Shown here piece after piece: positions 1 to 64,000 of a stretch of DNA of 64,000 bases. A program made the translations under genes and the position numbers. Numbering within the stretch: position 1 is the stretch's first letter; each line of letters opens with the position of its first letter. This stretch comes from Pseudomonas arcuscaelestis. Lineage in GTDB: Bacteria > Pseudomonadota > Gammaproteobacteria > Pseudomonadales > Pseudomonadaceae. Where the stretch lies: contig NZ_JACOPV010000003.1 of the NCBI RefSeq assembly GCF_016881005.1, forward strand, positions 186,001-250,000. The letters run 5' to 3'. Below the pieces are notes generated by a model, which saw nothing but the letters and a program-made list of their open reading frames with translations, searched no databases and was not told where the DNA came from.

Positions 1-2
1 CC

Positions 3-2684
3 CACTCACAGCCTTGGTACCGTAAAAGCGCCGAGCAGATCATGATCGAGTTGCAGACCAGCGTATCCGGTCTTGCCCCTGAAGAGGCTGAGGCACGCTT
101 GCAACGCCTGGGCCCGAATGCGCTGCCGGCTAAAGCCTGCGATCCCATCTGGCTGCGCTTCTTGCGCCAATTCAACAACGTGCTCATCTATATCTTGCTT
201 GCGGCCGCCGTGGCCACGGCATTGATGGGGCATTGGACCGATACCCTGGTGATCATTACCGTGGCGGTAATCAACGCGGCCATTGGCTTCTTCCAGGAGA
301 ACAAGGCCGAGAAATCCCTGGCGGCCTTGCGCGGCATGCTCAGCAGCACCGCCCGTGTGGTGCGTGGCGGGCAGAAGCTGGAGATCGATGCCAGCCAACT
401 GGTCCCCGGCGATATCGTGGTGTTGCGTCCCGGCGACAAGGTGCCCGCCGATGTGCGCCTGTATGAGGTGCACAATTTACAGCTCGAAGAGTCGATGCTT
501 ACCGGCGAGTCGCTAACCGTTGGCAAACAGAGCGAAGCGCTGGACCACGACGCGCAGTTGGCCGACCGCAGCAACCTGGCCTTCTCGGGCACCAGTGTCA
601 GCGCCGGCAACGCCAAAGGGGTGGTGATCGAAACCGGTACGGCTACCGAGCTGGGCAAGATCAATCGCATGATCGCCACCGTGGATGAAATCGAAACTCC
701 ATTGTTACGCCAGATCGCGCAACTGGGCCGGCGCATCTTCCAGCTGATTGCCGGGATGATGGCGGTGCTGTTCATTGTCGGCTTCTTCTGGCACGACTTT
801 GCCCTGGGCGAGCTGTCGCTGTCGCTGATCAGCCTGGCGGTTGCCTCGGTGCCTGAGGGGCTGCCAGCGATTGTGTCGATCATTCTCTCGCTGGGCGTGC
901 AACGCATGGCGAACAACAAAGCAATCATCCGCAAGCTGCCGACGGTGGAAACCCTCGGGGCAATGACGGTTATTTGCTCGGACAAGACCGGCACGCTGAC
1001 CATGAACGAAATGACGGTCAAGCATGTGCTGACCGCCAACACCTTCTATGGTGTAGGCGGGGAGAGCTACGAGCCCCGCGGTCGCATTACCCTGGCTGGA
1101 GCCACCGAAGCAGTGGATTTCGCTGCGCACGCAAATTTGCAGGCATTCATTCGCGCCGTCGATATTTGCAACGACAGCAGCCTGCAATGTGATGAGCAGG
1201 GGCGCTGGACGGTGGTTGGCGCGCCTACCGAAGGTGCACTCAAGGTGTTGGCGCGCAAGGCAGACCTGGCCCCGGTACAGGTGCAGCGCTTTGGCAAGAT
1301 CCCCTTCGACTCGGCCTATAAATACATGGCGCGGCGCTGCGACGTGGATGGGCAACGCCTGATCTACCTTAAAGGCGCTCCTGACGTACTGTTGAGCATG
1401 TGCGAGCAACAATTGGGCAGCAATGGCCCGCAGCCGCTGGATCGTGCCTACTGGGAACGGGAGATGAGCCACATCGCCGAGCACGGCCTGCGCATGCTGG
1501 CTGCCGCCTACCGGCCAGTCAGTGACGAAAGCACCGAGATCAGTCACGCCGACGTGCGTCAGGGCATGATATTTCTTGGTGTCGCCGGGCTGATGGACCC
1601 ACCACGGCCCGAGGCGATTGAAGCGATCGCGATGTGCAAACAGGCCGGTATCCAGGTCAAGATGATCACGGGAGACCACCCGGACACCGCCGTCGCCATC
1701 GCCCGTATGCTGGGCATGGGTAGTGACTTGCGGGCCATGACCGGGCAGGACCTGGAACAGGCCGACGACGTTGCCCTCAAGTCGCTGGCCATGCAGCACT
1801 CGGTTTTTGCGCGTACCAGCCCGGAACACAAGCTGCGCCTGGTGCGTGCGCTACAGGCCAATGGGCAGGTGGTGGGCATGACCGGTGATGGCGTCAACGA
1901 CGCCCCGGCACTGAAGCAGGCCGATGTCGGCATCGCCATGGGCATCAAGGGCACCGAGGTCACCAAGGAAGCAGCCGACATGGTGTTGACCGACGACAAC
2001 TTTTCGACCATCACCAATGCCGTGCGTGAAGGGCGCAGGGTTTACGACAACCTGAAGAAGACCGTGTTGTTCATCCTGCCCTCGAACATGGCCCAGGGGC
2101 TGCTGATCGTCATGGCCATTCTGGTCGGGGCGGTGGTGCCCTTGTCACCGTTGCAGATTCTCTGGATGAACATGGCCACCTCGACCACTCTGTCGTTCGC
2201 GCTGGCCTTCGAGCCGGGCGAGCCGGGCATGATGCGGCGCTTGCCCAGAAAGGCCGGCGAATCGATTCTGAACTTCTATGCGGTATGGCGAGTACTGTTC
2301 GTGGGGGGACTGCTCACCGCCGCAGCGTTTTTGCTGGAGTCGTGGATGGTTGCCGACGGCCAGGATACCGACCACATCCGCTCGATGATTCTGCACACGC
2401 TGGTAACCGCGCAATGGGCGTACCTGTTCAACTGCCGCTTGCAGGATCAGTTCTCGTTGAACATGGCGTTGCTGCGCAATGGTGCGCTGCTGACGGTGAC
2501 CCTCGGCTTGGTCCTGCTGCAATGTCTGATTTTCTACGTACCATTCATGCAGATAGCATTTCACACCGTGCCGTTGTCCTTCGGTAACTGGATGGTGGCG
2601 TTGGGCATTGGCGTACTGGTGTTCTTCGCCGTAGAGCTGGAGAAACTGGTGGTGCGCCGTTGGAAGGCGCGCCATAGCGCCTAG
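3..2684 (+). CDS. Cation-transporting P-type ATPase (P2 type), 5' end cut by window edge
   Basis: The frame is open from base 3 and reads into the window without a stop. The first internal ATG (42) follows codons that look like the usual N-terminus of this family (a Pro-Trp-Tyr segment before the cation-ATPase N domain), so the true start lies upstream. Numbered from that Met, the actuator loop TGES is near residue 153, the phosphorylated Asp in DKTGT near 314, KGAPD in the nucleotide domain, and the hinge TGDGVNDAPA near 614. The transmembrane PEGLP motif before DKTGT is typical of P2 pumps (Ca2+, Na+, K+ or H+). The ion cannot be chosen from sequence alone. Ten or so hydrophobic segments place it in the inner membrane. 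It converges on the alkylsulfatase gene. Confidence 0.93.
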   Translation, partial: HSQPWYRKSAEQIMIELQTSVSGLAPEEAEARLQRLGPNALPAKACDPIWLRFLRQFNNVLIYILLAAAVATALMGHWTDTLVIITVAVINAAIGFFQENKAEKSLAALRGMLSSTARVVRGGQKLEIDASQLVPGDIVVLRPGDKVPADVRLYEVHNLQLEESMLTGESLTVGKQSEALDHDAQLADRSNLAFSGTSVSAGNAKGVVIETGTATELGKINRMIATVDEIETPLLRQIAQLGRRIFQLIAGMMAVLFIVGFFWHDFALGELSLSLISLAVASVPEGLPAIVSIILSLGVQRMANNKAIIRKLPTVETLGAMTVICSDKTGTLTMNEMTVKHVLTANTFYGVGGESYEPRGRITLAGATEAVDFAAHANLQAFIRAVDICNDSSLQCDEQGRWTVVGAPTEGALKVLARKADLAPVQVQRFGKIPFDSAYKYMARRCDVDGQRLIYLKGAPDVLLSMCEQQLGSNGPQPLDRAYWEREMSHIAEHGLRMLAAAYRPVSDESTEISHADVRQGMIFLGVAGLMDPPRPEAIEAIAMCKQAGIQVKMITGDHPDTAVAIARMLGMGSDLRAMTGQDLEQADDVALKSLAMQHSVFARTSPEHKLRLVRALQANGQVVGMTGDGVNDAPALKQADVGIAMGIKGTEVTKEAADMVLTDDNFSTITNAVREGRRVYDNLKKTVLFILPSNMAQGLLIVMAILVGAVVPLSPLQILWMNMATSTTLSFALAFEPGEPGMMRRLPRKAGESILNFYAVWRVLFVGGLLTAAAFLLESWMVADGQDTDHIRSMILHTLVTAQWAYLFNCRLQDQFSLNMALLRNGALLTVTLGLVLLQCLIFYVPFMQIAFHTVPLSFGNWMVALGIGVLVFFAVELEKLVVRRWKARHSA

Positions 2685-2691
2685 GCACCTG

Positions 2692-2721
2692 CTGCCCACC
2701 CTGATGTTGCAGGGTGGGCAG
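2692..2721. terminator. Hairpin between convergent genes
   Basis: An 11-bp perfect stem (CTGCCCACCCT with AGGGTGGGCAG) and an 8-base loop lie just after the ATPase stop and just before the alkylsulfatase stop. There is no strong T run on either side, so it may slow or end transcription from both directions only partly. Confidence 0.6.
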
Positions 2722-2730
2722 TTGGCGGGT

Positions 2731-4710
2731 TTAGGGCGTAACGATGTTGAACCAGAAATTGAAGTTGTCCAGCAAGCCGGTAAAGTCGCTGAACGCTTGC
2801 GGCTGGCCTTGCAGTTTTACCTCGCCTGCCTTTATTTTCTGCTCTAGCGTGCCCTGGCCCATCTGGATACCGATAAGGGTACTCATCTTCAGGGTCAGGC
2901 TGGCGTCGGCGTTATCGGCGGCTTGATCCCGGTAGTTGAGGACACCGTTTTCGACCCGCAGGTTGTAGTGCTTGTCGAGGTCGGTGAAATTGAGGTTGAG
3001 GGATATTTTCTTGCCTGCCGCTGCCGGGCCGTTCAGACGTACGGCCAGGTAGTCAAAGAGCATCTCCGGGGTCATGGCGCTGATCATGTCGGCGCTGGCG
3101 GTTTTCATTCCCGCACCTTGCGGCACACCATTGCGCAGCTCATAGGCACCTTGCAGGTACACCGAGCGCCATGGACCGGCTTCAGCTTGATAGCCCAGTT
3201 GCTCATAGGTGTCAGCCAGCATTTCCTTGGCCTGCTGGTTTTGCGGGTCGGCAAATACCGCATGTTTGAGCGCCTCGGCGACCCAGCGGTACTCGCCTTT
3301 GTCAAAGTCGATGCGCGCCTTGCGCAGCAGCTCAGCCTCGCCGCCCATGTACTCGACGTACTTCTTCGCGGCGGGCACCGGCGGCAGGTTGTCCAGGTTT
3401 GAAGGGTTGGCGTCGTACCAGCCCATGTAACGTTGATACACCGCTCGGGCATTGTGTTTCAGCGTGCCGTAATAGCCACGGTTGAACCATTCCTGATCCA
3501 GCTCCGGTGGCAAGGTGATCGCCTCGGCAATCTCTTCGCCGTTGTAGCCTTCGTTCATCAGGCGAACGGTCTGGTCGTGAATGTATTTGTAAAGGTCACG
3601 TTGTTTGCCGAGAAAGCGTGCAATGCGCTCCTTGCCCCAGGTCGGCCAGTGATGGCTCTGGAACTCTACATCGACCTTGCCGCCGTACAGTTCCAGGCTT
3701 TGCTCGATGAAGTGTGACCACTGCAGCGCGTCACGCACCTCGGCACCGCGCAAGGTGTACACGTTGTGCATCTGCCGGGTGACGTTCTCGGCCATCCACA
3801 AGGCCTTGAACTGCGGGAAGTAGGTGTTCATTTCCGTCGGCGCTTCGGAGCCGGGCGTCAGCTGGAACACCATCTTTACCCCGTCAACAGTAAGCTCCTG
3901 GCCGGTTCTGGTGACTTCCTCGGTGGGACGGATCAACGAAATCTGGCCCGTGGAAATGGTTTGGCCGAGCCCGGCAGACACGCCACCCTGGGCGTTGCGC
4001 GGCAGCATCGCACCGTACATGTACACCGCGCGTCGCGACATGGCGTTGCCGGCGATGATGTTCTCACTGACGGCATGCTCGGCGAAGTCAGGTGGTGCAA
4101 TTATCCGTACCTTGCCGTCCTTGACGTCCTGTTCATTGATGATGCCGCGAACACCGCCGAAGTGGTCGGCATGCGAGTGACTGTAGACGACCGCGACAAT
4201 CGGTTTTTTCCCCAGGTGCTCCTCTACCAGGGCCAATGCCGCCTTGGCGGCTTCGACCGAAAGCAGGGGGTCGAACACGATCCAACCGCTCTGGCCTTCA
4301 ATGAAGGTGATGTTGGAGAGGTCATAGCCGCGCACCTGGTAGATCTTGTCGGTGACCTTGAACAAGCCGTACTGCATGTTCAGTTGCGCGATGCGCCACA
4401 GGCTCGGGTTGACGCTGTCGGGCGCGGCCTTGTCCAGGCCGATGAAGCGCTGGTACGACGCCATGTCCCAGACCACTTTGCCATTGGCATCACGGATGCT
4501 CAGTTCCTTGGGCTGGGCGATAAGGCCGCGCTGGGCATCTTCGAAGTCCTGGCGATCGTTGAACGGCAGCGCCTTGAGTACCGCGGCATGGGCCTGGCGA
4601 GTGGCCTCGGTGGCAGGCTTTGGTGCCTGGGGCTCGGCATGGGCTGCCACTGCAAACCAGGGTAATGCCGCTGCCATCGCAAGGGCCCTGGACGATCGGG
4701 TAGAGAACAT
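2731..4710 (-). CDS. Secreted alkyl/aryl sulfatase, SdsA1-like metallo-beta-lactamase fold
   Basis: 659 residues. A signal peptide (about 1-25, ending AHA) predicts a periplasmic or secreted product. The metallo-beta-lactamase domain carries the zinc motif HSHADHFGG near residues 176-184, the form seen in linear alkylsulfatases, which cut sulfate from esters such as dodecyl sulfate. A middle dimerisation region and an SCP2-like C-terminal domain (about 530-659) complete the SdsA1 architecture and length. The start has a good AGGTGA ribosome site. It is divergent from the DUF1302 gene with a 276-bp shared upstream region. Whether it prefers primary or secondary esters is not visible. Confidence 0.9.
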   Translation of the reverse strand: MFSTRSSRALAMAAALPWFAVAAHAEPQAPKPATEATRQAHAAVLKALPFNDRQDFEDAQRGLIAQPKELSIRDANGKVVWDMASYQRFIGLDKAAPDSVNPSLWRIAQLNMQYGLFKVTDKIYQVRGYDLSNITFIEGQSGWIVFDPLLSVEAAKAALALVEEHLGKKPIVAVVYSHSHADHFGGVRGIINEQDVKDGKVRIIAPPDFAEHAVSENIIAGNAMSRRAVYMYGAMLPRNAQGGVSAGLGQTISTGQISLIRPTEEVTRTGQELTVDGVKMVFQLTPGSEAPTEMNTYFPQFKALWMAENVTRQMHNVYTLRGAEVRDALQWSHFIEQSLELYGGKVDVEFQSHHWPTWGKERIARFLGKQRDLYKYIHDQTVRLMNEGYNGEEIAEAITLPPELDQEWFNRGYYGTLKHNARAVYQRYMGWYDANPSNLDNLPPVPAAKKYVEYMGGEAELLRKARIDFDKGEYRWVAEALKHAVFADPQNQQAKEMLADTYEQLGYQAEAGPWRSVYLQGAYELRNGVPQGAGMKTASADMISAMTPEMLFDYLAVRLNGPAAAGKKISLNLNFTDLDKHYNLRVENGVLNYRDQAADNADASLTLKMSTLIGIQMGQGTLEQKIKAGEVKLQGQPQAFSDFTGLLDNFNFWFNIVTP

Positions 4711-4986
4711 GAATCACCTGTGATTGAGGGGACAAATATGTCTACCCCGCACCTTAGGTACTCGGTCTACATCTTCCAATACTGATAAAGAATGACTCAA
4801 GGGATGATTCTCGTGTGCCATTGCCCGGCGCGCGAGGGATCTCTGAACGGTGCCCGTACGCTGCGAAAATCCTCACTCTTTTGGATGAATTCCAATATCA
4901 CTCCTTCGCCTGTTACCTCGGCATCCTTGAATCATTAGCGTTGGCCACCGATTCACGCCGATTGGAAAACAGCAGGGATTAGTCGC
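4711..4986. promoter_or_regulatory. Divergent promoter region, alkylsulfatase / DUF1302
   Basis: 276 bp without a credible gene. It must hold the promoters of both divergent genes and is AT-richer than its surroundings. I found no clear operator palindrome. Confidence 0.5.
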
Positions 4987-6903
4987 ATGACTACAACAAT
5001 AAAACGCGCACGGTTCCAACTCAGTGCCTTGGCCAGCACTATTGCTTTAAGCGTCGCCGGACAAGCCCAGGCCGTCAGTTTCACCCTCGGAGAAATCGAC
5101 GGGCAGCTTGATTCGTCGCTGTCGGTGGGGGCCAGTTGGTCTACGCAAAGCCCGCACCAAGGCTACATTGGCGGTCACAACGGCGGCACCGGGCTTTCGC
5201 AGACCGGTGACGATGGGCACCTGAACTTCAAACAGGGTGAAACCTTCTCGAAGATCTTCAAGGGGATCCACGACCTTGAACTCAAGTACGGCGATAGCGG
5301 CGTGTTCGTGCGCGGCAAGTACTGGTACGACTTCGAACTCAAGGACGAAGAGCGCCCATTCAAGAACATCGACGACCATGGTCGCAAGGAAGGCGCCAAG
5401 TCTTCCGGGGCGCAACTGCTCGATGCCTTCGTGTACCACAACTACATCATTGGCGAGCAACCCGGTTCGGTGCGCCTGGGCAAGCAGGTAGTGAGCTGGG
5501 GCGAGAGTACGTTTATCCAGAACAGCATCAACTCGGTGAACCCTGTCGATGTCTCGGCGTTCCGCCGTCCGGGGGCGGAGATCAAAGAAGGGCTGATCCC
5601 GGTCAACATGTTCTATGTGTCCCAGAGCCTGACCGACAGCCTGTCTGCTGAAGCTTTTTATCAGCTGGAGTGGGACCAGACCGTGGTTGATAACTGCGGC
5701 ACCTTCTTTTCGCAGACTGACGTGGTCGCTGATGGTTGCACCGGCAACCTCAATGTTCTGACACCGCAGCTTGGGGCGTTTGGCGCACTGCTGGGTTACC
5801 AGACGACAAGCGAGGGCGTGGTGATACCGCGCGGCGGCGACCACGATGCGCGCGACAGTGGCCAGTGGGGGGCGGCGCTGCGCTATATGTTCGAACCGCT
5901 GGACACCGAGTTTGGCGCCTACTTCATGAACTACCACAGCCGCGCCCCGTTCTTCAGCACCCAGGCTGCCAGTCAGGCCGACTACCAGCAATCAGCGGGA
6001 GTACTGGCCGGTGCGGTCCCCGGGATTCCGGCTGCGGCACGCCCGGGTGCCGCCATTGCCAACGTGGCCGGGGGCAGCCAGTACTTTATTGAGTACCCGG
6101 AAGATATCCGCCTGTACGGACTGAGCTTCGCCACCACCCTGCCAACCGGTACGGCCTGGTCCGGAGAGATCAGCTACCGCCCCAACGCACCCCTGCAACT
6201 GAACACAACCGATGTGCTGTACGCCGGTGTGCGCGGTATTGCCGGGATGAATCCGGCGTTTGCCCCGTTTGGCCAGTACTCACTGCTGGGCGGGGACCCG
6301 GCATCGATTCCCGGCAGTACCCTGCGCGGCTACAACCGCAAGGAAATCACCCAGCTGCAAACCACCTTCACGCACTTTTTCGACCAGATCATGGGGGCGG
6401 ATCGCCTGACCCTGATCGGCGAAATCGGCGTGGCCCATATCGGCGGATTGGAGAAAACCTCCGAGGCACGTTACGGCCGTGATCCGGTGTATGGCCCAGG
6501 TGCGCTGCCGGGGGTACTGACCGGTGGCCAACCCTCTTGCCAGGCGATCAATACCGGCACCTATAGCGGTACTCCCGCCGCCGTGAATACGGGCAAGTAC
6601 TGCAATGACAAGGGCTTTGCCACCAGCACGTCATGGGGTTACCGCGCACGGGCCATCTGGGATTACTCCAACGTGTTTGCCGGGATCAATCTCAAGCCGA
6701 GCGTGGCCTGGTCACATGACGTTGATGGTTACGGCCCCACCGGCTTGTTCAACGAAGGTGCCAAGGCAGTCAGCCTCGGCCTGGATGCTGAATACCGCAA
6801 TGCCTACAGCGCAGGTATTTCCTACACCAACTTCTTTGGGGGTGATTTCAACACCACCACTGACCGCGATTTCCTGGCGCTCAGCCTGGGCATGAGCTTT
6901 TAA
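4987..6903 (+). CDS. DUF1302 family outer-membrane porin-like protein
   Basis: 638 residues with a clear signal peptide (basic start, hydrophobic core, cleavage after QAQA near residue 29). The mature part is rich in aromatic and glycine residues with alternating short strands and ends in a Phe (GMSF), as expected for an outer-membrane beta-barrel. It matches the DUF1302 family in length and in its opening (FTLGEIDGQLDSSLSVGASW). DUF1302 genes are commonly paired with DUF1329 genes, as here, 28 bp downstream. A role in uptake or export of hydrophobic compounds is often suggested but unproven. An AGGGA ribosome site precedes the ATG. Confidence 0.88.
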   Translation: MTTTIKRARFQLSALASTIALSVAGQAQAVSFTLGEIDGQLDSSLSVGASWSTQSPHQGYIGGHNGGTGLSQTGDDGHLNFKQGETFSKIFKGIHDLELKYGDSGVFVRGKYWYDFELKDEERPFKNIDDHGRKEGAKSSGAQLLDAFVYHNYIIGEQPGSVRLGKQVVSWGESTFIQNSINSVNPVDVSAFRRPGAEIKEGLIPVNMFYVSQSLTDSLSAEAFYQLEWDQTVVDNCGTFFSQTDVVADGCTGNLNVLTPQLGAFGALLGYQTTSEGVVIPRGGDHDARDSGQWGAALRYMFEPLDTEFGAYFMNYHSRAPFFSTQAASQADYQQSAGVLAGAVPGIPAAARPGAAIANVAGGSQYFIEYPEDIRLYGLSFATTLPTGTAWSGEISYRPNAPLQLNTTDVLYAGVRGIAGMNPAFAPFGQYSLLGGDPASIPGSTLRGYNRKEITQLQTTFTHFFDQIMGADRLTLIGEIGVAHIGGLEKTSEARYGRDPVYGPGALPGVLTGGQPSCQAINTGTYSGTPAAVNTGKYCNDKGFATSTSWGYRARAIWDYSNVFAGINLKPSVAWSHDVDGYGPTGLFNEGAKAVSLGLDAEYRNAYSAGISYTNFFGGDFNTTTDRDFLALSLGMSF

Positions 6904-6931
6904 GCATCAACACCGAATGAGGATTATAGTC

Positions 6932-8305
6932 ATGTCGAACAACCCATACCTGTTACATACCGGTGCCTTGCTGCTCAGTCTGTTGGCCGGCAGTGCCATG
7001 GCCAGCGTCACACCTCAAGAAGCTGAGAAACTCGGCACCAGCCTGACCCCCCTGGGCGCCGAAAAAGCCGGGAACGCCGATGGCACGATCCCGGCCTGGA
7101 CCGGTGGACTGCCCACCAACGCCGGCGCAGTGGACAGCAAGGGCTTTCTGGCCGACCCGTTTGCAGACGAAAAGCCGCTGTTTACCATCACTGCGCAAAA
7201 CGCCGCGCAATATAAGGACAAGCTGTCCGCCGGGCAGTTGGCGATGCTGGAGCGCTACCCGCAGACTTACAAGATACCGGTGTACAAGACCCACCGTACC
7301 GCCGCTGTACCCGATGAGATTTATGCCGCTGCCAAGCTCAGTGCGCTGAAAACCGAAGGAATTGATGGTGGCAACGGCCTGAAGGGCTTCAGCGAAAGCC
7401 GTTACTACGCATTCCCTCAACCCAAGTCCGGGGTGGAAGTGGTGTGGAACCACACCACCCGTTATCGCGGCGGTAACATCAAGCGCCTGATGACGCGGGT
7501 ACAACCACAGGCTAACGGCACTTTCAGCATGGTCGAGTTCGAGGACGAAATTTCGTACCCGGCAGAGCTGAAGGATCAGGACAAGAGCAAGGCCGGCAAT
7601 ATTCTCTTCTACTTCATCCAGCGGGTAACAGCACCTTCACGCCTGGCCGGCAGCGTACTGTTGGTGCACGAGACCATCGACCAGGTCAAGGAGCCTCGCC
7701 TGGCCTGGCTCTACAATGCCGGGCAACGCCGGGTACGACGCGCCCCGCAAGTGGCATACGACGGTCCGGCGACGGCCGCAGATGGCCTGGCGACCTCCGA
7801 TAACTACGACATGTTCAACGGTGCGCCGGATCGCTACGACTGGGAACTGGTCGGCAAGAAAGAGATGTACATCCCCTACAACAGCTACAAGCTGGACTCG
7901 CCGACACTCAAATACGCCGACATTCTCAAGGCGGGACACATCAATCAGGACCTGACGCGCTATGAACTGCACCGGGTGTGGGAGGTGGTGGCCAAACTCA
8001 AGCCTAGCGAACGGCATATCTACGCCACTCGCCACATGTACTTCGATGAAGACAGCTGGGAGCTGGCCGAGGTCGATCACTATGACGGCCGTGGCCAGCT
8101 ATGGCGCGTAGGGGAAGGGCATATCCAGCAGTACTACCACAAGCAAGTGCCCGGCTATACCGCAGAAACCCTCTACGACCTGGTGGCTGGACGCTATTCG
8201 GTGGTGGGCCTGAAGAACGAAGCCAAGCGCAGTATCGAGTTCGGCTTCCAGAGTGTTGCGGCCAACTACACCCCTGCAGCACTGCGTCAGGCTGGGGTTC
8301 GCTGA
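6932..8305 (+). CDS. DUF1329 family envelope protein
   Basis: 457 residues from the second ATG (6932). I prefer this start to the ATG at 6917 because GAGGA (about 6919-6923) sits at the right distance from it, and the product then begins with a compact signal peptide ending SAMAS. The family is predicted to fold like a periplasmic lipid-binding half-barrel (LolA-like). It is almost always linked to DUF1302, and here it is the second gene of that pair. A strong intrinsic terminator follows. Function is unknown; work with the DUF1302 barrel in moving hydrophobic molecules is an inference from pairing. Confidence 0.88.
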   Translation: MSNNPYLLHTGALLLSLLAGSAMASVTPQEAEKLGTSLTPLGAEKAGNADGTIPAWTGGLPTNAGAVDSKGFLADPFADEKPLFTITAQNAAQYKDKLSAGQLAMLERYPQTYKIPVYKTHRTAAVPDEIYAAAKLSALKTEGIDGGNGLKGFSESRYYAFPQPKSGVEVVWNHTTRYRGGNIKRLMTRVQPQANGTFSMVEFEDEISYPAELKDQDKSKAGNILFYFIQRVTAPSRLAGSVLLVHETIDQVKEPRLAWLYNAGQRRVRRAPQVAYDGPATAADGLATSDNYDMFNGAPDRYDWELVGKKEMYIPYNSYKLDSPTLKYADILKAGHINQDLTRYELHRVWEVVAKLKPSERHIYATRHMYFDEDSWELAEVDHYDGRGQLWRVGEGHIQQYYHKQVPGYTAETLYDLVAGRYSVVGLKNEAKRSIEFGFQSVAANYTPAALRQAGVR

Positions 8306-8367
8306 AGCCTTGAGCAGGGCAACCGCGAGCGCCTGCTAGAGCGGTTACAGGTTCGACGCTGGTATTT

Positions 8368-8394
8368 AAGGCAACCCTGGGTTGCCTTTTTTTT
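8368..8394 (+). terminator. Intrinsic terminator after the DUF1302/DUF1329 operon
   Basis: AAGGCAACC pairs with GGTTGCCTT around a very short loop and is followed by a run of eight T. It separates the envelope gene pair from the LuxR gene. Confidence 0.9.
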
Positions 8395-8466
8395 GTATCA
8401 AAATTTGCGTTGGCGCGCGGTGGTCTGCACCATGTTTGTATACAGAACAAGAAATTGAACGTGCCA

Positions 8467-10998
8467 ATGTCCCAGCTTAACCCCTACGATTCCTCCTTCG
8501 CCGGCCTTGCCCGACTCGCACCGGGCCACATGTTGCGCCCACGCTTGAGCGAGGCACTGCTCAGCGCCCAGTGCCGCTTGCGTTTGCTTTGTGCCCCAGC
8601 GGGCAGCGGTAAAAGTGCTTTGTTGAGTGAGTGTGCCAAGCACTGCCCGGCAGATACCCGCGTGGTCTATCTGAACCTTCGCGGCAAGGCCATGGGTGCT
8701 GAAGCTTTCAGGCAACAATTGGCGCAGGCCCTGGGCGTGTGCGCCAACGATCCCCAACAGCTCAAACGTCAGCTCGACAACGCCGGCCCAGGCTTGTGGC
8801 TGGTGATCGACGATTACCCGCGGCTGCCCGATAGCGACCTGGATGCGCTGCTCAACGAGTTGATCCTGGGCGCGTGCGCACACGTGAGCTGGTGGTTGGC
8901 CTGTCGCCGCCGACCGGCCTTGCAATTGACGCGGTTGCTGCTCGATGGCGACCTGTTCGAGTTAGGCAGTGCCGAGCTTGGTTTCAATGAGCACGAACTT
9001 CACCAACTGTTGCAGCAGCGCTCGCCGCACGGGTCGTGGCCGGTTATCAGTGATGTGCATAAGGACTCGCAGGGTTGGTGCGCGGGAATACGCTTGTACC
9101 TGCTGGCGTTGAAAACCCAGACTGAGCCGCCGCCTTTCGACTCGCTCAATGCTGTGCTGTTCGAGTATCTGCGCCGCGAGCTGCTCGACGACCTGCCCGA
9201 GCAGTGGCGTCAGGCTCTGTTTACCCTTGCGCAGCTTCCGTACTTCGACGCAGGCCTGTGCGAGCATCTGCTCGGTGTAGGCGAAGGTGCCGGGTTGCTT
9301 GAGCAATTGAGCGCTTGCGGGTTGTTCATCGAGTCGGTGGGCAACGATGGCCAGGTCTATCAAGTGCATGCCGCGGTCAAGGGGCCACTGGCCGGACAAT
9401 TGCCGGAGACCCTGGCCAAGTCTGTGTTTCGCAGGGCCTGCCAGTGGTACGTGACCCAGGACAACGTTCGTTTGGCGCTGGAATACGCGGTGCGTGCCGA
9501 ACAACCGGAGATGGCCGCCAGCCTGATGCAACGTTTTACCGGTGATTCCTTATTGCAGGGCCGCAGCCTGGCGCAGTTGATGCAATGGCGCCGTGAATTG
9601 CCGATGGAATTGTTAACCGGCAACCCGCGCTTGTTGATACTCAACGCCTGGGCGTTGCTGCTCAGCGGTCGACTTGACGAAGCCCAGAGTTATACCGAGC
9701 AACTGGCGCGCTTCCTGCCGCAACCTGACGCTGGACGTCAGTTCGAACTCATCGCCCAGTGGAAGGCCCTGCGCGGCAATATTGCCTTTCACCGAGGACA
9801 GGGCGAACAGGCTCAACGTTGGCTGAGCGAGGCGGTTGACGAACTGCCCGAACGGTCGTGGAGCCAGCGCCTGTTCAGCATGGCACTGCTGGTGGAACTG
9901 GCACTGATTGCGGGGCATCTGGATCAGGCCCTGGAACTCAACCGCCAGGCCACCAAACAAGCGCGCCAGCATGCCAGTCTGGCAATGGAAAGCGTAATGG
10001 CCCTGGGGCATGTCAAGTTATTGGAAATTCGCGGTGAACTGCTGCGTGCCGAGACCTTGCTCAAGCGTCTGTACACCGAGTTGTCAAATGCCTGGGGCGC
10101 TGAAGCGAGCCCTATGCGCGGGCGGGTGCAACTGCGCATGGCGTCTATCCTGGTGCAGTTGGGACGTTACCCGGAGGCAGAAAAGGCGTTTCACGCAGGA
10201 ATGCAGGAGTGCCAGTTGTGCGAAGACCCCGCAGCATTCTGGGGGTTTTTGGGCCTGGCCGAGCTCGATGCTGTGCAGGGCGATCTGTCTCGTGCGTTCT
10301 CGCGGATTTCCGATGCCGAACGCGCCATGCAGTACAACCTGATCAGCGAAACGCTGTACCAGGGCTTGGTGCTGCGGGCCAAGGCGCGACTGTGGTTACG
10401 CCAGGGCCGCGCGACGCAAGTGGAGAAAGCGCTGGCCGCGTTGCCCAAGGCCGCCTTGGATTATTCACCCTACGGCGCCCCGGATTTGCACCTGCGCTTG
10501 TACCTGTTGCAACTGCAATCGAGCATTGCCGCCAACGTGAACGAGCCGGCGCTGGACAAACTTGTGCAGTTGTATGCGCTGGCGCAGCAGCAAGGACGCC
10601 GCGCCCTGGCCTGCGAAGTGGGATTCAGCCTCGCCGAGGCATTGCACGCCGCCAACAAGCCCGCACAGGCCAAGCAAACGCTGTTGGATGCGCTTGCCCA
10701 GGCCAGGCACATGGGTTTGGCGAGTGTCGAGCGTGCATTCGCCTCGCGCAACCCGGCGTTGGCACGCTGGGCTGGTGAAGCCAACAGCAATGAAAGTGAA
10801 CCCGCTGCATTGTTGAGTCGGCGGGAAATGGACGTCCTCAAGCTTATCGCCCAGGGGTTCTCCAACCAGCAAATTGCCGAAAGCCTGTTTATCTCCTTGC
10901 ACACGGTGAAAACCCACGCCCAGCGAATCAATTTCAAACTTGGTGTAGAGCGCCGCACTCAGGCGGTGGCAAGGGCCAAGGAATTGGGCTTGAACTGA
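8467..10998 (+). CDS. MalT-like LuxR-family transcriptional regulator with ATPase domain
   Basis: 843 residues from ATG 8467. The frame is open further up, but only TTG and GTG starts without ribosome sites are available there. A Walker A motif (APAGSGKSALL, about 43-53) opens a STAND/NB-ARC-type ATPase domain. The middle is helical and TPR-like, and a LuxR helix-turn-helix is at the C-terminus (SRREMDVLKLIAQG, then HTVKTH). This is the LAL/MalT architecture of an inducer- and ATP-dependent activator. Such regulators often lie beside DUF1302/DUF1329 genes, so these or the alkylsulfatase are likely targets. It ends exactly where the convergent kinase gene ends (TGATCA). Confidence 0.9.
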   Translation: MSQLNPYDSSFAGLARLAPGHMLRPRLSEALLSAQCRLRLLCAPAGSGKSALLSECAKHCPADTRVVYLNLRGKAMGAEAFRQQLAQALGVCANDPQQLKRQLDNAGPGLWLVIDDYPRLPDSDLDALLNELILGACAHVSWWLACRRRPALQLTRLLLDGDLFELGSAELGFNEHELHQLLQQRSPHGSWPVISDVHKDSQGWCAGIRLYLLALKTQTEPPPFDSLNAVLFEYLRRELLDDLPEQWRQALFTLAQLPYFDAGLCEHLLGVGEGAGLLEQLSACGLFIESVGNDGQVYQVHAAVKGPLAGQLPETLAKSVFRRACQWYVTQDNVRLALEYAVRAEQPEMAASLMQRFTGDSLLQGRSLAQLMQWRRELPMELLTGNPRLLILNAWALLLSGRLDEAQSYTEQLARFLPQPDAGRQFELIAQWKALRGNIAFHRGQGEQAQRWLSEAVDELPERSWSQRLFSMALLVELALIAGHLDQALELNRQATKQARQHASLAMESVMALGHVKLLEIRGELLRAETLLKRLYTELSNAWGAEASPMRGRVQLRMASILVQLGRYPEAEKAFHAGMQECQLCEDPAAFWGFLGLAELDAVQGDLSRAFSRISDAERAMQYNLISETLYQGLVLRAKARLWLRQGRATQVEKALAALPKAALDYSPYGAPDLHLRLYLLQLQSSIAANVNEPALDKLVQLYALAQQQGRRALACEVGFSLAEALHAANKPAQAKQTLLDALAQARHMGLASVERAFASRNPALARWAGEANSNESEPAALLSRREMDVLKLIAQGFSNQQIAESLFISLHTVKTHAQRINFKLGVERRTQAVARAKELGLN

Positions 10999-11523
10999 TC
11001 AGCCGGGCGGGGTTGCAGGCAACTGCAGGAACGCCGCAATCTGCCGGGCACCGCGCAAGTGAATCACCGGCACCTGTGGTCCTACGGTCAGACGCACCGC
11101 TTCGATAGAAGGGCGATACTCGCGGTCGAAGCGCCACACGTACTTGAGAAAGTTGAGGAACTCCCTGTCGAGTTTTTCGCTGCAGCCTACCGGCATATCG
11201 GCGCGAGGCCGATTCAGGGCACTGCGCATCGCTACCCTGGCAAGGCAGGTGAGGCGGGGCGTGTCCAGCCAGATGACCAGCTGCGCGCGAGGAAGGCGCA
11301 GGTCAAAGGTGCGCCGGGCATAGTTGCCCTCGCAGATCCAGGCGTCCGCCGCCACTGCCGTGGTAACCCGGGCGCGGAAGGCCTGGGCGTCGGGCTCTGT
11401 CCAGCCGGGTTCCCAGAACAACCTGTCCAGATGTACCACCGGTACGCCCAGGCGCTTGGCCAAGGCTCGCGCCAGAGTCGACTTGCCACTGCCGGAGTTG
11501 CCTAGAATGACGATACGCGGCAT
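10999..11523 (-). CDS. P-loop nucleotide kinase-like protein (topology-modulation/FlaR type)
   Basis: 174 residues. A perfect P-loop GNSGSGKST at residues 8-16, followed by LARALAKRLG and HLDRLFW, is the pattern of adenylate-kinase-like proteins annotated as topology modulation protein or AAA family. Basic LID-like segments follow, and the length is normal. The physiological substrate is unknown. It stands alone, converging on the LuxR gene with no gap. Confidence 0.82.
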   Translation of the reverse strand: MPRIVILGNSGSGKSTLARALAKRLGVPVVHLDRLFWEPGWTEPDAQAFRARVTTAVAADAWICEGNYARRTFDLRLPRAQLVIWLDTPRLTCLARVAMRSALNRPRADMPVGCSEKLDREFLNFLKYVWRFDREYRPSIEAVRLTVGPQVPVIHLRGARQIAAFLQLPATPPG

Positions 11524-11647
11524 GGGGGAGTCCGTTCCGAAAAAAGTCGGCGATTGTGCCGCTTTTACCGGTGCAGGAGAAGAGCGTCAGGCCTTGCTGC
11601 TGGCACGCGCGAGGCGCGATGGTTGCAGACCCAGGGCGCGATATTGA

Positions 11648-11752
11648 CCTGGGCCGAAGCTGGCCGGCGTCGATAATCTGTTCTACTGGCATCAGGAATC
11701 GGTCAACCATCCGGCCCGTGATGCGTTTGTCGCGCTGCTGCGCACGGGCTGA
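11648..11752 (+). pseudogene. Possible C-terminal gene remnant
   Basis: A 34-codon open stretch ends at TGA 11750-11752 and reads ...GVDNLFYWHQESVNHPARDAFVALL.. in part (Tyr-Trp-His, then Pro-Ala and a hydrophobic last helix). This resembles the last helix of some LysR regulators. A stop (11645-11647) lies directly upstream in frame and no start or DNA-binding part is present. I read it as a relic in the 291-bp gap between the kinase and the MFS pseudogene; the family is uncertain. Confidence 0.3.
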
Positions 11753-11814
11753 GTTTGGCGATGTTCAGTGCCTCTGTGCATGGCTCGCAAGCTCTGGTTG
11801 ATCGCCTGCGCAAG

Positions 11815-12988
11815 CTAGTGTGAGTCGGCGATTTCCTGCGGGGCTTTGCTCATGCTCATGGCAAGCGCCAGTAGCAAGGCAATCGTGGCAGAGCCACCCA
11901 GTAGGTAGAGGTTTTCCCTCAAGCCCAGGCTGTCGACGATTTGTCCGCCTGTCCATGATCCCGCAGCAATGGCGATATTGAATACGCTCACATACAGCGC
12001 GGTGGCGATTTCCAGCCCCCGAGGCGCGGCTTTCATTATCCAGGTCATCAAGCTGACCGAGACGCCGCCGTAGGCCAGGCCCCAGGCCAGCAGCACCAGA
12101 CCACCGCCCAAGTGCGAGCCGCCGATGCTCAGGAACAGGGCAGGGGTCAGCAGTAGGCCCAGGGCAATTGCCATCAGGGTTTGCGCTGTGCGCCGTGCTG
12201 CGATGATCCCGGCCAGGAAGTTACCGGCGATACCGGCAATGCCGTAACCGAACAGCAACGCGCCAATCCACTGGGCCTCGAAGCCCGATACCGACATCAG
12301 CAGCGGACGAACGTAGGTAAAAGTGGCGAAGTGGCCGGCGACCAGCATCAAGGTCAGGCCCAGGCCGTATTGCAAGCGACGATTGCCAAACTGCTGAAGG
12401 AACAGGCGCACGCTGGCAGAACGCTCGACGGTAAGTGCGGGGATGAAAGCGAGGTGCAGCACCAGCACCACTGCGTTGAGCGCGGCCATGGCGCCGAAGG
12501 CCCAGCGCCATCCTGCGAAGTCGCCAATCAGTGCCCCAAGCGGCACGCCGAGAACCGAAGCTGCTGCTACCCCACCGAAAATGATCGACGTTGCCAGCCC
12601 TATGGCGTCGCGCCGAACGAGCCGCGGTGCCAAGCCGCCAGCGATGGCCCAGATACCGCCCATGCACAGGCCGACGACAATCCGCGCCGCGAGCATCCAG
12701 ACAATGTCTGGTGCCAGCGCCGAGGCGATGTTGGCCAGCATCAGCAGGCCCAGCAATGCGCAAAGAATTGTGCGCCTCTCGATACCGCCAGCGGCGATGA
12801 TCACGACCGGTGCGAACAAGGCCGCGAGCAGTGCCGGTGGAGGTGTCCAGGCTAGCGGCAATGGTTGTCAGCAGACCCACAGGCAGCATCTCGGTTGTCA
12901 CCACAGAGAAGGTGGCAAAACCGACCGCAATCACTGCCAGCCAGGAATGTGCTGTTGAGGAGGTGCTCGTGGTTGCAGATGTATTCAT
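11815..12988 (-). pseudogene. Frameshifted MFS transporter (NepI/sugar-efflux-like)
   Basis: Two frames together make one MFS protein. ATG 12988 opens frame 1 (cytosolic tail, then the TTEMLPVGLLTTIA first-helix motif common in Bcr/NepI-like exporters) and runs to about 12830. A second frame then supplies the rest (PALLAALFAPVV onward, about 340 residues with ten hydrophobic segments) to the stop at 11815. At the junction the bases ACCGGCACTGC are read as TGTA in frame 1 and PALL in frame 2. The expected loop and start of helix 2 between them are missing, which fits a deletion of roughly 29 bp between short direct repeats. A TTG at 12861 could start a truncated product. A sequencing error is the alternative. 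Confidence 0.75.
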
Positions 12989-14229
12989 GATTCAAATCCC
13001 TGAAGTGCATTAACGTCTATCACGCAACCGCCGGTGATAGCTTTATCATTGGCGCGCAAGCGCTGATAGGCACACAGTGCCACCAGCAACAACAAGGCCG
13101 CGGCGCATAACGCGACGTAGAATCCTGCCGGGGCGTTCCAGCTGTCGACGACCTGTCCAGATGCTGCCGCTCCCAGGGCTACACCGACATTCAGTCCGGC
13201 CAACAACCAGGTCATGCCCTCAGTCAGTTGATGCTCGGGAACCAGACGTTCCACCAGCGACATGGCCACGATCATGGTGGGAGCAAAGAACAACCCGGCT
13301 ACCAGTACGGCGCCCGCCAGGGTCGCAATACTGCCGGCCAGGAGCAGCGGTAGCGTCGTTGCCGCCGTGGCCAAACTGCCCAGCAACAGCAGGCGGTGCA
13401 AGGGCATCTGCAGCTTGAGCGTGCCAAATAGCAGCCCAGCCAGGCACGAGCCGCCAGCGTAGGCCGACAGCACCAGACTGGCTGCAGCCGGTTTGTCCAG
13501 TTGTTCGGCGAAGGCCACGCTGACGATGTCCACGGTGCCGACGATGATGCCCATGGCGACCATCAGCAGCGCCAGCAACCTTACGTTGGCGATGCCGATC
13601 ACCGACTTGCTGTTTTGAGTGGCCGTACTCTGATTCAGGACCGCAGGTTCGCTGCCGCGCTGGGCGAGCAGGGCGAATACGCCGAGTATCAGCAGCACTG
13701 CCGCTGCCAGCAGGCCGGCTTGCGCGAACATCGCCACCGATAGCCCCACTGCCAACGGCGGGCCGGCAATAAAGGTGGCTTCATCGAATACGGTTTCCAA
13801 CGAGTAGGCGGTCTGCAAGCGTGGCTGGCCACGGTAGATTGCCGTCCAACGGGCACGCACCATCGCCGACATGCTGGGCATGAAACCGGTCAGCAGCGCG
13901 CCCAGGAACAATGTCCAGTCGGCGGCATGCCACCAGGCACTGACAAGCACAATCAGCATCCCCATGACACTGATGGCAGTTGCTGCGGGCAGCACGCGGC
14001 GTTGCCCATGGCGATCTACCAGGCGTGAGATCTGCGGTGACAGCAGCGCATAGGTCAACACAAAGGTGGCCGATACTGCCCCAGCGAGCGCGTAGCTTCC
14101 GCGCAATTGCGCGAGCATGGTAATGATGCCGATGCCCGTCATCGGCAGGGGAATACGTGCAAGCAGACCCGCCAAGGCAAAACCTCGCGTGCCGGGTGCA
14201 GCAAAAAGTTGTCGATAAGGGTTGGCCAT
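12985..14229 (-). CDS. MFS transporter, drug-efflux-like
   Basis: 414 residues from ATG 14229, chosen because GGAG (CGCGGAGAACAAG) sits just upstream. The open frame runs on to 14409 but would cross the TetR promoter. Twelve hydrophobic segments and the loop-2 motif RLVDRHGQRR fit a major facilitator. It is divergent from the TetR gene, with operator-like repeats between them, so it is probably the exporter that this TetR controls. The stop overlaps the start of the frameshifted MFS gene by 4 bp, so the two may once have formed an operon. The substrate is unknown. Confidence 0.88.
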   Translation of the reverse strand: MANPYRQLFAAPGTRGFALAGLLARIPLPMTGIGIITMLAQLRGSYALAGAVSATFVLTYALLSPQISRLVDRHGQRRVLPAATAISVMGMLIVLVSAWWHAADWTLFLGALLTGFMPSMSAMVRARWTAIYRGQPRLQTAYSLETVFDEATFIAGPPLAVGLSVAMFAQAGLLAAAVLLILGVFALLAQRGSEPAVLNQSTATQNSKSVIGIANVRLLALLMVAMGIIVGTVDIVSVAFAEQLDKPAAASLVLSAYAGGSCLAGLLFGTLKLQMPLHRLLLLGSLATAATTLPLLLAGSIATLAGAVLVAGLFFAPTMIVAMSLVERLVPEHQLTEGMTWLLAGLNVGVALGAAASGQVVDSWNAPAGFYVALCAAALLLLVALCAYQRLRANDKAITGGCVIDVNALQGFES

Positions 14230-14280
14230 CTTGTTCTCCGCGGAGCGATTGCTTGCCTTGGCGTGGCAGTATGATGACAA

Positions 14281-14353
14281 TACATACGTAGCGTATGAAT
14301 AGCAGTGTATATACATACGCAGTGAATGTAAACAAACATGCATGGCGTATGTA
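14281..14353. promoter_or_regulatory. TetR operator cluster between MFS and tetR
   Basis: The octamer TACATACG occurs at 14281-14288 and 14312-14319, and inverted at 14346-14353. The first copy forms a palindrome CATACG-TAG-CGTATG (14283-14297). The second begins TACAT-N9-ATGTA (14312-14330), like AcrR/TtgR-type operators. The last copy abuts the tetR ribosome site, which fits autorepression as well as control of the divergent exporter. Confidence 0.72.
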
Positions 14354-14365
14354 AGGAGAAACGCA

Positions 14366-14953
14366 ATGGCCCGCCGTACCCGCGCCGATATGGAAGAAAC
14401 CCGCGCCACCTTGCTGGCGACAGCTCGCCAGGTATTCAGTGAATGCGGCTATGCCGATACTTCGATGGATGACCTTACCGCACAGGCAGGCCTTACTCGA
14501 GGAGCGCTCTATCATCATTTTGGTGACAAGAAGGGCCTGCTGGCGGCAGTAGTAACACAGATCGATACCGAGATGGATGCACGCCTGCAGGCCATCTCTG
14601 ACAGCGCCGAGAACCCTTGGGATGGTTTTCGCCACCGCTGCCATGGCTATCTGCAAATGGCCCTGGAACCGGAAATCCAGCGCATCGTGTTGCGCGATGC
14701 GCGGGCGGTGCTAGGTGGTGCATCGCCGGATTCGCAGCGTCATTGCCTTGAATCGATGCAGCAGCTGATCGTTAATCTCATTGAGAAGGGAATGGTGGCC
14801 AAGGCCGAGCCTCAAGCGCTGGCAGCGTTGATCTATGGCAGTCTGGCTGAAGCGGCGTTCTGGATCGCGGACGGTGAAGACGGTAATGCTCGATTGGCGC
14901 AAAGCGTTGCTGCGTTGGAGTTGCTGTTGCGTGGTTTGTTGCTCGAACGCTAA
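14366..14953 (+). CDS. TetR/AcrR-family repressor
   Basis: 195 residues from ATG 14366, with AAGGAG eight bases upstream. The N-terminal helix-turn-helix (about 10-56) has the standard TetR pattern: TRATLLATARQVFSECGY, then MDDLTAQAGLTRGALYHHF. The C-terminal ligand domain is AcrR-like. It is divergent from an MFS exporter and preceded by repeated TACATACG elements, so a drug-responsive local repressor is the natural reading. The ligand is unknown. Confidence 0.92.
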   Translation: MARRTRADMEETRATLLATARQVFSECGYADTSMDDLTAQAGLTRGALYHHFGDKKGLLAAVVTQIDTEMDARLQAISDSAENPWDGFRHRCHGYLQMALEPEIQRIVLRDARAVLGGASPDSQRHCLESMQQLIVNLIEKGMVAKAEPQALAALIYGSLAEAAFWIADGEDGNARLAQSVAALELLLRGLLLER

Positions 14954-15205
14954 GCCTGTGCGCTGCTGCCCGCCCAGGCTTGCCACGCTTGCAACATGAC
15001 ACGCTGCAAAAATTTTGCACCTACCCCTCATTTTTTTGAATTACCACCCCCTCTTTCATCCCCGGCAGAATCCCACCCCACGTAGTACCCGCAAGCCCAA
15101 CAGAATTCCATCTCCATGGACGGAGCCCATTAGGTATTGCCCTCGCGATACTCAGCCCGGCCCTATTGGTCGGGCTTTTTTTACTGCCAGGTAACTTTTT
15201 ATCCC
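14954..15205. other. Gap with palindrome and leader, tetR to HPP gene
   Basis: 252 bp without a gene. It holds a perfect 7-1-7 palindrome, TGCAAAAATTTTGCA (15005-15019), a T run (about 15030-15037) and an intrinsic terminator just before the next start codon (listed separately). No promoter could be assigned with confidence. Confidence 0.5.
15154..15182 (+). terminator. Intrinsic terminator immediately upstream of the HPP-CBS gene
   Basis: AGCCCGGCC pairs with GGTCGGGCT (one G-T pair) around CTATT and is followed by seven T. It ends only 24 bases before the ATG at 15206. It may end an unseen short transcript, or act as an attenuator in the leader of the next gene. Confidence 0.8.
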
Positions 15206-16363
15206 ATGTCTTCGCGCAGTCTGAACAACTGGTTTACCCGGCTGTTGCCGGCCCCGCTGAACATCCCCCCAAAAGAATGGCTACGCGCAGGCGTGGGGGC
15301 ATTGCTCGGTCTGTTTCTGGCTGGTGCTACCAGCAGTTACGCTTTTGGTAGTGAGGTAGCCTTGCACTTGCTCGGGCCGCTGGCGGCCTCGGCGGTATTG
15401 CTGTTTGCCGTGCATTCCGGGGCATTGGCGCAGCCTTGGCCCTTTATCGGCAGCTATGCCAGTGCAACCCTGGTCGGCCTGGTGCTGCACCATTGGCTGG
15501 GTTCGACGCTGTGGGTGGCCGCGTTGGCGCTTGGCTTGTCGTTGTTGGTGATGTGCCTGTTGCGCTGCCTGCATCCACCCGGCGGCGGCGTCGCGGTCAG
15601 CGTGGTGCTGCTCGACCCCTCGCTCACTGCGTTGGGCGACAAGGTATTCGAACCGATCATGCTCAACGCCTTGGTACTGGTGGCCGTGGCGGTGATTTAC
15701 AACCGTCTTACCGGGGTTCGCTACCCGAAGATGGCGGCGCTGCGAAAGGACCTGCATCACACCGCCGATGTGGCACCGGGAGAGCGGGTCGGCGTCAGTG
15801 GCGCGGACCTGGATCAGGCGCTGGAAGAGTTGGGCGAGTTTGTCGACATCACCCGCGATGAGCTCGAGCGGATCATTGCTGCCACCGAACAACATGCGTT
15901 GCAGCGTAGCCTTGGTGGTATTACAGCTGCTTCGGTCATGTCGCGGGACGTGCAGGAAGCCACGCCGGGAATGACAATGCAGCAGGCCTGGAAAGCGCTC
16001 TCGCGTCATCACTTGAAAGCCTTGCCGGTGCTCGATGAGTCGCGGCAACTGGTGGGCATCGTCACCCTCAGCGACCTAGTGGGAGCAGTCATGGCGCAAC
16101 AGGGGTTCAGTTGGCGCGGGCTGGTGCGTCGTCGTCAGGTGCGAGTTGAGCAGATCATGAGCCGACCGGTCATCACCGTGCGCAGCAAAGAACCGGCTGT
16201 CGCGTTGATTCCTTTACTCAGCGAGCAAGGGCTGCACTGCCTGCCCGTGCTCGAGGGGCAGCAGTTGGTGGGGATGATTACCCAGACTGACTTGATTGCC
16301 GGGCTCAAGCGGCACTTGCTCAGCACCGCAGCACATTCAGATGATCGGGTCCCAGCGTTGTGA
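15206..16363 (+). CDS. HPP family membrane protein with C-terminal CBS pair
   Basis: 385 residues from ATG 15206. An upstream in-frame GTG/ATG at 15137 would place the terminator hairpin inside the coding region, so I reject it. Residues about 20-170 are an HPP domain with four to five membrane segments and the HPPGGG motif that names the family. Residues about 245-375 form two CBS motifs (MSRDV..., then MSRPVITVRSKEPA), probably an adenylate-sensing module. HPP proteins have been linked to nitrite transport in plants and cyanobacteria; a transport role here is inferred. The 3' end overlaps the convergent LysR gene by 27 bp. Confidence 0.88.
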   Translation: MSSRSLNNWFTRLLPAPLNIPPKEWLRAGVGALLGLFLAGATSSYAFGSEVALHLLGPLAASAVLLFAVHSGALAQPWPFIGSYASATLVGLVLHHWLGSTLWVAALALGLSLLVMCLLRCLHPPGGGVAVSVVLLDPSLTALGDKVFEPIMLNALVLVAVAVIYNRLTGVRYPKMAALRKDLHHTADVAPGERVGVSGADLDQALEELGEFVDITRDELERIIAATEQHALQRSLGGITAASVMSRDVQEATPGMTMQQAWKALSRHHLKALPVLDESRQLVGIVTLSDLVGAVMAQQGFSWRGLVRRRQVRVEQIMSRPVITVRSKEPAVALIPLLSEQGLHCLPVLEGQQLVGMITQTDLIAGLKRHLLSTAAHSDDRVPAL

Positions 16364-17203
16364 CCAGTCGCTGTCACCGTTGGCCACCACCTGACGCAAT
16401 ATTCTGAAGGCTTTTTGCAGGGCTTCAGTATCGCGCTCGCGGGCGTGTACCAGGTAGGTGGGATAGGTGAATTCCGGCGCCTGCGGCACGCGCTCGAAGA
16501 TGCCGCTGTCCAGGTAGCTCTGTACCACCCGGGTGCGGAAATAGCCGCTGCCACCGTTTTCGAGAATGAACTGCAGCGCCAGGGGGCCGAGGTTGAAGCT
16601 CAGCGCCGGGCGCGCGCATTCTGGCAGGGCAGCGTCATGCTGACGGCGAAAGGCCTGACCCCAGTCGATGTAGATGTAGGGTTCGGGTTTGTCCTTGCGG
16701 CGGATACGGATGAGTTTTTCTTCCATCAGTTGCTCTACCTGCAAGCCCGGGCCATAGGTAGGTTGATACACCAGCACCGCGTCGAGAACACCCATTTCCA
16801 GCTTGCGCAGCAATGATTCGCCGTCGCTGACTTCGTTGCGAATGGCGTGGCTGGGCATGCTTTGGTGCAAAGCGCTGACCCAATCGAGCACCATCGGATT
16901 ACCCAGGCTCACTTCGCCGCCGATGTGCAGTACTTGATGACACCCTTCGGGTAATGGCAGGTCGCGGCGGGCGGCTTCCCAGGTTTGTACCAGTTGGTTG
17001 GCGTAGACCACGAAGGCTTCGCCATCGGCAGTCAGACTGGCGCCGCTGCGGCTGCGAATGAACAGTTGGCAGGACAGCTGCTGTTCGAGCTTCTGCACGC
17101 GGGCGGTGATGGCGGTCTGGGTGACATGCAGGCGTTCGGCAGCGGAAACCAGGCTGCCACTGCGGACAACTTCAAGAAAGGTGCGGGCGAGCTCGATATC
17201 CAT
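16337..17203 (-). CDS. LysR-family transcriptional regulator
   Basis: 288 residues. An N-terminal winged helix-turn-helix (MDIELARTFLEVVRSGSL, then AAERLHVTQTAITARVQKLE) is followed by a periplasmic-binding-like effector domain, the standard LysR layout and size. No divergent gene lies beside it; instead a repeat-rich 668-bp gap follows its start. Its targets cannot be read from context. Confidence 0.92.
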   Translation of the reverse strand: MDIELARTFLEVVRSGSLVSAAERLHVTQTAITARVQKLEQQLSCQLFIRSRSGASLTADGEAFVVYANQLVQTWEAARRDLPLPEGCHQVLHIGGEVSLGNPMVLDWVSALHQSMPSHAIRNEVSDGESLLRKLEMGVLDAVLVYQPTYGPGLQVEQLMEEKLIRIRRKDKPEPYIYIDWGQAFRRQHDAALPECARPALSFNLGPLALQFILENGGSGYFRTRVVQSYLDSGIFERVPQAPEFTYPTYLVHARERDTEALQKAFRILRQVVANGDSDWSQRWDPII

Positions 17204-17283
17204 GGGGTTGCCGGATGGTAAAGGTTGCCCATTCTAGAGTGTTTGCACTGAAAAGGGGCGGCTCCGGCAGTAATATTGCTTCG

Positions 17284-17335
17284 CGATCATCCGGCCCTGC
17301 GCTGCGCTCCGGGTTCCCTCATTCCACCTTTGCTT
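17284..17335 (+). repeat. Partial copy of the dispersed repeat
   Basis: ATCCGGCCCT, CTGCGCTCCGGG and CCCTCATTCCACC recur here nearly unchanged from 17587-17632 inside the full repeat copy about 300 bp downstream. It is a short degenerate duplicate. Confidence 0.7.
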
Positions 17336-17469
17336 CGTACATCGCCAGCTCAGACACCCTGAATCGTCCCTTCGGTGAGGTCCCGGCGGGAGCGCCCATG
17401 CCAATGGATCAGCAGCTGGCTGTATGTGTCACCGACTACACAATTAGCCTATCGTAGGTGAGAACCAGA

Positions 17470-17805
17470 AGGTGGCGCAGGTGTAGATGAGCATATCCAT
17501 TTGATGCAGTGGCACCACTGGCTGGTTTCGCCTTTACGGCGACCCACTTTTGTCGGGGCAAAAGTAGGCAAAACCCCTTGTCCCTGCATCCGGCCCTACG
17601 CTGCGCTCCGGGTTCCCTCATTCCACCCTTGCTCCCGTGGGGACCGCGCCGAAGGGCCGTCCCTGGCCCTGCGGCGCTCGCCGGCCATCCATGGCCGTCG
17701 CCCCACTACGCAAGGGTTCCATTCGGCCTGCTGAAGGGACGATTTGTGGCGTCTGCACGATTTGTGCAGGTGGAAGCACAGCAACAGCAACAGCGAGGCG
17801 TTGGT
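17470..17805 (+). repeat. Dispersed Pseudomonas-type intergenic repeat, copy 1
   Basis: Both ends of this 335-bp stretch recur at 38296-38575 in the same orientation: GCATATCC..TTTGATG, then CTGGCTGGTTTCG and ACGGCGACCCACTTT on the left; GGCCATCCATGGCCGTCG, CAAGGGTTCCA, CGGCCTGCTGAAGGGACG and a CAACAG-rich tail on the right. Similar non-coding repeats are widespread in Pseudomonas and give spurious short ORFs. The gap 17204-17871 holds no credible gene besides this. Confidence 0.8.
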
Positions 17806-17871
17806 CATGCGCAGTAAGGGCGCAACGGTGACTCGAGACCACCCACGCCCATCGATGGTGGCGTGTATGTA

Positions 17872-19020
17872 TCAGTGCGCGCCAGCCGCTTTGTTCAGGT
17901 CGCTTGGCGCCCACTGGGTGTACACACACGCATCGGATACCGCCCAGCGTACACTCACCTGATCACCAGGCTGCATCGGTATGCCCGCCGCAGACAGCGC
18001 CTTGACAGTCATCGCAGTGCCGCCCGGGGTGAGGACGCTGCACGTCTGGCTTTCACCCAGAAACAGCACTTCTCCGACCCGCGCCGTTACCTGATTCCAA
18101 CCGGCTGGCAGTGGTTCGTGCGCCGCTTGCTCAGTTGTCAGGGCCACGGCTTTTTCTGGCCGCACCATCAGCAACACCTCCTGGCCTTCAGCCAACCCTG
18201 GTGTCAGGCGCATGGCCAGGGGCTGGCCTTCGAAGCTCGCTGCACCATTGCCATGGGCGGCTACCCGCAGGAAATTGGAATTACCTAAAAAGGAGGCAAC
18301 AAAGGCATTCGGTGGGTTCTGGTAAAGGTCATAGCCGGTGCCCAGGCCAACGATCTTGCCGTGGCTGAAAATGGCGATGCGCTGGGACAGGCGCATGGCT
18401 TCTTCCTGATCGTGAGTGACATAGACGATGGTGATACCCAGGCGACGATGCAGTTGGCGCAGTTCGTCCTGCAGGTCTTCACGCAGCTTTTTGTCCAGCG
18501 CACCGAGCGGTTCGTCCATCAACAGAATGCGTGGCTCGTAGACCAGCGCCCGGGCAATCGCCACGCGCTGCTGCTGGCCACCGGACAGTTGCGCCGGACG
18601 CCGATGGGCGAAGCTGTCCAGTTGTACCAGCTTGAGCATGGCATCGACTTGTTTGTCGCGCTCGGCAGCACTGCGTTTGCGAATGGCCAAGGGAAAGGCG
18701 ATGTTGTCGCGCACAGACAGATGCGGAAACAGTGAATAGCGTTGGAACACCATGCCGATATCGCGCTTGTGCGGCGGCACGTTGACCAGCGACTGGCCAC
18801 TGACCAGGATTTCGCCGCTGCTCGGTGTTTCGAAGCCGGCAAGCATCGACAAGGTTGTGCTCTTGCCCGAGCCGCTGGAACCCAGAAAGGTGAGGAACTC
18901 GCCGTCCTGGATGTCGAGGTTGATGTCGTCCACCGCGGCGAAGTCGCCATAGTGCTTGTTCAGGCTACGCAGGCTGACCAGTGTCTTGGCGTGCTGGGAT
19001 TGGTTGAGGACTGCACTCAT
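17872..19020 (-). CDS. ABC transporter ATP-binding protein, spermidine/putrescine (PotA) type
   Basis: 382 residues. Walker A GSSGSGKST (about 50-58), signature LSGGQQQRVAIARAL, Walker B LLMDEPLGALD, H-loop YVTHDQEEAM, then a C-terminal TOBE region (about 280-365). The C-terminal extension is typical of PotA/FbpC-type ATPases. It is the last gene of a four-gene operon (binding protein, two permeases, ATPase), 19 bp after the second permease. The substrate (polyamine, or another cationic or carboxylated small molecule) is not determined. Confidence 0.92.
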   Translation of the reverse strand: MSAVLNQSQHAKTLVSLRSLNKHYGDFAAVDDINLDIQDGEFLTFLGSSGSGKSTTLSMLAGFETPSSGEILVSGQSLVNVPPHKRDIGMVFQRYSLFPHLSVRDNIAFPLAIRKRSAAERDKQVDAMLKLVQLDSFAHRRPAQLSGGQQQRVAIARALVYEPRILLMDEPLGALDKKLREDLQDELRQLHRRLGITIVYVTHDQEEAMRLSQRIAIFSHGKIVGLGTGYDLYQNPPNAFVASFLGNSNFLRVAAHGNGAASFEGQPLAMRLTPGLAEGQEVLLMVRPEKAVALTTEQAAHEPLPAGWNQVTARVGEVLFLGESQTCSVLTPGGTAMTVKALSAAGIPMQPGDQVSVRWAVSDACVYTQWAPSDLNKAAGAH

Positions 19021-19039
19021 TTTATTGTTCTCCAGGCGC

Positions 19040-19849
19040 TCAAGCGCTGACTTCGTTGCGCCGACGCAGGGCGGCGGCGATCACCATGACCAGCAGCGAC
19101 AGACCGATCAGCAACGTCGAGGCGACGGCGATAACCGGGGTCAGGTCCTGGCGCAGGGTGGTCCACATTTTTACCGGCAAGGTTTGCAGGGTAGGGCTGG
19201 CCATCATTACGCTGAGCACCACTTCGTCCCACGACACCAGGAAGGCGAAGAGGCCACCGGCGATCATGCCCGGACGGATCGCCGGAAAGGTCACCTTGAC
19301 GATCGCCTGCAGGCGCGAGGCGCCGCAAATCACGGCTGCATCTTCAATGGACTGGTCGAACAGCTTGAGCGAATTGATGATCGAGATGATGGTGAACGGC
19401 AGGGCGACGATGACGTGGCTAACCACGAAGGAAAACAGCGTGCCGGTGTAGCCCAGCTTGAGGAACAGGGCATAGACCGCCACGGCAATGATTACCAGCG
19501 GCACAATCATCGGCAGGGTGAACAGACCGTAGAGCATCTCGCGCCCGGGAAAACGTCCGCGCACCAGGGCAAAGGCGGTCGGCAGGCCCAAGGCAACGGC
19601 GCAGACGGTCGTTAGCAGCGCTACTTTCAGACTGGCGAGGGCGGCGTCCATCCACTCGGCGTTGGAGAAAAACTGGCCGTACCACTTCAGCGTCCAGCCC
19701 GGCGGCGGGAACACCAGCCATTGGGACGAGCCGAACGACAGCAGCACGATGAACACGATTGGCAGCAGCAGGAACAGTGCAATCAGCCCTGTGGTGGTGT
19801 ACAGGCCGTAACGCAAGCGCCGGCTCATGGCATTGGGTGTCAGGAGCAT
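19040..19849 (-). CDS. ABC transporter permease, PotC type
   Basis: 269 residues with six predicted membrane spans and the EAA loop (AAVICGASRLQAIVKVTFP) of binding-protein-dependent permeases. A GAGGTAAG ribosome site supports the 19849 start; Met8 is an alternative. It lies six bases after the first permease, so it is in the same operon. Confidence 0.9.
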   Translation of the reverse strand: MLLTPNAMSRRLRYGLYTTTGLIALFLLLPIVFIVLLSFGSSQWLVFPPPGWTLKWYGQFFSNAEWMDAALASLKVALLTTVCAVALGLPTAFALVRGRFPGREMLYGLFTLPMIVPLVIIAVAVYALFLKLGYTGTLFSFVVSHVIVALPFTIISIINSLKLFDQSIEDAAVICGASRLQAIVKVTFPAIRPGMIAGGLFAFLVSWDEVVLSVMMASPTLQTLPVKMWTTLRQDLTPVIAVASTLLIGLSLLVMVIAAALRRRNEVSA

Positions 19850-19855
19850 CTTGGC

Positions 19856-20779
19856 TTACCTCCCGTTGCTGTTGCCGACCGGGGATTCCGGTTGCAACTT
19901 CAGGTAGAAGTAGAACAGCAGCAGGGTGATGGCAATCAGCAACGCTGCAGCAGCGCTGGCCAGGCCCCAATTGAGGAACGATTGCACCTGCTGGACGATG
20001 AATTCAGGCAGCATCATGTTCTGCGCACCGCCCAGCAACGCTGGCGTCACGTAGTACCCCAGCGACATCACGAACACCATCAAGGCGCCGGAAAACAGCC
20101 CGGAACGGCACAGCGGCAGGAACACCTTGAAGAAGTTGGTCCAGGGGCTGGCGCCGCAGATCGAACCTGCCTGCAAGACCATCGGGTCGATGGCCTGCAT
20201 GGTGGCCTGCAGGGGCAGGACGATGAAGGGAATCATGATGTAGCTCATGCCGATGACCACGCCGGTGAGGTTGTGGACCATCTCCAGCGGCGCATCAATG
20301 ATGCCCAGTGCCATCAACACTTTGTTGATTACCCCCGACGCTTGCAGCAGTACCAGCCAGGAGTAGGTGCGGGCCAGCAGGCTGGTCCACATCGACAGCA
20401 GCACTATGTTCAACAGCCAGCGTCCCCAACCACGGGGCACTAGGGTGATCGCCCAGGCCAGGGGAAAGCCCAGCAGTACGCTGATCAGTGTGACCAGACC
20501 GGCGACCGAAAAGGTGTTGAACAGCACGCGAGCGTAGGCTGAGTTGGCGAACAGTTGCTCGTAGTTGCCAAGGCCGGGCACCGGTTCCAACACGCCGCGT
20601 AGCAGCAGGCCGATCAGCGGCGCGAAAAAGAACAGACCGAGGAACAGCAAGGCCGGGAGCAGGTTGCGGCTACCGCGCCAGCGCTGGCGAAAGGGGATCG
20701 TGTGCGTCACTGTCGCTCCCTGGGTGCCCTTGCCGGGGGCTCCCGATTCAGCGTGCAAGGCATTGATCGCGACTTTCAT
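19856..20779 (-). CDS. ABC transporter permease, PotB type
   Basis: 307 residues from ATG 20779, whose first four bases overlap the stop of the binding-protein gene (ATGA), a sign of translational coupling. The longer frame to 20791 lies inside that gene. Six membrane spans and an EAA-like loop (AGSICGASPWTNFFKVFLP) fit a PotB-type subunit. Confidence 0.9.
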   Translation of the reverse strand: MKVAINALHAESGAPGKGTQGATVTHTIPFRQRWRGSRNLLPALLFLGLFFFAPLIGLLLRGVLEPVPGLGNYEQLFANSAYARVLFNTFSVAGLVTLISVLLGFPLAWAITLVPRGWGRWLLNIVLLSMWTSLLARTYSWLVLLQASGVINKVLMALGIIDAPLEMVHNLTGVVIGMSYIMIPFIVLPLQATMQAIDPMVLQAGSICGASPWTNFFKVFLPLCRSGLFSGALMVFVMSLGYYVTPALLGGAQNMMLPEFIVQQVQSFLNWGLASAAAALLIAITLLLFYFYLKLQPESPVGNSNGR

Positions 20780-21801
20780 TTGACCAGCCACTCATTCCAG
20801 CGGGTGGCGATGGCCGGCCCGTTCTTGGCCCAATAGGCGAAGTCCAGGGTGACTTGGTCCTGTGCGTAGGCGGTTGGCAGGTTAGGTGCCAGCTCGGGTT
20901 TGAGCAGGCTGATGCTGTCAAGGTTTACCGGGGCGTAGGCAGTGAGATTGGTGAACTCGGCCTGGCCTTTGGCGCTGCTGGCCTCGGCGAGAAATTTCAT
21001 TGCCGCCTCTTTGTTTTTCGCGCCCTTGGGGATAACCAGAAAGTCGGCCATGACCAGGTTCTGTTTCCAGCTCACGCCGACCGGCGCGCCGTCTTGCTGC
21101 AGGGCATAGACGCGACCGTTCCAGAACTGGCCCATGCTCACTTCACCCGAGGCCAGCAGTTGCTGGGACTGAGCGCCGCCGCCCCACCAAACGATGTCTT
21201 TTTTGATGGTGTCGAGCTTCTTGAAGGCGCGGTCCAAGTCCAGCGGATAGAGCTTGTCGGCGGCCACGCCGTCTGCCAGCAGGGTCAGTTCCAGCACGCC
21301 GGGGCTTGGCCATTTGTACAAGGCACGTTTGCCGGGGTAGGTGCTGGTGTCGAACAGTGCGCTCCAATCCTGCGGCTTGTTGGCGCCGAGCTTGCCTTGG
21401 TTGTAGCCCAGAACGAAGGAGAAGAAGAATGAACCGACGCCATGATCGGAAACGAAACGTGGGTCGATACGGTCACGCTTGATGGTGTTGAAATCGAGCG
21501 GCTCAAGCAGGCCCTCGGCTGCGGCACGCAAGGCGAAGTCGGCTTCGACATCGACCACGTCCCATTGCACGTTGCCGCTTTCGACCATGGCTTTGAGCTT
21601 GCCATAGTCTGTCGGGCCGTCCTGGACCACGCGGACCTTGCTGGCATCACTGAAGGGTTCGGCCCAGGCCTGCTTCTGCGCATCCTGGGTGCTGCCGCCC
21701 CAGCTGACGAAATTCAGGCTGTCGGCGGCCAGGGCAACCTGGCAGGTCAATGTCAGCAGGCTGGCAGCCAGCACTGCGCTTGCGCGTTTGGTGAACAGCA
21801 T
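20776..21801 (-). CDS. ABC transporter periplasmic binding protein, PotD type
   Basis: 341 residues from ATG 21801, with GAGGGCG upstream. A signal peptide ends near residue 25 (VALA-A). The mature part begins SLNFVSWGGSTQDAQKQAWA and has the type II binding-protein pattern of the spermidine/putrescine family, including a WGGG loop near the middle. It is the first gene of the transporter operon. About 150 bp upstream lies TGGTATTCCA, one mismatch from the TGGTATACCA palindromes before the RibBA-like and DUF1185 genes, so it may share their regulator. The ligand is unknown. Confidence 0.9.
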   Translation of the reverse strand: MLFTKRASAVLAASLLTLTCQVALAADSLNFVSWGGSTQDAQKQAWAEPFSDASKVRVVQDGPTDYGKLKAMVESGNVQWDVVDVEADFALRAAAEGLLEPLDFNTIKRDRIDPRFVSDHGVGSFFFSFVLGYNQGKLGANKPQDWSALFDTSTYPGKRALYKWPSPGVLELTLLADGVAADKLYPLDLDRAFKKLDTIKKDIVWWGGGAQSQQLLASGEVSMGQFWNGRVYALQQDGAPVGVSWKQNLVMADFLVIPKGAKNKEAAMKFLAEASSAKGQAEFTNLTAYAPVNLDSISLLKPELAPNLPTAYAQDQVTLDFAYWAKNGPAIATRWNEWLVK

Positions 21802-21946
21802 AGGTACGCCCTCGTTTCTTGTGTTTATCAGCGGGCTTTGTGTTGCCCGCCTTGTAGTGGGGAGCATCAATTTCAAGCGTGGTAGCGGCTGGCGGGCCTG
21901 TCAGGTACCGGTCAGCAGATTATTCGGTCTACGGGATATCATATTA

Positions 21947-21956
21947 TGGTATTCCA
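21947..21956. promoter_or_regulatory. Imperfect GntR-type site upstream of the ABC operon
   Basis: TGGTATTCCA, preceded by TTA, differs at one base from the perfect palindrome TGGTATACCA found at 23453 and 44804. It lies in the 284-bp gap between the binding-protein gene and the small gene at 22086. Confidence 0.45.
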
Positions 21957-22085
21957 AACTTTTCGCAAGGGCCTGGAGGCTACCGGCTATCACCGCGGCT
22001 TGTTGGGCGGGCACAGAGCTACGGGCCAGAGCCTCCGTGTGCCACTGTCTATAGTGAAAGAATGTTTTCAGCCGGAGTCGTGCCC

Positions 22086-22274
22086 ATGGAACTGATCAGC
22101 CGAGAACCGTGGTGGCGCAGGCCGCCACAACCCGGGCAGCGCGAACAAGACCTGGAGTGGGGGTATCTGGAAATCTACAAGGATGGGCACGCGGTGTTCG
22201 TCGACCAGCGTCCCACCGACAAGGAGCTGGCCGAGCGCAAGAGTTGCCGTAATTTCCCGGAGGCGCAGGATTAG
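22086..22274 (+). CDS. Small conserved-looking hypothetical protein
   Basis: 62 residues, beginning MELISREPWWRRPPQPGQ and rich in Trp, Arg, Glu and Asp, with no membrane segment or signal. The longer frame to 21879 has no ribosome site and a composition unlike a protein, so I chose the ATG at 22086. I do not recognise a domain; I believe similar small proteins occur in Pseudomonas, but that is memory, not a search. It converges on the RibBA-like gene with a 35-bp gap. Confidence 0.6.
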   Translation: MELISREPWWRRPPQPGQREQDLEWGYLEIYKDGHAVFVDQRPTDKELAERKSCRNFPEAQD

Positions 22275-22309
22275 CCGGGAGGTTGTCGCAAGGCGGCAAT
22301 CAGCGGCAA

Positions 22310-23419
22310 TCAGGCAGTGAAGGGGATGCTGTGCACCACTTCCAGGTCGTAGCCCGTCAACCCGGCATATTTGAGCGGTGGTCCCAGGTGGCGCAGCTTG
22401 CCCACGCCAAGATCCTGGAGAATCTGTGCGCCTGTTCCAACCTCTGAATACGTGCGCGCCTGCGCGCGCTGGTAAGGGCGGGGCGGTTGGGTCAAGTGTG
22501 GCACGCGCTCGAGCAGGGCCTGGGAGGATTCGTGGTTGGCCAGAATGACCACCACGCCATTGCCTTCTGCGGCAACTTTCTCCAGTGCCGCCCACAAGGT
22601 CCAGTTGGCAGGGCCTGCGTACTCGGCGCCGACCAGGTCGCGCAGTGGGTCAATCACATGCACACGCACCAACGTTGGCTGCTCTCGGCGAATGTTACCC
22701 ATGACCATAGCCATATGCACGCCGCCTTCGACACAGTCCTCGTAGGTCACCAGACGAAAGACGCCATGCACGGTAGGCAGTTCGCGTTCACCGATGCGCT
22801 TGACTGTTTGTTCGTTGCTCAGCCGGTAATGGATCAGGTCGGCGATGGTGCCGATCTTGATTCCGTGTCGGGCAGCGAACACTTCCAGATCCGGGCGACG
22901 GGCCATGGTGCCGTCGTCGTTGAGCACTTCGACAATGACTGAGGCTGGGCTGAACCCGGCCAGGCGGGCCAGGTCGCAGCCGGCTTCGGTGTGCCCGGCG
23001 CGGGTCAATACACCGCCTTCCCGGGCGCGCAGCGGGAAGATGTGTCCCGGTTGTACCAGGTCTTCGGCGCGAGCATTCGCTGCCACCGCGGCGGCGACGG
23101 TACAGGCGCGATCAGCGGCGGAAATGCCTGTGGTAACGCCTCGGGCCGCCTCGATCGACACAGTGAATGCGGTGCTGAACGCGCTGCCATTGGCGGGCAC
23201 CATTTGTTCAAGGCCAAGTCGCTGACAGTGCTCATCGGTCAAGGTGAGGCAGATCAGCCCACGTGCCTCGCGCGCCATGAAGCTGATGGCCTGAGCGTCG
23301 CAGCGCTCGGCGGCGATCAGTAGGTCGCCTTCGTTTTCTCGGTCTTCGTCGTCCACCAACAGGACCATCTTGCCTTGGCGATAGTCCTCAAGGATTTCTT
23401 CGATGCTGTTGAAGGGCAT
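22310..23419 (-). CDS. RibBA-like protein: DHBP synthase fused to a degenerate GTP cyclohydrolase II domain
   Basis: 369 residues. Residues about 1-200 are 3,4-dihydroxy-2-butanone-4-phosphate synthase with the usual signatures ([21 protein letters not shown], the [14 protein letters not shown] helix). The C-terminal half looks like the GTP cyclohydrolase II fold ([15 protein letters not shown]), but where RibA has three zinc-binding Cys (C-x10-C-x-C) this protein reads [11 protein letters not shown], with none. So it can probably make only the riboflavin precursor from ribulose 5-phosphate. A perfect TGGTATACCA operator lies 34 bp upstream, shared with the divergent DUF1330 gene. No FMN riboswitch leader is visible. 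This looks like a pathway-specific flavin-supply paralogue, not the housekeeping ribBA. Confidence 0.87.
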
Positions 23420-23450
23420 TGCTGCGTACTCACTGTCAGATTGAAAGATT

Positions 23451-23467
23451 TATGGTATACCATAATA
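23451..23467. promoter_or_regulatory. GntR-type operator between RibBA-like and DUF1330 genes
   Basis: TATGGTATACCATAATAC contains the perfect palindrome TATGGTATACCATA (23451-23464). Seventeen bases (ATGGTATACCATAATAC) are identical to the site at 44803-44819 before the DUF1185 operon. FCD-type GntR regulators commonly bind TNGTNNNACNA-like sites. Confidence 0.75.
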
Positions 23468-23494
23468 CGCAATAACCTGAAGCGGGAGCATGCA

Positions 23495-23788
23495 ATGAAG
23501 GCTTACTGGATTGCCCATGTCGACGTCAGCGACCCGGTGCACTATCAGCAATACACCCAGCGGGCGCCGGCAGCCTTCGCGGCCTTTGGTGGTCGCCTGC
23601 TTGCCCGAGGCGGGCGCAGCGAAGCGATGGAAGGTCGACCAACGCCGCAACGTAGCGTGGTTATCGAGTTCGATTCCTACGCGCAAGCCGTGGCCTGTTA
23701 TCGCTCGGAGCAGTACCAGCAGGCGTGCAGTTATCGTCAGGGGGTAGCCCGGGTCGAAGTGATCATCGTCGAGGGTGTCGAACCCTAG
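23495..23788 (+). CDS. DUF1330 family protein
   Basis: 97 residues from ATG 23495, with GGGAG seven bases upstream; the longer frame runs back through the operator. The sequence MKAYWIAHVDVSDPVHYQQY, then an FGGRLLARGG turn and a VVIEFDSYAQAVACY strand-helix, is the DUF1330 pattern, a small ferredoxin-like (dimeric alpha/beta barrel) domain. Members are often found in catabolic clusters, but no activity is established. It is divergent from the RibBA-like gene across one GntR-type site and may be co-transcribed with the reductase gene 93 bp downstream. Confidence 0.85.
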   Translation: MKAYWIAHVDVSDPVHYQQYTQRAPAAFAAFGGRLLARGGRSEAMEGRPTPQRSVVIEFDSYAQAVACYRSEQYQQACSYRQGVARVEVIIVEGVEP

Positions 23789-23881
23789 ACTGTGCCGAGT
23801 TCGTCATCGCTACGGGCTAAAGGGATCAAGCTTCGGCGCCAGACCTCGGGCAGGCTGGAGTGTCTGCTCAAGGAGATGAAC

Positions 23882-24889
23882 ATGATCCGATTGACCCTGT
23901 CCGACGCCCATTCGCTGGCGAACTCGATTCTCTTGCACAACGGCTTTTCGCCAGATCATGCCAAGGCGGTCAGCGACACCATCGTCGCTGGCGAGCGCGA
24001 CGGTTGTGCATCCCATGGACTGTATCGGGTGCTGGGGTGTGTCAGCTCGTTGAAGGCGGGCAAGGTGGTGCCTGATGCGCTGCCGGAAGTGATCGACCAG
24101 GCGCCATCGATTGTGCGCGTCGATGCCGGCGGCGGCTTTTCGCAACTGGCGTTCCAGGCCGCCTTGCCATTATTGCAGGCCAAGGCGAATCGTAATGGCA
24201 TCGCGGCCCTGGCGATCAATCATTGCGTGCACTTTTCGGCCCTGTGGGTCGAGATCGAGCAGTTGGCCGAGGCCGGTCTGGTTGCTTTGGCGTTTACCCC
24301 AAGCCATGCCTGGGTGGCGCCTGCCGGTGGTCATCAGCCGGTGTTTGGCACCAACCCGATTGCCTTTGGCTGGCCGCGTGCAGGCAAGCATCCTTATGTA
24401 TTCGACTTCGCTACCAGTGCCATTGCCCGTGGCGATATCGAACTGCATCGGCGTGCAGGCAAGGCAATTCCCGAAGGGTGGGGCGTGGACGAGCAGGGCA
24501 AACCGAGCATCGATCCCAACGTGGTACTCGACCGTGGCGCGATGCTGACGTTTGGCGGGCACAAGGGGTCGGCACTGGCGGCGATGGTCGAATTGATTGC
24601 TGGGCCATTGATCGGTGACCTGACCAGCGCTGAATCACTGGCCCATGCCGATGGCAGCAAGTCGTCGCCGTACCATGGCGAGTTGCTGATTGTTCTGGAC
24701 CCGCAGCGCTTTCTGGGAGATGCCACCGATCAACACCTGGCCCGGGCCGAAGCGGTGTTCGAGAACATCGAAGGGCAGGGTGCGCGGTTGCCATCGCAGC
24801 GTCGCTATGCCGCGCGGGCGCGAAGCCTGGAGGAAGGGGTAGAAATCCCGGAAGCCTTGTACAACGACCTCAAGGCCCTATTGAATTAA
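23882..24889 (+). CDS. Ldh-family oxidoreductase, candidate pyrroline-2-carboxylate reductase
   Basis: 335 residues from ATG 23882. AAGGAG at 23870-23875 is correctly spaced for this ATG and would abut the ATG at 23876. It belongs to the malate/lactate dehydrogenase-2 (YlbC/DpkA) family: HSLANSILLHNGFS at the start, a central GTNPIAFGWPR nucleotide-binding segment, and an HKGSALAAMVEL helix. Members reduce cyclic imines such as Delta1-piperideine- and Delta1-pyrroline-2-carboxylate with NAD(P)H. With two hydroxyproline dehydratases that should make pyrroline-2-carboxylate encoded nearby, a step back to L-proline is the best guess. Another 2-keto-acid or ureidoglycolate-type substrate is possible. 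Confidence 0.82.
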   Translation: MIRLTLSDAHSLANSILLHNGFSPDHAKAVSDTIVAGERDGCASHGLYRVLGCVSSLKAGKVVPDALPEVIDQAPSIVRVDAGGGFSQLAFQAALPLLQAKANRNGIAALAINHCVHFSALWVEIEQLAEAGLVALAFTPSHAWVAPAGGHQPVFGTNPIAFGWPRAGKHPYVFDFATSAIARGDIELHRRAGKAIPEGWGVDEQGKPSIDPNVVLDRGAMLTFGGHKGSALAAMVELIAGPLIGDLTSAESLAHADGSKSSPYHGELLIVLDPQRFLGDATDQHLARAEAVFENIEGQGARLPSQRRYAARARSLEEGVEIPEALYNDLKALLN

Positions 24890-24904
24890 CCCCGCCCGTG
24901 GGCT

Positions 24905-24968
24905 TGGCCTGAGGTGAGGCCAGGTCAACCGAGGAGCGGGATTTCCCGCCCCCCGGTACACCGGGCCG
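24905..24968. terminator. Hairpins between convergent genes
   Basis: Several short stems fill the 85-bp gap between the convergent reductase and dehydrogenase genes: TGGCCT/AGGCCA (24905-24922), GCGGG/CCCGC (24936-24949) and CCGG-based pairs after it. None has a T run; a bidirectional terminator role is likely but not proven. Confidence 0.45.
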
Positions 24969-24974
24969 GTGTCA

Positions 24975-26555
24975 CTACAGCGCGGCCCGGCTACTCTGGC
25001 CATCAACCAACCGGGCAATACCCAGCGGGTTGGCGTTCTGCAACGCTGCCGGCAACAGCGCATCCGGACAGTTCTGGTAGCACAGCGGACGCAGGAAACG
25101 ATCGATGGCCAGGCTGCCGACGGAGGTGCCCCGTGCATCAGATGTAGCAGGGTAGGGGCCGCCGTGTACCATCGCATCGCAGACCTCGACGCCGGTGGAG
25201 TAGCCATTGAACAGCACGCGCCCGACTTTTTGTTCCAGTATCGGCAACAGATAGGCGTAGGTGTGCAAATCCTCAGGCTGTGCAATCAGCGTTGCCGTAA
25301 GCTGGCCATGCAGGCTGTTCAAGGCCCGTTGCAGCTCCTGCGCATCGGCCACTTCAACCACTACCGTGGCCGGACCAAACACCTCTTCCTGCAACAGCGG
25401 CTCGCCTTCAATCAACAGCCGTACATCGGCCTTGAACAACTGTGGGTGAGCTTGATTACCCACTTGCGCTTGCCCGGCAAGATGGCTGATGCCCGGATGG
25501 GCGAGCAGCGCTTGCACGCCTTTGTTGTAGGTGGCGAGGGTGCCGGCATTGAGCATGGTTTGCGCAGGCTGTTCGGCCAGTTGTGCGGCCAACTGCTCGG
25601 TGAAGACACTGAACGCTGCGCAACGAATGCCGATGACCAGCCCAGGGTTGGTACAGAACTGCCCGCAGCCAAGCACCACCGAGGCGGCCAGCTCGCGGGC
25701 AATGTGTTCGCCACGTACGGCCAGCGCCTCAGGCAGCACCAGCACCGGGTTGATGCTGCTCATTTCCGCAAATACCGGAATCGGCTGCGGGCGTGCCGCG
25801 GCCATGTCGCACAGCGCCCGGCCGCCTTTGAGTGAGCCGGTAAAACCAACCGCCTGGATAGCCGGATGTTTGACTAATGCCTCGCCGACGCCAGTGCCGT
25901 AGATCATGTTGAACACGCCTTTGGGCATGTCGGTCTGTTCGGCGGCGCGAATGATCGCATCGGCGACGGCCTCGGCGGTGGCCATATGACCGCTGTGCGC
26001 CTTGAACACCACCGGGCAACCGGCAGCCAGCGCCGCCGCGGTGTCGCCGCCTGCGGTGGAGAATGCCAGGGGGAAGTTGCTGGCACCAAACACCGCCACC
26101 GGTCCTACGCCCAGACGGTATTGGCGCAGATCGGCGCGTGGCAGCGGTTGGCGATCGGGCAGTGCGCGGTCGATCCGCGCACCGAGAAAATCACCGCGGC
26201 GCAATACCTGGGCAAACAAGCGCATCTGCCCGCTGGTGCGTGCGCGCTCACCGAGGATGCGGGCGTTGGGCAGTGCCGTCTCGCGGGTGACCAACTGGAT
26301 GAAGTCATCTCCTAGCGCGTCGAGTTGCGCGGCAATGGCGTCGAGAAACTCCGCGCGGCGTAGTGGCGCCAGGCTACGAAATGCAGGGTACGCATGGGCT
26401 GCGGCGTTGGCAGCGGCATCCACCTCTTCGCCGGTTGCCTGATGAAAGTGGTAGGGCAAGGCTGCGCCGCTGCTGGCTTCGTGGCTGCGCAGCGCTGGCG
26501 TGCCGGCGGCGCTGCGCGCACCACCGATGTAGTTGTGGCCGATGATATCCGGCAT
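24975..26555 (-). CDS. 2-oxoglutarate semialdehyde (2,5-dioxovalerate) dehydrogenase
   Basis: 526 residues, the length of the NADP-dependent KGSADH group of aldehyde dehydrogenases. The NAD(P) region has FGASNFPLAFSTAGGDTAAALAAGCP and FTGSLKGGRAL, the Glu lies in FAEMSSINPV, and the catalytic Cys lies in GCGQFCTNPGL. The ASNFPLAFS form is typical of KGSADH rather than generic ALDHs. AGGAG precedes the start. It should oxidise 2-oxoglutarate semialdehyde, the product of the deaminase encoded upstream on the same strand, to 2-oxoglutarate, the last step of hydroxyproline degradation. Confidence 0.9.
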   Translation of the reverse strand: MPDIIGHNYIGGARSAAGTPALRSHEASSGAALPYHFHQATGEEVDAAANAAAHAYPAFRSLAPLRRAEFLDAIAAQLDALGDDFIQLVTRETALPNARILGERARTSGQMRLFAQVLRRGDFLGARIDRALPDRQPLPRADLRQYRLGVGPVAVFGASNFPLAFSTAGGDTAAALAAGCPVVFKAHSGHMATAEAVADAIIRAAEQTDMPKGVFNMIYGTGVGEALVKHPAIQAVGFTGSLKGGRALCDMAAARPQPIPVFAEMSSINPVLVLPEALAVRGEHIARELAASVVLGCGQFCTNPGLVIGIRCAAFSVFTEQLAAQLAEQPAQTMLNAGTLATYNKGVQALLAHPGISHLAGQAQVGNQAHPQLFKADVRLLIEGEPLLQEEVFGPATVVVEVADAQELQRALNSLHGQLTATLIAQPEDLHTYAYLLPILEQKVGRVLFNGYSTGVEVCDAMVHGGPYPATSDARGTSVGSLAIDRFLRPLCYQNCPDALLPAALQNANPLGIARLVDGQSSRAAL

Positions 26556-26580
26556 GGAACACTCCTGTTGAAGGGTTGAT

Positions 26581-26745
26581 TCAAGCTAAAGAATTACCTT
26601 GGCGAACAGCGCTGGTTTGCCCGGCGGCAATACGCGCATCGGCTTCGGCGTCGACTTCGTGCAGCGACTTGCCACGGGTCTCGCGCGTGAGGCCGACGGC
26701 AATGATCGAGATCCGCGAAGCACCTACCAGGTTCCAGGCGACGGG
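26581..26745 (-). pseudogene. C-terminal remnant of an MFS transporter
   Basis: Reading towards the stop at 26581-26583, the frame gives a short hydrophobic segment (NLVGASRISIIAVGL) followed by TRETRGKSLHEVDAEADAR, the cytosolic tail that follows the last helix in many MFS metabolite transporters. No start, no ribosome site and none of the other eleven helices are present. It sits between the deaminase and semialdehyde dehydrogenase genes, so a hydroxyproline-cluster permease was probably lost here by deletion. Confidence 0.65.
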
Positions 26746-26751
26746 GGGGCG

Positions 26752-26787
26752 CAAAACAGGCGGGCCGGCTCCTGGGGGAGCCGGCCC
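26752..26787 (-). terminator. Terminator after the deaminase gene
   Basis: An 11-bp GC-rich perfect stem (GGGCCGGCTCC with GGAGCCGGCCC, 26762-26787) is followed on the minus strand by GCCTGTTTTG. It lies just past the stop at 26797. Confidence 0.75.
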
Positions 26788-26796
26788 GGTGGTCAC

Positions 26797-27714
26797 TCAG
26801 AGGCCGACGTCTGGCAGATGCGGACGGTTGGCCAGGGCCTTGGCCATGATCTGTTCGACGTAGTCCCGATCCGCTTCCGGCAGCGCCAGGCGTGGAGGAC
26901 GGGTCAGTGCGCTGCCACGACCGGCAATGGCTTCACAGAGCTTGATGCACTGCACAAGGTCGGCACGGGCATCAAGGTGCAGGATCGGCATCAGCCACTC
27001 GTAGATCGGCATGGCTTCGGCGAAGCGTCCGGCCTTGGCCAGGCGGAAGATGGTTTCGCCTTCTTTGGGGAACACGTTGGACATGCCCGACACCCAGCCC
27101 TGGGCACCCACGGCAATGCTTTCCAGAACTACGTCGTCCAGGCCGGCAAACAGCACGAATCGGTCGCCTACTTCATTGCGCACATCGATGAAGCGGCGGG
27201 TGTCGCCCGAGGAGTCCTTGAAGCACACCACGTTCTCGCAGTCGGCCAGGGAAATCAGGATGTCCGGGGTGACGTCGTTCTTGTAGATCGGTGGGTTGTT
27301 GTAAACCATCAGCGGCACGTCAGTGTGCTTGGCCACGTAGCGGTAGTGCTCGGCGGTCTCGAACGGTTTCGAGCCGTAGACCAGTGCCGGCATCAGCATC
27401 ACGCCGTCAACGCCGACCTGACGCACCGCGTTGGCGACTTTGGCAGCCTGCACGCTGGTGAACTCGGCCACGCCGCAAATCACCGGTACCCGGCCGCGCG
27501 AGGCATCGACGGCGACTTCGGTCACGGCGATTTTTTCTTCGGCGGTCAGCGAGGTGTTCTCACCGACAGAACCGCACACCACCAGGCCAGAGACGCCGTC
27601 GCGGATCACGTTGGAAATGACCTCGTGGGTCTTTTCCAGGTTGATCGAGAAGTCGTCGTTGAATTGGGTGGTGACCGCAGGGAAGACGCCGCTCCAGTTT
27701 ACGTACTTGCTCAT
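26797..27714 (-). CDS. DapA-family pyrroline-4-hydroxy-2-carboxylate deaminase (LhpC-type)
   Basis: 305 residues of the dihydrodipicolinate synthase / N-acetylneuraminate lyase fold. The Schiff-base Lys is Lys166 in NVVCFKDSSGDTRR and the conserved Tyr is Tyr138 in MVYNNPP. The GSVGEN motif (48-53) replaces the GTTGE of DapA. This pattern, beside an epimerase, a D-hydroxyproline dehydrogenase and KGSADH, points to the enzyme that converts 1-pyrroline-4-hydroxy-2-carboxylate to 2-oxoglutarate semialdehyde, ammonia and water. It has its own promoter region with a TCGTATACGA palindrome 27-36 bp upstream. GGAG precedes the ATG. Confidence 0.9.
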   Translation of the reverse strand: MSKYVNWSGVFPAVTTQFNDDFSINLEKTHEVISNVIRDGVSGLVVCGSVGENTSLTAEEKIAVTEVAVDASRGRVPVICGVAEFTSVQAAKVANAVRQVGVDGVMLMPALVYGSKPFETAEHYRYVAKHTDVPLMVYNNPPIYKNDVTPDILISLADCENVVCFKDSSGDTRRFIDVRNEVGDRFVLFAGLDDVVLESIAVGAQGWVSGMSNVFPKEGETIFRLAKAGRFAEAMPIYEWLMPILHLDARADLVQCIKLCEAIAGRGSALTRPPRLALPEADRDYVEQIMAKALANRPHLPDVGL

Positions 27715-27736
27715 GATGTTCTCCGGTTGTTTATTG

Positions 27737-27755
27737 TATTTCGTATACGATATTT
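27737..27755. promoter_or_regulatory. GntR-type operator (TCGTATACGA) upstream of the deaminase gene
   Basis: A perfect palindrome TCGTATACGA (27741-27750) lies in a longer context TATTTCGTATACGATATTTG. It shares TTTCGTATACGATATTT with the site at 33636 before the amino-acid transporter operon. Confidence 0.75.
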
Positions 27756-27837
27756 GAAGTACCTATGTTCGACCAGTGTTTTTTTCCCGAGTTACTGACC
27801 GATTAACAGGGTTGGTTTTAAATCAAGGGGTTAGCGA

Positions 27838-28866
27838 TCAGGCGCCGGGCCAGGTGTCCGACAGTCGGTAGCCTTGCGGCCAGGGATCGCTTGGATCGAG
27901 CATCAATTGATGGGTACCGGTGATCCAGGCGCGCCCGGAAATGCACGGGTAGATGGCCGGACGACCGTCTATTTGTGTTTGCGACTCGATGCGGCAGTCA
28001 AACTGAGAACCGATGATCGAGCGGCCGATAAAGCGGTCACCCACCTTCAGCAAGCCTTTGGCCTGCATCACCGCCATGCGCGCCGAACAGCCGGTGCCGC
28101 AGGGCGATCGATCGATTTTGCCAGGGCGGATAACCACGGCGTTGGCGCCGGTGGCAATGCCGTTCTCGTACGCGATGGGGGCGGCGATCTGGCAGAAGGA
28201 TATGTGCGACCAGTCCGCATTCGTTGGGTGACGAAAGCCCAGCTGTTCATTGGCCGCGCGGGTTATTTTCAAGCCGATCTCGACAATGTCCTTCGCCTCG
28301 TCTGGGCGTATGGCAAAGCCCAGTTGGCGGGCATCGGCGATGGCGAAACTGTCGCCGCCATAGGCAGTGTCGACCTGCAGTGAGCCATGGCCTTCAACTT
28401 CGATCCAGGCATCGAGGCGATCAGCGAAAGAGGGCACGTTCTTCACCTCGACCCGTTGCACCTTGCCATCGCGGCATTGCGCGACGACGTCGATCAAACC
28501 GCCGGGCGCTTCGAGTACCAGGCGGGTCTCAGGTTCGGTCATCGGCAGGATGCCGCTGTCGAGTAACACCGTGGACACGCACAGCGAGTTCGAACCGGAC
28601 ATGGGCGGGGTGTCGGCCGGCTCCATGATGATCCAGGCCATCTGTGCGCGTGGATCCTTGGGCGGCACCAGCAGGTTGACGTGGCGGAACACGCCGCCGC
28701 GGGGTTCGTTGAGGACGAAGTTGCGCAGGGTCGCGTCGCGGGCTATCCAGCGCGACTGTTCCCAGACTGTCGCGCCAGGAGGGGGAGCGACGCCGCCAAC
28801 GATGACGTCGCCAACTTCTCCTTCGGCGTGGCAACTGACGATGTGGATGATCTTCGAAGAGCGCAT
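27838..28866 (-). CDS. Proline-racemase-family trans-3-hydroxy-L-proline dehydratase candidate
   Basis: 342 residues. The first active-site position is Ser90 in [11 protein letters not shown] and the second is Cys256 in DRSPCGTGC. Racemases and epimerases of this family have Cys at both. A Ser or Thr at the first and Cys at the second marks trans-3-hydroxy-L-proline dehydratases, which make Delta1-pyrroline-2-carboxylate. It lies between the deaminase gene and the amino-acid ABC operon on the same strand, in the hydroxyproline island. The Ldh-type reductase at 23882-24889 could take its product to proline. Confidence 0.87.
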
Positions 28867-28902
28867 TCGGGGAAGGTCCTTGTGTTGAGTACCGCCTTCG
28901 TG

Positions 28903-28924
28903 ACGGTGGGGTTGAGCCCACCGT
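28903..28924 (-). terminator. Hairpin after the ABC operon
   Basis: ACGGTGGG pairs perfectly with CCCACCGT around GTTGAG, between the ABC ATPase stop (28936) and the start of the dehydratase gene (28866). No T run follows, so termination may be partial. Confidence 0.5.
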
Positions 28925-28935
28925 TGTGGATGCTG

Positions 28936-29658
28936 CTATTTCACTGACTTCAGGAAATCCGCGGTCTCAGGCTGCATCGGGTTGCCGATCACTTGCTCCG
29001 GCGAGCCGATCTCATGCACCAGCCCGTTACGGAAAAACGCCACCCGGTCCGACACATCCCGGGCAAAACGTATCTCGTGGGTGACCAGCACCATGGTCAT
29101 GCCGTCTTCGGCCAACATGCGCATGGTGTCCAATACCTCGCCCACCAGTTGCGGGTCGAGTGCCGAGGTGGCTTCGTCGAACAGCATGTAGTCCGGCGAC
29201 ATGGCCAGTGCCCGGGCAATCGCCATGCGCTGCTGCTGGCCACCGGACAATTTGCCAGGGAAGGTCTTGAGCTTGTCGCCCAGGCCCACGTGGGTCAGTT
29301 GCTTGACGGCCAGTTCTTCAGCTTGCTCCTTGCTTTTGCCCAGCACCTTGCGCGGCGCGAGCATCACGTTCTCCAGAACGGTCAGGTGCGGAAAAGCATT
29401 CCACTGCTGGAAGACGATGCCGATCTTCTGCCGCAGGCGGTTCAGGTCAGTGGCGCGATTGTGCACCTCGATGCCATCGACGCGAATGCTGCCTTTCTGG
29501 ATTGGCTCAAGGCCATTGATGCACATCAGCAAGGTCGATTTGCCCGAGCCGGAGCCGCCGATGATCGACACCACTTCGCCTTTGTCCACGGTCAGGCTCA
29601 CGCCCTTGACCACTTCAAGGTTGCCGAAGGATTTATGTACGTTCTGGATCTCAATCAT
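28936..29658 (-). CDS. Polar amino-acid ABC transporter ATP-binding protein
   Basis: 240 residues from ATG 29658 (MIEIQNVHKSFG). Longer starts lie inside the preceding permease gene. Walker A GGSGSGKST (about 35-43), Q-loop VFQQWNAFPH, signature LSGGQQQRMAIARAL, Walker B YMLFDEATSALD and the H-loop VTHEIRFA match HisP/GlnQ ATPases. It overlaps the permease by eight bases. It is the last gene of the operon binding protein - AcnX - permease - permease - ATPase. Confidence 0.92.
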   Translation of the reverse strand: MIEIQNVHKSFGNLEVVKGVSLTVDKGEVVSIIGGSGSGKSTLLMCINGLEPIQKGSIRVDGIEVHNRATDLNRLRQKIGIVFQQWNAFPHLTVLENVMLAPRKVLGKSKEQAEELAVKQLTHVGLGDKLKTFPGKLSGGQQQRMAIARALAMSPDYMLFDEATSALDPQLVGEVLDTMRMLAEDGMTMVLVTHEIRFARDVSDRVAFFRNGLVHEIGSPEQVIGNPMQPETADFLKSVK

Positions 29659-30301
29659 TTTCTTGCCACCTTGTTTCCAGACGGGCGCCCAAACGGGCAA
29701 CCACCAGGCTCATGACGTAGTAGATGAGGCCCGCGATGCACAGCACCAGCAGGGGTTCCTGAATCCGTGTAACGATGGTCTGCGAGGCGCGCAGGAGTTC
29801 GACAATGCCGATCCACATCACCAGGGCGGTGTCTTTCATTACCCCCAGTACCAGGTTCAGCCAGCCGGGAAACGCCACCCGTGTAGCCATTGGCAGGACG
29901 ATCCAGCGCAGGTCCTGCAGGTAGCTCATGCCCAGCGAACGGCTGGCGCGGCGCACGCTCAACGCTACCGACAGCACGCCACCTCGAACGATCTCGGTGA
30001 AGTACGCGGCGGTGTACACGCCGAGCACGATGCAGCCGACACTGAAGGCGCTGATGTCCAGCCCGACGATGCTCTTGAACGAGTTGAACAGCACGAACTG
30101 GATCAACAGTGGCACGCTGCGAAACACATCCAGCACCCAGGCCAGTGGCAGGCTCAGGCCTGGCCACAAGGCACGTGCCAGGCCGAACAGCAAGCCTGCG
30201 AAGGTACCGATCAGAATGGCCCAGAAGGTCAGTTGCAAGGTGACCCACGCCCCATCGAGGAGGAACATGAAGTCGTTCCAGGTAAAACTGGTGGAAAACA
30301 T
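29651..30301 (-). CDS. Polar amino-acid ABC transporter permease (second)
   Basis: 216 residues, with the HisM/GlnP-type fold: several membrane spans and the loop VRRASRSLGMSYLQDLRWIV. It begins 10 bp after the other permease and overlaps the ATPase start. It forms a heterodimeric channel with the product of the gene before it. Confidence 0.9.
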   Translation of the reverse strand: MFSTSFTWNDFMFLLDGAWVTLQLTFWAILIGTFAGLLFGLARALWPGLSLPLAWVLDVFRSVPLLIQFVLFNSFKSIVGLDISAFSVGCIVLGVYTAAYFTEIVRGGVLSVALSVRRASRSLGMSYLQDLRWIVLPMATRVAFPGWLNLVLGVMKDTALVMWIGIVELLRASQTIVTRIQEPLLVLCIAGLIYYVMSLVVARLGARLETRWQEND

Positions 30302-30311
30302 GTCGAGCTCC

Positions 30312-30977
30312 TCAGTAGCGGAACAGCCGCCAGGCCATCAGCCGCGCGACTGCGACAATCGCCTTGGCGATCACGTAGTAGAGGGCCGCCGCCAGGGCGA
30401 AGTATTCAAAGGTGCGGAAGGTCTTGACGTTGTAGTCCTGGGTCACGCCGGTCAGGTCGTTGTTCAGGCCCACGATCACCCCCAGCGATGTCATCAGCAC
30501 TGCCCAGACCATTTGGTTGGTCAACGGGTAGAACACCACGCGCAACAGCTGCGGAATGATGATCATCCGGTAGGCCTGGAAGGCGCTCATGCCCAGCGAG
30601 CGTGCTGCGCGCATTTGCGTGGTCGGCACCGCTTTCAGACCGCCGCGAAAGTTCTCTGCCAGGTAGCCTGCGTTGTTGAAAGTGATCCCGGCTAACAAAG
30701 CGATCCAGGAGCTGACGTGCATGCCCATCGAACCGAGGCCGAAGTACAGGATGTAGATCTGAAACAATGAGGGCGTGTTCCGGGCGATCGATACCCAGGC
30801 GTTGGCAAAACCGCGCAGCACCGGTTGCTTGCCTTGGCGCATCACGGTCAGGGCCAGGGCGATGAGCACACCGAGGATCATCGACAGGGCCGCGGTCTCG
30901 AAGGTCACCCAGGCGCCGGCGAGCATGTCCGGAAGGGCGCGCAGGGCTGCGCGCCATTGGAAGGTATAGTCAAACAT
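30312..30977 (-). CDS. Polar amino-acid ABC transporter permease (first)
   Basis: 221 residues from ATG 30977 (MFDYTFQWRAAL), a usual beginning for this family. The longer frame to 31112 lies inside the AcnX gene. The EAA-type loop MRAARSLGMSAFQAYRMIII and several hydrophobic spans are visible. The start overlaps the AcnX stop by eight bases. Confidence 0.9.
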   Translation of the reverse strand: MFDYTFQWRAALRALPDMLAGAWVTFETAALSMILGVLIALALTVMRQGKQPVLRGFANAWVSIARNTPSLFQIYILYFGLGSMGMHVSSWIALLAGITFNNAGYLAENFRGGLKAVPTTQMRAARSLGMSAFQAYRMIIIPQLLRVVFYPLTNQMVWAVLMTSLGVIVGLNNDLTGVTQDYNVKTFRTFEYFALAAALYYVIAKAIVAVARLMAWRLFRY

Positions 30978-32760
30978 GCGCGTGGCTCTCCTTGAGTGCA
31001 GCGGGTTGCAGCCAGGTCGGTAGCCGTCCGCTGGCGACGCCGCTGCAAGCCGACTCCACGCATTCGCCAAGGCTGGCGAAATGTACCGGCCGGCCGGCCA
31101 GGCCTGGCCCATAGTGGGCGTACTTGCCGGAGTTGGTCATCAGCGTGCGTGCGCCTGGCGGGATTACCGGCTCACCGAGCATGCACCAGCAGGTATCGGT
31201 AACCAGGGTGACGCCGAAGCGTTCGAGCCCGTCGATGTGCCCGGCTGCGCGCGCCTGTTCCAGCACCGCACGGCCACAGGTGATCGCCAGCACCACCTGC
31301 GGATGTTTGCTGCGGCCCTGGCACAAACGATCCAGCGCCGCAAACTCGCTGAATGAAAAGTGCGGATTGCCCAGCGACACCACGTCGACTCGGGGCTCGC
31401 TGGCGCTGTTGAGCTCGCGCCAGCTGTCCAGCAGGTCGCTCAGTTGCAGGCGCTCGTTGGGTAGTTTGGCGCCGGGCTCAAGTACCTGCGTGGGGTCCAG
31501 TGCCTCGGGTGTAACCCCGGCAATGTGGAACAATGGGGCTGCGGAGGTGGTGGCGAAGGCTGCACCAAAGGCCTTGAGATCGTCGAGGCTGGGCTGGGCC
31601 TGCTCCAACCCGCGCACCAGTGGAATCCGCGAACCCGACAGCGCACCGATGTGATAACCGAGCAACGGGTAGAAGCTGTCATCCAGGGTACCCAGTGCCG
31701 GCAGTTCGACAATCAGCTGCGCCTTGCGTTGCTCGTCCAGGTGGCAACCAATACTCGGTGCGCGACCGGTCAGGGCGATGCAGATATCGAGGTAGTCTGG
31801 GTACTTCAGTGTGCGCGCACCCAGAACGCTGTTGGCATAGACCACCGCGTTGGACTCGGCCCAGACGATTTGTTCGCCCTGCGTCGGTGCACTGTCCAGC
31901 AGGTAGGGCGCGCAGGTGAAGCTTAACTGCGCGCCCATGGCCATATACGCGTCGCCCAAGGCACTGGCGGGCTCGCCGAGCGCTGGATCGATGCCCAATT
32001 CGCGCCAGCGGCGTTGGTCTACCGAAATGGAATTGAGTGTGGTCGGCACGCGTACCTTCGCGCCCCATTGCACCAGCTGTTGGGCAAAGCGCAGGCTCGC
32101 CGGACCGGTATAAATACAGCCGTCGATGTGTGCCTGAGTGACGTCCAGCAGTTGTTCGGCGCCTTGTAACTCGGCCATGCGCAGGACGATCTGCATCGCG
32201 ATCTGCGCGGCCTTGCCGTGACTGCCGTCGAGCAATGCCCGGTCGTTTGGTTCCAGGCACAGGCTGGTATTGAAGGGTGTGAAAGCCTCGGCGCCAGGGC
32301 AGAACGCCGGGGCCTGCCAGTGATCGGCAGGCGCCTGGTCAAAGCGTTCAAGGTGCTGCCCTTCGAGCCGGGCGAAACCTGCCCCGGACAGTTCGGCGAA
32401 CGCTTCCCTGCCGATGCACAGCACCGGTAGGGAACGCTCGAACAGGGTCTGTGCGACCAGCACCCCGAGGGTCAGGATCTCGTCGGCTTCGGCCAGCACC
32501 AGTGCTGCCGGTGCGTGGCCGTTGCTGATCAGTTCCATCATTACGCTGCTGCCGGTGCAGGAGCCACGTCCGCTGGGAATTGCCAGTACGCGTCCGGCAA
32601 TGCATTGGCCGCTGAGCGGATGATGACGATCGATCACTTCGCCGCTGAACGGGTCGACCCCGCCCCAGAAGCTCAGCCCGGTATCAGCGAACAACAGTTC
32701 GCCCTGGGCCGCGCCCTCGACCAGGCAGCGCCCGGCCAGGGGTTTGGGTGTGCTGATCAT
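30970..32760 (-). CDS. Aconitase-X (AcnX) fusion, candidate cis-3-hydroxy-L-proline dehydratase
   Basis: 596 residues from ATG 32760, with GAGG about seven bases upstream; the in-frame GTG at 32769 is less likely. The N-terminal part (about 1-150) is the small swivelling domain with the IPSGRGSCTGSS loop that carries the key Ser. The rest is the DUF521/AcnX catalytic domain with HIDGCIYTG, SFTCAPY and ESNAVVYANSVLGAR, whose Cys residues suit an iron-sulfur cluster. Single-chain AcnX proteins from hydroxyproline clusters dehydrate cis-3-hydroxy-L-proline to pyrroline-2-carboxylate; two-chain relatives act on mevalonate phosphate. It is embedded in an amino-acid ABC operon, so transport and dehydration look co-regulated. 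Confidence 0.88.
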   Translation of the reverse strand: MISTPKPLAGRCLVEGAAQGELLFADTGLSFWGGVDPFSGEVIDRHHPLSGQCIAGRVLAIPSGRGSCTGSSVMMELISNGHAPAALVLAEADEILTLGVLVAQTLFERSLPVLCIGREAFAELSGAGFARLEGQHLERFDQAPADHWQAPAFCPGAEAFTPFNTSLCLEPNDRALLDGSHGKAAQIAMQIVLRMAELQGAEQLLDVTQAHIDGCIYTGPASLRFAQQLVQWGAKVRVPTTLNSISVDQRRWRELGIDPALGEPASALGDAYMAMGAQLSFTCAPYLLDSAPTQGEQIVWAESNAVVYANSVLGARTLKYPDYLDICIALTGRAPSIGCHLDEQRKAQLIVELPALGTLDDSFYPLLGYHIGALSGSRIPLVRGLEQAQPSLDDLKAFGAAFATTSAAPLFHIAGVTPEALDPTQVLEPGAKLPNERLQLSDLLDSWRELNSASEPRVDVVSLGNPHFSFSEFAALDRLCQGRSKHPQVVLAITCGRAVLEQARAAGHIDGLERFGVTLVTDTCWCMLGEPVIPPGARTLMTNSGKYAHYGPGLAGRPVHFASLGECVESACSGVASGRLPTWLQPAALKESHAHV

Positions 32761-32770
32761 ACCGCCCACC

Positions 32771-33589
32771 TCAGTAGTAGACCTGCGGTACGGTCAGATC
32801 GGTCGGGGCGATCTCGGTCCCCACCCACTTGGTGAACAGCTCCTTGTAGCGCCCGGTACGCACTTGCTGGTTGACGAACAGGTCCAGGTAACGCAGCAGG
32901 CCGTACTCGTTGCGCTTGGCACCCAGCGATACGTAGTCGATCACGTAGGGCGCGTTACCGGCGACCTTGAGGTTCTTGTATTTACCGGACTTGAGGGTGG
33001 CGGCGGCGACCGTGTTGGTCACCACGGTGGCGTCGATATGACCTTGGGCGACCGCCAGTAGCGTGTCGTTCTGCGACTGGTAGGCACGGAAGCTGCCACT
33101 GCCCCAGTTCTTCACGTCCTTCTCCAGCGCGATGGCTTCATAGGTACCACTGGTGTTGCCCAGGGCTTTGCCTTTGAGGTCATCGAAGCTGTTGATGCCG
33201 GTGTTGTCGCGGGTTAGCACGACCATTTGGAAGGCGAAGTACGGCACGGTCAAACCAACGGTCTTGGCTCGCTCCAGGGTGTCGGAGGTGGACGCCACGA
33301 TAACGTCGGCACGGCCCGAGATCAGTGCAGGAATACGGTCGGGGAAGGGCGTTTCGACCACTTCGGCATCAACACCGAGGATTTTTGCCAGGTCGTTGCA
33401 ATAGTCGACATCGAAGCCGGCTGGCTTGTTGGCTTCGTCGCGAAAGCCCATCGGTGGAAAGTCGAGGGTGACAGCGCAACGCAGCTTGCCGGAGCCAATA
33501 ATATCGTCGAGCTTGTCGGCCTGGGCGTTGGCGATGCAGGCGGTACTGAGAACAGCGCTGAGGGCTACGGCAAATGTGCGGTTTTTCAT
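32771..33589 (-). CDS. Amino-acid ABC transporter periplasmic binding protein
   Basis: 272 residues with a signal peptide (cleavage after ANAQA, about residue 24). The mature sequence follows the family 3 solute-binding pattern: GKLRCAVTLDFPPMGFRD near the start, then AGFDVDYCNDLAKILG. It is the first gene of the transporter/AcnX operon. A TCGTATACGA palindrome lies about 50 bp upstream of the ATG. Hydroxyproline isomers are the likely ligand, inferred from the neighbours only. Confidence 0.9.
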   Translation of the reverse strand: MKNRTFAVALSAVLSTACIANAQADKLDDIIGSGKLRCAVTLDFPPMGFRDEANKPAGFDVDYCNDLAKILGVDAEVVETPFPDRIPALISGRADVIVASTSDTLERAKTVGLTVPYFAFQMVVLTRDNTGINSFDDLKGKALGNTSGTYEAIALEKDVKNWGSGSFRAYQSQNDTLLAVAQGHIDATVVTNTVAAATLKSGKYKNLKVAGNAPYVIDYVSLGAKRNEYGLLRYLDLFVNQQVRTGRYKELFTKWVGTEIAPTDLTVPQVYY

Positions 33590-33621
33590 AGATGCCTCGT
33601 GGTCTGGGGTGTGCTGTTAGA

Positions 33622-33654
33622 TATCGTATTGGTAATTTCGTATACGATATTTTC
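33622..33654. promoter_or_regulatory. GntR-type operator upstream of the amino-acid transporter operon
   Basis: A perfect TCGTATACGA (33638-33647) lies in TTTCGTATACGATATTTTC. A half-like copy (ATATCGTATTGG, 33621-33632) precedes it, so two regulator dimers may bind side by side. The rest of the gap to 33830 shows nothing else recognisable. Confidence 0.72.
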
Positions 33655-33830
33655 TTAGCAATGGCCGTGCCTGTTTTTGTCCGCAATAAACAATCGACCG
33701 GCAGCCCGTGAGTTAGGGCGCCTGTAGGAAAACGGAGTTTTATAGAATGGTTTCAGCGCGGCTGGTCGGCTGCATGACAGGTGTTACATATGGGAGCACC
33801 GCACGCATGCGACGCCCCATTTAGGAACAC

Positions 33831-34580
33831 TTAGCGTTGGGTATCGCGGTACTGGCTTGGCGAAAGGCCGGTGAGCGCGCGAAATTGACGGCTGAAGGCG
33901 CTGTGGTCGGTGTAACCGCAGCGCAGGGCGATTTCGGTGATGGGCAGGTCAGGGTCTTGCAGCAAGCGTGAGGCTTCCTCCAGCCGCGCCTTGTGTATCA
34001 ACTGACGCGGTGTGAGTTGGAAGATGCGTTTGCAGTGACGCTCCAGTTGCGCCACGGAAAGCCCGGCGATTGCGGTCAGTTCGGCGAGACTGATCGGGCG
34101 GGTGAAATGGTGACGAATGTGCGCATCGACCGCCGCCAGCTTCTGGAACGCCGGATGGTTGGATTGCGGTAATTGCAGGTCGCGGGAGATACCGGCCAGG
34201 CCCACGACATTGCCTTGGGCATCCTTGAGCGGACGTTTGTGGGTCAGGCACCAGATAGGCTGGTTGCCGAAGTACAGGTGCAGCTCAAGCTGGTCGGCCA
34301 GTTCCCGGCCACTGCTCAATACCCGCCGATCCTGTTCGGTATACAAAGGCCCGAAGCGCGCCGGGAAGACATTTTCGGCGGTCAGCCCGAGCAAGTCATC
34401 GCTGTGTTTGCGTCCGCAGCGGCGTGCCAGGGTCTGGTTGACGAAAACATAGCGCGCTTGCTGATCCTTGATGAAGAACACCACGTCGTTCAGGGTATCG
34501 AGCAGGGGCGCAATGGGCTGCAGGCTGTCGAGCAACGTAGGTAAATCGCATGGGGCGAGACTGTTGAGTGTGGCGTGCAT
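33831..34580 (-). CDS. AraC-family regulator with PAS domain
   Basis: 249 residues. Residues about 25-135 form a PAS domain (LNDVVFFIKDQQARYVFVNQ, then a GLTAENVFP segment and GNVVGLAGISRDL). Residues about 150-245 hold two AraC helix-turn-helix motifs (ISLAELTAIAGLSVAQLERH and LPITEIALRCGYTDHSAFSR). It starts 56 bp after the dehydrogenase gene stop, so it may be the last gene of the epimerase/dehydrogenase operon. An AraC-type activator of hydroxyproline genes (LhpR) is, as I recall, described in P. aeruginosa; this could be its counterpart. What the PAS domain senses is unknown. Confidence 0.88.
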   Translation of the reverse strand: MHATLNSLAPCDLPTLLDSLQPIAPLLDTLNDVVFFIKDQQARYVFVNQTLARRCGRKHSDDLLGLTAENVFPARFGPLYTEQDRRVLSSGRELADQLELHLYFGNQPIWCLTHKRPLKDAQGNVVGLAGISRDLQLPQSNHPAFQKLAAVDAHIRHHFTRPISLAELTAIAGLSVAQLERHCKRIFQLTPRQLIHKARLEEASRLLQDPDLPITEIALRCGYTDHSAFSRQFRALTGLSPSQYRDTQR

Positions 34581-34636
34581 GGCGCTGACGGTCCGGGGGC
34601 GACCGTCGGGATCATAGTGCGCCCCCGCTATTTACC

Positions 34637-35893
34637 TCAAGCGCCGGGCGTTTCGTCCAGGTCCAGCAAGGTCTCGATGCGCGCCGGGCTGAACGGCGGA
34701 CGGGGTGCCGAAGGTTGCCAGCCGAACAGGTATTCGGTGGCCGCGCCGCAGACTCGGCCCTGGCAGGCGCCCATGCCGCAACGGCTGGCCAGCTTGGCTT
34801 CACGCCAGTTGCCATGCCCGATAAGGGCTGCGAAAGGCACGTCCTCACAGCGGCACACCAGGGTGTCGGCGCTGGCCAGCGACTTCAGCGCCGGGTCGAG
34901 GGCGAAGGCTTTGTTCAACGCTGCAGCAAAACCATGCCAGCGCGCGCGGCGAGACAATAGGGCCTGCGCCGCTGGACGGTCGCCGACCGCCACATGGCCG
35001 GCAATGGCACCCTCGACCAGGGCCCGTTCACTGCCACCGAAACCGGTGCATTCGCCCGCGGCATAAATGTCGGGCTGTGAAGTGGCTTGCCAGGTGTCCA
35101 CGGCGATTGCTTGCTGACGCACCTCACAGCCCAATGCTTGACCTAGTTGGCTGTTGGCAATCAGGCCGAAGCCGCAGGCGAGTCGATCGCAGGCTATTTC
35201 CACGATTTTGCCGTTTTGCTTCAAGCGCACACCCTCCAGCCGATCGTGGCCCAAGGCAGCAACCACATGACTGCCCGTACGGTAACTGCGCTCGAACAGG
35301 GTGAACGATTGCAGCAACTTGTGCGGCCAGCGCGGTAATTGCGTGGCAAAGCCGGCGACTGCTGCCAGCGATGCCTGCTCGGCGATGGCCAGCAGCTTGG
35401 CGCCGTTGTCTTTAGCGGTCGCAGCGCTGGCCAACAGCAGTGGCCCGCTACCAGCGATCACCAGGCGCTGGTCGCGCACCGGCACACCCGCTTTGATCAG
35501 TGCCTGCAAACCACCGGCACCGGTGACACCGGGCAGCGTCCAGCCGGGGAAGGGCAGGAGCAATTCTCGAGCACCGGTACAGAGGATCAGTTTGTCGTAG
35601 CGAATCTGCCAACCACGCTCTGCATCCTCAACCAGCAGGGTCTTCGGGCCGGGGCAGGCAATTACCCGTGTACCGCTGTGGTAGCGCACATTGGTACAGG
35701 CCAATACTCGTTCACGCAGTTGACGCGCCTGGGCGGGAACCTTGGCGTGCGGACCGTCGCGCCAGATTTGCCCGCCCGGAAGCGGGTTGTCGTCAAGCAG
35801 CACGATGCGTGCGGTGGTAGACGCGGCGGCCAAGGCGGCCGCCAAACCGGCAGGGCCGGCGCCGATAATCAGCAGATGGGTGTATTCGCTCAT
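34637..35893 (-). CDS. D-hydroxyproline dehydrogenase-like FAD/Fe-S subunit
   Basis: 418 residues from ATG 35893; the start overlaps the ferredoxin-like gene stop by four bases (ATGA). The FAD motif LLIIGAGPAGLAAALAAA (7-24) and the second nucleotide motif RLVIAGSGPLLLASA fit pyridine-nucleotide-disulfide oxidoreductases. The C-terminus carries a BFD-like cluster site, CRCED, then CGMGACQGRVC. This resembles the alpha subunits of opine oxidase, hydrogen cyanide synthase (HcnB) and the hetero-oligomeric D-hydroxyproline dehydrogenase of P. aeruginosa. It should pass electrons from D-hydroxyproline oxidation to the respiratory chain. Confidence 0.88.
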   Translation of the reverse strand: MSEYTHLLIIGAGPAGLAAALAAASTTARIVLLDDNPLPGGQIWRDGPHAKVPAQARQLRERVLACTNVRYHSGTRVIACPGPKTLLVEDAERGWQIRYDKLILCTGARELLLPFPGWTLPGVTGAGGLQALIKAGVPVRDQRLVIAGSGPLLLASAATAKDNGAKLLAIAEQASLAAVAGFATQLPRWPHKLLQSFTLFERSYRTGSHVVAALGHDRLEGVRLKQNGKIVEIACDRLACGFGLIANSQLGQALGCEVRQQAIAVDTWQATSQPDIYAAGECTGFGGSERALVEGAIAGHVAVGDRPAAQALLSRRARWHGFAAALNKAFALDPALKSLASADTLVCRCEDVPFAALIGHGNWREAKLASRCGMGACQGRVCGAATEYLFGWQPSAPRPPFSPARIETLLDLDETPGA

Positions 35894-36126
35894 GCCCGGG
35901 TCTCCACGTGCATACCCTCGCGGCACAGGGTTTGGCAGGCCAGGCGTCGGCGGCCGTCGATGGTTACCCGGCACTCCTGGCAAATGCCCATGCCGCATAG
36001 CGGCGCACGGCGTTGTCCACCAACTGCGGTGCGCGAGCAGCCATCACCGCCCAGTGCCAGGGCTGCGGCCACGCTGGTACCTTCAGCCACAGACAGTGGA
36101 CGGCCATCGAGAATCAAGTCAGGCAT
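35890..36126 (-). CDS. Small [2Fe-2S] subunit of the dehydrogenase
   Basis: 78 residues from ATG 36126 ([20 protein letters not shown]). Cys residues in LCGMGICQECRV and LACQT form a ferredoxin-like cluster site, as in the N-terminal part of SoxA/HcnA-type subunits. It overlaps the genes on both sides by 8 and 4 bp, showing a tightly coupled three-subunit oxidoreductase. The longer frame is a shadow of the neighbouring gene. Confidence 0.87.
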   Translation of the reverse strand: MPDLILDGRPLSVAEGTSVAAALALGGDGCSRTAVGGQRRAPLCGMGICQECRVTIDGRRRLACQTLCREGMHVETRA

Positions 36127-37234
36127 GCGCGAGTGCTCCCAGGAAGCGGTGCGGCAGATAGGGCTGGGCGGCCAGGGGTGGGGTTTCGTCGAACAGTTGC
36201 GCAACCAGCAGGTCCGCCGTCGCCGGCGCCGTAGTGACGCCCAACCCTTCATGACCGACGGCCAGCCACAGGCCGTCCTGCTGTGGATGCCGGCCCACCA
36301 GTGGCAGGCCATCGGGGCTGGCGGCGCGAAAGCCGGTCCAGGCGCGAATGCCGTTCAACTGCGCAAGGCCGGGCATGTACTCGGTGGCGCGCTTGAGCAT
36401 GCGTGCCAGCATCCAGCCTTCAACGGCCGGGTCGGTGGTGCCGAACTGACGTGAGGCGCCGATGAACAGTTGCCCGGTAGGACGCGGTTGAATATTGCAG
36501 GCAGTGGACGGCCCGCTGGCAGTGTGGGCACTGGTTACATAGCCCAGTTCCACCAAGGTATGGGTGACGGTACCGGGGTAACGGTCGGTGATCAGCAAAT
36601 GGCCTTTCTTCGGTTCAATGGGCAGCTCAGGGCACAGATCGGTGGCCTGAATACCGTTGGCCAGCACCACAGCCTCGGCACTGAGCCACTGGCCGTCCTC
36701 CAGAAGCACACGGTTGCCTTGTACCGCTGTGACGTGTGCACGGCGCTGTTCGATTCGAGGCGACTGCAACATCCAGCGCGCGGTAGCGGGGGCGTAGAGA
36801 ATGCCGTCGCCATTGATCAGCAGGCCACCCTCCAACCCTTCACGCAGGGCCGGTTCGCGTTGGCGCAAGCCGCGCCCGCTAATGCGTTCGCAAGCAATGC
36901 CTTGGGTTTGCAGCACGCCATATTTGTGCTCGGCCACGGCCATCTCTTCAGCATTGGCCGCCAGCCACAGGGTGCCGTTACTGCGATAGGCACAATCCTC
37001 GGGCAGTTGCCCTGCCAATTCACGCCAGCGTTGCAACGAGTACTGACTTATCGCTAATTCCGCGGCGTTGTCATCGAGCACCAGCAGATGCCCCATCCCG
37101 GCTGCCGTGGCGCCATGCAGACCGGCATCCAGCACCAGCACGCGCAGGCCGCGCGTCGCCAGCGCCTGGGCACAGGCTGCGCCGATAATCCCGGCGCCAA
37201 TTACAATCACATCGGCAATGGCGATGCCGCTCAC
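36119..37234 (-). CDS. D-hydroxyproline dehydrogenase-like catalytic FAD subunit (DAO family)
   Basis: 371 residues from GTG 37234, overlapping the epimerase stop by four bases (GTGA); an ATG start is not available at the right place. The dinucleotide motif [18 protein letters not shown] is at residues 7-24, and the C-terminal FAD contact [18 protein letters not shown] is typical of glycine/D-amino-acid oxidases. With the two Fe-S-containing partners downstream it forms an HcnC-like beta subunit that should oxidise cis-4-hydroxy-D-proline to 1-pyrroline-4-hydroxy-2-carboxylate. Confidence 0.88.
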
Positions 37235-38163
37235 GGGCGGATGCCCCAGGCGAACGGGTCGTCTTCCTGAAGGATGAGCGTGGCCTCGGCACTGATGTGC
37301 GCGCGTCCGCGAATGGTGGGAATGATGCGTTCGCCAGCGGTTTCGAACGAACCTTCGAAGACACTGCCGATCACGCTGGCCTGGTGCCATGGCTGGCCGG
37401 GTTGGAGTTTGCTGTCGGCGGCCAGGCAAGCGAGCTTGGCGCTGGTGCCGGTGCCACAGGGCGAACGGTCGTAGGCTTTGCCGGGGCAGAGTACAAAGTT
37501 GCGGCTGTCTGCCGCTGGGTCGTCGGCAAACAGTTCGATATGGTCGATCAGGCCACCGTCTTCGCCGCGAAAGCCTTGTTCATCCAGTGCCTGCTGCACC
37601 GCGTAGGTGTAAGCGGTCAGCGCCTCGATGTTATCGCCCGCCACTTGCAGGCCGTGATCGGCGATGAGAAAGAACCAGTTGCCGCCCCAGGCCACATCGC
37701 CAACTACCTGGCCTATGCCTGGAACCTCCAGCGACAGGTCCTTGCGGTAGCGGTAGGCGGGTACATTGCGCACGCTGACAGAGTGGTCTTCATGCAGCGT
37801 TGCCTGCACGGTACCCACGGGGGTTTCGATGCTGTGCACACCTGGGCCGATACGTCCCAGGTGCGCGAGGGACACCACCAGGCCGATGGTGCCGTGGCCG
37901 CACATGCCCAGGTAGCCTGTGTTGTTGAAGAAAATCACTCCGGCGCAGGCGCTAGGGTCAACCGGCTCGCAAAGCAGGGCGCCGACCAGTACATCGCTGC
38001 CACGCGGTTCGAGCATGCAGGCGCTGCGCCATTGATCGTGTTGTTGGGCAAGAAGCTGGCGGCGCTCGGCCATGCTGCCCTTGCCTAGGGCAGGGAAACC
38101 GTCGGTGACCAGGCGGGTGGGCTCACCGCCGGTGTGGGAGTCGATCACGGTAATGCGTTTCAT
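37231..38163 (-). CDS. lhpA: 4-hydroxyproline 2-epimerase
   Basis: 310 residues of the proline racemase family with both catalytic Cys: Cys88 in GYLGMCGHG and Cys236 in DRSPCGTGT. This two-Cys pattern and the neighbours support 4-hydroxyproline 2-epimerase, which converts trans-4-hydroxy-L-proline to cis-4-hydroxy-D-proline, rather than the dehydratase form with Ser at the first site. It is the first gene of the operon epimerase - oxidase - ferredoxin - FAD/Fe-S subunit (- AraC). The frame stays open upstream into the repeat element; ATG 38163 ([17 protein letters not shown]) is the family start although the ribosome site is weak. Confidence 0.92.
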
Positions 38164-38295
38164 CGGGAGGCCGCGTCCGTTCTGGGGAGTGATCGACAGA
38201 GTGGCTTGTTGTCGGGGGCGCCGGCTTGATGCCTTTGAATCACCTGAACGACGAAATCGGCACAGTAATGACGCTGGGTCTTTTTGGAGGGTGTG

Positions 38296-38575
38296 GCTTG
38301 GGTGTCGATGGGCATATCCGTTTGATGGGGTGGCGCTACTGGCTGGTTTCGGCCTTACGGCGACCCACTTTGTGTCGCGGTGTATGGACTGGACACATGG
38401 TGGACATGTGTACGGAGACATAGTTGACACATTATCGCCGGCCATCCATGGCCGTCGCCCCACTAGGCAAGGGTTCCACTCGGCCTGCTGAAGGGACGAT
38501 TTGTGGCGTCTGCACGATTTGAGTAGGTAGAAGCACAGCAACAGCAACGGCAACGGCGAGGCGCTGGTGTTCAGC
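38296..38575 (+). repeat. Dispersed Pseudomonas-type intergenic repeat, copy 2
   Basis: It has the same two ends and orientation as copy 1 at 17470-17805. The middle third is different: about 60 bp (38378-38436) replaces the section with CTGCGCTCCGGG. The right end (GGCCATCCATGGCCGTCG to the CAACAG-rich tail) is nearly identical to copy 1. Confidence 0.8.
38378..38436. mobile_element. Possible IS-end remnant inside repeat copy 2
   Basis: The segment has spaced short repeats: TGGACTGGACACATGG, TGGACATGTGTACGG, AGACATAGTTGACACA. Such TGTCCAC/TGTCAAC-type strings resemble the ends and flanks of IS481/IS3-like elements in Pseudomonas. No transposase is present. Identification is tentative. Confidence 0.3.
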
Positions 38576-38696
38576 TTTTGATGTTGATCTGGCGCTTCGT
38601 ACGCCAGCCCGGATACCTAGGATCATCCCTTCAGTGGAGTAGGGTGTGCAACATTCGGGGTCGGTTCATTCGCGAGTGAGTGAACGCATTTACCGG

Positions 38697-39371
38697 TTAT
38701 GTCGGGGTTTGCGGCAGGTGCTCGAACAGTGTCCTGCATACACCCGCAATGTGCTCATCCAACAACCTCACCGCGCGTTCGACATCTTTGGCGCGGCAGG
38801 CGTCGAGGATTTCACGGTGCTCGTGATCGGCGCGTTCCTTGCCCGCCGACAGGCTCATCTGCATGCGCAGGTAACGTTCCAGCTTGTCGTTCACCGAACG
38901 AATCATATTCACCAGAAATGGCCGCTGCGCCGGTTCGTACAGGCAGGCATGCAGTTCCCAGTTCAGTTCAGCCCAACGCCCGACGTCGTTCTCGCCGACG
39001 AACTCCTGGCAGATGCGTTCGGCGCGGGCGAAGGTTTCTTCGTTCATGTTGGGGATGGCCAGGCGCAGCGCCTTGTCTTCAAGCAGCATGCGCACCTCGA
39101 ACATTTGCGCCAGTTCAGGCTCCGACATACGTGTGACCATTGCCCCGCGATTGCGCTGGAACATCACCAGCCCCTCGGCCTCCAGGCGTTTGAGTGCCTC
39201 GCGCACAGGGATCTTGCTGACGTTGAACTGACGGGCGATGTCGTCCTGGCGAATCGGTTCGTCTTCGCCGAAATGCCCGGCGATGATCGCATCGCGCAGA
39301 TGACGGGTGATGATTTCCGAAGTCGAGGGCGTATTGCCCAGGTCCGGGGCGTTGAGGCGGGGTACGGTCAC
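38697..39371 (-). CDS. GntR-family (FCD) transcriptional regulator
   Basis: 224 residues starting at GTG 39371. The winged helix-turn-helix covers about 20-80 (ITRHLRDAIIAGHFGEDEPI, then ARQFNVSKIPVREALKRLEA), followed by an all-helical FCD ligand domain with the usual His/Asp metal-site pattern. It has its own promoter with a TGGTATACGA site about 30-40 bp upstream, so autoregulation is likely. By position it could control the hydroxyproline sites (TCGTATACGA), the DUF1185 regulon (TGGTATACCA), or both. Confidence 0.92.
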   Translation of the reverse strand: MTVPRLNAPDLGNTPSTSEIITRHLRDAIIAGHFGEDEPIRQDDIARQFNVSKIPVREALKRLEAEGLVMFQRNRGAMVTRMSEPELAQMFEVRMLLEDKALRLAIPNMNEETFARAERICQEFVGENDVGRWAELNWELHACLYEPAQRPFLVNMIRSVNDKLERYLRMQMSLSAGKERADHEHREILDACRAKDVERAVRLLDEHIAGVCRTLFEHLPQTPT

Positions 39372-39401
39372 GGTGGCGTCGTCCGAAGTTCTTTCTGGAT
39401 A

Positions 39402-39411
39402 TGGTATACGA
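39402..39411. promoter_or_regulatory. Hybrid GntR-type site before the gntR gene
   Basis: TGGTATACGA joins the left half of TGGTATACCA to the right half of TCGTATACGA around the same GTATAC core. It lies 31-40 bp upstream of the GTG start. Confidence 0.6.
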
Positions 39412-39475
39412 ATTTATTCAAGCTCGGTGCCGCACACGCCCGACGGCTAATGTCGTGATCCCGCTAACACGGGTT

Positions 39476-40039
39476 TTAACGGATGAAATGCACCTTGCCG
39501 GTGTCGTCGTTGCCCATGTAGATCCCGTATACGCCAGCCTGGCGCTCCTCGATGTAGCGTTCGAGGATCTGCCTGATGGCTGGGTAGTAGATCTCGTCCC
39601 AGGGAATATCCTCTGGGGCGAAGAACCGGTAGTCGAGGGTTTCCGGGCCGTATTGGCCGGTAACTTCCAGGGCAATGGCGCGAAAGATGATGTACACCTC
39701 GCTGATGGTCGGCACACTGAAAATAGAGTACGGCGAGACGATTTCACCGCGTACGCCACTTTCTTCCCAGACCTCACGCAGCGCCGCCTGTTCAGTGGTC
39801 TCGCCGCTTTCCATGAAACCTGCTGGCAACGTCCAGGTGCCGGGACGCGGCGGTATGGCGCGCTGGCACAGCAGGTACTTGCCATCCTGCTCGATGATGC
39901 AGCCGGCAATGATCTTCGGGTTCAGGTAATGGATGTAGCCACAAGCGCTGCACAGCAAGCGCTCGTGAGTATCGCCGCTGGGCCGTCCCTGGTGTAGCGC
40001 GGCAGTGCAATGCGGGCAGTAACGGGGGACGGCGGGCAT
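39476..40039 (-). CDS. NUDIX hydrolase with zinc ribbon
   Basis: 187 residues. An N-terminal zinc ribbon (CPHC near residue 8, CSACGY near 31) and the NUDIX box (GFMESGETTEQAALREVWEE followed by SG) match the NADH-pyrophosphatase-like branch, which cleaves NADH, ADP-ribose or FAD-type dinucleotides. It starts two bases after the GntR gene stop (TGATCATG), so the two are translationally coupled and it is the last gene of the DUF1185 operon. A role in cofactor repair or flavin nucleotide turnover would suit the flavin theme of the regulon, but that is inference. Confidence 0.88.
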   Translation of the reverse strand: MPAVPRYCPHCTAALHQGRPSGDTHERLLCSACGYIHYLNPKIIAGCIIEQDGKYLLCQRAIPPRPGTWTLPAGFMESGETTEQAALREVWEESGVRGEIVSPYSIFSVPTISEVYIIFRAIALEVTGQYGPETLDYRFFAPEDIPWDEIYYPAIRQILERYIEERQAGVYGIYMGNDDTGKVHFIR

Positions 40040-40041
40040 GA

Positions 40042-40797
40042 TCAGCGTCCTATGCGGGGTTCTTTGAGTGCAATGGGCGCAGCGATGTCGCGCACCTTGC
40101 TGTTGTCGTTCTGTTTCAGACGCAGGTATTCAAGGGCGACCTTGGCCGCGGCACGTACGTGATCGACCGATGCCTGGTGGGCAGCCAGGGGGTCGCCGCT
40201 CTTGATCGCTTCAACGATCTTGACCATTTCCTGGTTGCTCGCCCCGCGACGGTTTTCCTGGGAGACCGAGGTGGCACGCAGGTAGCTGATACGTGCCTGC
40301 AACTGGCGCAGTTGCGTGGCTGCCACATGGTTGCCGGAGCCTTCGAGCAGTACATCGTAGAAGCCCTGCACCGAGTCGATCACCTGTTGCAGTTCACCTT
40401 CTTCGAGGGCCTGGCGGTTCACCTCCAGGGCTTTTTCCAGGGCGCGGATGTCCTTGGCCTTGGCGTTCAGGGTGAACAGCTGGACGATCAGCCCTTCGAG
40501 CACGCAACGCAGTTCGTAGATATCACGGGCGTCTTCCAGGGTGATGATGGCCACGCGCGGCCCCTTGGCGTCGGCGAATTCCACCAGGCCTTCGGATTCC
40601 AGGTGGCGCAGGGCTTCACGCACCGAGGTGCGGCTGACGCCAAGACGGTCGCACAGATCGCGTTCCACCAGACGATCGCCCGGCAAGAGCTGGAAGCTCA
40701 TGATCGCTCCGCGCAATTTGTCGAGCACGATTTCACGCAGGGTTACGGGGTTGCGGTTGACCTTGAAACTGTCGTCGAGGGGTTGGCGTTTCATCAT
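40042..40797 (-). CDS. GntR-family (FCD) transcriptional regulator, operon-encoded
   Basis: 251 residues from ATG 40797; an adjacent ATG at 40794 is equally possible. It has an N-terminal winged helix (VTLREIVLDKLRGAIMSF, then CDRLGVSRTSVREALRHLES) and an FCD domain. It lies 87 bp after the carboxymuconolactone-decarboxylase-like gene and is coupled to the NUDIX gene. As the regulator inside the DUF1185 operon it is the best candidate to bind the TGGTATACCA sites. Confidence 0.92.
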   Translation of the reverse strand: MMKRQPLDDSFKVNRNPVTLREIVLDKLRGAIMSFQLLPGDRLVERDLCDRLGVSRTSVREALRHLESEGLVEFADAKGPRVAIITLEDARDIYELRCVLEGLIVQLFTLNAKAKDIRALEKALEVNRQALEEGELQQVIDSVQGFYDVLLEGSGNHVAATQLRQLQARISYLRATSVSQENRRGASNQEMVKIVEAIKSGDPLAAHQASVDHVRAAAKVALEYLRLKQNDNSKVRDIAAPIALKEPRIGR

Positions 40798-40884
40798 CTG
40801 TGCTCTGAAATTGGCTGTTCTCACAAGCGTCGCCGAGCACCTCGAATCGCGGTGCTCCGTGCGGCGGTTTCGAACAGCCAGTCG

Positions 40885-41274
40885 TTAACTGGTTGCCTCC
40901 AAGTCGGCTTCGGCGAACGCCTCGCGGGCCAGACGGAAACTGTCCACGGCCGCAGGTACACCGCAGTAAATGCCGACTTGAAGCAAAATTTCACGTATTT
41001 GCTCACGACTCAGACCGTTACGCAAGGCGCCGCGTATGTGCAACTTGAGTTCGTGGGGGCGGTTGAGTGCCGAAATCATCGCCAGGTTGATCATGCTGCG
41101 CTCTTTGAGCGACAAACCGTCGCGACCCCAGACGTGGCCCCAGCAGTATTCAGTGACCAGTTCCTGTAGCGGGCGGGTGAAGTCGTCGGCGTTATCGATC
41201 GATTTGTTGACGTAGGCTTCGCCAAGCACCTGGGTGCGGATTTTCAAGCCTTTTTGATACTTCTCGTTGCTCAT
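40885..41274 (-). CDS. Carboxymuconolactone decarboxylase family protein
   Basis: 129 residues from ATG 41274 with GGAG upstream. The core, KERSMINLAMISALNRPHEL then HIRGALRNGLSREQIREILL, is the PcaC-like helical domain. It lacks the CxxC pair of AhpD-type peroxidases, so a decarboxylase or isomerase-like role is more likely. It lies in an operon with an alpha/beta hydrolase, a combination reminiscent of PcaD-PcaC. The true substrate is unknown. Confidence 0.87.
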   Translation of the reverse strand: MSNEKYQKGLKIRTQVLGEAYVNKSIDNADDFTRPLQELVTEYCWGHVWGRDGLSLKERSMINLAMISALNRPHELKLHIRGALRNGLSREQIREILLQVGIYCGVPAAVDSFRLAREAFAEADLEATS

Positions 41275-41335
41275 GGATCGGCTCCGAAAAAATGGGCGTG
41301 CAACCAAGGGTGTGGCTCACGCCCCTCAAGGGAAA

Positions 41336-41821
41336 TCAGCACAGCGGCGGCAGGGCGCCAAGCTTGCCTTTGTGGTAGACCATCGGTGTAACGGGCTGAT
41401 CGGGCAGGATCAGGTTCATCACCGAGCCGACGATGATGGCGTGGTCGCCACCGTCGTATTCGCGCCACAGCTCACACTCGATGATTGCCGTGGCATTGCT
41501 CAGTAGCGGATTGCCCAGTTCGCTCACGTGCCATTCGATGCCGTTGGCCTTGTCCTTGCCTTTGCCGGCAAAGGCATAGGCCTCGGCGGTTTGCCCGGCC
41601 GCCAGCAAGTGAATGGCAAATTGCTTGCTATCACGCAGAATCGGATAGGTGTCGGAAGCGTAGTTAGGGCAGAACAGCACCAGCGCCGGCTCGATCGACA
41701 GCGCGCTGAAGGCGCTGGCGGTGATCCCGACGATGCCACCTTCGGCGTCCAGGGTGGTAACCACCGTAACGCCGGAAGGAAAGGAGCCCATCACGTCTTT
41801 GTAGATGCCAGGTTCGATCAT
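41336..41821 (-). CDS. Flavin reductase family protein
   Basis: 161 residues with the split-barrel FMN-binding pattern of HpaC/NtaB-type reductases: MGSFPSGVTVVTTLD, then GITASAFSALSIEPALVLFC and FAIHLL. These enzymes make free reduced FMN or FAD for a separate oxygenase. No oxygenase gene is in the operon or elsewhere in the window, which is odd. It starts 12 bp after the aldehyde dehydrogenase gene. Confidence 0.9.
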   Translation of the reverse strand: MIEPGIYKDVMGSFPSGVTVVTTLDAEGGIVGITASAFSALSIEPALVLFCPNYASDTYPILRDSKQFAIHLLAAGQTAEAYAFAGKGKDKANGIEWHVSELGNPLLSNATAIIECELWREYDGGDHAIIVGSVMNLILPDQPVTPMVYHKGKLGALPPLC

Positions 41822-41833
41822 GGCGCAGGTCTC

Positions 41834-43315
41834 CTAACGCATGACAAAGGGGTCGGGCATGGGCGCTGTCGAGAGGTTGATCCACACCGTTTTCAATTCG
41901 GTGTAGGCCAGTACCGAGTCGATGCCGCTCTCGCGTCCGTAGCCGCTGTTCTTGAATCCGCCAATGGGAGCCATGGCTGACACCGCGCGGTAGGTGTTGA
42001 CCCAGATGATCCCTGAGCGTACATCCCGGGCCAGACGATGGGCGCGGCCCAGGTCACGGGTCCAGATGCCGGCTGCCAGGCCAAATTGCGAGTCGTTGGC
42101 CATGGCCAGCGCCTCGGCCTCGGTCTTGAAGCGAATGACTGACGCCACCGGGCCAAAGACTTCTTCCTGCATGATGGTCATCGAGTTGTTGTCACACTCG
42201 AACAGGGTTGGCTCGTAGAACCAGCCTTCGCTGTCAATCTCGGCCCGCTTGCCACCCAGGCGCAGCTTGGCGCCTTCGGCTTGAGCGGCGGCAACCAGGC
42301 CTTCGACCACCGCCAACTGCTGGGCCGTCGCCATCGGGCCCATTTCGCTGGCGTCATCCTGCGGGTTGCCGATCTTGATGCGCTTGGCACGTTCAACCAG
42401 GCGCTCGACGAATGTGTCGTAGATTTCGTCTTGCACCAGTAAGCGTGAACCGGCAACGCAGCTTTGGCCGGAGGCGGCGTAGATCCCGGCGACTGCGCCG
42501 TTGACGGCGCTGTCCAGGTCGGCATCGGCGAAGATGATGTTCGGCGATTTGCCGCCCAGCTCCAGCGAAAGCTTGGCGAAGTTCTCGGCACTGCTGCGCA
42601 CTACATGGCGTGCGGTGGCGGCGCCGCCAGTGAAGGCGATCTTGCGCACCAGCGGATGGCGGGTGAGGGCTGCGCCAGTGCTTGGGCCGTAACCGGTAAC
42701 GACGTTGACCACGCCCGCCGGAAACCCGGCTTCAAGGGCCAGGCGGGCAAGCTCCAGAATGGTTGCCGAGGCGTGTTCCGAAGGCTTGAGAACAATCGTG
42801 TTGCCCGCCGCCAGCGCGGGCGCGAGCTTGATTGCGGTAAGGTACAGCGGACTGTTCCAGGGAATGATCCCGGCGACCACGCCAATCGGCTCATGCACCG
42901 TGTAGGCAAACAGGTCGGGCTTGTCCAGCGGCAGGGTGCCGCCTTCGAGCTTGTCAGCCAGGCCTGCGGTGTAGTGGAAGAATTCTGGCAGGTAGCCCAC
43001 CTGACCGCGGGTTTCACGGATCAGCTTGCCGTTGTCGCGGCTTTCGAGCTGCGCCAGGCGCTCCTTGTTGTCGCTGATAAGGTCGCCCAGACGGCGCAGC
43101 AGCTTGCCTCGGGCGGTGGCTGTCAGGCTGCGCCAGGCCGGATTGTCGAAGGCGCGCTGTGCAGCCTGGACGGCAAGTTCGACATCAGCTTCATCGGCAT
43201 CGGGCAGTTGTGCCCAGGCGCGCGCCGTGGAAGGGTCGAGGCTGTCGAAGGTCTTGCCGCTGACGGCACCGAGCCATTGGCCGTCGATGCACATCTGAAA
43301 GCTTGCGAGTGTCAT
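41834..43315 (-). CDS. Aldehyde dehydrogenase
   Basis: 493 residues of the NAD(P)-dependent ALDH family. Visible are IPWNSPLYLTAIKLAPALAA, the FTGGAATARHV nucleotide loop, the Glu in LELGGKSPNII, and the catalytic Cys in GQSCVAGSRL. It overlaps the hydrolase gene stop by four bases. It is closest in pattern to betaine/4-hydroxymuconic-semialdehyde type enzymes, but the substrate is not determined. It is clearly different from the KGSADH at 24975-26555. Confidence 0.92.
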   Translation of the reverse strand: MTLASFQMCIDGQWLGAVSGKTFDSLDPSTARAWAQLPDADEADVELAVQAAQRAFDNPAWRSLTATARGKLLRRLGDLISDNKERLAQLESRDNGKLIRETRGQVGYLPEFFHYTAGLADKLEGGTLPLDKPDLFAYTVHEPIGVVAGIIPWNSPLYLTAIKLAPALAAGNTIVLKPSEHASATILELARLALEAGFPAGVVNVVTGYGPSTGAALTRHPLVRKIAFTGGAATARHVVRSSAENFAKLSLELGGKSPNIIFADADLDSAVNGAVAGIYAASGQSCVAGSRLLVQDEIYDTFVERLVERAKRIKIGNPQDDASEMGPMATAQQLAVVEGLVAAAQAEGAKLRLGGKRAEIDSEGWFYEPTLFECDNNSMTIMQEEVFGPVASVIRFKTEAEALAMANDSQFGLAAGIWTRDLGRAHRLARDVRSGIIWVNTYRAVSAMAPIGGFKNSGYGRESGIDSVLAYTELKTVWINLSTAPMPDPFVMR

Positions 43316-44145
43316 GCAACGATCCCCTTGGCTGAGTCGGAGAGGGTTTGGGCGTGCCCGAGGAAGTCGCGCAGCATCTGGTTGACCAGGCGCGGCGACT
43401 CTACTGGCATCATATGCCGTTGTTCAGCGAGCACCACGCTCTGTGCCCCGGGGATACGCCGGGCCAACTGATGCGTCATGTCCGGTGTCGAACCCAAGTC
43501 CCATTCACCGGTGGCGATCAGACAGGGGGCCTGGATACTGCCCAGGTCTTCGGTGCGGTACATATCCTGGGTGGCGAACAATTCGTAGGTGGTCAGGTAG
43601 CCCTGCGGGTCGTTGCTCGCCAGCGTCTGGCGCAGGGCGGCAATCTGTGCAGGGTTGGCTGCCTGGTATTCGCGGCTGAACCAGCGTGCCAATGCGGCTT
43701 CGGCGTTGGCATCCGGCCCATGTTCGGCGGCCTGGGCTGTGCGTGCGATAACCCCGGCGCGTTGTTCCACGCTACGGTCGAACACGCTATTGAGTACCAC
43801 CAGCGCAGACAGTCGCTGCGGATAGTGCAAGGCGAAGGCACGCGCCACCAGTCCGCCCATGGAAAAACCGATGATGGTCGCCTGGGGCAATTGCAGGTGG
43901 TCGAGCAGCTCGGCCAGTTGCTCGGCATAGCCGGGCAGGCCGCAACCGGGTTGTGGGCGCGGGCTCTGGCCATGGCCGAGCATGTCGTAGGCAATCACCC
44001 GGTAGTCGCTGGCCAGGCCAACGATCTGCCCGCCCCACATTTCTTTGTTCAGGCCCACCCCATGGATCAGTACCACGGGGTGGCCTTGGCCGGTCGCCAG
44101 ATAACTGGTGCCGGCCGGGGTGCGTTCAGCAGCGGGCTGAATCAT
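43312..44145 (-). CDS. Alpha/beta hydrolase (enol-lactonase-like)
   Basis: 277 residues. The nucleophile elbow is GFSMGG near residue 95, the oxyanion segment is LIHGVGLNKEMWG near 27-39, and the C-terminal His is in EQRHMMPVESP. The DMLGHGQSP motif is common to 3-oxoadipate enol-lactonases and ring-cleavage C-C hydrolases. It lies 25 bp after the DUF1185 gene and overlaps the ALDH gene by four bases. Confidence 0.9.
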   Translation of the reverse strand: MIQPAAERTPAGTSYLATGQGHPVVLIHGVGLNKEMWGGQIVGLASDYRVIAYDMLGHGQSPRPQPGCGLPGYAEQLAELLDHLQLPQATIIGFSMGGLVARAFALHYPQRLSALVVLNSVFDRSVEQRAGVIARTAQAAEHGPDANAEAALARWFSREYQAANPAQIAALRQTLASNDPQGYLTTYELFATQDMYRTEDLGSIQAPCLIATGEWDLGSTPDMTHQLARRIPGAQSVVLAEQRHMMPVESPRLVNQMLRDFLGHAQTLSDSAKGIVA

Positions 44146-44170
44146 CGGTCGCTCCTAGGCATATTTATTG

Positions 44171-44761
44171 TTATTGGGCCTTTTCGGCTGCCAGTTCTTC
44201 CAGGTCGATGTAGCGGTTGCCAATGCGTGGATGCAGGCGGCCACCATCGGCGCAACCCAGAACCACGACGATTTCGTCGGCGCGTGGTGCGTCTTCGATC
44301 TTCATCTCCAGGGTGATGTAGTGCGAGCGCAGGCCTTCGTCATCCTTGTGCATCATCGGGATCTGGATCGAGGTGCCAGGGCCTCCGCGCTTGTTGGTGA
44401 AACTGAGGTAGCTCTTGGCGTTGACTGCTTCGCGGTAGTGGTTGCCGAAGCGCAGGGTATGGATGACAGCGGATGCGTGTTCGATTTCGCCGTCGGCGCC
44501 GACTACGGCGGCTTTGCCATAGGCTTCGATTTTGTTTGCACCGCCAATCGCGGCGCACAGGCGCTCGACCATTTGTGCCCCGAGTTCCGAGCAGTTAGCG
44601 CGGATTTCTGGTTTCAGGTCTTCGACAAAGCCGCGGCCCAACCATGGGTTTTTCATGACAACTGCCAGGCCCACCATGGTCACCGGGGTGTCGGTAGCCT
44701 TGCCACCTTCTATCAAGGTTTCTTCGACGTAGGTGACGATTTTGCGGATTTCAAAACTCAT
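44171..44761 (-). CDS. DUF1185 'amino acid synthesis' family protein
   Basis: 196 residues from ATG 44761 with AGGAG upstream; the longer frame crosses the operator. The sequence begins MSFEIRKIVTYVEETLIEGG and contains VVMKNPWLGRGFVEDL and GNHYREAVNAKSYLSFTNKR, the pattern of PF06684-type proteins. No activity is established for the family. It is the first gene of the seven-gene operon and has a perfect TGGTATACCA palindrome 43-52 bp upstream. Confidence 0.87.
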   Translation of the reverse strand: MSFEIRKIVTYVEETLIEGGKATDTPVTMVGLAVVMKNPWLGRGFVEDLKPEIRANCSELGAQMVERLCAAIGGANKIEAYGKAAVVGADGEIEHASAVIHTLRFGNHYREAVNAKSYLSFTNKRGGPGTSIQIPMMHKDDEGLRSHYITLEMKIEDAPRADEIVVVLGCADGGRLHPRIGNRYIDLEELAAEKAQ

Positions 44762-44802
44762 GGATGGCTCCTGTGGAAGGGGATACTTTGTCTTGTTGTC
44801 TG

Positions 44803-44819
44803 ATGGTATACCATAATAC
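44803..44819. promoter_or_regulatory. GntR-type operator before the DUF1185 operon
   Basis: ATGGTATACCATAATAC includes the perfect palindrome TGGTATACCA (44804-44813). All 17 bases are identical to the site between the RibBA-like and DUF1330 genes about 21 kb away. Confidence 0.78.
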
Positions 44820-44883
44820 TTTACGTGCAAGCGCTTCCTGCAAATTTCTCTGCGAGGGCGACGGACGTGTTGGGTTCTGATCT

Positions 44884-44918
44884 GGCGGCAGGCGGCAGGC
44901 GGCAGGCGGCAGGCGGCT
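44884..44918. repeat. 7-bp tandem repeat (GGCGGCA)
   Basis: Four perfect GGCGGCA units followed by a fifth, GGCGGCT, in the 248-bp gap between the DUF1185 promoter and the methyltransferase terminator. Copy number may vary between strains. Confidence 0.85.
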
Positions 44919-44965
44919 GGAGCGCGGGGATAGTTCGGGTTGGCGCTGGTGGCAGATTATGCGAT

Positions 44966-44997
44966 AAGCCCGCTCCCTATGATGGGAAGCGGGCCTT
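44966..44997 (-). terminator. Terminator after the methyltransferase gene
   Basis: GCCCGCT and CCC pair with GGG and AGCGGGC (one bulged A) around TATGAT, just past the methyltransferase stop. The T run on the minus strand is weak. Confidence 0.65.
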
Positions 44998-45009
44998 GTA
45001 TCGAGTCGC

Positions 45010-46056
45010 TTATTTACGTGCTTCGAGAATCAGGTTGAAGGGGGTTTCGGTCGCTCTTCTGAAACTGCTGAAACCAGCCTCTTGGAACACCGCACGTAAA
45101 CGCGCTTCGCCTGCTTGCGCGCCCAGGCCCAGGCCTACTTCCTGGGACAGCGAGTTAGGCGTACAGATGAAAGTTGATACGGCGTAGAAGAGACGACCAA
45201 CGGGAGTGCCATTGTCGTCCAGGCTGTCATTGGCAAAGGGTTCGACGAGCATTACCGAGCCACCCGGTTTGAGTGCTGCAAAGGCACGGCGAGCGGCACC
45301 CACCGGATCTCCCATGTCATGCAGGCAGTCGAAGTAACAGATCAGGTCGAACTCATTGTCGGGAAAGTCCTTGGCACTGGCCTCGAAGAATTGCACGCGG
45401 TCCCCCAGGCCTTCCTCCAGCGCATGTTGATTCGCCACATCAATGGAGGGCGCGTGGAAGTCAAACCCGAGGAATTTCGAGCTTGGGAAGGCCTTGGCCA
45501 TGATTATTGATGAGGCGCCCCGACCGCAGCCGATATCCGCTACCTTGGCTCCCGCCTGCAGTTTTTCAACCACACCGCTAAGGGCCGGTAACCATTCGGC
45601 CACCAGATGAGCGCGGTAGCCTGGGCGGAAAAGGCGTTCGGTGCCGCTGAACATACAGGGGTGGTGATCGCCCCACGACAGCCCACCATCACCGCGCATC
45701 GCCGTGACTAACTTGTCTTTGTCGTGGAAAAGCGATGCTATGACTGACGCTCCTCCGGCTGCGTATACCGGCGAGTCTTCAATGGCCAACGCCATTGCTT
45801 GCTCCTGCGGTAAGCGAAAGCGTCCGTCCTGGTGCTCCATATAGCCCGCTGCTGCTTGGGCACTGAGCCACTCGCGTACCAGGCGGGGATTGCAGTTGGT
45901 CTTTCGTGCTAGCTCATCGGGTGTAATGAACTGACTGTCGGCCATGGCCCGGTACAGGCCCACTTCGTCACCAAGGATCAGGTTGGCCATTAGTGCGGCA
46001 GCACCCATATCGCTGATGAGTTTGCCCATGAACTGATTGAGTTTTGCTTCGTCCAT
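45010..46056 (-). CDS. Class I SAM-dependent methyltransferase with N-terminal winged helix
   Basis: 348 residues from ATG 46056 with AGGAG upstream. Residues about 1-85 are a helical/winged-helix domain (ITPDELARKTNCNPRLVREW). Residues about 170-300 hold the SAM-binding motif VADIGCGRGASSIIMAKAFP, then GFDFHAPSI and the post-motif FDLICYFDCLHDMGDP. The combination resembles Rv2258c-like proteins and O-methyltransferases of natural-product pathways. It stands alone, and the substrate is unknown. Confidence 0.88.
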   Translation of the reverse strand: MDEAKLNQFMGKLISDMGAAALMANLILGDEVGLYRAMADSQFITPDELARKTNCNPRLVREWLSAQAAAGYMEHQDGRFRLPQEQAMALAIEDSPVYAAGGASVIASLFHDKDKLVTAMRGDGGLSWGDHHPCMFSGTERLFRPGYRAHLVAEWLPALSGVVEKLQAGAKVADIGCGRGASSIIMAKAFPSSKFLGFDFHAPSIDVANQHALEEGLGDRVQFFEASAKDFPDNEFDLICYFDCLHDMGDPVGAARRAFAALKPGGSVMLVEPFANDSLDDNGTPVGRLFYAVSTFICTPNSLSQEVGLGLGAQAGEARLRAVFQEAGFSSFRRATETPFNLILEARK

Positions 46057-46150
46057 GACGTGTTCTCCTATAATGAAGTCCAACGCTAACGGGGTTGCCA
46101 CAACAGTCGGCAATCCCGGTCCTTTTGCTCGCGCAATCATTCAGTATAGT

Positions 46151-46744
46151 TCAGCGCGCCTGCCCCGAAGCCCGCTCACGCAGGGCTTTGCTGACCTGGG
46201 CCTGGATTTCATAGGCGGGCGCTTCCACAGCGTTGAAATCGCGCGAATAGCGTCTGGCAAACTCTGCCACGCCCCACTGTTGATACTGCTGCACATGGTG
46301 CAACTCGTGGGCCCAGAGGGCGACGTTGTCCTGGGCATCGGCTTCGTTGCGAAAGACAATGATGTCGATCAGGGTCACGGCGTTGACATCGGGGTTCTGC
46401 AACAGCGCGTTGGCGCTGTCCAGGGCTTGTTGGTCACCGACCTTGTAGCGCGCCGCGTCCAGTACCTGAAAGTCATAGTAAGACTCAAGCTGGGCACGGA
46501 TATGCAGGGGGATCGGCAGGATGTTGTTGCTGGCGGCGCTGTCGCGGGCCTGTTGCAGGGCTGCTGCCAGGGTGCTGCTGGCGATACGACCGAGGTCGTC
46601 GAGCATGATTCCGGCCTGGCCAGGGTCGAAGGGCGAACAGATACAGCTGCCCAGGCAAACTTCATACTGACCCGTGGGGCAAGCGCCAAACGCATGAAAC
46701 GGTGCGAGCAGGGCAACGCCAAGCAGCAGGTCAACGGCTTTCAT
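46151..46744 (-). CDS. Secreted HExxH protein, DUF4157-like
   Basis: 197 residues from ATG 46744. A signal peptide (MKAVDLLLGVALLAPFHAFG) is followed by a Cys-rich segment with four Cys (ACPTGQYEVCLGSCICSP) and a helix with WAHELHHVQQYQQWG, an HExxH zinc site as in DUF4157 / eCIS-core putative metallopeptidases. No eCIS genes are near. The start overlaps the TetR gene end by 14 bp, so the two are probably one operon. Periplasmic or surface metalloprotease is a reasonable but unproven call. Confidence 0.75.
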   Translation of the reverse strand: MKAVDLLLGVALLAPFHAFGACPTGQYEVCLGSCICSPFDPGQAGIMLDDLGRIASSTLAAALQQARDSAASNNILPIPLHIRAQLESYYDFQVLDAARYKVGDQQALDSANALLQNPDVNAVTLIDIIVFRNEADAQDNVALWAHELHHVQQYQQWGVAEFARRYSRDFNAVEAPAYEIQAQVSKALRERASGQAR

Positions 46745-47285
46745 GCAGGGCCCCGGCGAGAAACTCACGGGAGGCGTGGAGCACTTCTTGTTGGCTGGAT
46801 TCATTGGCCAGCATGCGTGCGATCACCAGCGCCCCTACGCACTGGCTAAGCAGGGCCCAGGCCAGGTCCGGGTCTTGCAGGGTGTCGGCCCAGGCTTGTT
46901 GCAAGGTGCGCAACCAATGCTCGGCTTCCTCGCGCACGGGCAGCGGTGCCTGGGCGATTTCAGCGCCAAGGGCAGGGATGGCGCAGCCACCTTCGGCATT
47001 GTGCACATGGGCCAGGCTCAGGTAGTGGTCCAGGCAACGTTCTAGCCGCTGACGGTTCATCGGTTGCTGGGCCATGGGGCTTAGCGACAATTCACGGCGC
47101 ACCACTTCGGTAAACAGATCGTCCTTGGACGGGAAATGATTGTAGAAGGCCCCGCCAGTCAAGCCAATAGCCTTCATCAGGCCCGCCACACCGGTAGCGT
47201 TGAAGCCCCCGCGCTTGGCCAAGGCCCCGCTGCTTTCCAGCAGTTTCTGCCGGGTTTGCTCTTTATGGTGGGTGGAGTAGCGCAC
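46731..47285 (-). CDS. TetR-family repressor
   Basis: 184 residues with an N-terminal TetR helix-turn-helix (TRQKLLESSGALAKRGGFNA, then GLTGGAFYNHFPSKDDLF). It is divergent from the SDR/isomerase operon across 91 bp that contain repeated CGTTTAC elements, so it likely controls both directions. Confidence 0.92.
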   Translation of the reverse strand: MRYSTHHKEQTRQKLLESSGALAKRGGFNATGVAGLMKAIGLTGGAFYNHFPSKDDLFTEVVRRELSLSPMAQQPMNRQRLERCLDHYLSLAHVHNAEGGCAIPALGAEIAQAPLPVREEAEHWLRTLQQAWADTLQDPDLAWALLSQCVGALVIARMLANESSQQEVLHASREFLAGALHESR

Positions 47286-47336
47286 GCCGATCTTCTCCGA
47301 ATCAGTGGCTTGACGAAGGTTGAATCATAGCATAGC

Positions 47337-47363
47337 GTTCGTTTACTAAATGATCGTTTACCA
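47337..47363. promoter_or_regulatory. Operator-like repeats between TetR and SDR genes
   Basis: CGTTCGTTTACTAAATGATCGTTTACC carries two CGTTTAC copies 14 bp apart, the second 14 bp or so before the SDR start. TetR repressors of this class often bind TAAACG-type repeats. Confidence 0.55.
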
Positions 47364-47376
47364 ATGGAGGCGATGA

Positions 47377-48108
47377 ATGAGTCAGGGCAAGAAAGTGGTG
47401 TTGGTGGTGGGTGCCGGTGATGCAACCGGTGGTGCAATTGCCAAGCGCTTTGCCCGGGAAGGCTACATCGCCTGTGTCGCCCGGCGCAGCGCAGACAAAT
47501 TGCAGCCACTGGTTGATAAGATTCAGGCAGAGGGCGGACAGGCCTATGGCTTTGCTTTCGATGCGCGCAAGGAAGAGGAGGTGGCAGCACTGGTCGAGCA
47601 GATTGAAAGCACCTTGGGGCCGATCGAGGCCTTTGTCTTCAATATTGGCGCCAATGTGCCCTGCAGCATTCTCGACGAGACGGCGCGAAAGTACTTCAAA
47701 ATCTGGGAAATGGCTTGCTTCGCGGGCTTTCTCACCGGCCAGGCGGTGGCGCGGCGAATGGTTGCCCGTGAGCGCGGAACTATCCTGTTTACTGGTGCAA
47801 CTGCCGGCTTGCGGGGTGCGGCTGGGTTTGCAGCATTCGCCGGCGCCAAGCATGGCATTCGTGCGCTGGCCCAGAGCATGGCGCGGGAGCTTGGCCCACG
47901 TAACATTCATGTCGCGCATGTGGTGGTGGACGGCGCCATCGACACGGCGTTTATCCGCGACAGTTTTCCAGAGCGCTATGCGCTGAAGGACCAGGACGGC
48001 ATCCTCGATCCTGCGCATATTGCTGACAGCTATTGGTTCTTGCACGCCCAGCCGCGCGACGCCTGGACATTCGAGCTAGATCTGCGGCCCTGGATGGAAC
48101 GCTGGTAA
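47377..48108 (+). CDS. Short-chain dehydrogenase/reductase (SDR) with Phe at the catalytic Tyr
   Basis: 243 residues with the cofactor loop VVGAGDATGGAIAKRFA (glycine-rich, near 10-26) and the NIGANV motif. Where classical SDRs have Tyr-x-x-x-Lys, this reads Phe154-Ala-Gly-Ala-Lys158. The conserved segments ALAQSMARELGPRNIHVAHV and VDGAIDT suggest a coherent subfamily with this change, not decay. It is the first gene of an operon with the DsbA-like isomerase and is divergent from TetR. A strong ribosome site (GGAGG) precedes it. Confidence 0.9.
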   Translation: MSQGKKVVLVVGAGDATGGAIAKRFAREGYIACVARRSADKLQPLVDKIQAEGGQAYGFAFDARKEEEVAALVEQIESTLGPIEAFVFNIGANVPCSILDETARKYFKIWEMACFAGFLTGQAVARRMVARERGTILFTGATAGLRGAAGFAAFAGAKHGIRALAQSMARELGPRNIHVAHVVVDGAIDTAFIRDSFPERYALKDQDGILDPAHIADSYWFLHAQPRDAWTFELDLRPWMERW

Positions 48109-48138
48109 CACTAACCACAACAATAAGGACACAGCGCA

Positions 48139-48729
48139 ATGAGCAAAAGCGTAGAGTTTTTCTTTGATCTGGGTAGCCCGGCCAGCTACCTGGCCTGGAC
48201 CCAACTGCCGGCGCTGTGCGCCAGCCACGATGCACAACTGGTGTATCGGCCGATGTTGCTGGGTGGGGTGTTTCAGGCAACTGGCAATGCGTCGCCGGCG
48301 ATGGTACCGGCTAAGGCACGCTATGTGTTTGCCGACTTTCAACGGTTTGCCAAGCGCTATGGTGTGACCTTGGACTTTCCCCCGGGCTTTCCCATCAATA
48401 CGCTGGGCCTGATGCGCGGGACCGTTGCCGTGCAACGCTATCAACCTGAACGCTTTGAGGCTTATCTGACAGCCCTGTTCCAGGCAATGTGGGTACGACA
48501 ACGCAATGTCGCCGACCCGCATGTGCTGGCAGCGGTACTGCAAGAGGCAGGCTTGGATCCCGAGCAGTTCCAGGCTTGGTCAACTGAGCCCGAGGTCAAG
48601 GCAGCGCTCAAACAAGCCACCGATGCCGCTGTTGCCCGCGGTGTATTCGGCGCACCGACCTGCTTTGTGGGAGAACAGATGTTCTTTGGCCAGGACCGTC
48701 TGGAGTTTGTCGCCCAGGCACTGGGCTGA
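48139..48729 (+). CDS. 2-hydroxychromene-2-carboxylate isomerase family protein
   Basis: 196 residues of the DsbA/GST-kappa fold. VEFFFDLGSPASYLAW at the start has the Ser that binds glutathione, and the C-terminal GAPTCFVGEQMFFGQDRLEF is the usual active-site end. NahD-type enzymes isomerise 2-hydroxychromene-2-carboxylate in naphthalene breakdown; many relatives are uncharacterised GST-like proteins. It follows the SDR gene by 30 bp with AAGGA before the ATG. Confidence 0.88.
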   Translation: MSKSVEFFFDLGSPASYLAWTQLPALCASHDAQLVYRPMLLGGVFQATGNASPAMVPAKARYVFADFQRFAKRYGVTLDFPPGFPINTLGLMRGTVAVQRYQPERFEAYLTALFQAMWVRQRNVADPHVLAAVLQEAGLDPEQFQAWSTEPEVKAALKQATDAAVARGVFGAPTCFVGEQMFFGQDRLEFVAQALG

Positions 48730-48835
48730 GGCGGTACAGCCAAGTGTAGTGGCGTTATTGTCGGAAACTGTATGGTCGACGTGGATCAGGACTCCGTTAG
48801 TGTCAGTGCAGCCAATAAAAAACTGGATGCCTGCC

Positions 48836-49456
48836 ATGCTCAGTTCACTCGACCTGATCACCGCCTTCGTGCTGTTTGCCTTCGTCTCATCGATCACCCC
48901 TGGGCCCAACAACACCATGTTATTGGCTTCGGGGGTAAACTTTGGTGTGCGGCGCTCGATTCCGCACGCCATTGGGATCAGCGTCGGTTTCATGGTCATG
49001 GTGTTGGCAGTGGGTTTCGGCCTTGGCGAGGTGTTCAAGGCGTATCCGCCGATCTACACCGTACTGCGCTACGTGGGCGCGACCTATCTGCTTTATCTGG
49101 CCTGGAAAATCGCCACTTCCGGCCCGCTGTCGGTAAGCAACCCGCAGAGTCGCAAGCCATTGGGCTTTTGGGGGGCGGCGGCCTTCCAGTGGGTCAACCC
49201 TAAAGCATGGGTCATGGCAGTGGGGGCGATCACGACTTACACGCCGGCCCAGGGCTACGTCACCAATGTGATCGTGATTGCTGCGTTGTTTGCTCTGCTC
49301 AACCTGCCGAGTGTGTGCGTCTGGGTCATGTTTGGCAGTGCCTTGCGTACGGTACTGCAGAACCCGCGCTGGCTGATGCTGTTCAATTTGCTGATGGCAG
49401 CGCTATTGGTGATATCGCTTTACCCGCTGCTGTTTGTAGAATCGAGGTTTTCCTGA
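48836..49456 (+). CDS. LysE/RhtB-family amino-acid exporter
   Basis: 206 residues from ATG 48836; an ATG at 48827 is a possible alternative. It has five or six hydrophobic segments, and the family motif SITPGPNNTMLLASGVNFG is near residue 18. The FQWVNPKAWVMAVGA segment is typical of RhtB exporters. The long frame back to 48506 is a shadow of the isomerase gene. Confidence 0.88.
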   Translation: MLSSLDLITAFVLFAFVSSITPGPNNTMLLASGVNFGVRRSIPHAIGISVGFMVMVLAVGFGLGEVFKAYPPIYTVLRYVGATYLLYLAWKIATSGPLSVSNPQSRKPLGFWGAAAFQWVNPKAWVMAVGAITTYTPAQGYVTNVIVIAALFALLNLPSVCVWVMFGSALRTVLQNPRWLMLFNLLMAALLVISLYPLLFVESRFS

Positions 49457-49472
49457 ATGAGTACGCTGGCAC

Positions 49473-50348
49473 ATGCAGTTGAATCCCTGGTCCCACGACA
49501 CAAGTGCCGGCTTTACCTTGCGCGGCTGGCGGTCACCTGCCAGCGGCAAACCGTTGCTGCATTTTCTCCACGGTAATGGCTTCTGCTGCCTGGCGTATCA
49601 GCCCATGCTGGCACGCTTGGCCGAGCATTTCGATTTGTGGTTGTGCGATGTCCAGGGCCATGGCGACAGCGATCATGGTGGCGTCTTCCAGGGTTGGAAC
49701 CGTACTGCAGAACTGGCCATCGAGGCTTTCGAAGCCGGACGCGGCGACTATGGCGATGTACCGCGCTTCGCGGTCGGCCACAGCTTTGGTGGAGTATTGA
49801 CCGCGCTGATGCTGGCGCAGCAGCCGCAGTTGTTCACGCGCGCGGTGTTGCTCGACCCCGTGCTGTTCAGCCGCTCGATGATGGGCATCATGGGGGCGGC
49901 GGCATTGGTTGGCCTGCACCGCCGCCATGCCTTGGCGCGCAAGGCCGCTACCCGGCGCAGTCATTGGCCGGATCGCACCGCCGCTCGCGCCTCGCTGGAG
50001 GGCAGAGGGATCTTCAAGGGCTGGAGCGAATCTGCGCTGCAAGCGTATATCGAGCATGCGATCGGCGACTGTGGCGAGGGCGTGGTACTTAAGTGCCGGC
50101 CCAGCCGCGAGGTGGAGATTTTCAGCTCGTTCCCGCGGCGGATGTGGGCGTCCTTGACCAAGGTTCAAACGCCGGTACTGGTGCTTTATGGCGAGCATAC
50201 CTATCCCTTCGTGCCTCTATCCGTGCAGCGTTGGGCCCAGGAAAATCGACATGTCACGGCAGTTCAGGTAACCGGCGGTCATTGTTTCATGCAGGAAGAT
50301 CCGGCAGGCAGCAGTGAGCGCGTCCAGGCTTTTTTGCTGCAACAGTAA
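49473..50348 (+). CDS. Alpha/beta hydrolase
   Basis: 291 residues. The oxyanion segment HFLHGNGFCCLAYQPML, the nucleophile elbow GHSFGG near residue 103, and the final His in TGGHCFMQEDP are all present. It starts 17 bp after the LysE gene stop, so the two may be co-transcribed. The substrate is unknown. It converges on the LysR gene. Confidence 0.88.
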   Translation: MQLNPWSHDTSAGFTLRGWRSPASGKPLLHFLHGNGFCCLAYQPMLARLAEHFDLWLCDVQGHGDSDHGGVFQGWNRTAELAIEAFEAGRGDYGDVPRFAVGHSFGGVLTALMLAQQPQLFTRAVLLDPVLFSRSMMGIMGAAALVGLHRRHALARKAATRRSHWPDRTAARASLEGRGIFKGWSESALQAYIEHAIGDCGEGVVLKCRPSREVEIFSSFPRRMWASLTKVQTPVLVLYGEHTYPFVPLSVQRWAQENRHVTAVQVTGGHCFMQEDPAGSSERVQAFLLQQ

Positions 50349-50372
50349 GCGCGCGGCTTGCCCTTGTTGAGG

Positions 50373-51278
50373 TCAGGAAATATCGCTGGCCTCGAACCCG
50401 GTAGCAAGAAAATCCAGCAAACTGCGCACGCCCGGCAGCAACCCGCGGCGCGAGGCGAATACTGCGTGCACCACGCCACATTCCGGCGCCCAGTCGGGAG
50501 TGACCTTCACCAGTTTGCCACTGGCAAGTTCGTTTCTCACCACTACCAGCGGCACATGCACCACACCCACACCGGCCACTGCGGCCTGACGTAATACCAG
50601 CAGATCGTCAGTGACCAGCCGTGGCTGATAGCGCAGGCTGGCGTGTACCGCGTCAGGGCCCACCAATTCCCAGTGATAATCCCGTTGCGGCCTGCCCCAG
50701 TGCAGGCTTGGCAAGGCGCTGAGGTCTGCGGGCACCGGCCGGGCAGGCAATTGCTCGAGCAGCGTCGGTGCGGCCACAAGACATTGGGTGCTGTGGGCCA
50801 GGGTCTTCATGACCAGATCACTGCTTTCCAGCGGCGGAAAGCGCACGCGCAAGGCGATATCGATGCCTTCCTGAATCAGATCGACTTGGCGGTTGGTGCT
50901 TTCAATGTGCAGTTGCACCAAGGGGCACTGCACCATGAAACGGGCCAACATTTCGCCGACCCAAAAGTTCAGCAGCGCGGTTGGGCAACTCAGGCGCACG
51001 ATGCCTTGGGGTTCTGCGCGATTGCGCTCGATGAGCTCGGCGGCGCCCTCGGCTTCTACCAGCATGGCCACGCAATGACGGTAATAGGCCTGGCCGATCT
51101 CGGTGACTGAAAAGTGTCGGGTTGAACGCTGAATCAGACGGACGCCGAGGCGCTCTTCCAGCCCGGCAATGCGCCGGCTGAGTTTGGATTTGGGCATGTC
51201 CAGGGCTCGGCCAGCAGGGGCAAAGCCGCCGTGATCGACTACCTGGGCAAAATAGTAAAGGTCGTTGAGGTCTTCCAC
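50373..51278 (-). CDS. LysR-family regulator of the divergent pirin operon
   Basis: 301 residues with the LysR helix-turn-helix (MEDLNDLYYFAQVVDHGGFA, then KLSRRIAGLEERLGVRLI) and an effector-binding domain. It belongs to the group often found divergent from pirin/YcaC genes. The 100-bp divergent gap to the pirin gene presumably holds its binding site. Confidence 0.92.
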   Translation of the reverse strand: MEDLNDLYYFAQVVDHGGFAPAGRALDMPKSKLSRRIAGLEERLGVRLIQRSTRHFSVTEIGQAYYRHCVAMLVEAEGAAELIERNRAEPQGIVRLSCPTALLNFWVGEMLARFMVQCPLVQLHIESTNRQVDLIQEGIDIALRVRFPPLESSDLVMKTLAHSTQCLVAAPTLLEQLPARPVPADLSALPSLHWGRPQRDYHWELVGPDAVHASLRYQPRLVTDDLLVLRQAAVAGVGVVHVPLVVVRNELASGKLVKVTPDWAPECGVVHAVFASRRGLLPGVRSLLDFLATGFEASDIS

Positions 51279-51378
51279 CAGTGTTCTCCATATGGAACGC
51301 TGAAGTCAGTTTAACTGATCTACCGCCAATGTCGTCTCGCTCCTATTGTTATAGCCATACACGAGAGGAGACCATCTC

Positions 51379-52269
51379 ATGAAAAAGATCCAAGGCGTCT
51401 ACAGCAGTCCCAACCCGCATTGGGTCGGCGACGGCTTCCCGGTACGCAGTCTGTTTACCTACGACAACCTGGCCCAGCACATCAGCCCGTTCCTGTTGCT
51501 CGATTATGCCGGTCCCCATGATTTCACCCCGACCACGGCGCGTCGCGGTGTCGGCCAACACCCGCATCGCGGCTTCGAAACGGTGACCATTGTCTACGAG
51601 GGCGAGCTGGAACACCGGGACTCCACGGGTGCCGGTGGCCTGATCGGGCCAGGCGATGTGCAATGGATGACGGCGGCCAACGGCATCCTCCACGAAGAGT
51701 TTCACTCCCCGGCGTTCGCCGCCAAGGGCGGTACGCTGGAGATGGTGCAACTGTGGGTCAACTTGCCGGCCAAGGACAAATCGGCACCTGCCGGTTATCA
51801 GACCCTGTTGAGCCGTGACATTCCCGTGGTGCCCCTGGGTGCCGGTAGCGGCAGCTTGCGGGTTATCGCCGGTGAGTACCGTGGTCATCGTGGCCCGGCG
51901 CAGACCTTTACCCCGATGGATGTCTGGGACATGCAGCTCAAGGCTGGCGCGCACATCCGCTTGCCCAGTGCCGCAGGACGCAGCACTGCGTTGGTGGTTC
52001 TGCGCGGCAAGGTCCTGGTCAATGGCGAACGCGCAGTAGGTCCGGCGCAGTTGGTGCTGTTCGACCGCGCCGGCGACGAGGTGCTGCTCGACGCGCAGAC
52101 CGATGCATTGGTGTTGCTGCTCAGCGGTGAACCACTGGATGAACCCATCGTGGGTTATGGCCCGTTCGTAATGAACAGCGAAGCAGAGATTGCCGAAGCA
52201 TTCGAAGACTTTCGCGCCGGTCGTTTTGGCCAGATGAGTGGGCCAAGCGGATCTCGCCACGACAACTAG
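51379..52269 (+). CDS. Pirin family protein
   Basis: 296 residues. The bicupin metal ligands are visible: His61 and His63 in GQHPHRGFET, His105 and Glu107 in NGILHEEFH. Pirins bind Fe(II) or another metal; some act as quercetin dioxygenases, others as redox sensors. A GAGAGGAG-type ribosome site precedes the ATG. It is the first of three genes (pirin, isochorismatase-like, YcaC) divergent from LysR. Confidence 0.92.
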   Translation: MKKIQGVYSSPNPHWVGDGFPVRSLFTYDNLAQHISPFLLLDYAGPHDFTPTTARRGVGQHPHRGFETVTIVYEGELEHRDSTGAGGLIGPGDVQWMTAANGILHEEFHSPAFAAKGGTLEMVQLWVNLPAKDKSAPAGYQTLLSRDIPVVPLGAGSGSLRVIAGEYRGHRGPAQTFTPMDVWDMQLKAGAHIRLPSAAGRSTALVVLRGKVLVNGERAVGPAQLVLFDRAGDEVLLDAQTDALVLLLSGEPLDEPIVGYGPFVMNSEAEIAEAFEDFRAGRFGQMSGPSGSRHDN

Positions 52270-52336
52270 TATCAATAACCCGAAGGCTATCCCTCGGGTG
52301 GCCTTCGATACTGGCTGCAGGCACAACCTGCAGCCA
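52269..52336 (+). other. Structured leader between pirin and hydrolase genes
   Basis: CGAAGGC (52281-52287) pairs with GCCTTCG (52301-52307), extended by GTAT/ATAC. An alternative ACCCGA/TCGGGT stem uses overlapping bases. Then TGGCTGCAGG pairs with CCTGCAGCCA (52312-52336), a perfect 10-bp stem with no T run. It may adjust expression between the two genes. Confidence 0.5.
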
Positions 52337-52356
52337 ACCCTCAAGGAGAATGTGTC

Positions 52357-53043
52357 ATGAGTACATTTGCCAACGTTGCCAATTTCAATGGCCAGGTCCC
52401 GCGTATCGATCCTGATAACGCCGCAATGCTGCTGATCGACCACCAGAGCGGGCTGTTCCAGACGGTCAAGGACATGCCGATGACCGAGCTGCGCGCCAAC
52501 GCCATCACCCTGGCCAAGGTCGCAAGCCTGGCCAAGATTCCGGTGATTACCACTGCTTCCGTGCCACAAGGCCCGAACGGTCCGCTGATTCCGGAAATTC
52601 ACGAAGCTGCGCCACATGCCAAGTACGTCGCTCGTAAAGGTGAAATCAACGCCTGGGACAATGAAGAGTTCGTCAAAGCGGTTGAGGCCACGGGCAAGAA
52701 GCAATTGATCATTGCCGGCACCATCACCAGCGTGTGCATGGCCTTCCCGAGCATCAGCGCGGTCAATGCCGGCTACCAGGTTTTTGCTGTGATCGACGCC
52801 AGCGGCACCTATTCGAAGATGGCCCAGGAAGTCACCCTGGCGCGCGTCATGCAGGCCGGTGTGGTACCGATGGACACCGCTGCCGTTTGCTCGGAAATAC
52901 AGCGCACTTGGAACCGTCCGGACGCGCAACAGTGGGCCGAGGCCTACAGCGCCGTGTTCCCGCACTACCAATTGTTGATCGAGAGCTACCTCAAGGCGCA
53001 ACAGGTAATTAAAGAGAACGAACAGCTCGATTCCGCACGCTGA
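52357..53043 (+). CDS. Isochorismatase-family hydrolase, YcaC-like paralogue
   Basis: 228 residues. The nucleophile Cys lies in ITSVCMAFP, an Asp in [10 protein letters not shown], and the loop reads [14 protein letters not shown]. It is a paralogue of the next gene, with about 20 extra residues at the ends. AAGGAG lies nine bases before the ATG. The substrate is unknown. Confidence 0.9.
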
Positions 53044-53095
53044 TCCCTGAGGTCGGTGTCGAAGACGCCGGCCTACCCACACTAGGAGTAAGACC

Positions 53096-53722
53096 ATGAG
53101 CAAACCTTACGTTCGTCTGGACAAGAACAACGCTGCTGTGCTGCTGGTGGATCACCAGACCGGGCTGCTTTCTCTGGTGCGCGACATTGATCCTGACAAG
53201 TTCAAGAACAACGTATTGGCCGTGGGCGATCTGGCCAAGTATTTCAACCTGCCAACTATTCTGACCACCAGCTTTGAAACCGGTCCTAATGGTCCTTTGG
53301 TACCGGAGCTCAAGGAGCAGTTCCCAGAAGCGCCGTACATTGCGCGCCCCGGCCAGATCAATGCCTGGGACAACGAAGATTTCGTCAAGGCAGTGAAGGC
53401 TACCGGCAAGAAGCAACTGATCATTGCAGGCGTGGTTACTGAAGTGTGCGTGGCATTTCCGGCGTTGTCGGCACTGGCCGAGGGCTTTGATGTGTTCGTG
53501 GTTACCGATGCATCCGGTACCTTCAATGCCCTGACCCGCGATTCGGCGTGGGATCGCATGTCCCAGGCCGGCGCCCAATTGATGACCTGGTTCGGCTTGG
53601 CTTGCGAGCTGCATCGCGACTGGCGCAACGATGTCGAAGGCCTTGGCACCCTGTTCTCCAACCACATCCCTGACTACCGTAACCTGATCACCAGCTACAA
53701 CACCCTCACCAACGGCAAATAG
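53096..53722 (+). CDS. ycaC: YcaC-type isochorismatase-family hydrolase
   Basis: 208 residues, the YcaC length, with LLVDHQTGLLSLVRDI (Asp), IARPGQINAWDNEDF, and the Cys in VTEVCVAFPALSAL. YcaC proteins form octameric rings; the reaction is still unclear. It begins 52 bp after its paralogue, in the same operon, with TAGGAG before the ATG. Confidence 0.9.
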   Translation: MSKPYVRLDKNNAAVLLVDHQTGLLSLVRDIDPDKFKNNVLAVGDLAKYFNLPTILTTSFETGPNGPLVPELKEQFPEAPYIARPGQINAWDNEDFVKAVKATGKKQLIIAGVVTEVCVAFPALSALAEGFDVFVVTDASGTFNALTRDSAWDRMSQAGAQLMTWFGLACELHRDWRNDVEGLGTLFSNHIPDYRNLITSYNTLTNGK

Positions 53723-53731
53723 GGTCGTTGG

Positions 53732-53908
53732 TCAATCGGCGGCTGGGCGCTCACGCTGCCCGGCTGTCGTCTTTTCTGGTGCCTGCTCAGGGGCGTCACC
53801 GTTGGCAGCAATGTCCTTGTATTCCTGCAGCAGGCGCTTCAATTGATGCGTATCCAGGTCGTCGAGGTTGAGCATGGCGTTGTGTGCAACCTTGGTTCTT
53901 TGAAACAT
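53732..53908 (-). CDS. Small hypothetical protein (58 aa)
   Basis: This frame reads MFQRTKVAHNAMLNLDDLDT, then HQLKRLLQEYKDIAANG and a Pro/Glu/Arg-rich tail (APEKTTAGQRERPAAD), ending at TGA 53732-53734. An ATG one codon upstream (53911) or the internal Met12 are alternative starts. The helical LDDLDTHQLKRLLQEYKDI segment looks like real protein. No clear ribosome site is seen. It is divergent from alkA and ends ten bases from the convergent ycaC stop. Confidence 0.5.
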   Translation of the reverse strand: MFQRTKVAHNAMLNLDDLDTHQLKRLLQEYKDIAANGDAPEQAPEKTTAGQRERPAAD

Positions 53909-53956
53909 CATCGCTGGTGCTGGCGTCGCATCGGCGAGTCAGGCGATGATCTGGCT

Positions 53957-54877
53957 ATGAGCCCATTCCCGGCAAAGTACGGTTACCGGCGCAGTGTGCG
54001 TGCGCAAGGCGTACTGACAATCTGGCTGAGCTATCAGCCGCCTTTTCATTGGCCGTCGTTGCTGGGGTTTCTGACTGCCCGCTGTATCGGTGGTATCGAA
54101 ACCGTGGCCAACGGTGTGTACACCCGCACCGCTGTGCTCGGTGGCAGGCATGTGCTGGTTCAGGTGCGCGCCGGACGCGGCCACCATCTGATCTTGACTG
54201 TTCGCGGTCTGCCCCCAGCGGCGTTGCCTGGTTTAGTCGCCAAGGTACGGCGGGTTTTTGCCCTGAATGCGCAACCGGTCGAGGTAGAAGCCCAACTGGG
54301 GCGCGATCCATTGATGGCCAGGCTCATCGCGGCGCGACCAGGCTTGCGGGTGCCGCAGGGATGGGACGGCTTCGAGCAGGCTATGCGCACGGTGCTTGGC
54401 CAGCAAATCAGTGTTGCCGGGGCCATGACCCTCGCCGGACGGCTGGTGGCCCGTTATGGCCAGGCACTATCGCTGCCGCTTCATGTTCCTGACACCGGGC
54501 TTACCCATGTTTTCCCGCAACCCACTGCAATCGTCGAGCAAGACTTGAGTGGTCTCGGTATGCCGCGGTCGCGTGCCGCGACGTTGTCGACTGTAGCCCG
54601 GGCTGTGCTGGATGAGCCGCAGTTGTTGCAACCAGGTGCAGACCTGGATCAGTGCCTGCGCCGCTTGTGTCAGCTACGTGGTATCGGCCCTTGGAGTGCC
54701 CAGTACCTGGCGCTGCGTCAGCTAGGCGCAGCCGATGCCTTGCCGTTGGGGGACGTCGCCTTGGTTAAAGCATTGCGCCTGCTGGAGGGCCAGGATGCGC
54801 AGTTGGCTGACCGATCCCAGGCCTGGAGCCCGTGGCGCGCTTACGCTGCCCAGCACTTATGGGCCTCGTTGAGCTGA
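53957..54877 (+). CDS. alkA: DNA-3-methyladenine glycosylase II (AlkA family)
   Basis: 306 residues from ATG 53957 (MSPFPAKYGYRRSV). Upstream frame overlaps the small divergent gene. The N-terminal AlkA domain is followed by the HhH-GPD core: VLGQQISVAGA, the hairpin LCQLRGIGPWSAQYLAL, and the catalytic Asp in PLGDVALVKAL. It removes alkylated bases from DNA. Ada is not fused or adjacent. Confidence 0.9.
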   Translation: MSPFPAKYGYRRSVRAQGVLTIWLSYQPPFHWPSLLGFLTARCIGGIETVANGVYTRTAVLGGRHVLVQVRAGRGHHLILTVRGLPPAALPGLVAKVRRVFALNAQPVEVEAQLGRDPLMARLIAARPGLRVPQGWDGFEQAMRTVLGQQISVAGAMTLAGRLVARYGQALSLPLHVPDTGLTHVFPQPTAIVEQDLSGLGMPRSRAATLSTVARAVLDEPQLLQPGADLDQCLRRLCQLRGIGPWSAQYLALRQLGAADALPLGDVALVKALRLLEGQDAQLADRSQAWSPWRAYAAQHLWASLS

Positions 54878-54878
54878 A

Positions 54879-55106
54879 TCAGCTGGACTGGCGCCATTTC
54901 ACCTCGGTGATGCCATAACGTTCTGCCATCGGTTTGCTGACTTTATTGACTTTCTCACGACCGAAGCGACCGATTCGACCAACCCCGGCATCGCAGCAAG
55001 CCCAATGCCAGGCTTCGGCGCTGTCCATCATTTCGGCGCGGATGATGAAGGACTTGGGCTCACCGTGCTGTACATAGTCGATGATGAAATATTTGCCGTT
55101 GTTCAT
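54879..55106 (-). CDS. Small Pseudomonas-type hypothetical protein (DUF6555-like)
   Basis: 75 residues: MNNGKYFIIDYVQHGEPKSF, then SAEAWHWACCDAGVGRI and a C-terminal ITEVKWR. The W-H-W-A-x-C-D-A-G-V-G motif and length match what I recall as DUF6555 proteins of Pseudomonas. No function is known. It ends one base after the convergent alkA stop. Confidence 0.75.
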   Translation of the reverse strand: MNNGKYFIIDYVQHGEPKSFIIRAEMMDSAEAWHWACCDAGVGRIGRFGREKVNKVSKPMAERYGITEVKWRQSS

Positions 55107-55202
55107 GGGCCTTTAACGTTCCTTTCCAAGCAGTGACGAGAAAATCCATTCAATGCCTTTAGTGAGTCCCGCAAGGCTGGAAAAATTCCATTTGTTTTGG
55201 CT

Positions 55203-55763
55203 CTAGTGCGAGCCTTTGATTGTCAGGTGCCGAGCATCGCGCTCGAACACCACTTGTTCCAGGCGATGGGCGATACCGCACGCCAGGGAATCGTACGCGG
55301 GAATGACTTTTTCTTCTGCCGAGAGGCAATGGAAGATATCCAGTTTACGTTCGGCGTGACTGGTCTCCAGTTCGAAGATGCGCACATAGCGCTCCAGATC
55401 GTTATTCAGGCTGGAAAGGTATTCACGCAGGCGCGAATGGTCTACGGCACTCTGGCTGAAGTGCCAGGTCATGGGGTGGATCAGAAAGCGCGAGTGGGGC
55501 GCTGCGATGCGCTCGGCCGCGGCCAGGTACATAATGATTCCCATTGACTCGATATTGCCGGCATTCACTGAGCGCACCGGCACTGGCAAGGACTTTAAAA
55601 AGCTGTAGATCGAGAAACCGAAGTTGGTACTTCCACCTGTGGTCGACAAAAACAGCAGCAACGATGTAGCCCCTTCATCCAGGGCTTGCAGGCATCGGTC
55701 GCGAAAGCGTTCGGTGGTGTCCTGATCGATCTGGCAATGAAAGTGGATCACCTGTTGGCTCAT
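55203..55763 (-). CDS. ClpP-like serine protease subunit homologue
   Basis: 186 residues from ATG 55763. The fold is ClpP/crotonase-like: FLSTTGGSTNFGFSIYSFL, Ser73 in NIESMGIIMYLAA at the ClpP nucleophile position, and His96 in RFLIHPMTWH at the ClpP His position. It is too divergent to be the housekeeping ClpP and has no ClpX or Lon beside it. Such orphan forms are annotated 'ATP-dependent Clp protease proteolytic subunit' or crotonase-like; whether it is an active peptidase is unknown. The longer frame to 55790 lacks support. Confidence 0.8.
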   Translation of the reverse strand: MSQQVIHFHCQIDQDTTERFRDRCLQALDEGATSLLLFLSTTGGSTNFGFSIYSFLKSLPVPVRSVNAGNIESMGIIMYLAAAERIAAPHSRFLIHPMTWHFSQSAVDHSRLREYLSSLNNDLERYVRIFELETSHAERKLDIFHCLSAEEKVIPAYDSLACGIAHRLEQVVFERDARHLTIKGSH

Positions 55764-55813
55764 TGCATTGGCCTCAGGACCGACGCACATTGTGTGCGCC
55801 GGTCTTTTCTCCG

Positions 55814-55987
55814 TTAGCTACGGCCGCCACCACTTGGCTTGCGGGTGTGGTCTTTGTCCATTTCAGGTTTGCGGGTTTGACCCCCAGACTGGCCACCGGA
55901 AGCCTGGCCGCCTTTCTTACCGGCGTCGGAGGCTTTCTGTTTGTCGTTGGCGAAATTCCCGGGATTCGAAGTGTCTTTGTTAGCCAT
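55814..55987 (-). CDS. KGG-repeat stress-induced protein
   Basis: 57 residues: MANKDTSNPGNFANDKQKAS, then DAGKKGGQASGGQSGGQTRK and a hydrophilic end (PEMDKDHTRKPSGGGRS). The G-K-K-G-G motif is that of the KGG/con-10/GsiB-like stress protein family, highly hydrophilic and probably disordered. A strong GAGGAAGAG ribosome site precedes the ATG. It is 50 bp upstream of the ClpP-like gene on the same strand. Confidence 0.88.
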   Translation of the reverse strand: MANKDTSNPGNFANDKQKASDAGKKGGQASGGQSGGQTRKPEMDKDHTRKPSGGGRS

Positions 55988-56286
55988 GATTCTCTTCCTC
56001 TTCTGGATATTCGCAGGGCGTATGCCCTACACAAGGTGGGAGACAGGCGAGGAGGGCAAAGTTTGAAAAATCTGCAGCGCGCAGGACGAACGGTCGCAAG
56101 CTGCCGTCTATCTGCACGTTGTGCTTTTGCTTTGAACTTGGCGACAGCGGTGAGGCTCCTCTGTAAACCGCATGCCGATTGTCGCGCTGCATGGAGTAAA
56201 CGGCGGGGCATGAGGATTTTCAATTGGTAGCGAAGGCTCGCTCGGTAGTTACTGTCGGTCGAGCCCTCCGAGATGAGGATCGAAAC

Positions 56287-56559
56287 ATGTCTTTGATTGG
56301 CGTTTCCAACCTGGAATTGCGCCTGCTCATTGAACAGGCGTTTTTACCTGACCGTTGCGTCGTGTCTTGCACCGATAACGAACACCTGACTATCCAACTG
56401 GGGCAGGGCGACAGTCTCACCGATTGCATTATCGTCAGCGGGGTGCGGGTACACAGTCTCACCAGCTGCCAGGAACTGGCCGCATTGGTTGCTCAAGTGC
56501 GCGAGGAACAACGCCTGGGGCGTAGCCCGGATCGGGCCAGGCCCCAGGGTGTCTTCTGA
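56287..56559 (+). CDS. DUF1652-like small protein
   Basis: 90 residues from ATG 56287 with GAGGAT upstream. The pattern NLELRLLIEQAFLPDRCVVSC, then LTIQLGQG and an LTSCQELAALVAQVREE helix matches DUF1652 proteins common in Pseudomonas. Function is unknown. The 299-bp gap before it (55988-56286) shows no other gene. Confidence 0.78.
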   Translation: MSLIGVSNLELRLLIEQAFLPDRCVVSCTDNEHLTIQLGQGDSLTDCIIVSGVRVHSLTSCQELAALVAQVREEQRLGRSPDRARPQGVF

Positions 56560-56578
56560 CTCAATGCTTTCGCCCGGT

Positions 56579-57193
56579 TCAGCCAAGCGTAGCCGGGCGA
56601 AGATATTCAGGTCCCAGTACGTTGAACCAGAACAGGATCATCGAAACCAGAATGGTCACCAGCACCAACAGTCCTACAGCCCAGACGCTGGTCGAGTACA
56701 ACAAGCCGGCTTCCTTGCGCAGACGCAGGAATGTAGGCAAGCCCACGTACAGCAGGAATGTTGCATAAGCCGAGGCGGTGAGTAACATGATCAGCGCCAA
56801 CCAACGCCCCGGGTACAGGCCGGCAACACCGGCGACGAAATAGGGCGTAGCGGTGTAGGCGGCAAAACCTATGCACTGGTTGAGGGAGGGCCGCGCATCG
56901 AACGTGCGCGACATCCAGCGAATGAACACGCCCATCAACGCCACGCCCAGCACGCTGACGGCGTAGAGCAACACGCCGAGTTCGGCGGCGCTGGCGACGC
57001 TCAGGCGTACTCTTTCCGTGTCCACCAGGCTCCAGCCGACGCTGGTGGTGCCGATGAACAGGCACAAGGCGGGAATCAATGCCATCAACAGCAGATGCGG
57101 TAAATAGTGACGGGGGTGCAGTTCTTCTTCCTGGCGGATTTGCATCCAGGCATCGTCGGGGTGGGTAAAGAGTTGGACCAGATGCGAACTCAT
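56579..57193 (-). CDS. Yip1 family membrane protein
   Basis: 204 residues from ATG 57193 with GGAGG upstream. About five hydrophobic segments, HYLPHLLLMALIPALCLFIG near the start and AAYTATPYFVAGVAGLYPG in the middle, fit the Yip1/DUF1282 family. It begins with a soluble segment (LFTHPDDAWMQIRQEE) that is typical of the bacterial members. Role unknown. Confidence 0.85.
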   Translation of the reverse strand: MSSHLVQLFTHPDDAWMQIRQEEELHPRHYLPHLLLMALIPALCLFIGTTSVGWSLVDTERVRLSVASAAELGVLLYAVSVLGVALMGVFIRWMSRTFDARPSLNQCIGFAAYTATPYFVAGVAGLYPGRWLALIMLLTASAYATFLLYVGLPTFLRLRKEAGLLYSTSVWAVGLLVLVTILVSMILFWFNVLGPEYLRPATLG

Positions 57194-57336
57194 GGTGACC
57201 TCCGGGTGCAGGGTGATAAACACATGTCCCTGTCTTATGGAGGCTTGCGCAACGCCGGGGTTTCATTTTTTTGAACCATCCCTGGCGCCGCTGAGTCACT
57301 GACATGTGACGACCACAACCCAAGGAGTCAATTGCC

Positions 57337-57519
57337 ATGAATGAGCAAACCTGTGCCTGCCCTGGCTGCAACTGCAGCGTTGGCGATCATCCGGTAATGA
57401 GGGAAGACAAGGCGTATTGCTGTCAGGCCTGTGCCGAGCATCACCCATCTGGTAAACCCTGCAACAGCAGCGGCTGTGGTTGCGCGGGCGAAGCAACTTC
57501 GCCGCGCGACCCGGCCTGA
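57337..57519 (+). CDS. Bacterial metallothionein
   Basis: 60 residues with ten Cys (6, 8, 11, 13, 28, 29, 32, 42, 47 and 49) and two His in AEHHPSG. The layout CACPGCNC ... YCCQACAEHH ... CGC is that of BmtA/SmtA-type metallothioneins, which hold Zn or Cd in a His/Cys cluster. An AAGGAG ribosome site precedes it. It ends two bases before the convergent pirin gene stop. Confidence 0.92.
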   Translation: MNEQTCACPGCNCSVGDHPVMREDKAYCCQACAEHHPSGKPCNSSGCGCAGEATSPRDPA

Positions 57520-57521
57520 TT

Positions 57522-58220
57522 TCAGGCCACATCCATCAGCACGATCTCGCTGTCCTGCAGGGCCGTAACCCTGAGTACCTGCTCATCTTCAATGGCAACG
57601 CCGTCGCGGGCTTCGGCCCGCAGGCCATTGACTTCAATCAGGCCCTTGGCAGGCACCAGATAACCGCGCCGACCGCTATCGAACCGATACTCGGCGCTTT
57701 CCCCTGCGTGCAGGGTAGCCGCAACCAGACGGGCATCGGCGCGAATACGCAGGCTGTCTTCATCTGCATCACGACCACTGGCCAGGGTTACGAAACCTTC
57801 GCCACGCTCACCTTTGGGGAAAGGTCTGGTACCCCATGAGGGCGCCTGGCCCACGCGCTCGGGAACGATCCAGATTTGGAAGATGCGCGTGTCTACCTTC
57901 TCCAGGTTGTATTCACTGTGGGTGATACCGGTGCCGGCACTCATGACTTGAACGTCACCGGCTTCGGTGCGGCCCTTGTTGCCCAGATTGTCCTGGTGAC
58001 TGATGGCACCTTCGCGCACATAGGTGATGATCTCCATGTCGCGGTGTGGGTGCGGTGGGAAGCCGCTACCGGCTGCAATAAGGTCGTCATTCCAGACCCG
58101 CAAGTTGCCCCAGTGCATGCGTTGTGGGTCGTAGTACTGGGCAAAGGAAAAATGATGGTGGGCGTCGAGCCAGCCGTGGTTGGCGTGGCCAAGGCTCTTG
58201 AATGGGCGCAGTTGCAGCAT
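57522..58220 (-). CDS. Pirin family protein, YhhW (quercetin 2,3-dioxygenase) type
   Basis: 232 residues from ATG 58220. The metal ligands are in PPHPHRDMEIITY and SAGTGITHSEYN. Length and the LRPFKSLGHANHGWLDAHHH start match YhhW-type pirins. It differs clearly from the 296-residue pirin at 51379. It is divergent from the helicase gene; a 7-1-7 palindrome lies in the shared upstream region. Confidence 0.9.
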   Translation of the reverse strand: MLQLRPFKSLGHANHGWLDAHHHFSFAQYYDPQRMHWGNLRVWNDDLIAAGSGFPPHPHRDMEIITYVREGAISHQDNLGNKGRTEAGDVQVMSAGTGITHSEYNLEKVDTRIFQIWIVPERVGQAPSWGTRPFPKGERGEGFVTLASGRDADEDSLRIRADARLVAATLHAGESAEYRFDSGRRGYLVPAKGLIEVNGLRAEARDGVAIEDEQVLRVTALQDSEIVLMDVA

Positions 58221-58267
58221 GATTGGCTCTCCGGGTAAGGCGGTTGATGGAGTAATCATTACCGAAT

Positions 58268-58325
58268 CTATTATCGAAAATAAGCGTAAATTTTGGCTTT
58301 AAATAATCTGATTATTCGATAGTAA
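58268..58325. promoter_or_regulatory. Palindromes in the pirin/helicase divergent region
   Basis: AATAATCTGATTATT (58302-58316) is a perfect 7-1-7 palindrome. CTATTATCGAAAATAA (58268-58283) and TTATTCGATAGTAA (58312-58325) form a looser inverted pair around it. The AT-rich block probably holds the pirin promoter and operator. Confidence 0.55.
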
Positions 58326-58440
58326 AGCTGGGGTAATTTATGCGCTTCATCGTCTAATTCACTGATCTTCAAGCATTCAGCTGGTGATTTGCGTCGGTTG
58401 GAGCGAACATGTGCCCAGGTTATTTTTTGTTGGAGTCGGT

Positions 58441-60915
58441 GTGTCTGAAGAGCGTCCAAAGCTACCCCTGGAGTTGACTGCGCCTGCGCAAATGCCCTGG
58501 ATCAGGCGCCTGGTGGCGCGCATGCTTGGCCGTGCTTTGAGTCGCTTGCAGGCTCAGCATCGTGACTCATGGTTTCAAGGCCATGCCAGCGGGCAACGGA
58601 CCGGGCATGCTGATGGCCTACGGGAAGGTTACGAGGAAGGGCGGGTCGACGGTTATGAAGCCGGGCGCCAGGTTCTGGTGATTCGCGATAGCCGTGCGCC
58701 GGGGCATGCTGTACCGGGGCAGGACGATTATCTGTTTGACGATTGGCGCCTGCCCCTGACTCCTGAACTAAAAAAGCGTTTCAAGACGGACGTCGCCCTG
58801 CGCCTACCTGCGCATGCCCAGCCAAGTGCAGCGCAATGGAAGATGATCTTCAGCGATACACCGTCCACTTGCGTGATCGCAGGCGCCGGGGCGGGCAAGT
58901 CTACCTCGCTGGTGTTGCGCATCCTGCTGTTGCGCCATTACCTGGGCTATGAGCTGGACGCCATGACCGTGGTGACCTTCACCCGTGAGTCTCGCAAGGA
59001 CTTCATCGCCCGACTGCGTCAGGTATTTGCCTTGTGGCAAATCGATCTTGGCCCGGTCCAGGCCCGCGAGCTGGTGCGCACCTTCCACTCGCGCATCCTG
59101 CCGCTGGTCCGAAGCTTGCCAGGATTCAGCCAGGTGCGGGCGTTCGAGACCCTGGGCAACGAAATGCCAGGAGGCAGTGAAGCCAACGCAGAAAGCAATC
59201 CATTCGACCTGCGTATCAACGACGCCCAGCGCCAGCAACTGAACCTGTGTTATCGCGACCTGCTCAAAGACAACCCGCGCTTTGCCGAACTGATAGCGAG
59301 CATGCGTCGCGAGGCATTGCAGTTGAAGGCACTGGACCGCGATCATCCCGATGTGCAGAAGCGCGTGGCGGTAACGCAATTGTCAGCCAGCCGCGACGAA
59401 GAACTCTGCGATACCCTCGAGGATCTCTGGTTTGCAGCCGGGGCTTGGCCGATCAAGGGTATTGAGCCGTGCCGCGAAACGGTCGAAATCAATGGTAGCC
59501 GCTTCCATTTCCATGGCCACATCGCCGAGTTGGACGCCTGGGTTGTGCTCGGTTTCGACCCCGCTGAAAACCAGCAGTACAAGCGCCCAGGCGCCAAGCT
59601 TCCGGTGTGGGCGGAGTGGGTAATAAAGCGCACCTTGTTTCAAGCTTTCTGCAATAAGCCTGTGATTTGGTTGGAAAACTATGCTGCAGCGAAGCGTCTG
59701 ACATCATCGCTGGCCGGTGATGCCGTGGCCGGTCCGGGCTTTGATTACAAGGTCAAGGGTGAGCTGTCGGCAGCGCCGCTACTTGATGCCTTTGTGGGGG
59801 CTGCGGGTTTTATCGAGAACCTGGGGCTTGAGGTGAGCAAGGCGGTGGCGGCGATGAGCTTTCCGGCAGGTGATACCGATGCCGCGTTCTTTGAAGCCCT
59901 GAGTCTTTACTGGCGGGCGCTGGAGGCGCACCTACTGGGGCAGTCGCCACCGGTCATGAGCTACAACCGCATGTTCGCCTTGTTCGCGGAGAACAACCCG
60001 GAAAATCTACGCTTGCTGCCTGACCCGTTGTTGCGACCACTGGCGCACCTGATGATTGATGAGTTCCAGGATGTTTCTCCGCAGATCGTCTCTTGGCTTC
60101 GAGCGTGTTTGCGCGAGATCCGCCGCCGAGGCCCGGCGCTGCACGTAGGGCGCGTGGCTCAGCATTCCTCGCTGCTGTGTGTGGGTGATGACTGGCAGTC
60201 GATCTATGGCTGGCGTGGTAGTTCGCCCAAGTTCTTCATGGAGTTCAGCAAGGAGTTCGCCTCGCCGAGCAGTACTCGGGTCATGCTTGCCGATAACTAC
60301 CGCAGTCACCAACACATCATCGATGCGGCCGAACATATTGTTAAGTCGGCTCCGGCGATTACCGGTAAAAAGGCCAAGTCTTGTGGCCCTGCTGCTGAGG
60401 AACCGCTGCCGGTGAAAGTGCTGGATCGTGACGAAGGCGCACTGGCTCAAACGTTGATGGAACACTATCGACGTGGTGAGACGGTGATGATGTTGTTTCG
60501 AAAAAGTAGTGATAAGTCATTGATATCAGAGCATATACAACCGCTAATCAATCATGAGGCGGGGTTGCCGAGCGAGCAGCGGCGGTTCCGGCAGTTGACG
60601 TATCACAGTGCCAAGGGCTTGCAGGCGGATGCGGTGTTCATGCTTGGTGATTGCCAGCATTTGACCAGTTCGCCCTACAAGAATCAGGTTTATCGCCAGG
60701 CAGGATTGGGGCGTGCTGGTGATGCGCTGGCGTTCGATAGTGCCCAGAAGGATGAAGTGCTGCGTTTGGCCTATGTCGCCATTACGCGGGCGGCAAAGCA
60801 CTGCTATTGGTATGTGGAAAAACCCTCCGGCGATACAGCCAATTTGCCACGGGCTTCGAGCCAGGTGGATGGGCGCAAGGCGTTTTTCGAGGATGGTCGG
60901 GAAGCGCAGGGCTGA
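58441..60915 (+). CDS. UvrD/Rep-type superfamily 1 helicase with GxxxG repeat N-terminus
   Basis: 824 residues from GTG 58441, preceded by GGAG nine bases away; GTG 58384 or 58411 are alternatives. Residues about 48-77 are eight tandem Gly-x-x-x units. Walker A AGAGAGKST is near 148, motif II DEFQDVSPQ near 540, motif III GDDWQSIYGWRGS near 582, and motif VI YVAITRAAKH near 778. About 390 residues separate motif I from motif II, longer than in UvrD. It resembles helicase-IV-like proteins. It stands alone, and a REP-like hairpin follows. Confidence 0.88.
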   Translation: MSEERPKLPLELTAPAQMPWIRRLVARMLGRALSRLQAQHRDSWFQGHASGQRTGHADGLREGYEEGRVDGYEAGRQVLVIRDSRAPGHAVPGQDDYLFDDWRLPLTPELKKRFKTDVALRLPAHAQPSAAQWKMIFSDTPSTCVIAGAGAGKSTSLVLRILLLRHYLGYELDAMTVVTFTRESRKDFIARLRQVFALWQIDLGPVQARELVRTFHSRILPLVRSLPGFSQVRAFETLGNEMPGGSEANAESNPFDLRINDAQRQQLNLCYRDLLKDNPRFAELIASMRREALQLKALDRDHPDVQKRVAVTQLSASRDEELCDTLEDLWFAAGAWPIKGIEPCRETVEINGSRFHFHGHIAELDAWVVLGFDPAENQQYKRPGAKLPVWAEWVIKRTLFQAFCNKPVIWLENYAAAKRLTSSLAGDAVAGPGFDYKVKGELSAAPLLDAFVGAAGFIENLGLEVSKAVAAMSFPAGDTDAAFFEALSLYWRALEAHLLGQSPPVMSYNRMFALFAENNPENLRLLPDPLLRPLAHLMIDEFQDVSPQIVSWLRACLREIRRRGPALHVGRVAQHSSLLCVGDDWQSIYGWRGSSPKFFMEFSKEFASPSSTRVMLADNYRSHQHIIDAAEHIVKSAPAITGKKAKSCGPAAEEPLPVKVLDRDEGALAQTLMEHYRRGETVMMLFRKSSDKSLISEHIQPLINHEAGLPSEQRRFRQLTYHSAKGLQADAVFMLGDCQHLTSSPYKNQVYRQAGLGRAGDALAFDSAQKDEVLRLAYVAITRAAKHCYWYVEKPSGDTANLPRASSQVDGRKAFFEDGREAQG

Positions 60916-60946
60916 AAGCTATACCGCCCGCTAAGGCTTAAGGCTG

Positions 60947-60989
60947 CAGTACGGTCGATCACGGACTTGCCCCGCGATCGGCTGTACTG
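60947..60989. repeat. REP-like hairpin
   Basis: CAGTAC...GATC on the left pairs imperfectly with GATCG...GTACTG on the right, and the centre reads (minus strand) GATCGCGGGGCAAGTCCG, the usual core of Pseudomonas REP elements. It lies just after the helicase gene. Confidence 0.7.
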
Positions 60990-61014
60990 GCACAAACCTA
61001 CTTAGCCACTGCAA

Positions 61015-61227
61015 TCAGGCTTTCAACGCAGCATCCGGGGTCACCGCGGGCACCGGCTTGCCAATCGCTTTTTCGACGCGCAGCGCCGCTGGCGGGTCAT
61101 CGGCAAAGGGCATCAAGCTGACCTGGTCGTCTACCTCCGGGCTGTGCCCGCGCAGGCAGGCACTGGTAACCCAGTAGAAGAACAGCACTCCCGTCAGGCA
61201 ATAAACCGCATACAGCCACTGATCCAT
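61015..61227 (-). CDS. CcoQ-like small subunit partner of orphan ccoN
   Basis: 70 residues: one N-terminal membrane helix (WLYAVYCLTGVLFFYWVTSA), then a soluble acidic tail. It starts 11 bp after the ccoN stop with GAGGGGC before the ATG. This matches the size and place of the small ccoQ gene that follows orphan ccoN genes in Pseudomonas. Confidence 0.75.
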   Translation of the reverse strand: MDQWLYAVYCLTGVLFFYWVTSACLRGHSPEVDDQVSLMPFADDPPAALRVEKAIGKPVPAVTPDAALKA

Positions 61228-61238
61228 TAGCGTGCCCC

Positions 61239-62666
<1,428 letters not shown>

Positions 62667-63116
62667 GGCTAGTTTCCACAGTTCCTGTAAGGCTCGTCTT
62701 GCCTAGAGGGGGCAAGACATCGGCGCAGACTGTAGGAAGCTGCCGTATTTCAAAACAGACTCAGAAACACGGCAGAAAACCGGATCAGATAAAGATCCCG
62801 TATTTGCTGGGTATAAGCCCTACTGATACGCACCGCATGCGACAAAATATCTCTGTGCTGTAGGAAATGCCCTCTAGCGAAGTGGCTTTATGCCGCATCC
62901 CCAAGTCAGTGGAATTACCTTGACATCACCTTTGGCCCGCCCGCAGAATTTCCACAAACTTTGCGCGCAAAGTATTGGCAAGGATCGCAACGGCCTGTCA
63001 GTGATGTGCGCTTAGACAAGAAGCCAATCCGCCATCGAACGTGTGCGACGGCGCTTACACGCCGAAATAAGCACCGTCGCTGCCGCGGGACACTATAAGA
63101 ACGATGGGAGCAACAG
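62667..63116. promoter_or_regulatory. Divergent region, ccoN / PLP decarboxylase
   Basis: 450 bp without a gene. It holds a hairpin in the ccoN leader (GTCTTGCC 62696-62703 with GGCAAGAC 62711-62718), a TTGACA that could be a -35 element (62920-62925) and a perfect 16-bp palindrome ACTTTGCGCGCAAAGT (62958-62973) upstream of the decarboxylase gene, a good operator candidate. Confidence 0.55.
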
Positions 63117-64000
63117 ATGAAGCTTTCCAAGGAACTCGTCACTCAGGCAAAAGCGACATTCGGGACACCGACGTACCTCTACGATGAAGCGGTGCTACGC
63201 AGCAGCTTCAACGAATTGCGGAACGCATTGCCGGAGTGCGTGGATATCTTCTATGCATTGAAGGTCAACCCGAACCTGTCCTTGGTGAAGTTGATCCGTT
63301 CATACGGTGGCAACACCGAAGTGTGCTCGCTGGCAGAGCTGGAAATTGCGCTCAAGGCGGGTGTGGCGCCGCAGGACATCATTCTGCTCGGCCCTTACAA
63401 AAAACCCGAGGAACATCGCCGGGCTCTGGAAGTAGGGGTGTTCGCCATCGTTGTCGAGTCTGAAAGCGAGCTGCGCAAGCTCTCGACCCTGGCTGGGGAG
63501 CTGGGTTGTGAGGCGCCAGTGGCTATTCGCATCAATCCAAATTTCTCGGCGGCAGGTTCGCCCTGGAAGATGGGCGGGCGGCCCACCCACTTTGGCATCC
63601 AGGAAGACACGGCGGTGGCCAACTTTGGCGACTATGTGGCGATGCCCAATATCAAGATCAAAGGCATTCACGTCTACAACGGCACCAAGATTCTCGACGC
63701 CCAGTCGGTGTATGACAACTCGGCGTACATCCTCGACCTGTTTCGTAGCCTCTCGTTGCGCTATCAGTTGGACATGCGCATGGTCGATGTGGGGGGCGGT
63801 CTGGGGATCAAGTACTACGAAAATGAAACAGAACTCGATGTCGCGCATCTTAAACAGCTGATTGCACCGTTGTTCAATGCCTTCCATCACGAATTTCCGC
63901 GTACCCGGATCATCCTTGAATCGGGCCGTTTCATCGCTGGCAAATGCGGGTCATTGCTGGTCACCGTCGACAATATCAAGGACAACCACGGCAAGGTCTT
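63117..64000 (+). CDS. Type III PLP-dependent decarboxylase (LysA/BtrK-like), 3' end outside window
   Basis: The frame from ATG 63117, with GGGAG six bases upstream, is open to the window end (294 codons). It begins MKLSKELVTQAKATFGTPTY. The PLP Lys is Lys49 in FYALKVNPN, followed by VCSLAELEIALKAG, the KMGGRPTHFGIQ segment and VDVGGGLGIKYY. This is the alanine-racemase-fold group III family that includes DapDC, ornithine/arginine decarboxylases and BtrK, which acts on carrier-protein-bound substrates. The compact N-terminus and the FSAAGSPWKMGGRP loop look closer to BtrK-like enzymes than to housekeeping LysA. A promoter region with a palindrome suggests the first gene of an operon to the right. 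Confidence 0.88.
   Translation, partial: MKLSKELVTQAKATFGTPTYLYDEAVLRSSFNELRNALPECVDIFYALKVNPNLSLVKLIRSYGGNTEVCSLAELEIALKAGVAPQDIILLGPYKKPEEHRRALEVGVFAIVVESESELRKLSTLAGELGCEAPVAIRINPNFSAAGSPWKMGGRPTHFGIQEDTAVANFGDYVAMPNIKIKGIHVYNGTKILDAQSVYDNSAYILDLFRSLSLRYQLDMRMVDVGGGLGIKYYENETELDVAHLKQLIAPLFNAFHHEFPRTRIILESGRFIAGKCGSLLVTVDNIKDNHGKV

Follow-up and report, generated by a model that had tools for sequence, protein, structure and literature searches.

The trigonelline (N-methylnicotinate) degradation cluster, tgn, of Acinetobacter baylyi ADP1 was reportedly described by Perchat et al. in 2018 (PNAS), with TgnC and TgnD said to act as aldehyde dehydrogenase (ALDH) and hydrolase, respectively, and formate, methylamine, CO2 and succinate semialdehyde as products. 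Further publications state that TgnA/TgnB opens the trigonelline ring (PMC8269262), that TgnB belongs to a luciferase-like network (PMC11354265) and that TgnF stimulates TgnE-dependent oxidation of succinate semialdehyde (PMC7913881). A homologue of TgnF, the DUF1185 protein HcdD, comes from 7-hydroxycoumarin degradation in Pseudomonas mandelii 7HK4; its authors report that they tried without success to see stimulation by it (PMC7913881). HcdD thus resembles the case studied here in being a DUF1185 protein of a catabolic operon and differs in its substrate; this presence of DUF1185 in another pathway counts against a trigonelline reading. S. meliloti lacking pSymA does not grow on trigonelline (PMC4207669). 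No tgn pathway or operon in Pseudomonas was found in the literature searched.

Within the stretch analysed here (the window, 64,000 nucleotides of a Pseudomonas arcuscaelestis assembly), seven genes form an operon, all on the minus strand (39476–44761), with gaps of no more than about 61 bases. The earlier note had listed seven tightly spaced genes with their encoded proteins, and the Pfam domains were as it named them. A TgnF-like DUF1185/AA_synth protein comes first (44171–44761, minus strand; PF06684, E 4.8e-71); its start was taken as the ATG at 44761 because the longer listed ORF (to 44830) crosses the operator described below. A five-sequence DUF1185 profile matched 2qtp (E 3.5e-44) and 3byq (E 5e-31). 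There follow, all on the minus strand, an alpha/beta hydrolase that is a candidate TgnD-like enzyme (43312–44145; PF00561, E 1.8e-30), a candidate TgnC-like ALDH (41834–43315; PF00171, E 2.9e-173), a flavin reductase with a TgnA-like reductase domain (41336–41821; Flavin_Reduct PF01613, E 2.6e-42), a PcaC-like (CMD) protein (40885–41274; PF02627, E 1.5e-22; within ORF 40885–41307, with ATG 41274 as proposed start), an FCD-family GntR regulator (40042–40824; PF00392 and PF07729) that is the candidate operator-binding protein, and a NUDIX hydrolase with a Zn ribbon and, judged by eye, an intact Nudix box (39476–40039; PF00293, E 2.8e-20). From DUF1185 to NUDIX the genes are separated by 25 bp, a 4-bp overlap, 12 bp, 61 bp (assuming ATG 41274 as the start of the PcaC-like gene), 60 bp and 2 bp. 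A scan for sigma-70 promoters and terminators gave a yield not above that of shuffled sequences.

Compared by published description, the A. baylyi ADP1 tgn system shares with this one a luciferase-like oxygenase plus flavin reductase, a pathway directed to succinate semialdehyde, a DUF1185 protein and, reportedly, an ALDH and a hydrolase. The tgn features found here were the luciferase-like oxygenase with its flavin reductase, the DUF1185 protein, and the ALDH with an alpha/beta hydrolase. Unlike in ADP1, the genes lie on two contigs, the reductase and NUDIX protein are separate genes, an extra reductase is present, RibBA appears in the proposed regulon, and the window operon holds no second ALDH; two homologues of the Acinetobacter second ALDH (61–62%) occur elsewhere in the assembly. 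We are confident that the window operon represents the downstream half of a tgn-type trigonelline degradation regulon. The earlier note had called the operon uncharacterised and the pathway perhaps new; these views were not supported, given the TgnF homology, the luciferase-like TgnB, the part played by TgnA/TgnB in trigonelline degradation and the syntenic occurrence of the same gene set elsewhere, S. meliloti pSymA included. Its proposal of N-heterocycle degradation is probably correct, with a gene set matching tgn.

In the pathway that we propose, a TgnB-like luciferase-like (LLM) monooxygenase would take reduced flavin from the TgnA-like flavin reductases and open the pyridinium ring. The TgnC-like ALDH would oxidise the ring-opened product, which the TgnD-like hydrolase would then split, yielding succinate semialdehyde along with formate, methylamine and CO2. 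Decarboxylation of a formyl-acid intermediate may fall to the PcaC-like protein. Entry into the TCA cycle would go through a succinate-semialdehyde dehydrogenase, which may be a general enzyme encoded elsewhere, with help from the TgnF-like DUF1185 protein. Binding of TATTATGGTATACCATAATA is probably the task of the FCD-GntR regulator, which would control RibBA, the NCS1 permease and an ABC importer as well as both halves of the pathway.

The oxygenase was located outside the window. A PF00296 search of the whole assembly returned five LLM genes, none of them on C23, the window's contig, and a Pfam scan of 21 window proteins showed no oxygenase. The TgnB-like LLM monooxygenase lies on another contig (L015:9141–10184) behind a one-mismatch operator, beside a second flavin reductase (L015:10275–10757) that is 70.9% identical to the window reductase. 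This LLM gene, the second reductase and an NCS1 permease thus share one contig outside the window, behind one-mismatch copies of the operator (sites L015 10815 and 10987). A third operator match occurs at L015 9089, downstream of the LLM gene. The oxygenase is therefore present in the same assembly, an 88-contig draft whose estimated contamination of 4.95% limits the assignment of both contigs to one organism. The lack of an oxygenase reported in the earlier note accordingly holds within the window, as far as the PF00296 search and the scan of 21 proteins reached, but not for the system, and the genome search that it recommended, for an LLM gene preceded by the operator, recovered one behind a one-mismatch copy. 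This also agrees with its expectation of an oxygenase encoded elsewhere under the same operator, here one mismatch apart, and its idea of a catabolic operon using a two-component flavin monooxygenase is likewise supported. Since the LLM gene is in the same assembly under the operator and the core set is common to tgn-type clusters, the system very probably belongs to a known pathway, with its genes split between two places, rather than to a new one; it has co-regulated RibBA and the NUDIX gene as extras.

The scattered genes (oxygenase, importers, RibBA) are linked into one proposed regulon by the operator, which provides a checkable connection among them. The exact palindrome TGGTATACCA occurs at 44804–44813, 42 bp before the DUF1185 start codon, and at 23453–23462, between the divergent RibBA and DUF1330 genes, and nowhere else in the 6.28-Mb assembly; an operator-like site, TGGTATTCCA, lies at 21947–21956, upstream of an ABC transporter. 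Genome-wide, the motif was not enriched, either as exact places (2 versus 5 for the reversed control) or with up to one mismatch (79 versus 90), so the case for the operator rests on position. Conservation was assessed in the best 80 of 580 DUF1185 relatives (79 titled Pseudomonas, one Pantoea), loci that are nearly all from one genus and not independent, and in which DUF1185 is found in 80/80 by construction. The exact operator preceded DUF1185 in all 80 loci, which together held 131 exact copies versus none of the reversed control. All 50 relatives holding RibBA/DUF1330 in the fetched stretch carried the operator there (49 exact), while the ABC transporter site took a one-mismatch form in 45/46 relatives and was exact in none. 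Across the related loci, the operator was kept at the DUF1185, RibBA/DUF1330, ABC and NCS1 promoters, and it was found in eight of nine clusters scanned outside Pseudomonas. An exact site stood directly upstream of 2/24 LLM genes. One-mismatch matches were also seen 86–238 bp upstream of 19/64 PcaC genes; the window's own match upstream of its PcaC-like gene (41373–41382) was treated as coding sequence because it lies inside the reductase gene. A further 28 one-mismatch matches fell at no counted gene in 1.44 Mb. Operator counts for the second flavin reductase were left aside, as they combined the two reductase paralogues.

The genes behind the two remaining window sites include those proposed for flavin supply and import. 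RibBA (22310–23419, minus strand; PF00926/PF00925), an enzyme of riboflavin precursor synthesis that we propose as flavin supply, scored 796.9 bits against NF009132 (cut-off 693), and its RibB half passed TIGR00506. The RibA half reached 33.3 bits against a TIGR00505 cut-off of 205.85, and its GTP cyclohydrolase activity is therefore doubtful. The divergent DUF1330 protein (23495–23788, plus strand; PF07045, E 1.4e-35) had a 51% match adjoining the Acinetobacter cluster. The ABC importer, on the minus strand throughout, comprises a solute-binding protein proposed as part of the regulon (20776–21876; PF13416; 60% identical to the one beside the S. meliloti and R. etli clusters), a permease (19856–20791; PF00528; 59–60% identical to a permease of the two rhizobial clusters), a second permease (19040–19849; 49–58% identical to their other permease) and an ATPase with a TOBE domain (17872–19020; PF00005/PF08402; 48–50% identical to their ATPase).

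The core gene set kept its synteny in Gammaproteobacteria, in Alphaproteobacteria and on one Arthrobacter plasmid, and occurred with the operator in Acinetobacter, rhizobia and Leisingera; the Acinetobacter locus, used as a stand-in for A. baylyi ADP1, came from a part of an Acinetobacter baumannii record that carries no annotation. In the Acinetobacter, S. meliloti, Leisingera and R. etli clusters, the hydrolase after DUF1185 was 33–38% identical to the window hydrolase, the ALDH after the LLM gene 55–56% identical to the window ALDH, and the LLM enzyme 48–50% identical to that on L015. The PcaC-like protein was 73% identical to a gene adjoining the second ALDH of the Acinetobacter cluster. 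A relative of the GntR regulator (31–43% identical) stood beside each of five plasmid-record clusters, and DUF1185 was labelled just 'amino acid synthesis family protein' in the plasmid records examined. An annotated succinate-semialdehyde dehydrogenase forms part of the R. etli cluster and of the Arthrobacter one. The S. meliloti pSymA cluster (strain ABS7), located between nodL/noeB and nifT, shares with the present system the DUF1185 protein, hydrolase, ALDH, LLM and reductase, a match to the GntR regulator and an ABC importer; the operator ahead of its DUF1185 gene has one mismatch. Unlike the present system, it has a NIPSNAP gene and a 312-aa reductase, and no PcaC, RibBA, NCS1 or separate NUDIX match was found in 25 kb.

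These comparisons bear on whether the Pseudomonas version, with the same chemistry and gene family, degrades a related N-heterocycle, such as another N-methylpyridinium or a nicotinate derivative. The modest LLM identity (just 48–50% to the Acinetobacter and alphaproteobacterial enzymes), the second reductase paralogue (71%) and the nine TIGR03105 matches in the assembly, none of which exceeded the cut-off for what we take to be a methylamine-assimilation type enzyme, would be consistent with such a shift. We nevertheless consider it unlikely, given the conserved core gene set and operator and an ABC importer 48–60% identical to that adjoining the two rhizobial clusters. The dependence of S. 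meliloti on pSymA for growth on trigonelline (PMC4207669) also argues against it, although this does not prove that the pSymA cluster is responsible. Trigonelline thus becomes the likely substrate for the gene set of at least 80 loci, nearly all titled Pseudomonas; as it is a plant compound, the regulon could plausibly serve nutrition in the rhizosphere.

A new pathway ending in beta-ketoadipate-like lactonase and decarboxylase steps would fit the resemblance to the end of a ring-cleavage pathway pointed out in the earlier note, and PcaD- and PcaC-type models did rank among the top NCBIfam hits for the hydrolase and the CMD protein. Both proteins nonetheless fell under the curated cut-offs, the PcaC-like protein narrowly (152 versus 155.7 bits, TIGR02425), the hydrolase at 172.6 versus 255.85 bits (PcaD). 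The gene set instead matches the tgn pathway, and the PcaC-like gene, found in 64/80 related loci but not in the other 16, is therefore not essential; we regard such a pathway as very improbable. The Rut pathway for pyrimidine ring-opening includes an LLM enzyme, a flavin reductase, an alpha/beta hydrolase and a permease, all ingredients found here too, while the Pyr pathway for plain pyridine combines a PyrA-type LLM with an amidase and SSADH. A pathway of either kind is very improbable for this locus; in the case of Rut, matches to RutF (66.1 of 254.75 bits) and RutD (90.8 of 238.5 bits) were far under their cut-offs, and DUF1185 and ALDH are, to our knowledge, not part of Rut.

The TIGR03105 result, the LLM identity, the missing second ALDH and the contamination estimate given above weigh against the tgn-type reading, as does the short window reductase (161 aa versus 308–312 aa in the four proteobacterial clusters named above). 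Direct alignment and BLASTP, with E-values referring to a ten-sequence set, related the NUDIX protein to the degenerate C-terminal domain of the long TgnA-type reductases, and hhalign gave a probability of 99.2 between two small alignments. Pfam assigned no NUDIX domain to six long reductases (L017, L122, L124, L126, L127 and L128), and a seventh (L125) carries a SnoaL domain instead. It is conceivable, if rather speculative, that the regulon has its own flavin economy, in which RibBA raises the riboflavin supply and the NUDIX protein represents a freed, box-intact form of what is a fused, degenerate domain in the long reductases. There, the domain may act as a sensor of substrate or flavin that gates the delivery of FMNH2; its release in Pseudomonas could have allowed reductase duplication and a shifted substrate range.

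At a presence threshold of 50% query coverage, E 1e-10 and 60% identity, the 80 related loci all held the FCD-GntR regulator, and in 24/80 an LLM gene preceded DUF1185 on its strand. An extra ALDH was seen in 16/80 loci. One relative (L017), which also counts against the tgn-type reading, had DUF1185, reductase and ALDH, but within 17 kb neither an LLM nor a hydrolase match. The ADP1 sequence was not found in the two families searched (116 and 151 genomes). Other families of the same class also yielded genomes carrying the core set. DUF1185 matched 6/274 genomes in a class-wide draw and the LLM protein 4/145 in an order-wide draw, the window's own genome included in both. In one family, the Pseudomonas LLM matched 24/116 genomes, and in another the Acinetobacter LLM matched 7/151, with the matches shown for each at 40–60% identity.

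The seven-gene operon reported in the earlier note was present on the minus strand, running from 44761 down to 39476 with the domains as named, and its tight spacing was also borne out (one 4-bp overlap, intergenic gaps of no more than about 61 bp). A 10-bp palindrome, TGGTATACCA, was found at 44804-44813, with the DUF1185 start 42 bp further on at 44761; a motif scan gave the operator sequence of the operon as ATTATGGTATACCATCAGACA. Across the whole assembly, the exact palindrome occurred at two sites only, 44804 and 23453, both inside the window. With one mismatch allowed, the motif matched at 79 places per strand and its reversed control at 90, so there was no enrichment.

Three one-mismatch matches clustered on another contig of the same assembly (L015). 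This stretch encodes a luciferase-like monooxygenase (LLM; 9141-10184, minus strand), a second flavin reductase (10275-10757, minus strand; 70.9% identity to the window reductase) and, divergent from these, an NCS1 permease (about 11086-12492, plus strand). The promoter of the reductase and LLM carries ATTACGGTATACCATCAGACA and that of NCS1 TTGGAATACCATAATATG. Five LLM genes were found in the assembly, and the one at L015 was that with a match to the window reductase in its surroundings. The oxygenase that the earlier note had predicted elsewhere under the same operator was located here, its operator differing by one mismatch. The assembly is a draft (88 contigs, estimated contamination 4.95%), with the window operon and LLM on separate contigs.

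To collect relatives, we scanned named genomes with a five-sequence DUF1185 alignment and retained the best 80 of at least 580 (79 titled Pseudomonas, one Pantoea). Six core genes (DUF1185, hydrolase, aldehyde dehydrogenase (ALDH), reductase, GntR and NUDIX) occurred in all of these best 80 loci, the PcaC-like gene in 64, NCS1 in 23 and a second ALDH, between the reductase and PcaC-like genes, in 16. LLM was found in 24/80 loci (21 of the 69 with full flanks); its distance from DUF1185 was 232-640 bp in 21 of the 24 and 2.9-7.8 kb in the other three. It always lay on the DUF1185 strand (24/24). The window thus holds a split form of a cluster contiguous in other genomes. The other half (RibBA, DUF1330, NCS1, reductase 2 and LLM) was seen at L123, from a genome of the same family, where the DUF1185 operon was absent from 19 kb. 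Another locus, L017, was an exception, possessing DUF1185, reductase and ALDH but no LLM or hydrolase match in 17 kb.

The palindrome was found in exact form upstream of DUF1185 in 80/80 of these loci, and it lay between RibBA and DUF1330 in 50/50 (49 exact); with one mismatch, it preceded the ABC binding protein in 45/46 and NCS1 in 23/23. None occurred upstream of the hydrolase, ALDH, window-type reductase, GntR or NUDIX genes in any of the 80, and 28 further one-mismatch matches lay at no counted gene. Exact copies numbered 131, versus none for the reversed control and at most 2 for any of seven other 10-mers, though the 80 loci are akin and these occurrences are not independent events. Since the operator is kept at their promoters, the window ABC transporter (17872-21876) and RibBA/DUF1330 (22310-23788) probably belong to the same system. 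RibBA scored over its family cut-off, its GTP cyclohydrolase half far under that of the RibA model. GntR is a candidate for the operator-binding regulator. Directly upstream of the operon lies a methyltransferase with an Rv2258c-like winged-helix domain (45010-46140); its counterpart occurred in only 4/80 loci, without the operator, and it is probably outside the system. Among nine clusters scanned outside Pseudomonas, an exact site lay ahead of L018, L121, L122, L127 and L128, a one-mismatch site ahead of L016, L124 and L126 (Sinorhizobium meliloti pSymA), and none was found at the Arthrobacter locus L125.

The earlier note had proposed that the pathway could be new, a claim that did not hold, as the gene set matches the known trigonelline pathway. 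Judged from gene content, the window operon is very probably a new, split member of this (tgn) pathway. A PNAS study of tgn reportedly gives the roles of the ALDH TgnC and the hydrolase TgnD, and the products succinate semialdehyde, methylamine, formate and CO2. By this scheme, the LLM/reductase pair would open the trigonelline ring in a reduced-flavin-dependent step, the ALDH would act in oxidation after ring opening, hydrolysis would yield these four products, and the semialdehyde would be oxidised to succinate. The role of TgnE could be filled by two ALDHs encoded elsewhere in this genome assembly, 61-62% identical to the second ALDH of an Acinetobacter cluster, and the PcaC-like protein is a putative decarboxylase.

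The DUF1185 protein HcdD is described as a homologue of TgnF, a protein that in Acinetobacter baylyi ADP1 stimulates the TgnE-dependent oxidation of succinate semialdehyde (PMC7913881). Ring opening is attributed to TgnA/TgnB in a report in which Ruegeria pomeroyi grew more poorly on homarine than on trigonelline (PMC8269262), and a figure legend places TgnB within a network of luciferase-like domains (PMC11354265). Likeness to the ADP1 system was judged from published descriptions of the Tgn proteins. Against this identity we counted the lack of a TIGR03105 enzyme over cut-off in the assembly and the 48-50% LLM identity to named proteobacterial relatives. No published description of the operon in Pseudomonas was found in the open-access library searched.

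Plasmid records matched by LLM (326) and DUF1185 (342) covered nearly the same genera, mainly Rhizobium and Sinorhizobium. The S. meliloti pSymA cluster lies between nodL/noeB and nifT and runs DUF1185, hydrolase, reductase, LLM, ALDH and NIPSNAP, followed by an ABC transporter that shares 48-60% identity with that of the window. S. meliloti wild type grows on trigonelline and a pSymA-less derivative does not (PMC4207669); this dependence does not single out the pSymA cluster. The pSymA set recurs on R. etli p42c with an annotated succinate-semialdehyde dehydrogenase, Leisingera possesses the core set, and an unannotated Acinetobacter stretch has this core together with a second ALDH and with NCS1 permease and PcaC-like genes (56% and 73%, respectively).

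Reductases in the Leisingera, Sinorhizobium, R. etli and Acinetobacter clusters are 308-312 aa long, and Pfam recognised only their N-terminal reductase domain. Their C-terminal half aligned directly to the window NUDIX protein (hhalign probability 99.2, E 7e-20, from alignments of six and three sequences), with the Nudix box kept in the latter and missing from the former. Through this fused/split relation, the NUDIX and flavin reductase genes are linked.

A cluster also occurs in another phylum, on Arthrobacter dokdonellae plasmid pDCT5 (L125, 2342-13068), where it includes genes for riboflavin kinase, a NUDIX protein and a tautomerase, two DUF1185 copies and a reductase-SnoaL domain fusion. 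Most of its matched genes show 27-52% identity, whereas its LLM shares 74% with the Pseudomonas enzyme, a contrast suggestive of horizontal gene transfer for the oxygenase. Divergent DUF1185 genes, sharing 35-40% identity with that of the window, were seen as tandem pairs at L013 (935-2037) and L014 (938-2040), with no matches to other operon genes in the surrounding 3.5 kb of each.

Between the two exact operators of the window lies a probable hydroxyproline/proline-racemase catabolic region (24975-38553), with Pfam matches to ALDH (24975-26555), DHDPS (26797-27714) and Pro_racemase (27838-28866) and, by eye, a candidate second racemase (ORF 37231-38553). Ahead of a second FCD-GntR gene (38697-39371) there is a site with one mismatch at 39402, present at this gene in 3/5 relatives as well. 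Finally, 46151-46804 encodes a small eCIS_core-domain protein (PF13699, E 6.3e-12), adjoining a TetR regulator.
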